Positions 1 to 64,000 of a stretch of 64,000 nt of DNA are shown here, piece after piece (positions within the stretch are counted from its first letter, which is position 1; each line of letters starts with the position of its first letter). The DNA is from Hippasteria phrygiana. Taxonomy: Eukaryota; Echinodermata; Asteroidea; Valvatida; Goniasteridae. Where the stretch lies: NCBI GenBank assembly GCA_037893225.1, contig JAZGUH010000182.1, positions 558,001-622,000 on the forward strand, in the 5' to 3' direction. The notes beneath the pieces are model-generated. The model did no database searches and was not told the DNA's origin. It saw only the letters and a list, made by a program, of their open reading frames with translations. A program made the translations under genes and the position numbers.

Positions 1-2045
1 AGCCACAAGTGAAAATAGCAAACACTTATAACACCTCGTATAGATTCGGCACAACAGATGCCTAGGTACTATGCAGCTGACGGTAAATTGCTATATGTGA
101 TTAGTTCATTAGTTACCAATGAAATAGAAATCAGGTTAACCAGTAAAGACTTTCTCTATGTTCCAATGTACTAGTTAGTCTTCAGAAATAGATTCTCTGC
201 TAGCTGTTGTGTTATGCAAATAAGCTCTAAGACTTTTTACTGCAGGTGATGTTGCACTAGCTCATTCCTTTCCTATCCTTTATCCCATATACTACCTTTT
301 GAAGAAAATACCAAATGGTACTACACTGCTTGGGGTATTCCATATCCAAGACATGTCATTTTGAAGCATACATCTGCGGCTTTGAGTAGGGATTTCGTTG
401 AAATGGCTCGTCCTTCAAAAATGATGAAGGTGCACGGTCTCCAAGAAGAACAACAAATGGTTGAGGTCTATTTCCAGACTCGACCAATCTTGTCAGGTAA
501 GCTTGCAAATTGGTCCCGACATACATGCACAAAAAGGACATAAATCAATAAAACCAGGGTTTTATTTCTTAACAGTCCATGACATGCAGTGGAGGGGGGA
601 TGGGTGTGGTAGTTGGGTGTTTTTCAGAGTGACAAAGATCAGAGGGGTCCAGTTAAACTTCCTCCACCCAAAAACATCGTGAAATGCCACAAAAAATACT
701 TCCCAACTTGTTTTCTTGATCCTTGTCTTTGGTTTCTCTCTCTCTCTCTTTTTTAGGCAGTGTCTAAAAAGTTGGAACACTAGGAACATTCCAGTGACAA
801 CATTGCCTGTTCAATCGGGAACACCCGTGGTTTCCACTGGGAACAGTTTGGAAACAAATACGTGATCCCGATATCAGTGGACCATTCGCGTGCACGCTTA
901 CTTAGAAATTGCCTGTTATGCTGGGAACAGCGTGTTTCCAATGTGAATACACGGTGTCCCATGAAGGAACATTCCAGTGGGAACAGGAATGTTCAGACTT
1001 TTGAGATCCCCCTTACCTCGCCAAAAAAACCTGAACCAATGTAATAAAATGGACAGATTTGCCTACAGGCCATTGGTCATGCAATGATGGCGGCAAGGGC
1101 ATGTGCGTGTGGCAGTTGCATATTTCCCCGTTGACGTCTTTACGCTTCCAGTAGGCAAAAAGTGGCAGGCACTGTAAAACGGTCTGTGGGTCATCTGAAG
1201 AAAAATTGAATGAAGAAAGTATGAACAATTAAATCATATACAAATGTACATGGGAAACCTAAAACATTTCAGGACATTTGATTGACATACAAGTTGCTTT
1301 GAAAATGATTGATTATCCTGGCCATTCCCACAGCATTCAATTTTGAAGGTAAACAAGTTATTACTTTCAAGTCCGCTGGAACACATTTTTGCCAGGGCGT
1401 GCTACGTTTTTCAAAGACAATCTCTGGCACTCCAGTCCCTGCTCAGAATCCTGATCTGAATCTGGGCCTGATGGGGGTTCATCAATATCATCATTATTCC
1501 CGCCATTGGGAAATGGTTGAAGTTGTAGATCAATTGGGCAATATGATCAGTGTTTAATTAAGTGTCGTTTCAGTGACCATGTGTATTGAAATGTTCTGTA
1601 GCAACCCATTTGGTAGCATGGGACAGCTGGACAGTTAAACACGCCACCCTATGTTAACGCATGGACAAGTCTGAAGTGCTGAATGAGCTCAGTGCTGCCT
1701 CCAAACACAGTCCTGTTGCATTTAAAACAAATCAGCCCCATCATGAGAAACTTTACCAAACAAATCACTGTACATTCATCACCTACGAGTTTGTAGCTGA
1801 TGAAAACTCTCTAAGGAAAGCTCTGTATCTTTGCTTGAACTTGATTCGTGCTCCGATTGATGAAAACAGGTGTAGTATGATCTCCTGCTCCTCTTGCAAA
1901 AGTGTGAAGGCCTCTATCTTCATCTATGTCATTTTCTGAAATAGAAAAAGCAACCTGCAGTTACAGAACAGAACTGATTACAGAGCAGATTATTTTATCA
2001 CATACAATAGGACGACGCAATTCTTTGCTCATCAAGAGGGGTTAA
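1..2045. other. unassigned left edge
   Basis: I recognise no gene here. One weak candidate exon is seen near 250-497: its right edge is a good donor (CAG then GTAAGC at about 498) and the reading frame ending there is open for about 80 codons. However, the only upstream acceptor (TACTGCAG at 245) is followed at once by a stop in that frame. Short open frames at 1309-1557 and 1661-1939 show no family motif. At 780-975 several related GGAACATTCC / GGGAACA words recur in both orientations, probably a decayed repeat. Confidence 0.4.
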
Positions 2046-2047
2046 AA

Positions 2048-2256
2048 GGGAAAGAGTTCCATTTCCGGCCATCACTTATTTTCCCTTAATATGACTTAAA
2101 ACTACCAAAAAGTGTAAATCCGATGAAGAAACACGAATTTAGGAGGGAAAAGAATTCAACTTTTATTCTTTGAAAATACTTGGACTTTTTCTGTCATGGC
2201 CCATAGACTTTGTGCACGAGGTCTAAGTGATGGCCGGATATGGAACTCTTTCCGAT
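2048..2256. repeat. foldback element, about 210 bp
   Basis: The left arm, beginning AAAGAGTTCCATTTCCGGCC, reappears inverted at the right end with a few mismatches (arms about 30 bp). A related but more decayed copy of the left half, including its ATGACTT and ACCAAAA(A)GT words, lies at about 24520-24600. This supports a dispersed repeat family rather than a chance palindrome. Confidence 0.6.
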
Positions 2257-2509
2257 AATCGACATTATTAATGGTTTTGATAAACTCCACTCTACATCTA
2301 ATTTCCTGTGTTCCTGGTTTGTTTGTCATCCTTACCCAAGATGCATGGAGAATATTGAAAAGGTTTATTACTACATGTACAAAACAAAATAATTCAAAAC
2401 ACTTGTACGTGCATGATTTGTCATAAACCCGGATAAAACAATAAAATCCTCCATCCAAATATTCACAAAATCTGTACACAAAACTCATCCAGTTTGTGGG
2501 AGTACAAGT

Positions 2510-2640
2510 TGGTGAAGGTATGAGTTTGCGGTAGTACGCGTTTGTGAAGATCATGCTACTTTGCAAAGGTACGAGTTAATGAAGGTATGAGTTAACGAAG
2601 GTATGAGTTGGTAACAGAGGGTACGGGTTGGCTATGCGAT
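2510..2640. repeat. short direct repeats, GAAGGTATGAGTT type
   Basis: Words of the form GAAGGTATGAGTT recur with small changes about every 17 bases between roughly 2513 and 2640. It is a small degenerate minisatellite with no coding signal. Confidence 0.5.
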
Positions 2641-2775
2641 ACCCTGACTGGACCACATTAAGCCTCCATGTATCTAAATCTGATTTGATTCTACACACAA
2701 TTCCAAGTTGTAGGCCTACTTCGGACCGACATGACCATTAGCTTCGGACCGAGTTTATAACCTCGAGACCGAGTT

Positions 2776-3143
2776 AGGAAAGATTTTACTCTAAAACCCC
2801 CACCAAAATCGGTCAGGAACAGCAACATTTTGAAAATAACTAACGCTCCGTGATAACCATCTAATCATGTGGTACAACCTGTTATTTCAAGATTTATGCC
2901 AGCAAAATCCCTAAAACATGAAGCAGAAATTGACGTTTGTAAACACTAGGAGTGACCATACACTGTGCCAAGAACATCTAACACAGAAAACACAAACTAT
3001 CTTCCCTATATTGCACGAAAATTTCCTGACTGAAGTAAAAACAAAATTGAAGGTTGTGCCAAGTGTTTATACAATTCTGAACACAAATGGATGGTTATTT
3101 TCCAAGATTTTGCTGTTTCTGATTTAAAGTAAAATCTTTTCCC
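2776..3143. mobile_element. MITE, GGAAAGATTTTACT family (copy 1)
   Basis: The left end GGAAAGATTTTACT and the inverted right end (AGTAAAATCTTTTCC) match the ends of better preserved copies at 25237-25601 and, more decayed, at about 39200-39540. Interiors align as well (shared runs around GGTCAGGAACAGCAA and TTATTTCAAGATTTATG). There is no coding capacity, so it is non-autonomous. The superfamily is inferred from copy 2, which has a 7-8 bp flanking duplication. Confidence 0.7.
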
Positions 3144-3790
3144 AAGGGAACTTCAGACAAAGTTAGCCTAGGACCGAGTTGACCCGAAAGTAGCCCCGTA
3201 AATGCGGCTCCAATACTGGACTTCCTTCATATTGTGAGCCACACACCCACGGGTCTCCAAAAATTCCATAACGTTATAATGTAACTTATGGAGGGACATT
3301 AATCAATGTGTGGGGGCACTGTTCATTTGATGACTTATTTTTTTAAACAGGAAATTGTGATTACAATTGTAAATTTAAATTCAAATAGGCCTTATCAGAA
3401 TTTTTGAAATCATGATTGCCGTCTGCCTTTTATTCATTAAATAAGGCATGAATAAAGACAAAGATTTTGAGAAAATGTGAGTTTGAAGCATTTCAGTCAT
3501 ATCGACACTTCGATTTGTCATGTGTGCAAAATAATCACACCTTACTCTGCACATTTCAGGGAACAAAAAACCCCTGCTTTAAATATAAATTTTTCTTTGG
3601 GAAGACTTTGCTTTGGAGAATCCGATGAAATCCAAACTTGAATCAAATTGTTTCTTAGGACGTTCTCTTTAAAAAACAAATGTAAAAATTTATTTTAAAA
3701 AATTGATTAGCCTCCCTAACCATGTTTTCCTTCCTCCATGCCATGCCCTCTTACAAGTTACATGTACGTTCGTACCGGTAACTTGTAATT

Positions 3791-4101
3791 GGCTGTTTCG
3801 TAGTTTTACGAAACAGCCCTTGTTTTCGTTAAGATTTTTTTTTTTTTTTTTTTTTGGCTGTTTCGAAAGTTTTTCGAAACAGCCCTTGTTTTCGTTAAGA
3901 TTTTTTCTTTTTTTCTTTTTGGCTTTTCCGCAAATTGCGGAAAAGCCTTTGTTTTTGTTCAGATTTTTTTTTGGCTTTTCCGACAATCCGTCGGAAAAGG
4001 CGTTGTTTTTGTTCTGATTTTTAGCTTTTCCGCATACCTGCGGAAAAGGTATTGTTTTCGTTCCGGTTTTTTTTTGGCTTTTCCGAAATCCTTCGGAAAA
4101 G
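3791..4101 (+). repeat. array of six covarying hairpins (CRE-family 5' side)
   Basis: Six inverted repeats sit 48-65 bp apart. Arms: 3791-3802/3807-3818, 3856-3868/3872-3884, 3921-3933/3935-3947, 3975-3984/3990-3999, 4025-4034/4039-4048 and 4078-4087/4092-4101. Each is followed by TTGTTTTCGTT- or TTGTTTTTGTTC-like sequence and most then by a T tract. Arms are 10-13 bp and almost perfect, but their sequence changes from unit to unit (GGCTGTTTCGTA, GGCTGTTTCGAAA, GGCTTTTCCGCAA, CTTTTCCGAC, CTTTTCCGCA, CTTTTCCGAA) with matching changes in the opposite arm. Similar hairpins stand alone at 33635, 36456 and, inverted, at 28257, next to other copies of the family. Confidence 0.85.
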
Positions 4102-4129
4102 GCTTTGTTTTTGTTCTGATTTTTTTTTT

Positions 4130-5450
4130 TTTTCTTCTTCTTCTTCTTCTTCTTCTTCTTTTAGTTCTGACCAAAATCCCATAGACTTTGTACACGAATT
4201 TTCTGCGCGGCACTTTAGGTCTTAAAAAACCTCAGATCTTAACCAAACTTACCTCAAACATAGACCCTAAGCTGAAATAGTATGTCGAAGAGTGACGTCA
4301 TGATGACGTCATCACGTGTCACGTGACGTCATCTTAAAGGTGCGTTTTTCAAGGGCCCATATCTAGAGAACGGTAGGTCCGATTTCCTTCAAACCTGATA
4401 TGTTGGTAGGCTAGCTCGTGTTATAGATGAAATTTGAGGTGACGTCAAGATGACGTCATCATACGATTTTATAGTAATTTTTAAGTTTTTGAAATTCAAA
4501 GTTTCTTAAAGCCATATCTCATCAACAGAACATGCTAAATTCAAAATTCTTTTTGTAATAGCTTTGTTAGCTCCTATATTCTTTCACATACATTTGAAAA
4601 ATGTGTGACGTCATCATGACGTCATCAAAAATGTGCATTTCTGAAACACACATAAGGGTACGTCCGATCGTCATAAAAATTAGTGGGTAGGTAGATAGTG
4701 CTACTAGCATGTAAAATCCGAGGTGACGTCATGATGACGTCATCGGCTGATTTTCTGTGAATTTTTTTAGTTCTATCCCAAATCCCATAGACTTTGTACA
4801 CGAATTTTGTAAGTGGCACTTTGGTCACTAAACAACCTCGGATCTTAATCAGACTTAACACAAACATAGACCCTCAGCTGAAAATGTAAGCCGAAACGTG
4901 ACGTCATGATGACGTCATCACGTGTCATGTGACGTCATCTTAAATGTGCATTTTTCTAGGGCCTATATCTAGAGAACGGTAGGTCCGATTGCCTTCAAAC
5001 CTGGTATGTTGGTATGGTAGCTCGTGTTATAGATGAAAATTAAGGTGACGTCATGATCACGTCATCATACGATTTTACAGTAATATTAAAGTTTTTGAAC
5101 TTCAAAGTTTCTTAAAGCCATATCTCACCAACAGAACATGCTAAATTCAAAATTCTTTTTGTAATAGCTTTGTTAGCTCCTATATTCTTTCACATACATT
5201 TGAAAAATGTGTGACGTCATCATGACGTCATCAAAAATGTGCTTTTTTGAAACACATATAAGGGTACGTCCGATCGTCATACAAATTGGTGGGTAGGTAG
5301 ATAGTGCCACTAGCATGTAAAATCCAAAGTGACGTCATGATGACGTCATCGGCTGATTTTTAATGAATTTTCAGTTCTATCCTAAATCTCACAGACTTTG
5401 TACACGAATTTTGTATGCGGCACTTTGGTCACTAAACAACCTTTGTTTTG
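4130..5450 (+). mobile_element. CRE-family repeat, two ~605-bp tandem copies
   Basis: The landmark CCCATAGACTTTGTACACGA, near 4179 and 4785 with a variant near 5389, marks a period of about 605 bp. Each copy carries several TGACGTCATGATGACGTCAT blocks, a CACGTGTCA(C/T)GTGACGTCATC block and shared text such as ATCTAGAGAACGGTAGGTCC. The same text recurs at 29.1-31.2, 33.8-37.8 and 39.6-42.9 kb. The block starts with a long TTC run after the hairpin array. I infer a non-autonomous Helitron-like family (see copies with preserved 3' ends). This block has no recognisable 3' terminus: similarity fades after about 5430. Confidence 0.7.
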
Positions 5451-5454
5451 GGGG

Positions 5455-7740
5455 GTCACAATGTTTTGACAGTTTCAATAATGGTTTTCAGACTAATGGT
5501 TGTTTTGTTTTTGTTAATAGAGTATTTTTTGTGACGCGTTTTTGTCAACTACATATTGTACTAGTGATAAAATAATTATTAGCTCCATTGTATTAATTAA
5601 TACGTCAACAGAGGGCGCAATTCAACATTAACGGGGGCTTTGTTTCAAATCAGACGGGGTCGCATGCGAACTAAACGGAACATTAATTTGCTTCCACTTC
5701 AGTTTGTCACGTTTGCAACCTTGCGTATGAATTAAAGTAGAGTAAAAGTTAATTAATACTTAGTTATTTTGTTAAAATACTTTACATTATTTGTTCAGTT
5801 TGAATAAAAAGGAACAAATATAAGAAATTGTTTGCTGTCACAAGGTATATACCTCCAGAGTGATCTTGAATTGGAATACGTAAAGACATAAATGATAATG
5901 ATGGATGATGTTATTAATATTCGTTGTTTATTCAAAGTGAGTACTATCTATCTATTGTGTGCTTGTGATTTGTATCATGATTCATCCGCATTTTACGTAA
6001 TAACTTTGGTCTCGTGGGATAGAACGAATGCATCTCAATGCATGATTCAAGCCCAGATACACCTTTCAGTTAATATAGATTGTTCAAAAAAAGTTATTTT
6101 AAAAGTGTGATGTTCTTCATCGTTGAAATGATTTGTTGCACTTCTTAGTGATGACATTTTCCTATATTAATCACAAATGGATAATTATGCGTCTATGTCG
6201 CCACGTCGGCCTGGGCAAGCAACCCAATCTCTGATGTGTTGATTTTATTAATTTTCCATCGCCCACAAAAAGTACAAATCTAGTGCCTAATAAAGATTCT
6301 ACTATGATTGAAATGTCAATCGCTCCTAACTCTTCTCATTTATAATTGTAGGTCATTGTGGTTGGCGAGCAGTTTATAACAGTGTTTATTCATATCAGAG
6401 AAACAACTTTTAAAAGTGTAAAAACCCAAAAACTTTTTTTCGCGGTTTATTTTTTTTGCAGAATTTTTCGTTCAATTTTTTCAATATCAGTTGCCTTGAG
6501 ATATGCGTCTAAACACTGAACATTTCTATGGTTCTCATATTTTTTGGGCCTTGAAAGAGGGTTGATCGGTCGACAAAAAATATAAATCGGGGGTACAAAC
6601 TTCTGTTTAAGGTACATCAGGCTAAATAAAAATGCAAAGTGTTCAATGTATGATATGACTGTCTTGCTCTAAATTAACTTTTATTTTCACCCATTTTGGC
6701 AACTTCTGGCATAATATTAGCACATGTACAGCTGGTACGTAATATTAAACATTATTATTAGCGTTTTTAACGAAATTGGAAAGATTGTGTTTAATTTCAA
6801 ATTTTGGGGGGGCAAGTATTAAATTTTAGACATGTTCGGCGGCATAAAAAAGGTTTTTTTCCTCGGTCGGGAGCCAAAAATAGGGTCGTTCGGAAATGAG
6901 AACTATAGAAATAAAAAGTGACGCCCTTATCAAAACTTTACATAACATAAAATGCAGGGTGTGATGATTCATCAAAAGAACAATTCAAGAATCGTGTAGA
7001 AAACTGTTAGACAAAGGTTGTTTCTAGCCTATGCTGAATGATGATCATCACAGGGCCACTGTTCATCGAGGTTTTATGAAGTATGATAGAGTGAAAGAAT
7101 CGCGTGTTCTCAAGTTGTTTCCTATCCACTAACAACGTTTTATTATATAGCGCCCCCACTCGCCCTGAAAAATTGTCTACTGCGGTCGCCGTGTTCTTTA
7201 AAAAAAATTCGGAGCAAAAGTATTTCAGAGGTCACATTTTGTTTAAAATTTCAGACAAGTTGCACTTCTTTGATAAACGTACCCAAACGTTTTGAACATG
7301 GAGAAAGTCAAGAAAATGCAAAATTGCAAAATGGTGAACTCCAAATATAATAATGTTTATTTTAATTGGTCAAAACAAAGAAAATAAGTAAAATAATAAC
7401 TTTCTATTAAAATTAAGAACACAAGTTCTTCTGTATTAAAAATCATGTGTAAAGACAGGGTGTCCATATTTTGTAATGTCTATTAATTTTGTAATGTCTA
7501 TAAATTCATATTTTTTGTTTTACTTCTTTATGTTTTTGGGGATAGGGGAATGGGGCGGGATGAAAGAAAAAAAATTTGTTCTTCAAACGAAAAGGACTGT
7601 TCCAAAAACTAAACAGGAATGTTCCAAGATTTAACATATTCCTGTAGAATAGAATTATATAAAGTGCCCTTCAATGGTTCCCCTAGGAAAGGGTACTTTA
7701 TGTAAGTAAAGCTATCATGGATAACCATAAAGACATCTAT
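5455..7740. other. no recognisable feature
   Basis: AT-rich sequence with only short open frames in all six frames, none with a familiar motif. I see no inverted or tandem repeat that I can define with confidence. Confidence 0.4.
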
Positions 7741-7789
7741 TTTTCAGAACCAAATGTTTTTTTGATAAATGTTATGGAAACTGCTCCTG

Positions 7790-8350
7790 TCTAATTTCTG
7801 TAAAAGTTTAAAGAGACATATATAATTATTTGTCTTTGAAATGTAGTCATAATGCCCGGTGTCTGGTGCAATTAAATAAAAATAAATATAGAAGATAAAG
7901 TAGATCTCCTTTGCCTTGAATTTGAAATGAAGACTCACTGTAGTCATGATGCCAGATGTTATCAAATCAAAGTTCTGTACCAAGAAGGTAAAGTAGATAT
8001 CCTTCACCTTGAAGTTGAAAATTCACTGCAGTCATAATTGTCCAGTATTATCAAATCCAAGTTCTGCTTTGAAAAGGTAAAGTACATCCCCTTCACTTTG
8101 AAGTTGAAATGATGACTTGCTACAGTCATCATGCCAGGTGCTATCAAATCAATGTTCTGCTCTGAGAAGATAAAGTAGATTCCCTTCACCTTGAGGTTGA
8201 AATGAAGACCCACTATAGTCATAATTGTCCAGTGTTATCAAATCAAAGTTCTGATTTGAGCAGATAAAGTAGATTCCCTTCACCTTGAAGTTGAAATGAA
8301 GACTCAAATCAAAGTTCTGCACTCAGAAGCTAAGGTAGATCGTCTTTGCC
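7790..8350. repeat. tandem repeat, ~93-bp unit, about 6 copies
   Basis: The landmark AGTCATAATTGTCCAG / AGTCATGATGCCAG followed by TTATCAAATCAAAGTTCTG recurs at about 7846, 7941, 8030, 8124 and 8217, that is every 89-95 bp. A final partial unit starts near 8300. Units differ by many substitutions, so the array is old. Open frames on the minus strand (7744-8222) are by-products of a period near a multiple of three and carry no family signal. Confidence 0.85.
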
Positions 8351-8359
8351 TTGATGCCG

Positions 8360-10150
8360 AGATGGGAACTTGCTACAGAAGATGCAAAATGAAAGAATCA
8401 CATAATTAGAATGTGTATGTGTGTGTGAATAAAATCATCATGTTTGCATCACACTATGAGTGCTATACTTGTATCATAGCTAAGTTATGCATTATACTTT
8501 GCTTGATATTAAATGAAACATAGTGAATGTTGAAATGTCATATTCGAAAGATATTTAAGTCGTGAATGACAGCATCATAAATGTAGGATGTCGTCTTGCA
8601 CACACATTTTTCACGGACTGAGAAAATGCATTCAGGAATGACAACATCTTGTTAAAAGGATACTAAGACTTTTTGAGAAAATTCATTATGATGACAATAT
8701 TATATCACGATGACGACATCCTACATTGAAAATGTTATTATCAAAGGGATAATGACATCATAGTTTACAATGTCATAATCTCCCAAGTAAATTATCTGAA
8801 AATATCGTCATCCCGAGTAAAATGTATGTGAGGATATCAACATCTAACATGTGATCCAAAGTAATTCAGGATCTCAACAAGTAAGAAGGCAAATACAGAT
8901 CTGTATTGTATTGAACAGTTAATGACACTATTAAGCATATGGACAATTCTCCGGTAACAAAATTATGTTTTGTTGTAAACAACATGAAGAATTAGTTTTA
9001 TGCTAGGTGCTTATCCATGGTATGATAAAGCTAAATTCAACATTTTCATTATGTAAACAAAAATGCTTTTTCAATTATTGTATTAATTCACACAATTACT
9101 AATATGAGTGATTTGAAAATCAGGGATTATCTGCAACCAAAAACTTCTTAAAGAAATTATTTTCTATTGCAGAAACTGACATTTTATCAGACTCATGCCG
9201 GTTATGGAATTACACGAGGACGGTAACACAATTACATCTCTGGATTCATGGTAAAAAAAAAGTCATAGAAATTGTATGTATTAGTTGTATGTACTATGTA
9301 TAAATTTGTCTGATGTTTATATATATCTAACAACAGAAAACTTTAAAAAAAATAACAAGTCACTTACTGACATGAACTTTTGTACAATTACAGGAAGCAA
9401 AACTACCATTTTCCTTTAAAAACAATTTTTCTTTTTGATAAAGCATCACAATTTCATTGCATTAGTAAAATACACCTAATAAGTACTCACCTTACAAGTG
9501 GCCAGCTACTGACACCTTGAAAGGATGACACAGAGCTACATGCAAAGTAGAGAAGCATCGTGTGATGACTACAGCAAAGATGACAATAGGAAGTAAATGA
9601 TGACCTCATAGCCCAGCTGATTTCATATGGATGGCAGCAATTGGTACTTGTTAACTGCAGTAATGAAAAAAATTAAACAAAAAAAAGAGATTAATTTTCA
9701 CGTTTTAAAATGTTATGGTTTATCCAATATACTGTACATCGTTAATAGTTTAAAAGACTTCATATACCTTTGTGGATACAATCTGACATTTTTTGAGACA
9801 ATACATACATATGTATACATGTACTTGGAGAACTACTACACACTAAACCAGTTACAACTATTGCATGATTATTTTTAACTGACTTTATAAAAGGTGCAGG
9901 CAAGCTTTTAAAAACTAGAGGTACAAGATCCCAATTTCCCAAAACAAATTCATTTTTTTATTTAACAATGCGCAGATGAAAAGTGGTACCGGTAAATCAT
10001 AAAAATACAATTTGTACCAAAATATTCTCTCACATGGGGCTAAGACCGTAATAAGCAGCGGAAAAAGATGAAACAGTCTATTGTAATGTAAATTGTTCAT
10101 CTAAAATTTGTCAGTAGGGATAGGTGTAAAATTTACAAATCACATTCATT
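8360..10150. other. no recognisable feature
   Basis: AT-rich. ATGACGACATC-like words are scattered between 8560 and 8830, but I can define no clear unit. Open frames are short (83 codons at most) and show no motif. Confidence 0.4.
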
Positions 10151-10159
10151 TGTATTGTA

Positions 10160-12190
10160 TCTTTTCTAAAGCAGATCACAGATCTAGAAAGAGCACTGCA
10201 CCAGTATGGTACATACCATCTACAAAGAGCATTGAACCGGTCTGGTCCAAGCCATCTAGGAAGAGTAGTGAACCGGTCTGGTCCCAGCTATTTAGGAAGA
10301 GCATTAAACCTGTCTGATCCAAGCACTGAAGCGCTCTGGTCCAAGCCATGTAGAAAGAGCACTGAACCGGTTTGATCTCAGTTATTTAGAAAGAGCACTA
10401 AACTAGTCTGGTCCAATTCTAGCCAGAGGACTGAACTGGTCTGATTCAAGCTATCGGGGAAGAGCACTGAACCAGTCTGGTCTAAGCCATCAAAGAAGAA
10501 CACTGAACTCATCTGATCCAAGCCATCTAGGAAGAGCACTCAGCCAGTGTGGTCCCAGTCATTTAGAAGGAGCACTGAACCAATCTGGTCCAAGCCATCT
10601 TGCAAGAACACTGAATTGGTGTGGTCCAAACCATCTAGGAAGAGCATTGAACCAGTCTGGTCCAAGCCATCTAGGAAGAGCACTCAGCCAGTGTGGTCCC
10701 AGTCATTTCAGAAGAGCACTGAACTCGTGTGGTGCAAACCATCTAGGAAGAGTACTGAACTGGTCTGGTCCAATCCATCTAGGAAGAGCACTGAACCGGT
10801 CTGGTCCAATCCATCTAGGAAGAGCACTCAGCCAGTGTGGTCCCAGTCATTTCAGAAGAGCACTGAACTGGTGTGGTGCAAACCATCTAAGAAGAGCACT
10901 GAACCGGTCTGGTCCAATCCATCTAGGAAGAGCACTCAGCCAGTGTGGTCCCAGTCATTTCAAAAGAGCACTGAACTGGTGTGGTCCAAACCATCTAGGA
11001 AGAGCACTGAATTGGTCTGGTCCAAGCCATCTAGGAAGAGCACTGAACCGGTCTGGTCCAAGCCATCTAGGAAGAGCACTCAGCCAGTGTGGTCCCAGTC
11101 ATTTCAGAAGAGCACTGAACTGGTGTGGTGCAAACCATCTAGGAAGAGCACTGAACTGGTCTGGTCCAAGCCATCTAGGAAGAACACTCAGCCAGTGTGG
11201 TCCCAGTCATTTCAGAAGAGCACTGAACTGATGTGGTGCAAACCATCTAGGAAGAGCACTGAACTGGTCTGGTCCAAGCCATCTAGGAAGAACACTCAGC
11301 CAGTGTGGTCCCAGTCATTTCAGAAGAGCACTGAACTGGTGTGGTGCAAACCATCTAGGAAGAGCACTGAACTGGTCTGGTCCAATCCATCTAGGAAGAG
11401 CACTCAGCCAGTGTGGTCCCAGTCATTTCAGAAGAGCACTGAACTGGTGTGGTGCAAACCATCTAGGAAGAGCACTGAACTGGTCTGGTCCAAGCCATCT
11501 AGGAAGAACACTCAGCCAGTGTGGTCCCAGTCATTTCAGAAGAGCACTGAACTGGTGTGGTGCAAACCATCTAGGAAGAGCACTGAACTGGTCTGGTCCA
11601 ATCCATCTAGGAAGAGCACTCAGCCAGTGTGGTCCCAGTCATTTCAGAAGAGCACTGAACTGGTGTGGTGCAAACCATCTAGGAAGAGCACTGAACTGGT
11701 CTGGTCCAATCCATCTAGGAAGAGCACTCAGCCAGTGTGGTCCCAGTCATTTCAGAAGAGCACTGAACTGGTGTGGTGCAAACCATCTAGGAAGAGCACT
11801 GAACTGGTCTGGTCCAATCCATCTAGGAAGAGCACTCAGCCAGTGTGGTCCCAATCATTTCAGAAGAGCACTGAACTGGTGTGGTCCAAACCATCTAGGA
11901 AGAGCACTGAACTGGTCTGGTCCAAGCCATCTAGGAAGAGCACTGAACCGGTCTGGTCCAAGCCATCTAGGAAGAGCACTCAGCCAGTGTGGTCCCAGTC
12001 ATTTCAGAAGAGCACTGAACTAGTGTGGTCCAAACCATCTAGGAAGAGCACCCAGCCAGTATGATCCCAGTCATTTCGAAAGAGTACTTAACCGGTGTGG
12101 TCCAAATCATATAGGAAGAGCAGTAAACCAGTCTGGTCAAAACAATCTTGGGATACATTCAACCAGTTTGGTCCAAGCAAATAGAATTCA
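10160..12190 (+). repeat. 36-bp minisatellite with 108-bp higher-order repeat
   Basis: About 55 head-to-tail copies of a 36-bp unit, typified by CCATCTAGGAAGAGCACTGA followed by a CTGGTCTGGTCCAA-like half. In the core (about 10650-12060) three unit types alternate in fixed order (CCATCTAGGAAG...AACTGG, CCATCTAGGAAG...CAGCCAG, TCATTTCAGAAG...AACTGG), giving a 108-bp higher-order period. The edges decay, as in a classical unequal-crossover array. Because the period is divisible by three, the array stays open for 505 codons (10547-12064), and a second frame is open over 10647-11231. I regard both as non-coding. It lies about 1.4 kb beyond the 3' end of the Helentron gene and might be inside that element. 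Confidence 0.9.
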
Positions 12191-12194
12191 ACAA

Positions 12195-13610
12195 GTCTGG
12201 TGTAAGTCATCTAGGTTATTATCGAGCTGGCGTGGTAGAAGCAATCAAAGGAATATAAAGGCAAAGTAAGCTGAAGACTGGCTCACTGTTTCATAACCAT
12301 CAAGATGAATCGTCCAAAGTACAGTTGATTGAAGTATATGGTGGTACATCTCAAAGCAGCACAAGAGAAGTGGATAAAAGTCTCTAGCTCACCCCACTCC
12401 TCATAGTGACATTTTGACAGGGTGTGCCAAAATGCGACTTAAAGCCAGACTTATAATCGTTAAGGCCCCAACTAGATACTATGGCAATTTAGGCCACAAC
12501 ATGCAATCCAAAAATTGCGATTTTGTCAATTGAATAATCCTCAACAGATGCTACAAAGCATTTTAGTAACAGCTCATTTCACCTTGCCAGCCTTATACAT
12601 GTATCTTTGTACTAATTTCTTGTCTTTGTTTTTGCCTTACATATTGCCTACTTTCTTGCCTGTTTATTTTGCTTCATATCTTGTCTAAATTCTTGCCTGT
12701 TTATTTTGCCTTATATCTTGGTTACTCTGTTTGCTGATGTTTTGATAGCATGCATTTTGATATATCTACCAAATCAAAAAGCAAATGACATTTCAATGGC
12801 TAACTCATACACCAGGACCACTATCACCTTGTTATTCACACATTATAAAAACACTGTACATGCACATGATGCAATACCAAAAATTCCACATTAATAAAGT
12901 TTATATTTGTTATTATCTATTTCTATCTATTTGCTGCCTCAGATGTACATATTATCTCTTGCCTGTCTATTTTCCATACTTATTTGCCTATTTATCTTGT
13001 GTACTTTCTTATCAGTGTTTTTTTTATCTCGTATCCTGCATTTGTTCTAACATGTTATTTCCATTAATTATTTCTTTCTCAATTATTTCATCCTATCATC
13101 TTAAATCTTGCATACTACATCGTCTGATATCTTACTTTAAAACCTTGCTTGCTATCATACTTCTAGAGTTGTAATCAAGTCACCACAAGTCACTTCACAA
13201 GTCAAGCCAAAATAATTTCCAATGAACTGTGATAAAGGCATTTCTTTGTCATTGTTAATCTACTGTAGCTTGTGACCCGACTTGTCATTGACTGGTTACA
13301 ATTCAGTATGATGGTTCTCATTTCGATTCTAATCTGGCTTGCTAATTTGCTTACTCTTGCTCCCATGTTACTTCCCATCTAGCAATCTAGCCATTATTTT
13401 GCTTATTATTGCTGACAATTCCTCAAAGTTTTCTAAACCTTAAAAGCAGTTTTAAACATTTATTTCATTTCATAGACTTCTTTTAAATTGAGCAAATGTC
13501 ATTTTCAATTTGTATTGAAACAATTAACCAGTACACATATACTGTGCAGTGTAAGCTAATTATCCTATGTAAAGATAATAGTATAGTATACAAAACTTTA
13601 CTTGTGAATT
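12195..13610. other. 3' flank of the Helentron gene, low-complexity
   Basis: No gene is seen. Between about 12600 and 13050, words like CTTGCCTGTTTATTTTGC and TATCTTG recur irregularly, suggesting a degenerate T-rich repeat. The stretch is 3' of the minus-strand Helentron gene and could contain its 3' terminus, but I could not identify a hairpin plus terminal signal. Confidence 0.4.
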
Positions 13611-13615
13611 TTTTT

Positions 13616-16600
13616 TCAGAATTTCACACTAACTGCTTCATGATAACTGTAATAAGTGGGACTTATGACAGCAGACACAGAGTCCAAATTTCTGACATAG
13701 ACATGGTCAATTAATGTTCCATTTTCTGTAGTTGCATTTGTAACACACTGCTTATAACCATGATCTTCCATCAATTTCTCAACTTGTGAACACTGTTTAA
13801 AAATATCTTCATTGAAATCACCCATTATAATACATTTGTTGGATATTTTGTGAAGTTCTTCAAGTAAAACTTTTAAATTGGTAATAAAAGCATTTATAGC
13901 ATAAGACACTGGTCTGTAAATTATTACAACTAAACATGACATATTAGAAATTATTTGAAATGCAATATATTCCATGTTCTGTACTGGCATGATTATCCTA
14001 CTGAATGTCTTATTCCTTCTACCATATACAGCAACACCTCCATGACTCTGTTGCTTTAATGTTTGAGTAGAATGACTTGAATTATCATATGAAAGACTTC
14101 TTAATTGATGATAACACTTAAATTCAGTCAATTCAGTGTTTGTGTACAGCTCTTCGTTAATCCATGTCTCAGTTAGACAAATAAAATCAGATGTCATAAA
14201 TTCATTATTACATTTTAAGTCTGTATAATGTTCCTTCAAACCTTGGATGTTATGCATCATGATAGTAGTCTCATTAGATATATCTCTCCTAGATTTATCT
14301 TCTTCAATAAATAATGGCATACTATTCAATGACTCATGTACTGCTTTATTACAATAAATGTATTTTTTATCAAACCTTACTATCACAAGACCATTCAATG
14401 AAGTGACTCTACTGAGAGCAACATACGCCTGTCCTGGTGAAAATGTACGCTCAAGACATACAACTGCTTTGTCTGTTGTCATTCCTTGTACCTTGTGGAC
14501 TGTACATGCCCAGGCTAATTTCAATGGAAACTGGTGTCGTACACACTGTTTACCAATACTTTCTTCTTCCATTTGAATAGGTACTGTGCCTCTATCAATA
14601 GACAAGAATGGTATTTGATTTTTCAATTTACAACCAACATTCTTATTGTCAAACTTAATTTCTACACATTTTGGGCCAGATTTATCAGCTAACAAAACTA
14701 TTTCACAGACAGTGCCAAATACTCCATTAACTAGTCCATCAGATACATCAATGTTCTTTGTTAACATCACTCTTGCTCCAACACCAAGCCACAATGATTT
14801 TGGTAAGCTAGTATATGTTGATTTGCTTACAGCTTTCACTTGTCGTTTCATTTTACCACCTTTTGAATCCTTCTGAATGTCCTTTGCCTCAATACATATA
14901 CAATCACTACACTTTGCAAACAATGTCTTAACATTGTGTTCATCAACCTGTTTGTTACATGGAAAGATATGTAATGCATCATCCCAATCTTCTCCAGTTT
15001 CACGAGCTTGCAACATTGCAACATCTTCATCTGATAATTTCTTTTGCTTTTCTTTTACACGTAGCCTGTTCAATGTTTCAGCAAATTGTACATCTTCCTT
15101 TTGTCTCATAATTTCTGTTAACTCTACTTTCTGGAAGATATCATTCCATAGGTCAGCTGTAACTGTTCTCTGGTACAATGACTTTCCCTTTACTGGAGGC
15201 AACTGATAAAAATCACCAACAGCTAAAATGCTGACATTTCCAAAGGGTGTATGATTACGTGTTTGCTTAATCTGACGTAGTCGTCCATGAATATAGCAAA
15301 GAATTTTGTGATCAACCATTGATATTTCATCTACAATCAAAATCTGAAGATCTTGCAATACATTACGCAGAGTACTCAACTTTTCTTCACCAAGAGGTTG
15401 ATATGGTAATCTAGAATCAGTTGTGATTGACAATGCACTATGAATTGTAGCACCATTGATATTAAATGCTGCAACACCTGTTGGGGCAGTAAGCAATACT
15501 GAGACATTGTCTGGATTTTGCACTATTCTTCTGAAAATCCTTGTTGCTTCATAGTACACTGACTTTATCAAATGACTCTTTCCCGTTCCGGCTCCACCCG
15601 TTAGAAACACATGGAACGGTTCAGGATTTTTACCATTGACTTTCTGCAGACACCAATCTCTGATCTTATTAAATACCTGTCTCTGTTGTACATTCAAGGA
15701 TCTCAGCAAACTCAGTGCTTCCTGCTTGGATACTTTAACTGAATGTGGTTCAATATTACACATTTTATCTCCTTTTTGTTCAGCTTTCAAATCAGGAATA
15801 TCACATTCACTGTCAGAATCTTCAATTATTGGCTTACGCTTTGCTTGACATTCAAGTCTATCTTCTTCACTCTTAGGACAAATCAAAGCCCAGGCATCTT
15901 CTTGAGGACCAAACTTTTCCAGATATTTCTCTGCTTCTTCAATTGATTCAATATTTGCTTCATACATGGAGCGATTATTTTCAACAATATTTATTACAGG
16001 TTTTAATTTATCATTAAAGCAAATAACACCATCTGTATAAAATTGTTCATAGGACTCAAACTGTGGTGGCTTCAACTGAACATCAACTTGATACGGAAGA
16101 AACAACTGCAACATACTATGATAGTACTTCTCAGAACACTTTGCCACTGAAAACCTGGGATATCTGATAACTGCTGGATCAGTTCGACTACGTTTCTGTA
16201 TATGACCCAAGCCATGTTTAAGTGCATACACTGGTGATCGTCTCCTTTCATTACATTCTTTAGATGTATTTGCATTATAAATAACTCTGTATTCTGAACA
16301 AAATGTAGCAAGGCACATTTCTTTAAATTTATCAGTATCTGGTCTTGCTTTATAACGATCAACTTTGTTAATCATGAAGATATCATCATCATCATCTTTA
16401 GATTTATTCTGAATTACACTCAATGGTAAGCTCATTCTAACAGGGTTTTCACCAACAGGTATAAATTCCACTTTCCTGGATCCTTCTTTCAATCTGAGAC
16501 TGCAAGCACGGAACACTGCTTCCTGAGCTGATATTTCACGATTATGCAGATACACACAACCAAGTTCCTTCATACTCTGTCTAGCATCTAAGTTCCCTTT

Positions 16601-19411
16601 TTGTGCCTCTCTTTGAGCATGTGATAACAATTGTCCCATTTCACGTTCAGCCTTGGACATGTATGACACAACATAAGCTACACAGGCATATGCATCACTG
16701 ATGTACTGAATGTCCATGTTTGCATTCCAGCATCTTATCAAATCGGGATTGTACAAATTAACCCATACATCTTGTGGTTCTCTCTTTAGTACAACACTTG
16801 CTTTGCTGCTCAGAACATTGTTAGCTTTCTCAAAATCATCTTGTGTTATTCCAATGCTTTTAAATAACTCAGAAGTTGCCATATCTTGATTATCCTCATT
16901 TTGTATTCCATTCCACACTGATTTCAATAATTTCTTGGCATCATTAGCTTTAGTGCTACCAACACTATCATCACTGTTTTTATCATTATCATCATCTATT
17001 GGATCTGGCTCAGTGATAAATGTTCTATTAGAAGGAGGTCGTGGAAAATTGAATCTGCATTCAGTACCTTTCTTTTTACATGACTTGGAGTGTTTTTTGC
17101 TATGTTGCTGCACACGACTCACAATCTCATTCAATTCCTCATCTTCTTCCTTTGACGGCAACTTGCAACTAATGTATGTGTCAATGAATTTTATAACATC
17201 AACATCACTGTCAATTCCCAATTTTGGTGCATTCTCAATCCAAAATATACAATGTGTATGTGGAGATCCTCTCTGCTGAAATTCCACTCTGTAAAAATAG
17301 TCCTTGACTTTGCCAATAGGTGCTGCTCTTGACATTATGACATCTTTCAGAAATGTATGAAATCGTTTGTCAAACATTCTGGCTACAGTCACAGGATTGC
17401 TTCGCAATACATTACATTTCTCATTCCAATCCAAATCTTCAATGTCTCTAGAATCACCTTGTTGTCTAAGTATTGTGTTTATAAATTCAGGCCATCTCAT
17501 GTCAGCTGCTGAAAATGAGCAGAACCATGTTGGTATTCCAAGTTGTCTAATCATCGCCATTACATCTTTTTGAGTTGATTGCCAATATGGGGGTGTACCT
17601 CTGATTGGTTTCAAGAATCTATATCCACTGTCCGATTTCAAAACACCTCTTAATTGTTCCCTGTCTTTAATCATGCTTGCATTAACACTCTCACCATCAT
17701 TCATTTTACCTGAACTTTGACGCAATGCAATTGAAACACTTGACATCACTTTTTGAATCTCTGACAAATACTGAGCATAAAAGATATATTGAGTACTCTT
17801 TGCAAATCTATTATCAGCATTCATTAGTCTGTTATGGAAATATCTACATTGTGTAACATTCACATCATGATCATCACTGAATATAGGTGTGCCTGTTGGA
17901 AATAATGCTGGGAAACATTTTGCCTCATTACCTTCTTCCATTAACACTCTAACTGGGTTATTTCCTTCACATGGTGCAACACAAAGTACATCATCAAAAT
18001 ACTGATCAAGAACTTCCTGTCCAATATCTGCTGGTTGCAAACATGTATCAAGTGGAATACCACGCAAGCGATCATCATCTGTTTCCTCATCACTATCACT
18101 TGTATCATCAGATTCACCAGCTTCATCATTTTCATTGTGCGCCATTTCATCTACATCTTCAGACACAGGATTGTCCCATTCACTGTTTATTTCTATATCC
18201 CTATACCACGTGTTATACTGCTTAAGGTATCTTAATGCACTTTCAACATGTTCCCTGTTCACAAACTGATACTGGTAATATCCTTTATAAGTTAATTTTC
18301 TCTTCAGCTTCACTCGAATCAACTGATTATCATTTCCACACCTTGGCAATGCTGTTACCGTGTCTGTTATATTTGATGGCACACATACAACTGGACCATG
18401 AACTGCATTCTGTCCTCCTTTAGGTAATGCTATCATCTTCATGAATGGTACATTAATTGCAATTAGATGTTCCTCCAAAGTGTTCAAACAACTCAATTCA
18501 ACTGGAATGTCTACAAGTGCTAAATTATTAACATTTGCCTCTGCTGGTACTTGATTACTGAGTAATTTCCTGTGACATGTATAGCATATCCACAGACATG
18601 ACCTACTTGATTCTGATACAAGACATTTGTTCCCACACTCCTCATTGCATGCACAGATATGTAAATACTTCTCAGATATACAACGAACATTCTTGTATTT
18701 ATTTTTATTACATTTGATAACTTGTTTCCGAAACAGAAGTTTATGACAAACTGCACAGACATACTCTGGTCCTTTTGATACTTCGTTCCTCCAATCCCTT
18801 GCAACATTGCTCATAATACGTGCATTCTTTTTCTTTCTAACTGAACGTTGTAAATTCATCCTTTTCATTTCTTCACGATAATGTTCATTGTTTTGGTACT
18901 TAATTTTTCCTACATCTATCAAACACCTACGATAATGTACATTACAACGGTACTTGCATTTCTGATAATTAATCACTTTCATTCTGAAACAGCTATTTAT
19001 ACAATACTTTCTTTTTATAGCTTTGATCATCCTGTTTCTATAAATGGCATTTTTATGATATTTATTCTTTGCATTGTCAATTTTCTTTTGCCTATGTGCA
19101 GCATTCTCATGGTACATTGTTTTTGTCCTGTTAATTTTCTTTTGTCTATGTGCAGCATCATCGTGGTACATTGTTTTTATCCTGTTAATTTTTGTTTGTC
19201 TATGTGGAGCATCATCGTGGTACATTGTTTTTGTCCTGCTAATTTTCTTTTGTCTATGTGCAGCATCATCGTGGTACATTGTTTTTATCCTGCTAATTTT
19301 CTTTTGTCTATGTGCATCATCATCATGGTACATTGTTTTTATCCTGCTAATTTTCTTTTGTCTATGTGCAGCATCATCATGGTACATTGTTTTTGTCCTG
19401 CTAATTTTCTT
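13616..19411 (-). CDS. Helentron protein, C-terminal part (Rep, helicase, endonuclease)
   Basis: This continues the same frame after the TAA. The first ATG is at 19387, and it runs to TGA at 13616. Numbering from that Met (1923 residues): rest of the repeat array to about 175; cysteine-rich zinc-finger-like region 205-280; Rep with [11 protein letters not shown] near 620, the HuH motif SPHTHCIFW near 710 and the two-tyrosine motif YVVSYMSKA near 909. A Pif1-like superfamily 1 helicase follows, with Walker A GGAGTGKS near 1267, DEISMVD near 1352, GDFYQLPPV near 1392, VHKVQGMT near 1632 and YVALSRVTS near 1658. Last is an endonuclease/exonuclease/phosphatase domain with [14 protein letters not shown] near 1857 and IDHVYVRN near 1894. 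The final motif reads YSYHEAV where many family members have S-D-H. All core catalytic motifs of Rep and helicase are present, so only the upstream stop argues against function. Confidence 0.93.
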
Positions 19412-19711
19412 TTATCTATGTGCAGCATCATCATGGTACATTGTTTTTATCCTGCTAATTTTCTTTTGTCTATGTGCAGCATCATCATGGTACATTTTGT
19501 TTATCCTGCTAATTTTCTTCTGTCTATGTGCAGCATCATCATGGTACATTGTTTTATCCCTGTTAATTTTCTTTTGTCTATGTGCAACATCATCGTGATA
19601 CATTGTTTTCATCCTATCAATTTTCTTTTTTCTATGTGCAGCATCATAATGATACATTGTTTTTGTCCTGTTAATTTTCTTTTGCCTGTGTGCATCATTC
19701 TCATGGTACCT
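19064..19711 (-). repeat. 54-bp in-frame repeat array (12 clean 18-residue units)
   Basis: Twelve consecutive 54-bp units encode variants of [18 protein letters not shown]. More divergent units continue on both sides (KYREN-, KYHKN-, KYRCN-, KYQNN-type, roughly 18850-19064 and 19711-19880). Conserved positions are Y-H/R, a D/N pair, H/Y-R and a basic KK-I stretch. The array lies between the OTU domain and the zinc-finger/Rep part. Strong charge and regular spacing suggest a helical nucleic-acid or protein-binding array, but I know of no named domain. The antisense strand is also open over this stretch (18881-19777), a shadow of the period. Confidence 0.92.
19412..19414 (-). pseudogene. single nonsense codon in the Helentron frame
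   Basis: On the minus strand the sequence reads CAT AGA TAA AAG, whereas neighbouring repeat units have CAT AGA CAA AAG (His-Arg-Gln-Lys) at this place. The codon is therefore a single C-to-T change, in a repeat unit that is otherwise normal. The frames on both sides are identical in phase, with eight sense codons between the stop and the next Met. It could be a real inactivating mutation, an assembly or read error in a tandem array, or a read-through site; the first two are simpler. Confidence 0.9.
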
Positions 19712-22700
19712 GATTTTTGTAGTATCAATTTTTTTCTTCCTATACAAAGCATTTTCTCGATATTTCAACTTTGCTGATTTTTGTTTATTGCCAGCATTCT
19801 CTCTGTACTTCTTTTTGCCATATTCAATTTCATGTTGCCTGTACTGCTCAGATTTGTGATATTTCTCTTTCTTTCTACATCTTTTTGACTCACTATAATT
19901 CACATCATTTGCATATCTTTTGTGATCTATAATCCTATGCTTTGCTTTCTTGATCTTCACATCATATTCTGAATCTTTACTTTCCTTTTTCAACTGATAC
20001 CTTTCTCTAGCTCTTTCTCTATTCAACTGCCGCTTCAATGTCACGTTAACATGTTTCCGTCTCTTACAAGTTGAATGTTTTAATGCTTCTGGTTTTGATT
20101 TAGTATTATATTTGTCCTTATCTTTACATGCATTACTACTTTGTAGCTCACACTCCTTGTTACAATCAGGTTCCTGCTCACTGATGTCTGATACATTTGT
20201 AATTAACTCATGTACAGTTAAAACTAAATCATAATGCACTCTTCTCCTGTGGTACAAATAAATACCTACTGAACTTGATGGTCCATCACTATCACCACAT
20301 ATACCAGAAAATACATACCACTTATTTGCATCATCAAATGTAAATACATTTACACCCAACATGTGTGCTATTACCATGATTTCAACCTCTGTAGCCCATG
20401 TACCACTATCAGAAACTCTTTCTCTTATTACATAGTCTTCCACTGTCATGTGATTTTCCCGTAAGAAACACTGAAATTTAGCTGCATTTTCCAACAAGTA
20501 ATTAACAGTTGCTATCCTGAGTTTCATGTGATTATCTTCAGTTCCTGATATAGCACAAGAAATAGCTCTAAAGAAACAGTTACCATCACCTTGAATTTTC
20601 CTTATGGTGTCAGGTGCTCCCATTTTTTCGCATCTCTTACAAATCTTATCAGCATCAAGACACATTTTGGTCACACCAAATTTCCGACACAATGCAATCT
20701 TACTTTTATTAGTTAATGGAACAAATTTAAAAGTGACTGGTTGAGTAACTTTTATGATTTCTAGGTCATTATCACTGTTATCAATGCATGTAATTTCCTG
20801 ATCAATATCTGTGGCATGTTCAGCATCTGACAAAACTGTGTGTACTGTATTTCTTTTCGATCCACAATTTTTTTCAAACTGTGTACCTGCATTTCCTTTG
20901 GTTGAATATTTTGTTTCCATTCTGTGTGTGTTACTTCTGGTGCATGCACTATTGCCATTGTCAATGTCTTCATGACTACAGATGCTCAGATCATCATTAA
21001 CCCATATATTAACACCTGTAATTTCAAATTGCTCAGTATCAGATAGATTCATAGATCTTCCAAGTTCCATACAATACTTGTACACACCTTGCCATGAAGT
21101 TACACATTTCATCAAGCTTCTTCCGTCAGAGTCTTGCCAACCATTGTGATTTCTAGAATGTGAATCAAAAATATAGTACATTCCATCTTGAGCAATTACT
21201 GAAAATGTATTCCCATTGAAACATATGAAACATGCAGTATATTTCTGAAGTGTCTGCTCCAGTGCACTACTCAATGGAATCAAATTAAATTCAGATAGAT
21301 TTGTTTCTCCTTCAAACATACCACACACAGATTCATGAAACTTCATATTGAAATGCTGATTAAAAACATCTATTTCATCAGGTAACTCATTGATTAACAA
21401 ATACTCATTCATCATTGTAGAACTACGAGATAAATAACTGTATAATTCATTTCCAGTATTCAATACAAAATCCAGATCAGTAGAACACCATTTGTTCAAG
21501 TTCCTAATTCTGCTATACATTGCTGCACACAAACTGTTTGCAACACACTGTTTGCCACTATTCTCAGCAAATCTCCAGTCCCCTTGATGAAAACTTCCTT
21601 GAACAACTCTACCATCAATTTCTCTTGTCTTTTGAATGCTTGTGCAAAAACACCTGGTTCTACATGTACATGTTTTATTTTTCACTACATCAGATTTGTT
21701 TATCTTAAATGACCTATTTCTTTGTGGCAACATTCTCAGTTTCTTTGTACTGCCTGTAGCTTCTGAACAATTTTTGAAACTTTCTTCAGCTTTCCTTTTT
21801 GATTTGCCTTTCTCATTTTGCTTTTCAGTTACTACCAACACGGGTTCCTTGTTACTGCGCAAACTATATCGTGACTTCATTCCCTTTTCCATATTCTCCT
21901 CCATTTCATTTCCAATACTGTGTTCTTTAACATCCTTAACACATTGAACATTGTTCGCTTGTGCTTCTAATAAGTTAATACGTGTAGATTTCTTTTCATT
22001 TACATTTTCATTTCTCTTATCTCCATTTTTACGACTAGTGTCCTTGTTACTAGTCATTTTTTTTCTACGCAATGAGTAACCGCCACTTTGTTCTTTTATG
22101 CACTGTTGCTTGCCTAGATTTTTCAACTTCATGTTAGCACTGCTTACACACACATTATCTCTGCTTTTGTTAATCTCACCTTCGGGTTCATTAATCTCCT
22201 TAATGCCTTCCAGTGTGCAGTAATCATGTTTAGCATACATCATCACTGATTCTTCATTAACATCACCTTCATTCAGGGACATCTGGAATATGTTTTCATC
22301 TGTAGGAATGCCAAGATCATATAACAAAGACACAGTGTAATTACATCGTCCACATTTAGAACACATCCATGAAATTGGTTTCCGGAGCACAATATGATCA
22401 ACATTTGAAAATCCCATGCAATTGACATGATACCATATGTTGCATGTATCACAAGTCACAATTCTATCAAATGGAGCAGTTACTTCATCACACAACCAAC
22501 ACTGCCTACTAGATGTATGCTTCACTGAATGATCATCACTTTCCATTTTGTTCATTTCAAGAACAATTCGATTTTTTTTCAACTTCTTGACGTCATTCTT
22601 TGCTTCTGTGCCTGAATTCTTACTCTCAGAAAGTAGCTTATGCTGAAGCTGTTTTTTTGACCTTGTGGACACATACATTGTACTGACTTGGTCCTCTTTA

Positions 22701-23593
22701 CATTTACAATCTGTCTTATTCTGCATGTTCTTTAAAACATAACTAAGACTTCTTCGAGTATGACTTTGTATGTTTTTCTGAGTTTTTTCATGGCATCTTC
22801 TGTCTTCTTTATTCATACGACATTCCACTACGTTACCACTCCGCAATCTGTGAAATGCCTGTTTTCGCTCATTCCTTCTGATCTTTTTCCTATTTGGTTT
22901 GGAAACCCTCTTTGGCTCTTTACAATACTCAACTACACATTCCAATACCTGATTTCGACTACAACAGCTCTGTCCACTTGCCTTCAACCTTATCAATGCA
23001 TTTTGATAACCTTTTCTCTTTGGTGTCACATGGCCAACTTTAAACTTCCTGAACACAGTCACTTTTCGTCTCTGCTCATGGTTTGCAGTCCTTTTGTGTC
23101 TTTCTTTACTCTGTGTTGTCTGCTTCTCCACATTACTGATGTCAAACACTTCTGAATTTACATTTCTGTGCTTACATTTTCTCAGCTTAAATTTGCTCAA
23201 CTTATATTTGCTCAACTTATATTTGCTCAACTCAGTGCATCTTTTCTTTGAACTTATCCAGTTGCAAGGCAAGAGGGCCCCAGTACCGGAAGCAAGCGAA
23301 TTTGGTCTCACTTGTCCCCGTACATACACACATTTGTCGTGTGCCAACTGGTTTGCGCACTGCCTGGCAGTCACAAGCAGACGACTTCTCTGAGGAGGTG
23401 CCAACCTCAGAGCATTTGCATGATGAGGTGATGTCAACTTGCTGGAGGATGAAATAGACCAAACACAGGACATAGTAGAAGAATGAAATGGAATCATGAG
23501 GGGAGTGGAATGAGGTAATGACTGCAAGACAGACAAACATTCATCAAAGTGATATCCAAGAATGCCCCGGTGCACAGTCTGTGTAGCCTTCAT
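19412..23593 (-). CDS. Helentron protein, N-terminal part (PHD, protease-like, OTU)
   Basis: This is 1393 codons from an ATG at 23593 to the in-frame TAA at 19412. The ATG lies just downstream of TGTCTTGCAG, a good splice acceptor (exon edge about 23596), so an upstream exon may exist. Approximate domain order: basic low-complexity region 1-350; a PHD finger at 360-420 with a Cys4-His-Cys3 pattern (CWLC, CDTC, WYHVNC, CSKC); a region at 660-880 with GKQCVANSL and FDSHSRNHNG that looks like a papain-fold cysteine protease; an OTU cysteine protease at 990-1125 with DGNCFFRA (catalytic Cys) and RVHYDLV (catalytic His); then the first half of an 18-residue repeat array. In Helitrons these accessory domains accompany the Rep/helicase. 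Their role is not established and is assumed to be protein processing or deubiquitination and chromatin contact. Confidence 0.85.
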   Translation of the reverse strand: MKATQTVHRGILGYHFDECLSVLQSLPHSTPLMIPFHSSTMSCVWSISSSSKLTSPHHANALRLAPPQRSRLLVTARQCANQLAHDKCVYVRGQVRPNSLASGTGALLPCNWISSKKRCTELSKYKLSKYKLSKFKLRKCKHRNVNSEVFDISNVEKQTTQSKERHKRTANHEQRRKVTVFRKFKVGHVTPKRKGYQNALIRLKASGQSCCSRNQVLECVVEYCKEPKRVSKPNRKKIRRNERKQAFHRLRSGNVVECRMNKEDRRCHEKTQKNIQSHTRRSLSYVLKNMQNKTDCKCKEDQVSTMYVSTRSKKQLQHKLLSESKNSGTEAKNDVKKLKKNRIVLEMNKMESDDHSVKHTSSRQCWLCDEVTAPFDRIVTCDTCNIWYHVNCMGFSNVDHIVLRKPISWMCSKCGRCNYTVSLLYDLGIPTDENIFQMSLNEGDVNEESVMMYAKHDYCTLEGIKEINEPEGEINKSRDNVCVSSANMKLKNLGKQQCIKEQSGGYSLRRKKMTSNKDTSRKNGDKRNENVNEKKSTRINLLEAQANNVQCVKDVKEHSIGNEMEENMEKGMKSRYSLRSNKEPVLVVTEKQNEKGKSKRKAEESFKNCSEATGSTKKLRMLPQRNRSFKINKSDVVKNKTCTCRTRCFCTSIQKTREIDGRVVQGSFHQGDWRFAENSGKQCVANSLCAAMYSRIRNLNKWCSTDLDFVLNTGNELYSYLSRSSTMMNEYLLINELPDEIDVFNQHFNMKFHESVCGMFEGETNLSEFNLIPLSSALEQTLQKYTACFICFNGNTFSVIAQDGMYYIFDSHSRNHNGWQDSDGRSLMKCVTSWQGVYKYCMELGRSMNLSDTEQFEITGVNIWVNDDLSICSHEDIDNGNSACTRSNTHRMETKYSTKGNAGTQFEKNCGSKRNTVHTVLSDAEHATDIDQEITCIDNSDNDLEIIKVTQPVTFKFVPLTNKSKIALCRKFGVTKMCLDADKICKRCEKMGAPDTIRKIQGDGNCFFRAISCAISGTEDNHMKLRIATVNYLLENAAKFQCFLRENHMTVEDYVIRERVSDSGTWATEVEIMVIAHMLGVNVFTFDDANKWYVFSGICGDSDGPSSSVGIYLYHRRRVHYDLVLTVHELITNVSDISEQEPDCNKECELQSSNACKDKDKYNTKSKPEALKHSTCKRRKHVNVTLKRQLNRERARERYQLKKESKDSEYDVKIKKAKHRIIDHKRYANDVNYSESKRCRKKEKYHKSEQYRQHEIEYGKKKYRENAGNKQKSAKLKYRENALYRKKKIDTTKIRYHENDAHRQKKINRTKTMYHYDAAHRKKKIDRMKTMYHDDVAHRQKKINRDKTMYHDDAAHRQKKISRINKMYHDDAAHRQKKISRIKTMYHDDAAHR

Positions 23594-23674
23594 ACCTGCA
23601 AGACATTAAAACATACAAAAATACCTAAATACATGTATTTATTTCAAAACCATACTCTTTATAAGCCCCATTAA

Positions 23675-24088
23675 AGGAATACTAAGCCTTGGAGGCGCCC
23701 AATTGGGCTACTAAAAGCGTTTGTCCTAAAATGTGTATGGTTGGAAAAAAATTTCAAAAGTAGAATATAATAATGTACACGCCCATCCTTTGAAAATGCA
23801 CAGTTTGTCTGAAAATATTTAACAAAAACAATTTCAAGGACGCCACTTTGGTTTGGAAAATTCACACCGTTGGAATTCAGAGTGGTGGCCTTAGTGCTTT
23901 ACTTGCGTCCAGACTGCACTATATGCGATGCCAGTCTGAATATACATATTTTAATATTTCAGTATTTTCCTCATATCTCCGTAAATATTACACATTATGT
24001 TAGAATTTTTACACTCAGATCTTGGCAATAAGTTAGGTAAGTAACCAAAGACATAAACTTTTGAAGGATTCCAGGGCTTAGTGTCCCT
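23675..24088. mobile_element. MITE with TTAA target duplication, 414 bp
   Basis: The ends are AGGAATACTAAGCC and, inverted, AGGGACACTAAGCC, each flanked by TTAA (23671-23674 and 24089-24092). TTAA duplications are typical of the piggyBac and Kolobok superfamilies. There is no coding capacity. It lies 80 bp upstream of the Helentron start codon, either inside that element's 5' region or just outside it. Confidence 0.75.
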
Positions 24089-24099
24089 TTAATTTATTA

Positions 24100-25228
24100 T
24101 ACATCATCACCCTCCACATACATCCAACTAGGCATAAAAGTCAAGCATCCATATTATCATTTGCAAAAATAAATGCAAATGTCACATGGCCCCAACCAGC
24201 ATGCTAGATATGCAATTTCAAAGACTAACACAAGATAAAACATTTTGGGCATCATTCTGTTTGTGCTTCAATGGCCCTTCTTGGTCTTGTCATCAGATCA
24301 TTCCCACATATTAAGTTATGTAATCAACATATCATATAGTATACATGTATGTTCTTGCACACCATTCTATACTAGATATGGCAATTTTGAACTCTTTCAC
24401 ACAAAAAACACTTCCACATGATGCACAGCCTGACAGAGGTACAACAAGCACTGTCAATTCAGTCATGTTGGTGCTGATAGACTGATCCTCATTCATGTTC
24501 CAATCCAGCACCTAAAGGAAAGGGTTCCGCATCCAGCCACCATTTACTGTCCCTTAAATATGACTTGAAAAGTACCAAAAGGTATAAATGTAATGATGAA
24601 TCAATAATAAATAAAAAAATAAAAATAACATGTTACTCAGCCGTGTCCGAAACTGGCTTCCAGAGCTACAGCTATTGTCAGCATGTGCCCACATATTTGC
24701 AATGGACAATGACAAACACCTAGCTCTAGACACGTGATTCGAATTCAGCCTTATTATCTCTTTTCTGTCATACCCCACAGACTCTGTCAAGTTTGTGCAC
24801 AAAGTCTTAGGCCGGTGCATACTTCACACAAATGCAAAAGCGAAGCAAATTTCATGACATCAACAATGGTCTTCGCATTGTGACATTTGTCATTACCCTA
24901 ACAAATTCGCTTCGCACTCAAATTTGTGTCAAATATGAACCAGCGTAATTAAGAATAGTAAGATGCTGCACTAGTAGAACTCTTAATTTCTTACCACAAA
25001 ATTACTAAACATTGCCAAAGCAAAATTTATGTCCCAAGCATTATCAAACTTTAATATGAGTCACAATGGATAAAATAATGAAAGCAAAAAAGTTTCATAT
25101 ATTTTCAAAATTGCTCACATTCATATCTATTATGTTTAAGCCTAGGGCCTAAAAACGAGAACATGAACCTAATGTTATTCCTTCCTCCCTGGATGAACAC
25201 TGGGCCAGCAGCTTAAAAACGTTACCAA
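24100..25228. other. intergenic, with two decayed repeats
   Basis: No gene is seen. A decayed copy of the 2048-2256 foldback family lies near 24520-24600. At 24812-24945 a short inverted-repeat element (ends near GCCGGTGCATACTTCACACA and its approximate complement ending ATGAACCAGCG) has AAGCGAAGC / GCTTCGC arms. A possible relative lies at 28546-28677. Confidence 0.5.
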
Positions 25229-25236
25229 TGGACTTT

Positions 25237-25601
25237 GGAAAGATTTTACTTTAATACCCCCACCAAAATTGGTCAGAAACAGCAAGATCTTGAAAAATAC
25301 CCATTCATCCTTGATAACAACTGTCTAAACACGTGGCAAAACCTCTTATTTCAAGATTTATGTTAGCAAAATCTGTAATTGTAAAAAAGGAAGCAATAAT
25401 CAACATGCATATGCTGTACCAAGAACATATAACACAGAAAACACAAACTTTCCTCCCCTATTAAACACACAAATTACACAATAAAGTCACAAAATTCAAC
25501 ACTGTGCCAAGTGTTTGTACATTCCTGAATGGATGGTTATTTTCCAAGATTTTGATGTTTCTAAGCGATTTTAATGGGGGGTATTAAAGTAAAATCTTTC
25601 C
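25237..25601. mobile_element. MITE, GGAAAGATTTTACT family (copy 2, best preserved)
   Basis: It has perfect terminal inverted repeats of about 25 bp beginning GGAAAGATTTTACTTTAATA. The flanks carry TGGACTT on both sides (25229-25235 and 25602-25608). With one mismatch this extends to 8 bp, the size expected for hAT-type elements. It is non-coding. Related copies lie at 2776-3143 and about 39200-39540. Confidence 0.8.
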
Positions 25602-25609
25602 TGGACTTC

Positions 25610-26575
25610 TTCCAATAGCTTAAACACGTACACAGATAAGCCTATGACTTTGTTTAACATTCGATCATTGACATATCAGTATTATTAATACTGACATACA
25701 GCAATGTACAGTGACAAGCCAATGACCGATTATTAAAAAGTCGTACGAATAACGTTATACACGAGGCGAACACAACAATACTCATAAAAACCATAGGTCT
25801 GTTACTCATAGCATTTGACTTTAAGTCCCAATTGACGAAACATATGAATAATTCTCTCTTACAATACACAATGAAATAAAAACTTTACAAATCGTCAATA
25901 AAATCAATATTTTCTTCATAAATTCCATGCCATATGTATTGATATACTCCACCTTCAGCTTTCTATAATGAGATACGGTGTCTGATACCCGACCCTGTCA
26001 GGCATTTTACAATACAGGAACCAGACTAATGAAAAAGAGGGCGCTCTTGCATTTTGATCATCCTGTATTTGATTTACTCTGCCACGAGTACCGGCAAGAC
26101 CGTAGTGTAATGATGATAACAACGATTTTTGATATTTCTAAATCTCATGATTTGATTTGCTATTTATAATTTAAAAAATTAATAAAAACTGTTCGAACTT
26201 TTAAAAAAAGGAAGCAGGTACATAACCTTATAATGTTTTATCATTGAAAAAAGAAAGAAATGTAAACAGTTTTTAATTTAGATTTCTCAGTCATCCCATT
26301 TAAAATTAGATTTCATAAAAAAAACAAAAAATTTAAAATTAAAAAATTATTACAAATAATTAGTGGTACGGTGTTTGTTCATCCACTAACGAACCAATCC
26401 TCCCGGAGGTAGCATTCGTATGTACCATTCGATGTTTTCGCTCAGACCAAGATAAATCGATTCAATAACAATATTATGACAAGAGGTTTTTCGTCAATAT
26501 GACGAAAAAAGCTGCTCCTCAAGGAAGTTTATGATGTGCATCGTATAAATCCATATTCTACTACACATACAAAAG
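25610..26575. other. no recognisable feature
   Basis: AT-rich, with A/T runs at 26160-26350 and only short open frames. Nothing repeats within the window as far as I can see. Confidence 0.4.
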
Positions 26576-26582
26576 TAAATAT

Positions 26583-28291
26583 GGCTCAGGTGAAATTGTG
26601 GCCACATCCCGATATTTAACCCAATCGGACCTGTATGTCTGTAGATTTAGGCCTTAGAAAAATCCGAGTTTAATGTGACGTCATATGACACGTGATGACG
26701 TCATCATTTCGTCAGTTCAATTTTCATCTATCACAAATGATGGTCTGAGCACATACCGAGATTCAGCTTAATCGGACCTGTAGTTCTGAAGATGTAGGCC
26801 TTAGAAAAATGCACCTTAAATGTGACGTCGTATGGCACGGGATGACGTCATCATTACGTCAGTTCAATTTTTATCTATCACACATGATGGTCTGGGCACA
26901 TCCCGAAATTCAATCCAATCGGTATAGTTCTCTAGATGTTGCCTTTAGAAAATTGCACCTTGAATGTGACGTCATATGGCACGTACTGATGTCATTACGT
27001 CAGTTTAATTTTTCTGTGTAACACATGATGGTCTGGACACATCCCGAGATTTAACCCAATCGGACCTGTAGTTCTAAAGATTTAGGCCTTAGAAAATTGC
27101 ACCTTTAATGTGACGTCATATGGCACGCGCTGATGTCATTACGTAAGTTAAATTTTCCTGTGTAACACATGATGGTCTGGGCAGATCCCGAGATTTAACC
27201 CAATTGGACCTCTAGTTCTAAAGATTTAGGCCTTAGAAAAATGCACCTTTAATGTGACGTCATATATCACGTGATGACGTCATCATTTCGTCAGTTTAGT
27301 TTGCATCTATCACACATCATGGTCTTAGCACATACCGAAATTCAGCCCAATCGGACCTGTAATTCTGTAGATGTAGGCCTGAAAAAATGCACCATTAATC
27401 ACGTTGGAATTGTCTGAAATCATAGTCACGAGAGGGCGCTATACACATTTCCAGCTCAGACACTTTCGCACAGTCCCCAAATTCCACCTCATTCGTGCAA
27501 TTGTGCAACCGCTAAGGTTGTCTGCTGCCCTCAACACATTGGTAGATTTGCCCTAACGTGCGGGATGAATTAGACTACTTCCCGCACCATACGTTTTATC
27601 CTAATCCCGTGTTAGAAGTCCGAAGGACAACGGAAGGACCGATAACGAGTCTAAATCAGTCCACACATAAATTCACAACGCGCTACAAAATACCCACGGT
27701 TATCGCCTTCCCAGAATTCTTATGTTATCTTATTGCTTTTCGCTAAATTTTGAAATGGGCCTTATTTCACACTGGAATGAGCCACGATCATTTCCGCTTG
27801 CAGTAAGGTCGACCAAAATACAATGTATGACTTGTCTTATGCTTGCTGTCATAGGAGGTTGCTAAACACGCAAAATTGTGCTTTCAGTTAATGGCCTCCA
27901 GATGACGTCATGATGACGTCACGAACATTTTACTCAAACAGAAACATTTTGGCCGCCCAACTAATACTTTGCAATAGATATAAACTTCACATCTCGATTG
28001 GTTTTTCAGATATTGAGCTTGCAAGCGTGGAAAATTGAATATTCATGAGGCCACAATTTAAAAACTACTGACGTCATCATTACGTCATTGCTTTAGGACC
28101 ATCTACGCTATATGGCCTTTGTTGTGACAACTCGAGGGGACAACACGAGCTTTAACAGTATGAAATTAGGTGGGAAAGGGAGTTGTGTACAAAACCTATG
28201 GCAAAAAGGGCAGAAGAAAAAGAAAAAAAAAAAAAAAAAATCTTAACGAAAACAATAGCTGCTCCGCAGCGCTTCGCGCCGGAGCAGCTAA
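26583..28291 (-). mobile_element. CRE-family element in inverted orientation
   Basis: Five roughly 145-bp tandem units (landmark GATGGTCTG at about 26740, 26885, 27029, 27172 and 27318) read, on the minus strand, like the CRE family elsewhere: CRE block, CACGTG-type block, TTAAAGGTGCATTTT, CCGATTGG. The minus-strand 5' side at 28160-28290 holds the expected landmarks in order: a hairpin (arms 28257-28266/28280-28289, AGCTGCTCCG), TTGTTTTCGTTAAGA, a T run and an approximate CCATAGG...TTTGTACAC. It is the only inverted copy I see. The stretch from 27400 to 28150 is weakly similar at best and may include unrelated sequence. Confidence 0.65.
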
Positions 28292-29084
28292 AAAGTACCA
28301 CAACAGCTTAAAAATAATTTCTTCATTAACTGAAAAATGATTTGTCCGCTATTTGTAAATTTTAACCACAAAAACAAACAACTTTCTGAAATTGCTTTTT
28401 TCCTAATACTACATGTAAATTCTTTTTTTCACTTTTCCAGTTTCTCAGCAGAAATAATTTCTCTTCAAGCATTTTTTTTTACTATCAATACAAAACAAAT
28501 CCGACCATATTCAATTATCCATTTACATCATTTACTATTCCCTCCATACCGGTTCACACTTCACAAGAATGAGGCGAATTTTGTGACGTCAACAATAATT
28601 GTTTCTTTGTGACGTTCGTTGTTGCCCAGAATTAACTTCACCATCAAATTCCGGCGCATGAAGTACTGATAAACCGGACTTCAGACTGGTTAATTAACGA
28701 TTAGTTAATACTACCCCATAATGGGTTGTACGGATGAAAAGTAACATTTGCTTTTACTTCCAGTTTTGTAGCTTTTACTACCATCTCTATGAACAAAACT
28801 AAAGCAAAAACTAATACTTAAAAACATTTGCTGAATACAAGACTGAACTTTTATTGGTCTAGCATAGTTGATTGACTATTAAGTACTGTAGCATTTACTT
28901 CATTCCGTTTGAAAAAAAGAAACAAAAAAACACGAGTAACTGGCATTTGCTGACCATTTATCAAGGTTGCTCCAAAGTTTACTTCAACTGGTATACGGAA
29001 AGAAACAACTGATCATGATAATTACTTTAATAGAAAATATTTTCCAGCCAGAAGTGTTCCTATTCGAAGCAAATTATCTGAAAC
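28292..29084. other. spacer between opposed CRE-family copies
   Basis: AT-rich and without a gene. A short inverted-repeat element of about 130 bp lies near 28546-28677 (ACCGGTTCACACTTCACA and inverted CGGTTTATCAGTACTTCATG), weakly resembling the one at 24812-24945. Confidence 0.35.
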
Positions 29085-31226
29085 GTTAGCTCCTATATTC
29101 TTAAAAAACCTCAGATCTTAACCAAACTTACCTCAAACATAGACCCTAAGCTGAAATTGTATGTCGAAGAGTGACGTCATGATGACGTCATCACGTGTCA
29201 CGTGACCATCTTAAAAGTGCGCTTTTCAAGGGCCCATATCTAGAGAACGGTAGGTCCGATTGCCTTCAAACCTGGTATGTTGGTATGGTAGCTCGTGTTA
29301 TAGATGAAAATTAAGGTGACGTCATGATGACGTCATCATACGATTTTACAGTAGTATTAAAGTTTTTGAACTTCAAAGTTTCTTAAAGCCATATCTCACC
29401 AACAGAACATGCTAAATTCAAAATTCTTTTTGTAATAGCTTTGTTAGCTCCTATATTCTTTCACATACATTTGAAAAATGTGTGACGTCATCATGACGTC
29501 ATCAAAAATGTGCATTTCTGAAACACACATAAGGGTACGTCCGATCATCATAAAAATTGGTGGGTACGTAGATAGTGCCACTAGCATGCAAAATCCGAAG
29601 TGACGTCATGATGACGTCATCGGCTGATTTTTTTATGAATTTGTAAATGTTTCAAATTTCATTGTACTCTTAAAATTTTGCACTTCTTCAAATGCCATGA
29701 ACTTCAAACTTGGCATATGCATTGACTATCTACTCGAGATGGGTGCCGAATCATGACGTCATGATGACGTCATCACATGTCACGTGACGTCATCTTAAAT
29801 TTGCATTTTTGAAGGCCCTATATCTATTTTTTTTCTGCTTCTTATTTTAGTTCTATCCCAAATCCCATAGACTTTGTGCATAGATTTTCTGATCGGCACT
29901 TTTGTCATCAAACAACATCGAATCTTAGTCAGAGTTAGCATAGGTATAGACCCTGATGCAAAGTCGTGCCGCGAAGAGTGACGTCATAATGACGTCTTCG
30001 TGTGGCATGTAACATGAACTTAAAGGTCAAGTTTGGAGTACGAAATGTTAATCATAAAATAATCTCAGATCTTAAACTTAGCAAAGACATAGACCTTCTG
30101 ATACTTTATGTTAAATAAAAAAGAAAAAAAGGAAAAGCCATGCGTATGTTTACAACAGACGCACATTTTTTGGCGTTTCCGCTAGAGCAGGAAAGCCTTT
30201 GTTTTTGTTCTGTTCGCGCGATTGTGTAGTTTAGTACACTTTCGCCCAGGCATGAACACAATCTACTTGAAAATTGTTCGTTTTGCCACATTCAGAACAA
30301 AGGGCTACGTCGAAGAACATCTGCAGGGGTTTTTTGGAGTGAAATCGTTAGCTAAGAGGTAACAAAATACGTGATTGCGCAATACCCAGCTTTACACGGA
30401 TATATAGCTGGTGGGAGAGTAGTTGACCGAGCCAAAACGTGACACAACGTAAGAAAATCGTATTTTCCGCCTTAAAAAACCTTTCCAAATCACAAAAGCA
30501 CGTGTCATTGGGATTCAGAGAAGTCTACTTTAGTAACAAAAAATGGCTTTTGGAATAATCAAATACTCCAGAAGCTAACATGAACACAATTAATACAGAA
30601 ATCCTAAATACACAATACCCACTATTTTGGTTTCTTCTTAAACACGAATTTTGTCTGCGGCACTTTGGTCACTAAACAACATCAGATCTTAAGCAAACTT
30701 AACCCAAACATAGACCCTAATCTGAAATTGTGTGCCGAAGAGTGATGTCACGATGACGTCATTATGTGTTACGTGATGTCATCTTAAAGGCTCATTTTTC
30801 AAGGGCCCATATCAAGAGAACCGTAAGTCCAATTGCATTCAAACCTGGTATGTTGGCTAAACAAGTACATGTTATAAATAAAAATTGAGGTGACGTCATA
30901 ATGACGTCATCATCTGATTTTTATGGTAATTTCAAAATTTTAACGTTAAAGATTCTTAAAACCACATCTCATCAACAGAACATGTTCAATTCAAAATTCC
31001 TTTTGTAATAGCTTTGTTAGCTCGTACATTCTTTTATATAAATGCGAAAAATTACTCATAATGACGTCATTAAAGGCATGATTTCTTGAAAGACATATGG
31101 ATAGACCATGTCTAATCGTCACGAAACTTGGTGGTTAGGTAGATTTGTCACTAGTTTACAAAATTCGAAGTGACATCATAAAAACATATGGAAAAGCCCT
31201 ATGTTCTTAAAAACATAGACCTCTAG
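29085..31226 (+). mobile_element. CRE-family copies ending in hairpin plus CTAG
   Basis: The block starts abruptly inside the family text (GTTAGCTCCTATATTC), so its 5' side is truncated. It holds at least two family segments (29100-29830, 30640-31200). Between them is a different stretch (about 30010-30640) with a degenerate hairpin at 30172-30198. That stretch is shared with 36455-36950, including TTGTGTAGTTTAGTACACTT. The right end has a hairpin with arms CTATGTT (31199-31205) and AACATAG (31212-31218), then CTAG at 31223-31226 followed by T. That layout, hairpin then CTRR then T, is the Helitron 3' signature. Confidence 0.7.
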
Positions 31227-32970
31227 TTTCTTCTTCTTCTTTTTCTTCTTCTCCCCAAAACCCCATAAACTTTATGCACGTTTTTTCTAATCGGCACTTT
31301 TGCCCTTAAACAAACTTCAATCTTAATGAGAGTTGGCATACACTGAGACCCTGTACTGAACTCGTGCATATTACTCTGACGTCATGATGACGTCATCATG
31401 TATCAAACTACAAGCAATTAAAGATTAGCAGATTTAATCTTTGAAAATCAATATAAAATCAACCGTGAGAGCCCGGAACTTGATTTTTGTGGGAATTGAT
31501 AGTATAATCCAGGATCTTTATTTTATCTCGTGTGCGTCAAATCACGTGACCCTTCCTTCCGGTCCAAACCGGAAGTGCCTCATCATTTGAAAGTGGAAAA
31601 AGATGGGAACTTGCTTTCAACGATGTTGGTCTCCGACTAGGTTGTACTTCACCAAAAAATTATTTGTGACGTCATAAAATGTTCGAGCGCCCTCTAGCGG
31701 CAAGTTGAAAAATGCTTAAAATGAATAATCGGTCGATGTGTGTGGCGAAGTTTGCTGAAATCACTCTATAATTGATGTATGTAATCGGCTTCACGCTAAG
31801 AACAAGTTGAGGTGGAGAAAAATTGATGACGTCACCAAACCGGAAGTTGCAATAAAAAGACCTTTAAACCTAAACAATTTGCTGAAAAATCAACCGCAAG
31901 AGATATAATGCAGATTTCTGCTTCAGATAGCATAGTTTACATAGCTCTCGAGTTTTCCGATAATGACGTCACGATGACGTCATCAAGTATCAGATTACAA
32001 GCAACCAAAGATTTCTAGATTTAGTTTTTGAAAATCAATATAAAATCAACCGTGAGAGATCTGATTTTGCTTTAATGTGAACTGATAGAATAATCCAGGG
32101 TCTTCATTTTTTGTATTACGTGCAAAGTCACGTGACACTTCCTTCCGGTCTAAACCGGAAGTGCCTTATAACTTGAAAGTTTAATTTTTGAAAATCAATA
32201 TAAAATCAATCGAGAGAGATCTGATTTTGCTTTTTACGGGAACCGATAGAATAATCCAGGGTCTTCATTTTTTATATTACGTGCAAAGTCACGTGACCCT
32301 TCCTTCCGGTCGAAACCGGAAGTGCCTTATAATTTGAAAGTTTAATCTTTGAAAATCAATATAAAATCAATCGAGAGAGATCTGATTTTGCTTTTTACGG
32401 CAACTGATAGAATAATCCAGGGTCTTCATTTTTTATATTACGTGCAAAGTCACGTGACCCTTCCTTCCGGTCTAAACCGGAAGTGCCTTATAACTTGAAA
32501 GTTTAATCTTTGAAAATCAATATAAAATCAATCGAGAGAGATCTGATTTTGCTTTTTACGGCAACTGATAGAATAATCCAGGGTCTTCATTTTTTATATT
32601 ACGTGCAAAGTCACGTGACCCTTCCTTCCGGTCCAAACCGGAAGTGCCTTACAACTTGAAAGTTTAATCTTTGAAAATCAATATAGAATCAATCGAGAGA
32701 GATCTGATTTTGCTTTTTACGGGAACCGATAGAATAATCCAGGGTCTTCATTTTTTATATTACGTGCAAAGTCACGTGACCCTTCCTTTCGGTCCAAACC
32801 GGAAGTGCCTTATAACTTGAAAGTTTAATCTTTGAAAATCAATATAAAAATCAATCGAGAGAGATCTGATTTTGATTTTTACGGGAACCGATAGAATAAT
32901 CCAGGGTCTTCATTTTTTATATTACGTGCAACGTCACGTGACCCTTCCTTCCGGTCCAAAACGGAAGTGA
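31227..32970 (+). repeat. 162-bp tandem repeat, seven units, with CRE flank
   Basis: After a TTCTTCTTC run and a family-like 5' section (31260-31420), a unit of about 162 bp appears once at 31436-31590 and then in tandem from about 32020 to 32970. The landmark AATCCAGGGTCTTCATTTT is at about 32092, 32252, 32415, 32577, 32739 and 32902. Each unit carries GTCACGTGAC (a perfect palindrome) and an 8-bp inverted repeat CTTCCGGT/ACCGGAAG. Units 3-7 are nearly identical, so amplification is recent. The 31600-32015 insert between units 1 and 2 is different sequence with its own CRE blocks. Confidence 0.85.
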
Positions 32971-32973
32971 GAT

Positions 32974-33247
32974 AAGTTAGGGTCAATTGTCATAAATAGA
33001 CGTTGTGTTTTCCCTTGAAATATAAATCGGGCAGAGGATTCGAACCCAGGCCTCTGTAGTCTAAAGCTTTCAGTGCTCTACCAATATAGCCACAACAGTA
33101 GCTAGAGAAAATATTTTTACTTCAACCTTATATAGCTGTCTGAATAATGCGTGCGATGCTTATTATATAAATTAACTTAATCATGAATATGCTTGATCGT
33201 AATAGCGGTCTAGATACGCCCATTTATGGTAATTGCCCCTAACCTTC
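32974..33247. mobile_element. inverted-repeat element enclosing a tRNA-like sequence
   Basis: The ends GTTAGGGTCAATTGTCATAA and, inverted, GTTAGGGGCAATTACCATAA (33228-33247) enclose about 270 bp. Inside, 33029-33098 reads as a tRNA-like sequence on the minus strand. The element directly abuts the last 162-bp repeat unit. Confidence 0.65.
33029..33098 (-). repeat. tRNA-like sequence (SINE head or tRNA pseudogene)
   Basis: On the minus strand an A-box-like TGGCTATATTGGTAGAGCAC and a B-box-like GGGTTCGAATCCT are correctly spaced. The T-arm pairs (CAGAGG...CCTCTG is available for stem formation). I cannot assign a convincing anticodon loop and the acceptor ends do not pair well, so I do not call a functional tRNA. 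Confidence 0.6.
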
Positions 33248-33630
33248 CTAGAGAAAACAATTTGCCACTCGAACAGCCGCGCATCGCGCATATACATCAT
33301 TTGTACACAATGTACAGTGCTAACCCCACAAATAGAGTTGTAAATGATTCCCTTTTAAAATTCTGTGTTTTTAATTCTCCAAATTAAGACCATAATGACG
33401 TGAACCAACATGTACCAAAACACATCAAAGTGCGATACTTATAATCGCAAAGAAAACATATCTACAAATCTAAGGTATATTTCATGCAACCTTTATTATA
33501 CTTTCACTCTTAATACTTTCACTCTTTAAACTTACTCTTTATTCCTTAATTCCTTTCATGTAAAAAAAAAAGAAAATGGAGAGCGGAAAAGCTATGTGTA
33601 CTGTTCATCAACAGTCACACATCTCTCGTT
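33248..33630. other. no recognisable feature
   Basis: AT-rich spacer with short repeated ACTTTCACTCTT words at 33500-33540. No coding signal is seen. Confidence 0.35.
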
Positions 33631-33634
33631 TTTT

Positions 33635-34899
33635 GGCTGTTTCGGAAACTTTTCCGAAACAGCCCTTGTTTTCGTTAAGATTTTTTTTTTTTTCTTTTTT
33701 TTTTTTTTTTCTTTTTTTTTTTTTTTTTCTTTTTCAGCCAAATGCCCATAGCATTTGTACACGTTTTCTTTCTTACCGGCACTTTGGCTACTTTTATGCT
33801 GCCGATTGGCTTTAAACTTGGCAGACACTTAGACTAACTACTCAGAATGTATGCCGAACATTTACGTCATGATGACGTCATCACGTGATTTTTTATGAAT
33901 TTTTGAAATTTGAAAATCGTAAAATTCTTTTCAATATATCTGGCGAACAAAACAAGATATTTTCAAAATTCTTTTTGTTATAGCTTTGGTATGTCTCAAA
34001 GATATCCCCTAAAAAGGAGAAAATGTGTGACGTCATGATGACATCATCAAAAATGTGCTTTTTTAAAACACATATAAGGATAGGTCCGATCGTCATGAAA
34101 ATTGGTGGGTAGGTAGATAGTGCCACTAGCATGGAAAATCCAAAGTGACGTCATGATGACGTCATCGGCTGATTTTCTATGAATTTTTAGTTCTATCCCA
34201 AATCCCATAGACTTTGTACACGAATTTTGTAAGAGCCACTTTGGTCACTAAACAACCTCAGATCTTTATCAGGTTTAACTCAAACAGAGACCCTAAGCTG
34301 AAAATTTATGCCGAAGAGTGACGTCATGATGACGTCATCACTTGTCATGTGACGTCATCTTAAAGGTGCATTTTTCAAGGGCACATATCTAGAGAACCGT
34401 AGGTCCGATTGCATTCAAACCTGCTATGGTGGTAGACAAGTACGTGTTATAGATGGAAATTGAGGTGACGTCATGATGACCTCATCATACGATTTTATAG
34501 TAATTGTAAAGTTTTTTAACCTTAAAGTTTCTTAAACCCATATCTCTTTAACAGAACATGCTAAATTCAAAATTCTTTTTGTAATAGCTTTGTTAGCTCC
34601 TATATTCTTTCACATAAATGGGAAAATGTGTGACGTCATCATGACGTCATCAAAAATATGCTTTTTTGAAACACATATAAGGGTAGGTCCGATCGTCATA
34701 AAAATTGGTGGGTATGTAGATAGTGCCACCCGCATGCAGAAGCCGAAGTGACGTCATGAGACCTCATCGGCTAATTTTCTATAATTTGTTAATTTTTTTA
34801 ATTTTATTGAAATTTTTGAAATTTCATTTTAATCACCAAATTTTACACAAAAACACCGAAACAGCCCTGTGTTTGTCCACAAACACTATTGGCTCTAGT
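33635..34899 (+). mobile_element. CRE-family copy with 5' hairpin and 3' CTAG end
   Basis: It begins with a 14-bp hairpin (GGCTGTTTCGGAAA, 33635-33648, and its complement, 33651-33664), then TTGTTTTCGTTAAGA, a T/C tract and AGCCAAATGCCCATAGCATT. The body has repeated TGACGTCATGATGACGTCAT blocks. It ends with CGAAACAGCCCT, a hairpin GTGTTTGT/ACAAACAC (34870-34877/34880-34887) and CTAG at 34896-34899 followed by T. It is one of the most complete copies and the best candidate for defining both ends. There is no open frame of note. Confidence 0.75.
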
Positions 34900-36445
34900 T
34901 TCTTTTTTTTTTTCTTCTTTTTCAGCCAAATGCCCATTGCATTTGTACACGTTTTCTTTCTTACTGGCACTTTGGCTACTTTTATGGTGCCGATTGGCTT
35001 TAAACTTGGCAGGCACTTAGACCAACTGCTCAGAATGTATGCCGAACATTTACGTCATGATGACGTCATCACGTGATTTTTTATGAATTTTTGAAATTTC
35101 AAAATCGTAAAATTCTGTTCAATATATCTAGCGAACAAAACAAGATATTTTCAAAATTCTTTTTGTTATAGCTTTGGTATGTCTCAAAGATATGCCCTGA
35201 AAGGGAGAAAATGTGTGACGTCATGATGACATCATCAAAAATGTGCTTTTTTAAAACACATATAAGGATAGGTCCGATCGTCATGAAAATTGGTGGGTAG
35301 GTAGATACTGTCACTAGGATGCTGAATCCAAAGTGACGTCATGATGACGTCATCACATGATTTTGTATGAATTTTTCAAAATTTTAAAATCGTAACATTC
35401 TTTTCAATATATCTAGCAAACAGAACAAGATATTTTCAAAATTATTGTTGTTATAGCTTTGGTATGTCTCAAAGATATGCCCTGAAAGGGAGAAAATGTG
35501 TGACGTCATGATGACATCATCAACAATGTGCTTTTTTAAAACACATATAAGGATATGTCCGATCGTCATGAAAATTGGTGGGTAGGTAGATAGTGCCACT
35601 AGCATGTAAAATCCAAAGTGACGTCATGATGACGTCATCAGCTGATTTTCTATGACTTTTTAGTTTTATCCCAAATCCCATAGACTTTGTACACGAATTT
35701 TGTAAGAGCCACTTTGGTCACTAAACAACCTCAGATCTTAATCAGGTTTAACTCAAACAGAGACCCTAAGCTAAGAATGTATGCCGAAGAGTGACGTCAT
35801 GATGACGTCATCACTTGTCATGTGACGTCATCTTAAAGGTGCATTTTTCAAGGGCACATATCTAGAGAACCGTAGGTCCGATTGCATTCAAACCTGCTAT
35901 GGTGGTAGACAAGTACGTGTTATAGATGAAAATTGAGGTGACGTCATCATGACGTCATCATGACGTCATCATACGATTTTATAGTAATTTTTAAGTTTTT
36001 TAACCTTAAAGTTTCTTAAACCCATATCTCATCACCAGAACATGCTAAATTCAAAATTCTTTTTGTAATAGCTTTGTTAGCTTCTATATTCTTTCACATA
36101 AATGAGAAAATGTGTGACGTCATCATGACGACATCAAAAATATATTAAAAAAAAAACACATATAAGGGTAGGTCCAATCGTCATAAAAATTGGTGGGTAT
36201 GTAGATAGTGTGCCACAAGCATGCGGCAGCCGAAGTGACGTCATGATGACGTCATCGGCAAATTTTCTATGATTTTTTTTATTTTGTAAATTTTATGTTC
36301 CTCCCAACAACAACATCCTAACCCCTCCGTCTTTAACTAACAAACACCTTTTACTATTATAAGCATATTACACATCCAAAATAACAAAACAACCCCGAAA
36401 CAGCCCTGTGTTTGTCATAACGTGACAAACACATAGCATGTCTAG
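34900..36445 (+). mobile_element. CRE-family copy abutting the previous one head-to-tail
   Basis: It starts directly after the preceding CTAG with TTTC, a T tract and AGCCAAATGCCCATTGCATT. It ends with CGAAACAGCCCT, a perfect 11-bp hairpin TGTGTTTGTCA/TGACAAACACA (36407-36417/36423-36433) and CTAG at 36442-36445 followed by T. The interior duplicates a roughly 300-bp segment (34990-35330 and 35340-35640). Head-to-tail copies without spacer fit repeated insertion at the end of an existing copy or rolling-circle read-through. Confidence 0.75.
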
Positions 36446-37850
36446 TTTTCTTTTTGGCTGTTTCGAAAGTTTTTCGAAACAGCCCTTGTTTTTGTTCTGT
36501 TGCGGCGATTGTGTAGTTTAGTACACTTTCGCCCAGGCATGTACACAATCTACTTGAAAATTGTTGGTTATGCCATATTCAGAAGAAAGGGCCACGTCGA
36601 AGAACATCTGCAGGGTTTTTTGGAGTGAAATCTGTAGTTAAGAGGGCAAAAAATACGCGATTGCGCAATACCCCGTTGTACACGGGTATAATGCTGGTCA
36701 GAGAGTTGGGGCTGGGTCGGGGTTGACCTAGCCAAAACGTGACCCGCGTAAGCAAATCATACTTTTCGCCTTGAAAAACCTTTTCAAATCACAAAAGCAC
36801 GTGTCATTGGAATTCAGAGAAGTCTACTTTAGTGACAAAAAATGCTTTTGGAAGAATCAAATGCTCCAGGCGCTAACATGAACACAATTAATACGCAAAT
36901 CCTAAACTACACAATACCCGCTATTTTGGTTTCTTCATTAAGCTAAATTTTCTGCCCGGCACTTTGGTCACTAAACAACATCAGATCTTAATCAAACTTA
37001 ACACAAACAAAGACCCTAAGCTCAAATAGTGTGCCGAAGTGTGACGTCACGATGACGTCATCACGTGTTACGTGACGTCATCATAAAGGTGCATTTTTCA
37101 AGGGCCCATATCTAGAGAACCGTAGGTCCGATTGCCTTTAAACCTGGTATGTTGGTGAGCCACCACGTGTTATAGATGAAAATTGAGGTGACGTCATGAT
37201 GACGTCATCATACGATTTTATTGTAATGTTTAAGTTTTTAAATCTTAAAGTTTCTCAAAGCCATATCTCATCGACAGAACATGCTAAATTCAAAATTCTT
37301 TTTGTAATAGATTTGTTAGCTCCTATACTCTTTCACATAAATAGGAAAAATGTGTGACGTAATCATGACGTCATCAAAAATGTGCTTTTTTGAAACACAT
37401 ATAAGGGTAAGTCCGATCGTCATAAAAATTGGTGGGTAGGCAGATATTGTCAATAGCATGCAAAATCCGAAGTGACGTCATTGTGACGTCATCCGTTGAT
37501 TTTCTATGAATTTTTCAATGTTTCAAATTTTAATGTACTCTCCAAATTTTACACTGTCATTGATGAGATTGACTCTAGACTCGACCCAGGCCAAGACCAC
37601 GTTGCAAATGTTTGCTTTGACAAGTACCGTTGTGATGACGTCATCATGGGTCACGTGACGTCATCTTAAAGGTGCACACTGTAAGGTCCTATATCTAGAG
37701 AACCGTACTTCCGATTGGGTGCAGTCTTAATGCTGATAGGCCAGAATTTGTTACAGATAAAAAAAATTGATGTGACGTCATGATGACGTCATCATGACGT
37801 CATCTAGAGGTCATTAAATTCAAGTCAAAATTTGGATGTTTTATACACTG
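36446..37850 (+). mobile_element. CRE-family copy, 3' side not resolved
   Basis: It opens with TTTTCTTTTT and hairpin 36456-36484 (GGCTGTTTCGAAA arms), then a stretch shared with 30010-30640, then CRE blocks up to about 37805. I do not see a CTAG-type end. The text changes to unrelated sequence after about 37830, so the copy seems 3' truncated or diverged. Confidence 0.6.
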
Positions 37851-38005
37851 TATTTTTGTGTACCTAATTCCAAGTTCCCATGATCATAGCTCACTCCAGC
37901 GTCAAAATATACCCATTTCAATATTTAGCTCCAAAACAATATGATAACAAAGGAATGTTTGGAAGGCAGTGTAACCATGGGTGTTATGTAGCGCGTCCTC
38001 GGGGC

Positions 38006-38223
38006 GTTTCTCAACCGGTGGCTTGGGCTTGGGTTTGGGCTTGGGCTTCGTCTCCAGCTATTTCCCAGTCCCATTGCCAATCTGAAGGCTTGGATACGTA
38101 AATAGATGAACACGCTCTGGCTCTGGGTTAAAGTATAAGACTTTGATGTACATGTAGCAAAAACAAATCTGGGAACATAAAATTACGCGAACCCGAAGCC
38201 CAAGCCATTTTTGAGAAATTCCC
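38006..38223. repeat. inverted-repeat element, about 218 bp
   Basis: The left end GTTTCTCAACCGGTGGCTTG and the inverted right end AATTTCTCAAAAATGGCTTG share GCTTGGGCTT immediately inward. It is non-coding. The GGCTTGGGTTTGGGC tract inside the left arm is a low-complexity extension. Confidence 0.6.
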
Positions 38224-38247
38224 TTAATTCATCCTATAACTACACTC

Positions 38248-38363
38248 CAACGTAAACCTATGTGCATCATTGCGCTACGTACATCACTGCTCCGTATATA
38301 TATATATACATACACACGGAGCAGTGCTATATGTAGCGCAATACTACACATAGGATTACGTTG
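38248..38363. repeat. foldback element, 116 bp
   Basis: Two arms of about 48 bp, beginning CAACGTAAACCTATGTG and CAACGTAATCCTATGTGTAG (inverted), surround a short TATATATA loop. Arms match with few differences, so it would form a long cruciform or a hairpin RNA if transcribed. Confidence 0.75.
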
Positions 38364-38369
38364 CATAAT

Positions 38370-39600
38370 ATACGAGCTTGCAGCATATCAATGGCGTACA
38401 GACTGCATGGGTTTTCTTCGTTGTGCCTCTCAGAATTGACCAGTAAATTTCACTTTTTATCCGGATGGTAAGTGAACCTTAGTACCTCTATCTTAATAAT
38501 TGAACTCTACTTGTTCCTCAAGTGGCATATCTGGTATTTTGGTGGCCGTTTTAAGGGTGAAATCCGATGTTTTTGTTGGGTATTCTGACATACCTAATTA
38601 ATGAATAGGAAAATGCCGCACACGTACTTGGACCCTACTATTGCCAGATCATATCCAAATGTGCAAAAAGCGAGGGTCCAAGTTACTCGGACTAGATGTG
38701 CATGTACTAGGTATACAAACCAATGCTAAGGGCAGCAGGCAACCTTGTCACCGCGGTTCAAAAACGTGCTTTACTCCATACACTTCGTGCCCTTCTTTTA
38801 TTACACAGGACTTTTGGTGCAAGTGTCTAAATATGCGCTCGAGTGACCATAACGTGCTATAAGATTGCGGAAATAATGTACACATTTGTTAAAATTACAC
38901 GTGACTGTTCTTATCACTTCCTTCATCTAAATCTATGGCTGTTGCTGTGAACACGAGATAAAAAAACATTTTAGCACGGAGTTTCAGCAAAGTCAAGCTT
39001 AGAAAACCACATTTATCTCAGAAGCATGTAGAAAAAAGGAATATTTCAGTTATAAGACCACACAATCTCAAAAGGTTTTCGCACTGTGCATATAACGACG
39101 CGTAATTTAAACTCACACGTTCTCAGCAAATTTTATTTCTTTGTACGTGTAAAATACACATTGTACGTAAAGAGTTTGATGTTTAAAATAGAAACTTGGA
39201 AATAATTTACCACAATACCCTCATTAAAATCAGTCAGGAATAGCCAAATCTTGGAAAATAACAAACCCCCCTTGATAAAGGTGTAACAGTCTAAACATAC
39301 AACCTGTTATTTCAAGATTCATGTCAGCAAAATTAGTAAAAACTAATGAGGCAGAAATAAACACCTATGTTCCACTTTGAGTGACCATACTGTGCCAAGA
39401 GCATCTAATTTCACAGAAAAAACAAGCCTTCTTTCCTTGTATTGCACAAACAATTCCCAATTAGTCTCAAAATTAAAGGTTGTGCCAAGTTTTTACACAA
39501 ATTTTGCAAGATTTTGCTGTTCCGGATTCGATATAACACAAAGGAATTCTGGGAAGGGCAGAAAACCATGACTTTCATGTGGCATGCTGTCTATAGAAAG
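38370..39600. other. intergenic, with a decayed MITE copy
   Basis: No gene is seen. At about 39200-39540 a third, decayed copy of the GGAAAGATTTTACT MITE family is recognisable from its interior (AATCAGTCAGGAATAGC, TGTTATTTCAAGATTCATG). Its ends are no longer clear. Confidence 0.5.
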
Positions 39601-39639
39601 AGTTGATCTGTAGTCTTTTTTCAAGTCGTTAGACAAGTC

Positions 39640-40601
39640 GCAGGCAGACCCTTACACCAACTGCTCAGAATGTGCGCCAAACTTTTACGTCATGATGACG
39701 TCATCACATGTCACGTGACGTCATCTTAAAGGGGCATTTTTGGAAACCATATATCTACAGAAGTAGAAATCCGATTAAGTTGAAAAGTAATATCCAGGGT
39801 AGCCAAGCAGGTTTATAGTTGAAAATTGACATCACGTTATGATGACGTCATCACATGTCAAGTGACGTCATCTTAAAGGGGCATTTTTTGAAGCCATATA
39901 TCTACAGAAGTACAAATCCGATTAAGTTGAAAAGTAATATCCAGGGTAGCCAAGCAGGTTTATAGCTGAAAATTGACGTGACGTCATGATGACGTCATCA
40001 CGTCACGTGACGTCATCTTAAAGGGGCATTTTTGGAAACCATATATCTACAGAAGTACAAATCCGATTAAGTTGAAAAGTAATATCCAGGGTAGCCAAGC
40101 AGGTTTATAGTTGAAAATTGACGTCACGTTATGATGACGTCATCACATGTCAAGTGACGTCAGATTTTGAAGCCATATATCTACAGAATTACAAGTACAA
40201 TGAAATTGAACGTGATATGTAGGTATGCTAGCAGGCGTTATTGATAAATATTGACATGACGCCATGATGACGTCATTATACGATTTTCTAGTAATTTTTA
40301 AGTTTTTGTACCCCAAAGCCATATCTCATCAACAGTACATGCTAATTTGTTGGTCATAGATACTTACATATGAATGTGCAAAATGTGTGACATCACGATG
40401 ACATCATCATGGTCACCAACTGCAAGTATGCTCACATTTCCAAAACAATTATGATTAAGCATACGTAATTGCTTGAATGTAAAACAAGATTTTGTTTGAT
40501 CTACCATTGATATCTCATCAAGAATTAGAATCAAACTACCACAAAAAAAACAAAAAACACCCGAAACAGCCCTGTGTTTGTACACAAACACCAGTTTCTA
40601 G
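39640..40601 (+). mobile_element. CRE-family copy with helicase remnant and CTAG end
   Basis: Units of about 145 bp (landmark CCATATATCTACAGAAGTA near 39755, 39895 and 40040) carry CRE and CACGTGACGTCATCTTAAAG blocks. A helicase-derived piece (40408-40535) follows. The 3' end has CGAAACAGCCCT, hairpin GTGTTTGT/ACAAACAC (40574-40581/40584-40591) and CTAG at 40598-40601 followed by T. The next copy starts at once with TTCTTCTTACTTTAG. Confidence 0.75.
40408..40535 (-). pseudogene. Helentron helicase fragment inside a CRE-family copy
   Basis: On the minus strand the open frame reads LDEISMVDQT..., then [11 protein letters not shown], the Walker B and motif III neighbourhood of a Helitron helicase. 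The full-length Helentron of this window has DEISMVDHK and [11 protein letters not shown] at the same spacing (nucleotides about 15210-15340). The fragment ends abruptly against CRE text on one side and the 3' terminal module on the other. It is too short to work as a protein; it marks descent or capture from a Helentron. Confidence 0.85.
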
Positions 40602-42920
40602 TTCTTCTTACTTTAGTTCTATCCTAAATCCCATAGACTTTGTACACGAATTTTATGACAGCCACTTTGGTCACTAAACAATCTCAGATTTTAATTAAAC
40701 TTAACACAAACATAGACCCGAACCTGAAATTGTATGCCGAAGAGTGACGTCATGATGACGTCATCACGTGATTTTTTATGATTTTTTGAATTTTGAAAAT
40801 CGTAACATTCTTTTCAATATATCTAGCACACAAAACAAGATATTTTCAAAATTCTTTTTGTTATAGCTTTGGTATGTCTCAAAGATATGCCCTAAAAAGC
40901 GAAAATTGTTTGACGTCATGATGACGTCATCAAATTATTATTTTTTTTTAAACGCATGTAAGTTTCAATTCGATTACAAAAATGTATACATTGAATTTTT
41001 CTGTACCTAATTCCAAAATTTCATGATCGTAGCTCACTCAAGTAAGAAATAGCAGCCATTTCAAAATTTAGACCAAATTCAATATAACACAAAGGAATTC
41101 TGGGAAGGGCTGATAACCATGGCTTAAATGTGCATGCTGTTTATAAAAGGGGTTGATTTGTAGTCTTTTTTCAAGTCGCTGAATTTTTGAAGTTTTATAA
41201 TAGTAACATTCTTTTCACTATATCTAGCGAACAAAACAAGATATTTTCAAAATTCTTTTTGTTATAGCTTTGGTATGTCTCAAAGATATGCCCTAAAAAG
41301 CGAAAATTGTGTGACGTCATGATGACGTCATAAAAAAATTCTTTTTTCAAGTCGATAGAATATTGCCCATAGCATTTGTAAACGTTTACTTTCTTACCGG
41401 CCACATTGGCTACTTTTAAACTTGGCAGACACTTACCCCAACTGCTCACAATGTGTGCCGAACTTTTACGTCCTGATGACGTCATCACATGTCACGTGAC
41501 GTCATCTTAAAGGGGCATTTTTCGAAGCCATATATCTACAAAAGTACAAGTCCGATTCAGTTGGAACGTAAGGTATGCCACCTGGTGTTATAGATGAAAA
41601 TTGACATGACGTTATGATCAAGTCATAACATGTCACGTGGTGTCATCTTAAAGGGGCACTCGCTAGATTATTGCCTATAGCATTTGTACACGTTTTCTTT
41701 CTTACCGGCACTTTGGGTACTTTTAAACTTGGCAGACACTTAGACTAACTGCTCACAATGTGTGCCGAACTTTTACCTCTTGATGACGTCATGACATGCC
41801 ACGTTACGTCATCTTAAAGGGGCAGTTTTTGAAGCCATATATCTACAAAAGTACAAATTCGATTAAGTTGAAAAGTAATATCTAGGTAGCCCAGTAGGTT
41901 TATAGCTGAAAATTGACATGACATTATCATAATTGATGTCATCACATGTCACGTGACGTCATCTTAAAGGGGCAGTTTTTGAAGCCATATGTCTACAAAA
42001 GCACAAGTCCGATTAAGTTCAAAAGTAATATCTAGGTAGCCCAGTAGGTTTATAGATAAAAATTGAATTGACGTTATGATGACGTCATCACATGTCACGT
42101 GACGTCATCTTAAAGGGCAGTTTTTGAAGCCATATATAAACAAAATTACAAGTTCGATTAAGTTGAAAAGCAATATCTAGGTAGCCCAGTAGGTTTATAG
42201 CTGAAAATTGACATGACATTATCATGATGTCATCACATGTCACGTGACGTCATCTTAAAGGGGCAGTTTTTGAAGCCATATCTACAAAAGTACAAGCTCG
42301 ATTAAGTTGAAATGTAATATCTAAGTAGGCCAGCAGGTTTATAGATGAAAATTGACATGACGTTATGATGACTTCATCACATGTCACCTGACGTCATCTT
42401 AAAGGGGCAGTTTTTGAAGCCACATATAAACAAAAGTACAAGTTCGATTAAGTTGAAATGTAATATCCAGGCAGATCTGCAGGTTCATAGATGAAAATTG
42501 ACATGACATTATGATGACTTCATCACATGTCACGTGACGTCATCTTAAAGGGGCAGTTTTTGAAGCCATCTATCTACAAAAGTACAAGTTCGATTAAGTT
42601 GAAACGTGGTATCTAACATGAATTTTAAACAATTTTTGATAATTCTTGTAATATATTTTTAGGTCATACACACTTAAATATAAATGTGAAAAATGTGTGA
42701 CGTCTGATGACATAATCATGGTCATCAACTCCTTGTGTGCTCACATTTCCAAAACGATTATGAATAAGCCTACGTGATTGCATGACCTGTCGTAGACGAC
42801 CATGAATGTAAAACGAGATTTTTTGATCCACCATTGAAATCTCAAAAATTAAGAATCAAACTACCAAAAACCCCCCAAACGAAACAGCCCTGTGTTTGTC
42901 CACAAACACCAAAGCTCTAG
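40602..42920 (+). mobile_element. CRE-family copy with 145-bp array, helicase remnant and CTAG end
   Basis: The 5' part (40602-41470) is typical family text with the CCCATAGACTTTGTACACGA landmark. Between about 41470 and 42610 there are about eight tandem units of 143-148 bp (landmark AAAGGGGCAGTTTTTGAAGC). A second helicase remnant (42718-42862) follows. The end has CGAAACAGCCCT, hairpin GTGTTTGT/ACAAACAC (42892-42899/42902-42909) and CTAG at 42917-42920 followed by T. The order repeat array, helicase piece, terminus is the same as in the copy before it. Confidence 0.78.
42718..42862 (-). pseudogene. second Helentron helicase fragment
   Basis: The minus-strand reading gives [18 protein letters not shown] and then FGNVS. 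The Helentron at 13.6-23.6 kb has [18 protein letters not shown] and [11 protein letters not shown] in the same place. It shares its left junction (ATCATGGTCA, CAACT) and right context (AATCAAACTACCA) with the copy at 40408-40535, so both descend from one event. No functional protein is expected. Confidence 0.85.
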
Positions 42921-44118
42921 TTTAGTTTTATATTTCTACAAAAATTTATCGAAAATCAAGGCAAGAGTTCATGATCCTGTTTATTATCTATGCAAAAATT
43001 GCAATCATATTTATAAAAATTATTTTAAAAAAGAAAAAAGAGTGCAATCCACTCTTGTCTCTTAAAGCCTAGTTTTGGGGTTCTTTAGCCTGTTAAAAGT
43101 GTATATTTTGCCGGTTCACAGTCTCCCATGCTGAGAACACATGTATGTAGTAGGCCTACTACAAACTACATAGGCCTAAATTACCACTCCTGTCTAGCCA
43201 GCAAATGGCCTAGTGGTTAGCAATTTCTAGCTCGTGGCCATTGGCCCTCGGTTGCTGATTCAAATCCCGTCGTGATGTTTAAAAAAATATTTTATTCCCC
43301 CCCAAAAAGTTAAGAATTGTCTTTCTTTATCGTGTTCAATTAAATTCTAATTTATTTGCAGAATATTTCATTTTCTTTTTCTGATTCATTGATCTGGAGG
43401 TTTTTGTTTTTAATGGGAAAGTCCGAAATTGCACTTGGTCTGATGTCCATCTCGTGAAGGCAAAGTCAAAAGTTAAAAGTCCTTCAAAACACTCACTGCC
43501 GTGCCGCTCAAATAGCTGAAATGAAAGTGATGATGCCGGTTAATAACCACTTCCTTTAGGTTTATAACCATTGGGTTTTACATGTGTAAATGTACATGCT
43601 ATTTATTTTTAAGAAGAAAATATTTTTTTTTCTCAACTTAAATTTTGCCTGCAACACCAGACTAAGCCAGACGTCCAATCAGGAAAAATGTTCACCACCC
43701 AAGCAGGCTGAAGCCAACATATTTCAAATTGAAGCATAATAATTATTATTAACAGTTTAACCCTAAAATGGTACATAAGTACTAACTTACATGTATCTAT
43801 TGTTTTGACAGTGAAATAGACGATTTAGCAATAGTCTGGTCTGGTGGCATGAATATGAAAACATGTACAAAAGTAAAAAACAAGAACGTTCGCGTGTATT
43901 TTACCTGGGAAAAGAGGAATGCTTGTTTTAAATGCAACTGTGTTTTTTTGTTTTGTTTTTTGTGTTCTATATTTTTAAAGTTTTGAGTCTCTGCCACATG
44001 AGATTGAGAGTCCATATTTTCAGACAACGAACCATGCCAATGCGTTGTTTCCCAAAATTCCCATAGTTTTCAAGTTTAATGTTATACATGTTTCGTTCGT
44101 ACTTTTTTGTCATTGTAG
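42921..44118. other. intergenic, with one tRNA-like SINE
   Basis: Apart from the SINE at 43203-43274, this stretch is AT-rich with no recognisable gene. At its right edge TTTTTTGTCATTGTAG (ending 44118) is a good splice acceptor for the Myb/SANT exon that follows, so part of this stretch may be an intron of that gene. Confidence 0.45.
43203..43274 (+). repeat. tRNA-like SINE head
   Basis: The A-box-like TGGCCTAGTGGTTAGCAA and B-box-like GATTCAAATCCCG are separated by the usual distance. The flanks do not form a clean acceptor stem, so I call a SINE or tRNA relic rather than a tRNA gene. Confidence 0.6.
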
Positions 44119-44260
44119 AACCTTGATGATGATGATGATACAGCCTTAGAGGAATTGAGAGCTGGAGGAAAAAGTAAACCTGGGCGAAGAGCAGAATGGA
44201 AAGAAGACGTTATCAATTACTTTATTGATATTCTTGTGTGCAATGAAGGATACAGAGATA
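44119..44260 (+). pseudogene. Myb/SANT-like DNA-binding protein, 5' fragment
   Basis: After the acceptor at 44118 the frame reads an acidic run (LDDDDD), a basic linker and GRRAEWKEDVINYFIDIL, then CNEGYRD, the first part of a trihelix/Myb-SANT-like domain. It stops at the LINE insertion. The second part resumes in phase at about 54449, more than 10 kb away. Such Myb/SANT proteins are the usual second gene of PIF/Harbinger transposons, where they assist transposase DNA binding. A decayed Harbinger transposase lies downstream on the other strand, which supports that reading. Confidence 0.75.
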
Positions 44261-44270
44261 TACTGATCTT

Positions 44271-44716
44271 TCTATTATTATTACTGGTTTATTAAAACTG
44301 TCATAGCAGCCCGAAGGCTGAATTAAAAACAGTTATTACAGACAATGGAGTTAAAACGTTATAAAAATAAACAAACATAAAATTATAAAAATTACAAACA
44401 TAAAAAAATATATATGATTGCACTTAACACACACTCAAGAAAACAATACACATAAACTAACAACATTACTTGGTAATGAGCGGTGGGGATAGGGTGGATA
44501 AATTCACAAGTCTAGCAAAGTATGGGACCGGGCTATTGCTGAAACGCTTAATTTTTGATGAAAAGTCTTGAAGTGTTCTGTTGGATCTGAGATTCATTGT
44601 ATGAGTATTTTTCGATTTAATAAACCATTCATTAAACATGTTGGTATTAGATGCCTTTAGTGCAAATGTAGTACATAGATTAATTCTTCTGTTAGCTAGT
44701 GTTTCTAGTCCAAGAG
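44271..44716 (-). pseudogene. LINE reverse transcriptase, 3' part (split)
   Basis: The minus-strand frame reads LGLETLANRRINLCTTFALK and, further on, NLRSNRTL and KRFSNSPVPYFARLVNL. This is the conserved C-terminal tail of CR1/L2/Jockey-group reverse transcriptase proteins. A short TAATAATAATAG tail at the left edge fits the 3' end of such elements. The upstream part of the same protein is at 54156-54445, separated by the 9.44-kb transposon. Together they make about 735 bp, a strongly 5'-truncated LINE copy. Imperfect 12-bp flanks, ATACTGATCTTT near 44260 and ATGTTGATCTAT near 54448, look like its target duplication. Confidence 0.85.
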
Positions 44717-44999
44717 TAGTCTTGGTTCCAAGACGTTCTTAGCGGTGCGACGTATAGCGCGCACGGCCGGCCGACAGCGCCCTCTCGCTACACACACACA
44801 CACGCCAAGGCCAAATCGCTGCCCCTCTTACGTTTTGCAGTCTGTGGTTCTTATCCGCATACACTTTTTAGCTCAGTCTGTGGTTTATGCATGTGCTGTA
44901 TTAGACTGGATTCGAATTTAGTGCTGTATTCCGATTTAGGACAGTGTACCAGTCTAGAGCCGATCGAGTTGCACAAACCATGGACGAACGTGTACATGT

Positions 45000-46680
45000 A
45001 TACATGTACATACGTGCACGTAACCCACTTTTAATAAAACTTTAAAGCGTTTTTAATTAAATTACAGCCTGGCTGAAGAAAAAGTGAGTTGTTGAAAGGT
45101 ATTTGTTGTTGGTGGAGTCGTCTAACGTGCAGCTGACATGGCGCACTTTTACCATACACCACCAACCATGTCGACGTTTTTCCCAACTTTCGTCAGATGG
45201 TTTTGACAAACGTCTATTGTAAGTTGATGAACTTCAAATTCATTCAGTTGATTATTGGTACTCTTACCTTAATAATACTTGCTTTACGAATCATGTGAGG
45301 TTTTTTAGACTCTTGAAATTAGTCCGAAAGTCAAAAATGTGGTGTCCGGAAATTGGGCACAGTATTGGGCAGAGGGTAACTTGGCACACTTGAAAAAATT
45401 TCAATAAATCCTAAAATTTTAACACGACTGTTTTACAAGTTTAAAATTTATGATCAGTCATCATTATCTCCATTCACAAACCCAACTTCATGTTTGTCAG
45501 AAAATTATTTTCTGACGTTTTGGCACATTTCAGAAGGGTTCACTGCATGCTTAAAATTAAATCGGGAAATCGTGTTGAAATGACATTTTTCTCTTAACTT
45601 CGAAACTGGTCAGTATGCTAAAGATTTATAGACATAGATATTTTAAACTCGCCAGAATTTAACTTTCAGTGTAATTTGGGGCAAAACTATTACTCAGGCA
45701 TGATGCAAAACATTCAAAGTGTGCCACTTAGACGATGCGCCACGTTACCTGCCATTTCTACCCCTACAAATAGGGCTGTAAATGGTTATTTTTTTAACTT
45801 CTGACTTTTTACTGTCAGCATTACAGCCCTACTCCAACGGCACCCCCTACACGCCGAGTTTTTCAACCTGTCGACTTTGATTTCAAATATCTCCCTAAAT
45901 TCTTATCGCTGAACACTTATAGGGCCTACGTCATTGTAATCCTGAGATGTTGGCAATTTCTACAGTGCTGATTTTGTCTGGCTGTGAGGTCTTCAAAAAT
46001 GACAAATGCTCAAAAACCTTCCAAAACGTCTTAACATGGGGGCGGCCATCTTGTTTGTACCATCGCTGTGATCGAGAGAAGTCAGGGCACCCGGTGATTG
46101 TGGAAAATGGTCTGCTCATGAATTATGCATGAGTAGCGTGTCAAAATCCACCCCAACGTTTTCTTGTATTTTGATGGATTCAGGACTGGACAGCATTGGC
46201 ACCATTACTTTACATGGGGCTATATGATGTCTTAGTTTGGCTGTAGTACGAATGTGCCATTGGTTTACTGCATAGTGTTTGAATTTTATTTAGTGGATTC
46301 AGGAAGGTTAGAAAGGATCATTATAGCATGTGTGTTGTTATCGTAGCAAAAAGTACAAACCAAAGTAAAATATGGCAGAGCATTGGCCAGAGATGACACC
46401 AAGTCATTTTTTCTCGTCATTAAGTTACATGTCCAAAAAATTACGACTCGTCTGAGTTGAGTCCAGGTCACTGGCTTGAGTCAACAACACTGGCAATGGC
46501 ATGCATGGATAATAATGATTTTCAGAACGTTCCAATCATTCGTGGCATGCTCTATACAGCAGACAAACAACTTCAAACTGAAATTTTTGGAGACTTTCAT
46601 ATCTCACCTCCACCTTAGACCTTCTGTACAAAGTAAATGGGCATGATAGAAAAGGTCAAACTGGCGTAGCCAGAGGGGGT
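45000..46680. other. transposon interior, no gene recognised
   Basis: AT-rich interior of the 9.44-kb element. Short open frames exist on both strands, for example at 45931-46132, where both strands are open over the same stretch, but none shows a transposase or nuclease motif. Confidence 0.4.
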
Positions 46681-49600
46681 AACTGCCCCCCCCCCCCTCT
46701 CCGATAGAGCTTTTTAAAAATATAAGGGACTGATGCCATGTCATCTGCAATGTGTGAACTTGATGTGTTCAGTTTTATCATATTTGTAAAGGCTCTTGAA
46801 AGCACCGCCAATTCAAAACTGGAAACCAACACCCCCCTCCCAAAAAAACCCAAAACAATTGGCACATTTCTTATGATTTTTTTAATAGTTGGTCCTAACA
46901 ATTCTCACTTAACACCTTGAAGATGGCCATGCCCCACTTTTCCCCCTCCCAACACGTGTGAAAACATTTATCTCTTTTCATAAATTTGTCCACAGATTTA
47001 CAATCGTGAAATGGATGAGGTGTCTGAACAATCATGATTGGATCAAGACATCAACACAGTCAACATGGTGCCAGACGAAAAGCTCCTTCCGTGTCGGTGA
47101 TGTAAGGCTGTTGAGGTCTCGACTGCCACAATGGGTGAAAGTCAATTCTTGCTACTGAAAACATCAGGATCTTTGTAGTTGGCAGTCATCGACACTATCA
47201 AGAAACAGTTTCAGCTGTCAAGGTATTGCACTTGGCAAATATTTATTTTAAATGTACTCTGTAGTCGCAACTAAGTGGACATGGTGCTAGCCACGTAAAA
47301 TGGTAAAGATAACCGATAAATGTGTAACATTGTTCTTTCCAAATGGCATTGCTATACAAACGTGGTCAACACTATTAATCAATGCTGTCAAGAAAGAAAG
47401 TTAGGAATGTTCCAAGTCTGGTGGCTTGGAAGAGGGGTGTATCCCCCCCCCCCCATATCCGCTTAACTGCAAAGATTGTTTTGTTTTTATCCTGATCAAT
47501 ATTAGTTCCTCCAGCGTACCATTTCAGAAAACTGACATAAATCCCCCCCCCCCCCCCTCTCCTGAAAAAGCCTCCAGGGAGCCATGTTGCAGAATTGGCA
47601 CACTTGACTTGATGGTGATTTTCAAACCTTCCCATTGTTGCCACCCAAATTGCCTATGAAAGTCTCCACGGCTGTTAATATGTATAATACGTATGTTACG
47701 AATCAGAATAAGGTAAACATAGTTTTACATTTTTTTATGTTTAAGGCCCTATTGAGGCGAATTGTTTGATTTGCAAGGTCTGCAGTCATGACCGACAGCT
47801 TGACAGGCAATGTGGGTGGAAAGGAGTAGAAGGTTTTTTTTCACTAGGGGTTAACAAAATAATCAAAATCTTAAAAGTACTGTATTCCTTATCAGGGTTT
47901 TAATCCAGGGTTTAAAAACAGGGTGTCCACATGGCACATTAGCTGTGCATGAAAATAGCGTTTCAAATTTGTAATACTTTTACATGTAAATGACAAATAA
48001 AACAGCCTGCCCGAATGATAAAAAGAAACTAAAAATAAAGTGCCCTCCCTGTGGACCACCCTCCCACCCAGCTAAGGAAAAATGGTTGCTCAGTAACCAG
48101 ATGTTATTCAAAAATCGTGTTTTGTCTTACAGGAATTCAGCCAGTGTCGTGTGTCAGGATGAAGAACTGTTAGACATGAATGACTCTATGCTACTAATGA
48201 CACGGGAATCTCCAAGCATTGGGCCACCTAGCTAGAACAAGTTCGATCAAGGTGTCGACCGTTGGTCTATTTTGCCAGGTGCCCAGGATATATTTTGTGC
48301 ATAGGTTACCAATGAACACTGACTAGTGGTTGACAAATAGTTGCTGATCGAACTTGTCCTTTGACAGCTATGCATCTTTACCACCTACATGACGTTTTCA
48401 GTAGACACCGCATCCTCCACAAATGTCATGTGCACTTTATTTGGCCACGAGACATGCTTCCTTGAGGATGGACCCTGTTCACAGCATCCGCTTTTACATA
48501 AATTGGGCCACTTAGGGGTATATAAGAGAGTTGCATCGTGGTTTCTGCGATATCGGAGTAAGTTGCGATATCGGAGTAAGTTGCGATATCGGATTAAGTT
48601 TTCTCTGGAGCACATGGCCCCCTCACTTGACTTGACTCATGAAACATTTTTGGATTTGATTTCAAGATGGTAGCCTGACCATGGTTCCTCCATGGCCCGG
48701 CTGTGTATGTACGGGCAGATCGATGTATATGGGGGTTTGTTCATCGCCATTCGAGGTCCCCTGAACTGATTGTGCAGCGCAGTGGATGAGAATGCTTCCC
48801 CGTACCAGAACACACTGTCCTTGACTCCCAATTACTGATTTAAGTAATCTCTATTTATACAAAACCTATGGACATTGTGATATTTCCTGTGATATTATTT
48901 TACTAATCATTTATAAATGACTCAGTAAGTTTCACTCTCCCAATTGGTCGAGAGCATGTCACGTTGGTGTGTTTAAAGTGAATATGCATCATTTGCATTT
49001 GCTGTAATTTAAACAAATGGATGGAGTTGAGGGTGAGTATTTAACAGCGAATATTGTTACACTGACTTGTTTGACGTTTCGGCATATGATGCACGATATG
49101 TGGCAGAGGAAACCCCCCCCCCCCTCTTTTGTGTTGGTCATTGTGTTCCAGGAATCTCAGGAATTCTTATCAGATGTCTAGGGGGATGTGTTAGGTTAAG
49201 GTAACAATAGTCTGGAGAGTGTATAGGGTATAGGGACAAAAGGGGGGGGGGGGGGGGGGGGGGTACCCCTCTGCCCCATATCATGCTGGAAAAACTAGAT
49301 AATTTAGAAAAGCGGTGGTGGGGTGTGTGGCTAGAAATCTCTGTTGGCTCCCCTTACGCCTGTATTGTACTAATAGGCCACATTATATCGCCGCTGTCAA
49401 TTTATGCGACGATAAAAAAGTGTCAAGCGGACCATACAGCAAAAAGAGAGGGGGTGGGGTGGTCGTCCGACCCCTCCGCCCCCCACCCCCCTTAGCATGG
49501 AAATTCATCCTTGATAAAAACATGATTACCAACCAAATTTGTATTACTTGTGACTGGTAGTCAGATGTTTGCTTATCATGAAAACCTGTTTTTAATAAGG

Positions 49601-52600
49601 CAGACGTTTTTGTGCAAAGCAAACTTTTGTGCTTAGCAGCTCCATGAAATCTGCCCCTGTTCTTTGCTCTATGGTTAGACGACGCGCCACTAAATCATAC
49701 GGGCCCACCATCATTACTATCCCCCATAGGCCTATTTTGGGGGCAGAGAGGGGATGAAAAATCCTGCCTCGAACTCAGTGATATAAGTGTTTATAGTATA
49801 AGAAAAATCTTCCCTCTCCTACTTTTAAACTATTTTGAATAATTATTTTTTCTCAGCTGTTTTTGGAGATGCTATATACACAGTGTACAAACCACAGACT
49901 GCACTGGGAGTAACTTCGTAACGTCTTGCTCAGTCTGTGGTTTGCATTGAAAAAATGAATTTTTCGTCATCAAATTTCGGTAGAAATGTCAAAGAGAGGG
50001 GAGAATGATATATTCCAATATATTCCAGTGTCAAAATTCATAATTTTCGTCAAAAACTGTTTTTAAAAGTGTGTCAAAAATTGAAGTGTAACCCCTTAGT
50101 ACCACTACCTAATATGTTGAGCGTTGACGCGCGTGCATTTGCTCTACGCCTGTAGTAAAAACTGGAAGATTCAAAAATTTTAAATGACGGGCCCAGTCCA
50201 CACAAAAATGACTCAAAACCGTGGAATACCTATTTGGGTATTAGAATTACTTTAAAAAACCCAAATTTACTGTGAAGTTATTAAAATAAATCGATTTTCT
50301 GTGAGGCATGCAAAATTTCATTTTATGGGTTATTCTGTGACAGGCCAGACATGTTTCTGAAGCTGGCAGAAAAGTTTTAAAAATCTGACCTTACTTTTTG
50401 TTAAAGCATGATATTACGACACTGCTCTCAATATTCCAGCAAATTTTGAGACTATACAGGAATTTGTTATTTTTTTGTCAACCTAAAGAAATCAGTAAGG
50501 GTCATTCTGTGACATTCTACTATTTGTAATTTCTCGTTGAAATTGAGGTCTTCCGGCAACATTAACTTATGTGTAGTAGGTTGATCTAATTGAATTGTTC
50601 AAGTCCACTTTTACCATGTTGCAATATAAAGAAGGTACAAATAAACACAAAGGGAGTAATTTCAAAAAACGGGTCTGGCCCTACGGAGCTGGACAGTCTT
50701 TGCAGAAAGAGGGCGCCACGTTTTCTCAGTCTGTGGTTTCTGAGCGACCAGAGAATACGATCCTCGTTCAGGAATTTCTAAAATCCGAAATTAATTAAAT
50801 ATAGCTAATTATACATGTTGAAAAGTTAATCATTATTAGAATTTTCTTAAATTTAATGAGGAAACTGAATTAATTTTATCAATTAAACAACATTTAGATC
50901 CTTATTTTACGTTTACAAGATTTTTCGTCAGCCGGAGCATTTTAACAAGTTTGCCACCTCGCAAACCGCATAAATACAGACCTAATGCGATCAATTCTAG
51001 CAAAATTGGCCGATGACCGAAATCGCCATGTATCACACATGGCAATTTTAAAGTTCCACCTCAGTGCTCGCTTATGCACTTGGTATATTGTCAAGGCCAG
51101 GGCGTAAGGGGGAGGGGGATTTAGGGGGCCGTCCATAAAGTACGTATATACACACAAAGGGGGGGGGGGGGGGGTTGTTGACATTGCGCACACCATGCGT
51201 ACAGGGGGGAGGGGGTCCAAGCAATGCGTACCGTACGCAACCGACAATTTGCTTTTAATGAACTGTCTTGAAATCAATGTACTATCTCATATAAATAACT
51301 ACCAGGACCACCCCCCCCCCCCCCCCCAATAATAATAAAAAACCTGTTGCCTCTTCATCTGTTGTTTTTTGGACATATACGCATAATGCTATTTCAAGCA
51401 CCGCGCCCATGCATACAAAACTGGAATCTACCCCTCCCCACCTGCTTTGCATGCAGAGTCTTTTGTTAAACAAAAACAAGGCACCTTTAAACCATTTTTT
51501 GTGTCACTTAGTCCTAAAATATTGCTGAAATAAGGATTCACTTGTCACATTGAAGATAGCTATAACCCCCCCCCCCCCCAACCCCACACAATCTGGCCAC
51601 CCCACTGCAGTCTACTGTTGTATGTTGATCTGATCTTAGTATTTTTTATGTAAAGGCAATAGAGTACCGAACTGATGACGTCAATCAATGCAATGTTAAA
51701 AACCAAAATAGATTATAAACTGCATTTGTTTGGAACCAGTTGTCGCGCCAACTGACGTCAGACTTCGCTACTCTATAGAGCACCGAAGTGATGACGTCAA
51801 TGCAATGTTTGGAACCAGAATACTTTTGTTATGTGTTTGCATGACTGGCTGTTAACAAAGGAACAGTCGAAATTTACATTTGTTTGGAACCAGTTGTCGT
51901 GCCAACTGACATCAGACTTAGGTACTTAGACCCCTGCAGCCTGAACTGATGACGTAACGTTTACATGTGCACTTTGCTATGGAGCTTCGAATTTGTTGTT
52001 GCACCCCCCTCCCCCTCCTCGATCAATTGTCCCCACCATAAGAAAGCGCACATGTAAACAAAGTGTTACATCATCAGTAGAGGGGTCTATTAAATCGCCG
52101 CCACTAAAGTTATGCAACCCCCCCCCCCTTTTTTTTGCCAGGGGGACTTTTTTGATACGCAACCCACATTGTAGTTTGTAGGGGAGTTTTCTTTGTGTTC
52201 TGAGTTTTTTCAATGAGAGTGGAATCATAATTTACTGGTGTTGCAATGTATGTCGTAACTGGCGTATGGAGGGGGGGGGGGGGGGGGGACCCGCCCGCTT
52301 TCTGATTGTTTTTTTTTTTTTGGGGGGGGGGGGGATTCTGCTTCTTGGAAAAAAATTGATCCAGCGTTGGCGTTTGAAAAATACAAACAAAACCGGAGTT
52401 AGTATGTCCGCGCCTTTGTCACCTGGAAAAATTTATTTTCCGAACCGAATTGCTACTTTGATCTAGGCCGCTATTATTATCCACAGACGATAAGTAACAG
52501 ATGAACAATTTGCAAAAGGTGGATTACAAACGGGACGCTCCTAATCCATATAAACAGTGTTAATCAATCTTTGCGAATTTATTTTTAAAAACATGAAAAA

Positions 52601-52645
52601 GACAAGATAGTTGTGTAACCCCCCCCCCCCCCCCCCCCCCCGGCG
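46680..52645. repeat. cluster of long poly-C / poly-G tracts
   Basis: At least ten homopolymer tracts of roughly 10-22 C or G occur, near 46686, 47444, 47545, 49107, 49244, 51161, 51309, 51567, 52121, 52271, 52323 and 52621. Such tracts are absent from 1-46 kb, and only one more (63824) is seen outside the transposon. Many sit in C/G-rich contexts that read as proline or glycine runs. I find no coding reason for them. Minor repeats in the same stretch: AGTTGCGATATCGGAGTA three times at about 48547-48600, and a direct repeat with TTTGGAACCAGTTGTCG at 51727 and 51881. Confidence 0.8.
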
Positions 52646-53185
52646 AAAATTAAACCCTTTTTAACTGAAAGTGTTATTTGAAAACTTCAAAGACCTCAGG
52701 ACTTATTTTGCAAACATTTCAAACACACTTACATGTATTTACATACAAATAAGTCACTCGGCAGCCAGCTATAGGCCTACTCAATGTATTATCTTAGAAA
52801 AAATGAACATAATAAGAACGAAAAGGTTACTATATTTGCCTGTTGTGATTACAAAATTACTATACGTTCTGAGATCACTTTTAAAGAAGTACATACAAAA
52901 TGGCATTCCGAATACAATGTCAGACCGATCTTGCAAAACCACAGACTGAGAAAAAAGCCGAAAATTTCATTTGAAGGTAAACAAATGCATAATGTATTTC
53001 AAAATAACCCTAAAAATATATCTATTCATAATAGCAGTTTTGAGAAAAATGTATCCAGTATATATAACACTACAAATAATATAAATATTTAAGTAAATTT
53101 ATAGTTATTTCCGAGCCTACCACCTTAATATACTGATCCACAGAATAACCCAAACCACAGACTGCGCTGCCCGACGCTACGCAAT

Positions 53186-53219
53186 CCACAGAATAACCCA
53201 AAATTGGGTTATTCTGTGG
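53186..53219. repeat. 34-bp near-perfect palindrome
   Basis: The arms CCACAGAATAACCCAA and their exact complement are separated by two A residues. The GGTTATTCTGTG half also recurs singly near 50328 and (complement) near 53139. It lies among the CAGTCTGTGGTT sites at the right side of the 9.44-kb transposon and may be part of its recognition sequence. Confidence 0.75.
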
Positions 53220-53440
53220 TTCACCGACAACATTGCTGAACCACAAACTGCAGCGGCTTGTGCACATGTCTATGGGAGCTGTAAGGTCTTAGCAGACCGT
53301 CTTGGGAATTTCGCAAATCCTGCTCGCGAAATCGCGAGCAGAACTGTGTGGCATTTGCATGCGCGTGTGACGTAGCTGCATTATCGCATGTAAATAGCCA
53401 ACACTCACTAGTCTAGTTTCTGTACTCACGTCAGGTTTAC

Positions 53441-53933
53441 TTGTGTGTACGTACGTGTGAACGTGCAGCGCAGTACCAAGCCATTTGTTGGAAAAAGTGT
53501 CTGACCGCGTGGACCAAGCGATCGATTTTACAGCAAAAAAACTGGACTTTTGGAAAGTTAAAAAGTCATCAGATCAGTGCCATTCATCAATTTGTACGTG
53601 GCCATGATTTGTTTGTTAATTTACCAACGGGATTTGGCAAGAGTGCAATTTTTCAAGCTGCTCCATTGGTCTTAGATTTCTTGAACGAAGCATGGAGGTG
53701 TTTCCTACCTCCATGAACGAAGTAACCGAATGCAAACAGGAGAAAGCGCTGAGTATTGTCGTCGTGCCATTGAAAGCTCTGGCAGTTGATCAGTTACATC
53801 GTGCTGAACATCTGGGACTGAAATTGGCGGAGATAACGTTTGATATTCCAGATCACATTTTTAGAACAATCCGAAGATTTCTCAATCCTGTTTGCCAGTC
53901 CAGAATCACTCTGCACAGAACGTTAACTGACTA
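53441..53933 (+). pseudogene. RecQ-like superfamily 2 helicase, first exon
   Basis: The frame reads LKSHQISAIHQFVRGHDLFV then NLPTGFGKSAIFQ (Walker A, motif I), then SIVVVPLKALAVDQL (motif Ia) and, in a shifted frame, ILFASPESLC. That is the order of RecQ-type DEAD-box helicases that accompany Academ-like transposons. Two frame breaks are visible: a 32-bp palindromic insertion (53691-53722), whose removal would rejoin the frame, and a second shift near 53880. The stretch ends in a strong splice donor (CTA then GTAAGT at 53934), but the inverted repeat begins about 120 bp later, so the remaining exons are missing. It is non-functional. Confidence 0.82.
53691..53722 (+). repeat. 32-bp palindromic templated insertion in the helicase exon
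   Basis: GAACGAAG occurs at 53683-53690 and again at 53715-53722. Between the copies is a hairpin CATGGAGGT/ACCTCCATG (53691-53699/53707-53715) with a 7-base loop. The insertion length shifts the frame by two, exactly the difference between the two helicase frames. It looks like a replication-slippage or template-switch scar. Confidence 0.8.
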
Positions 53934-54155
53934 GTAAGTTATTACTTAAACATGAGTTTCCTCCAGAGCGCAAGCGCGATTATTCGTTTGACCCGCCTGT
54001 TAAATTATGCATAAGCAGGTCGCGCGCGCTCCCTTGCGAAATGCCCAAGACGTTCTTAGCGATTTGGCCTTGGCGTGTGTTTGTGTGTAGCTAGAGGGCG
54101 CTGCCGTGCGCGCTGTACGTCGCACCGCGCTAAGGACGTCTTGGAACCAAGACTA

Positions 54156-54445
54156 GTCCAAGAGCAGTTAATGCGTGGTCATATTAAATGTACAATGGGC
54201 CAAGTATGATACGGCACACTCCTTTTTTGATCGACTCTAAATTGTCAGTTTGGCTGCAAGTAAGACCTGAATGCCATAAAGGGGATGCATATTCTAATAC
54301 AGGTCTTATATAACCCTTGTACACACTGGCAAGTTCAGCATGAGTTAAACCGGTGTTTTTTAATTTCCTGAGCATGAACAGTTTTCTGTTAACTTTATTA
54401 GTCATATCAGCTAGGTGATTATCCCATTTTAGATTATGTTGTTAG
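54156..54445 (-). pseudogene. LINE reverse transcriptase, 5' part (split)
   Basis: The minus-strand frame reads KVNRKLFMLRKLKNTGLTHA, then YIRPVLEYASPLWHSGLT and DNLESIKKGVCRIILG, which is the thumb and C-terminal region of non-LTR reverse transcriptases. A stop follows (GPLYI*), then YDHALTALGL, which continues across the transposon into 44716. The element is truncated at its 5' side at about 54445, next to the Myb/SANT fragment. Confidence 0.85.
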
Positions 54446-54448
54446 ATT

Positions 54449-55026
54449 ATGTTGATCTATCGGAACACAAAGAACCAGCACAATAGCACAATATTTGAAA
54501 GCATCTTGACCACGCTGAGAGAAAGATGTGAGGCACGAGGTACCATTGTGCCATTTGATGTCAAACAGATGAGGTCCAAATTCAAGAAACTGGTTGCAGA
54601 ATGCAAATCAGTCAGCATGACCATCAAAACAAAATCGGGTATTAAGAGATTCCAAGAAGAAAAGAGATATGGCAGATGGTTCGAACTCCTCTTCCCACTT
54701 GTTCAAGCAAGAGAGTCGTGAACATGAACATGATGAGGGAAGAAAACCAGAAATCAAGGGATCACGAACTGAGACTGTTCCAGATGATCTTCCAACAGCA
54801 GGGCCAATCAAATCATGCAGAGAGCAGGGGATATCAGAGAAGCTACCCTCAATCGTCAGCACCATCCACTGCCCCAAATCCATACTGGAATCAGCATCAA
54901 AATCAACCATCACAAGCAAGTCGCCCTGCTTCCCCCCTCAGCCATCATTCCTCATTTTCATTCCCTCCAATCTCCACACTAGATGTATACCAATTTCATT
55001 CTGACGATGGGTTTAATGAAGGCTAA
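54449..55026 (+). pseudogene. Myb/SANT-like protein, 3' fragment
   Basis: The frame starting LIYRNTKNQHNSTIFESIL continues the domain begun at 44119, with MRSKFKKLVAEC and RYGRWFELLFPL, and stops at 54719. The likely C-terminal part is open in another phase (54676-55026): MMREENQKSRDHELRLFQM followed by a Q/S/P-rich tail. A frameshift near 54680-54720 is therefore probable. Without the 10.2-kb insertion the two halves would be adjacent. The gene converges on the Harbinger transposase at 58.4-59.3 kb. Confidence 0.75.
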
Positions 55027-55112
55027 CAAAATATTCTCATAAGTCCAAGCTGGTTTTCAGTGGTAAAGTATTAGTCAGGGAGATTGGTGAATAAATTGTT
55101 AAATGAAATAAT

Positions 55113-55413
55113 AATGCGCCTATCAATTACTTCCCCCACCCCTCCCCCACGGGCTGCCCCAGGTCTTATGTGGGGGTTTGGTCATGTTTTTCAAGCCTCA
55201 GGGTGGGGATTTTGGTCACTCATTTTGCCATTGTTTCCCCATCATCAGAAGTAAAGACCATGAGGTGGGGGTGCCCCACCCATGTATGTCGGGGATTGTC
55301 ACTAAAATTTTGCCCCAAGGTGGGGATTTTGTCAATTCAAAAGTGACAATCCCCACATCTTGGGTGGGTCAGCCCGTGGGGGGAGGGTGGGGAAAGCAAT
55401 TGATAGGCGCATA
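55113..55413. mobile_element. MITE with ~42-bp inverted repeats, 301 bp
   Basis: The ends ATGCGCCTATCAATTACTTC and, inverted, ATGCGCCTATCAATTGCTTT continue through a shared CCCCAC-rich stretch to ACGGGCTG. The G/C-rich interior includes repeated GGTGGGGATTTTG words and has no coding capacity. It lies just after the Myb/SANT stop. Confidence 0.75.
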
Positions 55414-55422
55414 AAAGCATGG

Positions 55423-55655
55423 AATTTGGCACGCAATAATAGTGTGTCATGTAAAAGATATTTGGCTATAGGGCCATCGCAGATTTGTCCTTAGAAAAAA
55501 TATAGGTAGAATTTAATAACAAGCAATTTTCAAAATTTTCAAAATTGCTGCCATTGCACTTTATTCTACCTATATTTTTTCAAAGGTCAAATCTGCGATG
55601 GCCCTATAGCCAAATATCTTTTTCTGTGACATACTCTGACTGTGCCAAATTTCAC
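55423..55655. repeat. foldback element with ~100-bp arms
   Basis: The arms are nearly identical over the central 60 bp (GATATTTGGCTATAGGGCCA and onward to ATATAGGTAGAAT) and weaker outside (GAATTTGGCAC...). They surround a short loop with a CAATTTTCAAAATTTTC repeat. It is non-coding and could form a very stable hairpin. Confidence 0.8.
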
Positions 55656-56168
55656 GCATCATCAAGTGAACATTTTGTTTGGAAAGGCGACACATTTGCA
55701 TAAGGTCCTTGAATTTCTGTTAACCAAGTATATGCCCGAAAAGTAGTGCTTATTTTAGTAGTGTTAAAGGTCAGCAAGTCAATTTCTTCAAAAAGGAATT
55801 TTTTTTTCAAAGTCAAGTAAAAATAATTGCAACTCAATGTCCTGTAAGTTGCCACTTATTTATTTATTTAACTATACAATTAGCCCCTTTCCACCGGTTG
55901 CCCAAATACGTGCACATTGTGCCAATCTCTGAAGTTCAATCCATTATTGGGGTATTGTGTACGCTATGCTTGGCTGCACAAGCCCCCGCGCTTCCCATAT
56001 GAAATCCGGGGTCAAGGGGTTAAGATACATGTTAATGATATGTGATATCACAAATTTAACAGCTCCAAAAATATACATCTTTGGGTGTTTAATTTTGGGT
56101 GTTAAAGTTTACAAACTTAACATGTTATTTACATGTTAAATAATTACAAAAATTACATGCTGTTTACA

Positions 56169-56424
56169 TGAGCTATCTTGCCCGATGTCGGCGGTCTCCC
56201 AAATTGTCAGTATTTCTGTGCGGGTGGGCACTAGTCAGAAGTCATAAACCCAGAATGCTGTATAGCCAGGGATCACACCCAATTTTACGATACAACCTGG
56301 GAAGCGACATTGTGGGGATCACTCAATGAGGATACAACTACCGCCGAGCGCCCACCGGTACCCGAACAAAGACACTGACAATTTGGGAGACCGCCAACAT
56401 ACATATAGGGCAAGATAGCTCATT
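56169..56424. repeat. foldback element ending in a SINE head
   Basis: The left arm (GAGCTATCTTGCCC, then GGCGGTCTCCCAAATTGTCA) returns inverted on the right (ACAATTTGGGAGACCGCC, then GGGCAAGATAGCTC). The right arm's outer end overlaps the A-box region of the SINE at 56408, so the left outer end is an inverted copy of a SINE start. Confidence 0.7.
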
Positions 56425-56495
56425 TGGTAGAGCGCCGGTACGGTATTCCGGAGGTCGTAGGTTTGAATCCCGCTCCTGACAGTTTCTTTGTTCAC
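56408..56495 (+). repeat. tRNA-derived SINE, copy 1
   Basis: The A-box-like TAGCTCATTTGGTAGAGCG, B-box-like GGTTTGAATCCCGC and tail TTTCTTTGTTCA are shared with copy 2 at 59481-59568. The two copies differ at many positions, so the family is old. It is not called as a tRNA gene because the shared tail and divergence indicate retroposition. Confidence 0.75.
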
Positions 56496-56499
56496 TTTG

Positions 56500-58430
56500 A
56501 AAAAGTTTTTTACATGGTAAATAATTTTAAAGTTTACATGTTATTTACATGTTAAATAATTTTAAAGTTTACATGTTATGCACGGGTACATGTATATGTT
56601 ACAGTCATAAAGTTAGATATGGACATGTTGCTTACATGCAAAATATCTTTAGAATATACACCTTAACCCTGACCCCCATGAGGTATTCTCTGAGCACCCT
56701 GCCAAACACAACAGAATGCAACAAAATGCAGGGGTGGATTCTGTTGCATTGTGCAGTGAACTCATCTGTACCAGCCTTGTTGTTAGAGGCGTGCATCTTT
56801 TGCTTCCTGTTTAGCCCGCTAAATGCATCAGACCAGGAGACATGCCTTGACTGCTAAATGCAACAACTTGAAACAACTTTTTGCCATTGGTGCATTCTAT
56901 TGCATTTAGCAGGGTTAGGGTTAAAGGTAATGTACAAAATTTGCAAACCTATCAAACTTATGACATGGATAATGGCACCTGGTACATGTACATTGTATAT
57001 GCTGTCATTTTCAAAGAAAAGTGGAATTTTGTGTCAATTTCAAATCCAACAATCGTTGCAAAAACCTGACTTTTTTCCAAATACATGTACTTTCCCCAAA
57101 TCAGCAAATGTAACTTATCCATATTTTGTTTGCAATCATTTACATGTACACATCCCTGGTGAGTGCGAGCTAGCTAGTTTGGTTCCCTGACCTAAAAAAC
57201 ATCCCCAAAAATCCATATATTGTACCATTTCATCTGGCTTTGAACCAGAATACAATGTCACTTTCTCCTTAGTTTTTCCATCAGCCTTTTAACATAAATG
57301 TTTCAGATTCTGCCCATTTCTGAAAATTACAGTAAAAGTGAATGCTGTATATTACCTTAAAATATTCATATATTGGCACATTTACGTGTTAAAAATTAAA
57401 CAAAATGTTTTCTTTTATTCTTTGTCCAAAGTATACTAAAGTGATAAAAGAAAAAAAGACTGGTGTGGTATTTGTACATTTTGATAAATTATCCAACAAT
57501 TCAGTAATTTATTAAATTAATATAACTGGTGAATTGTACCTAAAGGCCAGATCCTACTTCATGTGAATTTTGGATCAAAGGAATTCATCTGAACATTGAA
57601 ACACCATGAACAAATCGATATATTCACTTTGATTTTCCACGCACATGTAAATATTGGGTCCACCCAATTTAACAACCGAAAATGTAGTGTACATTACAAT
57701 ATCACCCTTTTTGAATACAAAAATGAATAAATTTAATGTTCATTGTTGAGTAAAGTAAATCAAGTGTACTGAGCAATTTATACAAACAAGTTGCATAGCA
57801 AGGTTTCCTTACAAGTAATCTACGGATCACGAGTGTCTCCTTTTACCGCAGTCGATCCCTTTGTTTTGTGTTTAAAACAAAGTTACATTCTTAAGGACCT
57901 CAATTACCCCTTTTGAAAGAGTTGTAATGAACCCCCCACCCAAGAATCACTCCATCCAAGTTGCAATAATTAATTAAGATTAATCAAATTTTGTAGACAG
58001 AAACATTTGAAGCATATTTGAAAACAGAAACTGTCTAACATTATTTTCTATTTTCGGTTTGCCATCTTTCAGGGTATATTGGTGCCTTTGGGGTTTTTAT
58101 GTGTGAGCAAAAGATGTTATTTTGGGCTGAAGCCCTCAATCATGGTAACGGTGCCTCTGTTGTCCTGAAAAGCTTGGACATTTTAATGTTTAAGTGCACT
58201 TTTAAATACAATTAACCAAAAAAGGATGTCAATGGTTTTCATTAATCCTCAGAAAAAAAAACTCATTTCGTGGATCCTTTAATCATTGCAACCAGCTCTT
58301 TGTTTTTCCTGCCATAGTTTTTCAGCTATGACATCGCGTATTTTTGAGGCATGGTGATGACTGTCTACTACTTTTCTGCATTCAGTCATGTGCAATAAGT
58401 CCCTTATCTGGCATCTGTCTCTCCTCTCAT
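56500..58430. other. no recognisable gene
   Basis: AT-rich, with repeated TTACATG words at 56100-56600 and short open frames (110 codons at most, 56858-57190) without a motif. It may include the 3' part or untranslated region of the Harbinger transposase. Confidence 0.4.
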
Positions 58431-58433
58431 GCG

Positions 58434-59306
58434 TTACAGGATCCAGTGTAACATCAAGCTTCTTTGATATTGTATCTCTCCCAAGTCAAGACAAATGTTG
58501 TGTAAAACCATACAAGCAAGTGTTGCTTTGGAGACTTCTTGTGGTCCACATTCACTTTTTCTGAGAAGATACCTCCACCTCCCCTTCAGTTGTCCGAAAG
58601 CACATTCTGTTACCATCCTTCCTCTGCTCAAACGATAGTTAAAATGTCGCTGTTTCACATCAGGTACAGCATTGGTGTATGGCTTAAGTAACCACGGGTG
58701 CATTGTGAATGCGGAATCACCAAGGATGAGTGGCGGGATGTGCACATTTCCTAGTTTATGACCAAATTGCTGAATGGCATTGTTTTTCTAAGATGCCGGT
58801 GTACAGTTCTGTTGACTTGAAGATAAGCGAGTCATGTGAGTTACCTGGATACCCACATGATCCCCAAATGAACCTGTACTGTGCATCTACCATGGCCATG
58901 AGTATCACAGAATAAAAGTTTTTAAAGGTGTGATATTCCTTTTTGGAGTCTTGACCACCTTTGGGACATTTGATTGGCTGACCAGGCATATGGAAACTGC
59001 CAGAGTTCTTCCATGTTCAGGATTTTTTCAATGAAGTCACCCTCAGCTTTTGGATATTTCTTATTGACAGCATCATCCCAAAGAAAATCTATGATGGCTT
59101 GTGTGACTTCATTTACAATGTCTGAAATGGTTGAAACACCGAGCCCAGTCAACTGTGAAATGGTGAAATAGTAGTCACCCCTCCCAAGGCGATACAGACA
59201 CACTGCCAGTCTACATTCAGGTGAAACTGGTTCCTCTGCAATTGTTTCTCGCTCAAGTGGACGTCGGATGTGTTGCAGTATGTGTATAAACGTTGCCCGA
59301 GAGATC
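58434..59306 (-). pseudogene. PIF/Harbinger transposase, decayed
   Basis: Three minus-strand segments in three phases make one DDE-type nuclease gene: ERETIAEEPVSPECRLAVCL then YRLGRGDYYFTISQLTGLGV (59306-about 58985); IKCPKGG, YHTFKNFYSVILMAMVDAQY and GSCGYPGNSHDSLIF (58989-58756); FGHKLGNVHIPPLILGDSAF, RGRMVTECAFGQLKGRWRYL and ACMVLHNIC (about 58770-58434). Asp in MVDAQY, Asp in LGDSAF and Glu in VTECAFG match the catalytic triad of the family that includes HARBI1. At least two frame breaks (near 58985 and 58750) rule out function. The upstream edge is a strong acceptor (TTTTTTTCCTCAG, exon starting at 59306), so an upstream exon is expected. Confidence 0.9.
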
Positions 59307-59320
59307 CTGAGGAAAAAAAT
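59307..59320 (-). other. splice acceptor of the Harbinger transposase exon
   Basis: On the minus strand a T-rich tract ending CCTCAG immediately precedes the first recognisable transposase codons. The reading frame is open from this point, and the family often has introns, so I take it as the real exon edge. Confidence 0.65.
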
Positions 59321-59480
59321 AACAAGTTTTATTAATGAACATATATATGTACATGTAAACTTGCTGCTATGTGCATAGTTTTAAAAAAAAATTGTGAACT
59401 TGGTGTGTTAAAAAAAATGGTTGCCAATTAATGATGGTAGCCTACATGGAACTGAGCTGAACAAGGATATTAACAACACA

Positions 59481-59568
59481 GGGCGGGATAGCTCAGTTGG
59501 TAGAGAACTGGAATGGTAATACGGAAATCGCAGGATCAAGCCCCGCTCCAGTAATTTCTTTGTTCAAA
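59481..59568 (+). repeat. tRNA-derived SINE, copy 2
   Basis: It has the A-box-like TAGCTCAGTTGGTAGAGAA, a degenerate B box (GGATCAAGCCCCGC) and the tail TTTCTTTGTTCA. It belongs to the same family as 56408-56495 and sits in the same orientation, just upstream of the Harbinger transposase exon. Confidence 0.75.
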
Positions 59569-59574
59569 TAATTA

Positions 59575-61880
59575 AAAAAATACTATAATGCACCTAGTCA
59601 GTTTCTCTTTGTGGTTCATTTAAAATGCTAAAAAGATTTTGTCACTTTAAATGACATTTGCGACCTCAGCCAATCTCTTTTATTATATTGACTATTTTCT
59701 TTTCTAATATTTTTTGTAGAAATAATAGTGACCTTTCTTCCTCGAGATTGAGTAGCAACCATGCAAATACACACACTCACACTACCACCAATGTGTTTCT
59801 AAATTTGGTACCCTGTTTGTGTTCGTGTATGAACCTTACTACTTGTGTGGACCTGCAAACAAATTATGTCCACAGGATGCAGACAGAGGAAACTGATTAT
59901 GGACTTGCACACATCCACAGTCAGTTTCCTCCTCTCTGAAAAAAAGGTTTATAGAGGAAAAATGGGGTTAAGGTTAGGCCTATCTCTAGAAAAATGAAGG
60001 GGAACAGCGGAGAGGTCCAGAATTCTGGAAGCGAGAAAAGTGAGTATTTAGCCAACGTTTTCTTAACTACACGAATACAGAGGAATGTCCACAGTACGTA
60101 TGGAAGGTACGGCTGTGTACATGCTTGTGTGTGTGTGTGTGTGTTTGTCGCTGCATACTCAGGGCTCGACCTGATAGCGGTCGCCCGGTCGCCAAATGCG
60201 AGTGAAAAAAGCGGCGGGCGAGTCAAAACGCTACCCTTTGTAGTCCGCCGGGCGAGTCAAAAATAAAGTGTATTATAAAAAAAGTTTCTGTTGTGTTTAA
60301 TATATTATGTACCAAATCTCCGTCTTCACGGCCAGTTTTGCCTTGCCCCATATTTACCTTGGCCGCCGTGCCCTTTTTGCAAAAACACAGCCACTACAAT
60401 CCTTCATATTTTTATTTTCGATGTCATGCCAGCCCTTCATAAAATCTCGCTTCACAACACGTTGGCGATCGTACAGAATCACATGCGCACAAACTGAATC
60501 TGGTCCACCCCCACCGCAAGATTAAATGTGTGTATTCGTACAATACACAAAGCAGCAGGAGTATGTACATGTACGGCAACGTTTACGTGCAGTCAACTGA
60601 CTTTCTTTTTCTCAGTACTTGCACGTTCGCGCCTCACAATACACATCGATGTTCGTGTACGAGGAACGCGCCCTGTAGGCGGCGCTATGAAGCACGCCTT
60701 CAGCGCGCTACATACAGCATGGAGGAAGAATTTCTTCTCCATGCATATCTATACAGTAACTTCATGAACTTTGGTCACAACACGCGCGGCGCAATCGCGG
60801 TGTTGTTCCGATTGTCAAAAGTTTCGATGAATAATTAGGCCAAAAAAAATCGATAGAGAAAGAAGATTTCTGCACGTTAATACACAGAACTTGGTCTCTT
60901 TAGTCTGTGTATGTATTTTCCGTGTTCATGAATTTATTTCGAGGTTGTACATGTACCGCTCATACACCGCAGCGTGTTTCCCCGACATTTCCTGCCGCAA
61001 CACGAGGTTCATCGCCCGCAACACAAAGTGCATCGCGCACGCTTATTACCGTACAATAAACGGACAGTGTTGGCCAGTTTCCCATCGTGGTTAGCGTTGT
61101 GCATAGTGATGTGTACGACCTAAATGCTCCATTATTTTAAAGAATTATCGACCGTAAATATTTTTGACATTAATTAAGGCAAGTTTTGATCATTTATTGT
61201 GGCAATTTTTTGTTATAGCTTTTGTAGCGTAAACGGAAATAGTTTAGGCTGAAATTCACATATAATTGAATACCCATGTGATCGGAAGCAGTATGTTTTT
61301 GGTCTCGTAGTCTTACTCTTAGTCTTACTCTTAGTTAAATACGTTTTGAATGGAAAAATCAACAATGCCGCGACCTCCGTGCCCTTTCTGCAGATATATT
61401 TTGGCCTTGGTGCCCTACTTTTATACTGGCCTTGGTGCCCTCCATAATTTTGCTTTATTCAAGGCCAAAGTGGCCTTGCCCTAAAAATTACCAAATTCAA
61501 GGCCTGACACTGTATCAACTAAAAATGAGCAATGTAGTGTTAAAGTAGTTAATGCTTGTTTGCTGAAACGTATATATGATGCCTTATAATTATTATAAGT
61601 TTGCTTGAGAAACTACTGTTAAACATGCGGCGAGTGAAAAAGCTTGCGGACTACCCAAAAGTCTGGTTGAGTAGTCCGGCCGGCGAGTGAAAAAAAAAGT
61701 TAAGGGCAAGCCCTCACATCATACCAAATTGATTTCAGAAATTCTACAAGGTCAAGCCATATACATTCTTATCTATATACTAACTTAGAAACAAAAGGAA
61801 ATCACCAACTTGCAAATATTTTGGATAATGTGTACACAAAAAAGGAGAAAGGGTAGGAAGACAAATGACAAAGTTAGTGT
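59575..61880. other. no gene recognised; scattered G/C-rich repeats
   Basis: Short open frames only. GGGCGAGTCAAAA- and CGGCGAGTGAAAA-type words recur at 60190-60260 and 61630-61695. A GGCCTTGGTGCCCT-type word recurs at 61405-61455, and a weaker form occurs near 60360. A TG dinucleotide run lies at 60125-60145. These look like parts of one or two decayed repeats. Confidence 0.4.
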
Positions 61881-61989
61881 TGCTTAAAGGGGCTGTGTCG
61901 TCACGATCATAGCAGGCTTGCGGCTGTACACTGAATCCCGAACTGATGAACGCATATGAACCCAGTTACTGCAAATAATACCCCACGAC

Positions 61990-62063
61990 CGCGCGCTGAC
62001 CTACAGGGCGCGCGCGCGCTGACCTACAGGGCTCGCGCGCGCTGACCCACAGGGCGCGCGCCA
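61990..62063. repeat. GC-rich tandem repeat, ~27 bp, three copies
   Basis: Three copies of GCGCGCTGACC(T/C)ACAGGG separated by alternating CG runs, inside the TTAA-flanked element. The alternating CG tracts could adopt Z-form DNA. No coding role is seen. Confidence 0.8.
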
Positions 62064-62998
62064 GATCAGATTACAATTGCAATGACTGCTGCATGCATGA
62101 TCCTGTAGTTATGATACATACTGCATGTACAAGTATTTTGTATGTGTTTGTGCCACCAAAAATATACGATAGGCCTACAGTCGAACATAGTCCGTGACAC
62201 CCCACCCGCCAAACGCCATAATGTACCATGACAGAACCAAACGAAAATAAGTAAATAAGTAAATCTGTATTTATAATTGTAAAATAAATAATGCACCAGC
62301 CCCTTCCTATACAAAAATAAAGTTGTAGGCCTATGTATCGAAATAAATTTCGACTAAAATCGGCTGTGCTTGCAATGATGAGCAAATCAAAGTAAAACAG
62401 CTATACTGATGGCGATATTGAGTCCACGACCTTGTGTTACATTTGATGGAAGGACTTTATGGAAAGTTACATCATAAGAGTTATTTCAACACTATCAAAT
62501 AATAAACACAATAATAACAGTTATTACCAATAAATAATATGCGCCAATGAAATGAGATTTCACCAGTGGCGAGTAAATCCGTGTCGAAAAGTGGGGATGA
62601 TTATTGAATTTGTCAACGAAGTACTGCATCTTGAACTTTTTCTCACCGGGGGATACCCCCGCCCCAAACACCGCTTGAAATTTGAAACATCACTTTGTGT
62701 ACAATGTTTCCCTTTTTAAATTTACGAAACAAAAAAGAAATACAAATTCACATACCGAGTACAGGGATCGGATGTACTGTACATGTAATGTATGTACTGT
62801 ACATGTTGACTATACATTACATGTAGACTTGATGTGCGGAAATATTGTTTCACACAGCGAGTTGTTGACAAGTGCCATTGGAATAGCGACCAAGTGAAGT
62901 TGTTTCAGCTCCATCTATCAACTGTTAAAAAACAAATGTACTTCTAAGTTCTAGATTTTAAATTTTTTTTTTCGCTGCTAAAGAACTGTCTGCAGCCA

Positions 62999-63391
62999 CT
63001 ACCCCTCTTTTAGTAGCATGATAATGTTGTTATTGAAGTGATGGGTCAAAATAAGCCTGAAGCTTTTTATCGACCTAAGTTTACAAGCAAGATACGAGCA
63101 AGATACATCCAAATGAATAACACATAATACATAGACCCTTTTACGGATACCCCCGCCTGTGGGATTTTGTGTACAACATTTAGCGCAAACTGTCCCAAGG
63201 CGACAAGACACGTTGCAGTTTTGCTGTGCACATTTACATGGACAAGCACCCCGTGTGCCAAGTCGTCCTCTCTGGCAAGAGTTTCGGCATGTACATGTCA
63301 TAGGTTCTCCAGCGTAAGGTTCTACTTCTATATCGCCAACCTCCAATTCCATGCAACTTTCAGACAAATATTCCATGGCACTTGTGTACAT
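62999..63391 (-). CDS. small cysteine-rich protein fragment in the TTAA element
   Basis: The open frame has 130 codons. Residues about 33-75 are dense in cysteine: CTCRNSC, CPCKCAQQNCNVSC, VCAKCC. The spacing resembles the CXC/tesmin-like zinc-binding tail found at the C-terminus of some transposase-derived proteins, but I cannot match it to a named family. It lies 330 bp from the right inverted repeat of the element, a plausible place for the end of a transposase gene. The N-terminal part (acidic) and the tail after GGGIRKR look less conserved. It is possibly only the last exon of a lost gene. Confidence 0.4.
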   Translation of the reverse strand: MYTSAMEYLSESCMELEVGDIEVEPYAGEPMTCTCRNSCQRGRLGTRGACPCKCAQQNCNVSCRLGTVCAKCCTQNPTGGGIRKRVYVLCVIHLDVSCSYLACKLRSIKSFRLILTHHFNNNIIMLLKEG

Positions 63392-63823
63392 GTGAATGAA
63401 CTTTTATGAAATAAGCAGATGAAATTAGAACGTTTTTTCTAATAATCTTACTCTAAATTAGAGAACTGAGTGCCACGATGTGTGCTACTTGTTTATAAGT
63501 ATGTGTGTACACGTATGTGTATTTCAGTACGCAGACGCTGTACGTGCATGTGGACATGCGTGCGTGTTCCAGGGGGTGTAGTTTCCAAAAGCCAATTCTC
63601 AGAACAGCCATAACAAACGGATGAAGGTTAAAAATAGCACATAACCGAAATGAAGCGCAAGGGGGCGCACTTCAATATTTGATTCGTTAACGCGAGATGG
63701 CGCGACGACACAGCCCCTTTAAGCTCAGTTCTGAATGAAGTTGAGTTCACTTGCTTTAACTATAGAAACCATTATATTGTACAGGATAATAAAATAAACA
63801 TTTCACGAAATGGGGCCAACCCG

Positions 63824-63839
63824 GGGGGGGGGGGGGGGG
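63824..63839 (+). repeat. poly-G tract
   Basis: A G run of about 17 follows CCAACCC, similar to the tracts clustered at 46.7-52.6 kb. Nothing else is recognised between 63723 and the end of the window. Confidence 0.8.
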
Positions 63840-64000
63840 TGTACTCACTTTTATTTTAGGGTAGGGGGGTGCCTCTCATGATTTTGAGGTAAGACCGATG
63901 GCTATACCACTTTGAACTTGCTTTTACTACCATGCATAAACCAATATATAATAGGTTCCCATGATACTAGATTAAAATACCATTGATACCATTGATATAC

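What the first reader, a model, noticed from the sequence alone, without database searches (positions are those of the whole stretch)
3791..4101. Six neighbouring hairpins whose two arms change together
Successive hairpins keep perfect or near-perfect pairing while the stem sequence itself changes. GGCTGTTTCG pairs with CGAAACAGCC in two units; GGCTTTTCCG or CTTTTCCG pairs with its own complement in four. The bases next to the loop also change in pairs (TA/TA, AAA/TTT, CAA/TTG, AC/GT, CA/TG, AA/TT). A further copy at 28257 uses an unrelated stem (AGCTGCTCCG) with the same TTGTTTTCGTTAAGA neighbour. Double compensatory changes imply that the fold, not the sequence, is kept, or that stems are regenerated by copying one arm from the other. 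For a rolling-circle element, this could be a terminator or origin hairpin that diversifies between subfamilies.
Basis: partly seen in the sequence, partly recalled or inferred. Interest (0 to 1): 0.8.

Follow-up and report, generated by a model that had tools for sequence, protein, structure and literature searches.

The report
Nested rolling-circle transposon end hairpins
The six hairpins are the left ends of mobile DNA elements that inserted one inside another at the same spot, each keeping its own self-matching hairpin, a trait already known for this type of transposon but seen here on a large scale.

Summary
Six hairpins lie at 3791-4103; another, with a different stem, lies at 28256-28290 (-). 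They are best read as the 5' ends of non-autonomous Helentron/Helitron2-type rolling-circle transposons (HINEs): 5' subterminal repeat plus inverted copy (the hairpin), T/C microsatellite, body with tandem repeats, then the same word and a palindrome at the 3' end. The left-end tail has 7,290 exact genomic copies (reversed control 2).

Stems differ between subfamilies with both arms, and usually the 3' word, changing together: 29 of 30 adjacent left/right end pairs matched in a coordinate-only replicate. Arrays arise because elements insert into the T tract directly behind a resident's hairpin. Right ends then follow in last-in-first-out order (33 of 42; permuted mean 16.9), and one locus has a paralogous empty site. 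Arm copying is not supported: 15 single-arm variants but 0 double variants in two loop families.

Compensatory changes in Helitron2 5' hairpins and multiple 5' termini by self-insertion are in print (PMC3627910, PMC5148889). New here: scale, the three-word test and the nested order. The link to the Helentron gene in the window was not tested, and one genome-wide denominator was not obtained.

The parts
3791..3818 (+). left-end hairpin 1, class C: GGCTGTTTCG / CGAAACAGCC, loop TAGTTTTA
3856..3884 (+). left-end hairpin 2, class C, loop AAAGTTTTT
3921..3947 (+). left-end hairpin 3, class F: GGCTTTTCCG / CGGAAAAGCC, loop CAAATTG
3973..4001 (+). left-end hairpin 4, class f: GGCTTTTCCG / CGGAAAAGGC, loop ACAATCCGT, G.G mismatch at pair 2
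4023..4050 (+). left-end hairpin 5, class f: AGCTTTTCCG / CGGAAAAGGT, loop CATACCTG
4076..4103 (+). left-end hairpin 6, class f, loop AAATCCTT
4104..5442 (+). TTGTTTTTGTTCTGA tail, T/TTC tract and body of the innermost (class f) element; truncated near 5442, no right end detected before 26 kb on this strand
   Evidence: 4128-5442 is 97.3% identical over 1,316 bp to the element behind the left end at C1:938038; right-end scan
28256..28290 (-). left-end hairpin, class B: AGCTGCTCCG / CGGAGCAGCT, of a separate element running to lower coordinates
26480..26519 (-). right end of the class B element: AGGAGCAGCT (9/10 to CGGAGCAGCT) + palindrome TTTTTCGTCAATATGACGAAAAA (26487-26509)
   Evidence: same arrangement in L096-L098
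30130..30171 (+). right-end-like sequence, class F word GGAAAAGCC + imperfect palindrome + T run
30172..30197 (+). degenerate F-like left-end hairpin GGCGTTTCCG CTAGAG CAGGAAAGCC (7/10)
31189..31236 (+). right end, class F: GGAAAAGCC + CTATGTT..AACATAG + CTAGTT
33584..33633 (+). right end, F-like word GGAAAAGCT + palindrome + CTCGTTTTTT, directly followed by the next left end
33635..33664 (+). left-end hairpin, class C, loop GAAACTTTTC
34857..34907 (+). right end, class C: CGAAACAGCC + GTGTTTGTCCACAAACAC + CTAGTT, followed by a T tract and a headless body
36396..36446 (+). right end, class C, 11-bp palindrome
36456..36484 (+). left-end hairpin, class C, loop AAAGTTTTT, on a body homologous (84.0% over 1,007 positions) to that behind the F-like hairpin at 30172
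40562..40606 (+). right end, class C, followed by a headless body
42880..42925 (+). right end, class C
13616..19411 (-). open frame: DUF6570, Helitron_like_N (Rep), PIF1 helicase, Exo_endo_phos (23.5 bits, just below its cut-off of 24.5): Helentron-type protein
19412..23605 (-). abutting open frame: PHD, Herpes_teg_N, OTU

Best explanation
The hairpins are the 5' (left) ends of HINE-like non-autonomous relatives of Helentron/Helitron2 rolling-circle transposons. SHOWN: each left end is T|arm-loop-complementary arm + NTTGTTTTYGTTNNGA + T/C tract; the element ends with a further copy of the same word, a palindrome and CTAGTT; the stem word is subfamily-specific and its copies usually agree within an element. 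SHOWN: arrays of left ends arise by insertion of new elements into the T tract directly behind a resident's hairpin, so bodies and right ends follow in last-in-first-out order and inner bodies stand without a hairpin. INFERRED: the 5' hairpin is needed for mobilisation, so only copies with matching words spread and paired changes are carried by the founder of each subfamily; following Bao and Jurka, the 5' arm can pair either with its neighbour (hairpin) or with the 3' word, and that switch marks where rolling-circle replication ends. INFERRED: T-rich target preference sends new copies into resident T tracts.
For: Anatomy: matching the published HINE plan and Helitron2 plan. 121 of 123 hairpins are preceded by TT. 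Covariation on 32 distinct hairpins: 361 of 384 cells Watson-Crick over 12 pairs; slid by 1-3 columns 0.22-0.40 against 0.94; 8 of 12 pairs show two or more Watson-Crick types; 10-bp arms 304 of 320 against 247 when right arms are permuted (max 272 of 5,000); loop-side pairs 11-12, permuted within the same stem, 57 of 64 against 44.5 (p 2e-4). Left/right agreement: 29 of 30 adjacent pairs (C-C 19, T-T 10, T-C 1; Fisher p 4e-7); 16 of 18 in the three fetched regions. Nesting: 33 of 42 right ends match the top of the stack, permuted mean 16.9, p 5e-5; first-in-first-out 17 against 19.4. Replicate: 43 of 55, across-group null 28.4 (p 5e-5), within-group null 37.2 (p 0.005), FIFO 32. After a right end: 27 of 49 headless body behind a T tract, 14 another left end, 8 other. 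Empty site: left 388 bp (99.5%) and right 1,225 bp (99.8%) of the locus at C7:594 kb match an uninterrupted 1.6-kb copy at C7:575 kb; about 12 kb of other elements sit in the T tract. 56 of 105 left ends with upstream held lie behind another left end, 22 behind a right end, 27 elsewhere.
Against: 9 of 42 right ends do not fit the stack; right ends outnumber left ends at C1:903 kb (22 against 18), so losses or recombination also act, and duplicated blocks in the regions make events non-independent. Mismatched pairs exist: L105 (T left, C right) and C1:917078 (C left, T right). No right end was found for 4 of 16 single elements (L099, L100, L102, L111), and none closes the six-hairpin array in the window. 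Agreement of the two ends follows from common descent and does not by itself prove that matching is required. No function was tested. No Helentron with these ends was identified.
Confidence: 0.87

Rival explanations
1. Arm copying: one arm is repeatedly rewritten from the other by hairpin-templated repair or strand switching, so paired changes arise in single events in any copy.
For: Arms are near-perfect in most sampled units (103 of 123 at 10/10) and pairing extends to loop-side bases that the 3' word does not share.
Against: 49 hairpins with one C/T-changed arm persist genome-wide; by loop, 15 of them belong to the families AAAGTTTTT (5) and GAAGTTTTC (10), in which no double variant exists. 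The f subfamily keeps a G.G mismatch (11 of 11 sampled f units). The 3' word, kilobases away, changes as well, which local copying does not explain.
Confidence: 0.06
2. The hairpin arrays expand as minisatellites by slippage or unequal crossing-over between T tracts; stems then diverge.
For: Some neighbours are identical (for example the AAAGTTTTT units of L079); C1:92 kb and C1:151 kb share a flank of about 1.5 kb but hold 3 and 6 hairpins; block duplications are visible at C1:915-928 kb.
Against: Neighbouring units often belong to different subfamilies with different tails; right ends and bodies follow in reverse order; an empty site shows a 12-kb insertion in the T tract.
Confidence: 0.1
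3. Composite transposition: an element with several left ends moves as one unit from its outermost left end to the first right end, as proposed for Fusarium Helitrons, so arrays are copied rather than built in place.
For: Precedent in PMC5148889. Near-identical four-unit arrays at C7:575 kb and C7:594 kb; left ends without closing right ends in the window.
Against: The C7 pair is identical on both sides of the array and of the body, as expected of a block duplication; class T has fewer exact left ends (1,615) than right ends (2,026), not the excess of left ends that this predicts.
Confidence: 0.15

Closest known systems
Helitron2 elements with asymmetric terminal inverted repeats (Bao and Jurka 2013, PMC3627910; passages seen)
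   Same: 5' repeat 0-2 bp from the end forming a 5' hairpin, 3' repeat upstream of a 3' hairpin, T-rich target, compensatory changes that keep both features (two related Culex elements).
   Different: Here the stem states are many within one genome (32 distinct hairpins in 123 units), the three words are tested in pairs of ends, and hairpins stand in arrays.
HINE / DINE-1-like elements of Helentrons (PMC4067079 and PMC7492417; abstract and passages of the first, passages of the second)
   Same: Left module of 5' subterminal repeat, complementary inverted repeat and microsatellite; tandem-repeat core; right module of 3' subterminal repeat and palindrome; insertion in TT.
   Different: The left modules pile up in nested stacks; no autonomous partner with these ends was found here.
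FoHeli elements of Fusarium oxysporum with multiple 5' termini (PMC5148889; passages and section 10)
   Same: Short 5' segments repeated, explained by self-insertion.
   Different: There, one 3' terminus per composite is reported; here a body and right end usually follow for each left end, in reverse order.
Pearl elements of bivalves and Tsp elements of sea urchin (only reference entries seen; content recalled)
   Same: Dispersed elements with tandem-repeat cores, listed by PMC4067079 as DINE-1-like.
   Different: Not compared here.

Membership tests
HINE (non-autonomous Helentron) | 5' subterminal repeat at the 5' terminus with complementary inverted repeat close by | tested here: met
   123 units, arms 10/10 in 103; TT directly before the hairpin in 121
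HINE (non-autonomous Helentron) | microsatellite in the left module and tandem repeats in the core | tested here: met
   T/C or TTC tract behind each left end; about 145-bp and 285-bp tandem arrays in the bodies
HINE (non-autonomous Helentron) | 3' subterminal repeat complementary to the 5' one, followed by a palindrome | tested here: met
   10 of 16 single elements matched within one base, 1 mismatched class, 1 an array, 4 with no right end found; 29 of 30
HINE (non-autonomous Helentron) | insertion between T and T without target-site duplication | tested here: inconclusive
   TT on the left and one empty site inside a T tract; a duplication of Ts alone cannot be told apart
HINE (non-autonomous Helentron) | an autonomous Helentron in the same genome shares the ends | not tested
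Helitron2 | hairpins at both ends and asymmetric terminal inverted repeats | tested here: met
Helitron2 | Rep/helicase protein falling in the Helitron2 clade | not tested
   no tree was made; the window protein has Rep, Pif1 and a weak endonuclease match
canonical Helitron1 | 5'-TC, 3'-CTRR, no 5' hairpin, insertion between A and T | tested here: not met
   5' hairpin directly after TT
structured RNA of a known Rfam family | match at gathering threshold | tested here: not met
   window 3500-6000, 0 matches

The most novel reading that the evidence does not exclude
The stem word acts as a private recognition code: left arm, inverted copy and 3' word change as a set, so that closely related subfamilies living nested in one another (classes C and T differ by one base pair) are each cut out only at their own right end. 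The T tract behind the hairpin is at the same time a landing site for relatives, which makes each array a dated stack of insertions. In keeping with a code, one body family carries two different stem sets: the bodies behind the C hairpin at 36456 and the F-like hairpin at 30172 are 84.0% identical over 1,007 positions, and the next right ends are class C and class F.
Probability: 0.25. Interest if true: 0.7.

Novelty: new member of a known kind. Interest (0 to 1): 0.42.

Why it matters
How Helentron-type elements choose their ends is an open question. This genome offers thousands of copies with many natural stem variants, so the published idea that the 5' repeat switches between a 5' hairpin and pairing with the 3' repeat could be tested by statistics and assay. 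The nested stacks give the order of insertion directly (inner is younger), which can date subfamilies against one another, and they explain tandem hairpin arrays that repeat finders would list as minisatellites.

Tried and rejected
Considered first that the hairpin was the 3' end with the reading direction reversed; rejected when right ends with their own palindrome were found on the other side of the body. Looked for the ends of the Helentron gene in the window by hairpins on either side of it; nothing convincing. Coordinates of Rep matches and left ends gave no evident pairing by eye; no count was made. Rfam: no match. Age order from the stacks: C or T outside F or f in 7 neighbouring pairs, the reverse in 1, A outside f in 1; left as a hint because F/f tracts are shorter targets. 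The genome-wide number of C-C hairpins was never obtained, so no full 2x2 table is given. In one search left ends other than classes C and T, and left ends with a mismatch in the anchor, were not included; one left end (C12:477098) was added.

Full report
CHECK OF THE OBSERVATION. The window is C182:558001-622000 of an unnamed 944-Mb genome. Six hairpins stand at 3791-4103 and one more at 28256-28290 on the minus strand. Arms match 10/10 in the first three and 9/10 in the last three of the array. The array folds far better than shuffles (z -14.5). The tail TTGTTTTYGTTHNGATTTTTTT has 7,290 exact matches in the genome and its reversed control 2. The closest listed proteins to the Rep region of the window's Helentron gene by identity are from sea stars (Patiria 72%, Asterias 74% over 90% of the query), although the best E-value is a fish protein at 49%; an echinoderm host is likely, not shown.

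ANATOMY. In the window the elements have a left end (hairpin, NTTGTTTTYGTT tail, T/C tract), a body with tandem repeats of about 145 and 285 bp, and a right end: a copy of the word complementary to the left arm, a palindrome and CTAGTT. This is the published plan of HINEs (passages) and of Helitron2 (passages). Of 16 single elements or arrays followed downstream, 10 have a right-end word agreeing with the left end within one base, 1 disagrees (L105), 1 is an array (L110) and 4 have no right end found.

COVARIATION. 133 candidate units were taken from the held loci and the window; 10 without a hairpin were dropped; 123 remain, with 32 distinct hairpins. Over 12 pairs 361 of 384 cells are Watson-Crick, 6 G-T and 17 mismatched; sliding the partner by 1-3 columns gives 0.22-0.40 instead of 0.94. 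Eight of 12 pairs have at least two Watson-Crick types. Permuting right arms lowers 304 of 320 to a mean of 247 (highest 272 in 5,000). Pairs 11-12 next to the loop, permuted only among hairpins with the same stem, still exceed the null (57 of 64 against 44.5, p 2e-4). These controls do not remove relatedness: copies of one subfamily share one history. Thus the 1,615 T-T hairpins are probably one amplified change, since 27 of 29 sampled share one loop.

ARE ARMS COPIED? Genome-wide 49 hairpins carry the C/T change in one arm only; the pattern, read on both strands, takes in both kinds. By loop, 5 belong to the family AAAGTTTTT and 10 to GAAGTTTTC. The double change in those two families was not found at all. 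Single-arm variants therefore persist and were not seen to be turned into doubles. The C-C total, needed for rates, was not obtained.

THREE WORDS, NOT TWO. In a set built from coordinates outside the three fetched regions, with classes C and T only, a left end and the next right end agree in 29 of 30 cases (Fisher p 4e-7); this set includes the C and T single elements. In the fetched regions 16 of 18 agree. The start of the body goes with the loop: CAGCCAAATG with GAAACTTTTC, CAGACTTTTG with AAAGTTTTT and TAGTTTTA, CAGACTATTG with GAAGTTTTC of spacer T, TTAGTTCTATCC or TTAGTTCTGACC with class f, though class T has two body types. One body family stands behind two different stems in the window (36456 and 30172, 84.0% over 1,007 positions).

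WHY ARRAYS. If a new element lands in the T tract just behind a resident's hairpin, hairpins pile up on the left while bodies and right ends follow in reverse order. At C1:151 kb the left ends run T C C C T T and the right ends T T C C. Over C1:150-166 kb, C1:903-943 kb and C7:573-613 kb, 33 of 42 right ends match the top of the stack; with right-end classes permuted within each region the mean is 16.9 (p 5e-5), and the first-in-first-out reading gives 17 against 19.4 (one search typed by hand gave the same). Outside these regions 43 of 55 match (across-group null 28.4, p 5e-5; within-group null 37.2, p 0.005; FIFO 32); T C arrays closed by C T occur at C2:1704 kb, C4:288 kb and C11:169 kb. 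Of 49 right ends in the fetched regions and the window, 27 are followed by a T tract and a body without a hairpin, 14 by a left end, 8 by something else. The cleanest proof is an empty site: at C7:594 kb the left 388 bp (99.5%) and right 1,225 bp (99.8%) match a continuous 1.6-kb element at C7:575 kb, and about 12 kb of other elements lie between, in the T tract. Of 105 left ends with upstream sequence held, 56 lie behind another left end, 22 behind a right end and 27 elsewhere; for 18 no upstream was held.

AGAINST. Nine of 42 right ends do not fit; right ends exceed left ends at C1:903 kb; some blocks there and on C7 are duplicated, so events are not independent. Two mismatched pairs were seen (L105; C1:917078). 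The array in the window has no right end, its innermost body stopping near 5442.

MECHANISM. Shown: architecture, co-variation, agreement of ends, insertion in the T tract. Inferred: the hairpin is required for movement; following Bao and Jurka the 5' repeat pairs either locally or with the 3' repeat, and this switch sets the end of replication. Nothing here tests function. Whether the Helentron in the window moves these elements is unknown, because its ends were not found.

KNOWN OR NEW. PMC3627910 already reports the 5' hairpin and compensatory mutations in two Helitron2 elements, and PMC5148889 multiple 5' termini and self-insertion. Searches of the held library listed no paper that I recognised from titles and passages as describing last-in-first-out stacks; that is no proof of absence. 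I therefore call it a new member of a known kind, with an unusually clear record of nested self-insertion.

Noticed in passing
window 36456-37480 and 30172-31230: Homologous bodies (84.0% over 1,007 positions, starting right after the hairpin) carry different left-end stems, class C and a degenerate F-like one; a module exchange or a set-wise change of the end words.
   Followed up: partly
window 13616-23605 (-): Helentron-type gene in two abutting open frames; other genome copies show single open frames of over 3,000 aa in the same search. A 54-bp tandem repeat (19079-19709) lies across the break. Described only.
   Followed up: no
window 4180-5440, 26599-27399, 33860-42600: Bodies hold dense TGACGTCA palindromes, which I recall as the cAMP response element core; thousands of mobile copies could scatter such sites.
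   Followed up: no
window 10182-12178: 36/108-bp minisatellite of about 56 units between the Helentron gene and the hairpin array.
   Followed up: no
window 32020-32969: 161-bp tandem repeat, 5.9 copies, 96% matches.
   Followed up: no
L001 and L006 (C1:90.8 kb and C1:149.9 kb): About 1.5 kb of near-identical flank precedes arrays of 3 and 6 hairpins: block duplication or read-through transposition.
   Followed up: no
L061, L091 (C2:3032834, C12:67346): Left ends with further stems (AGTGGGTCCG, AGCAGTTCCG) and the same tail; no right end found within 3 kb.
   Followed up: partly
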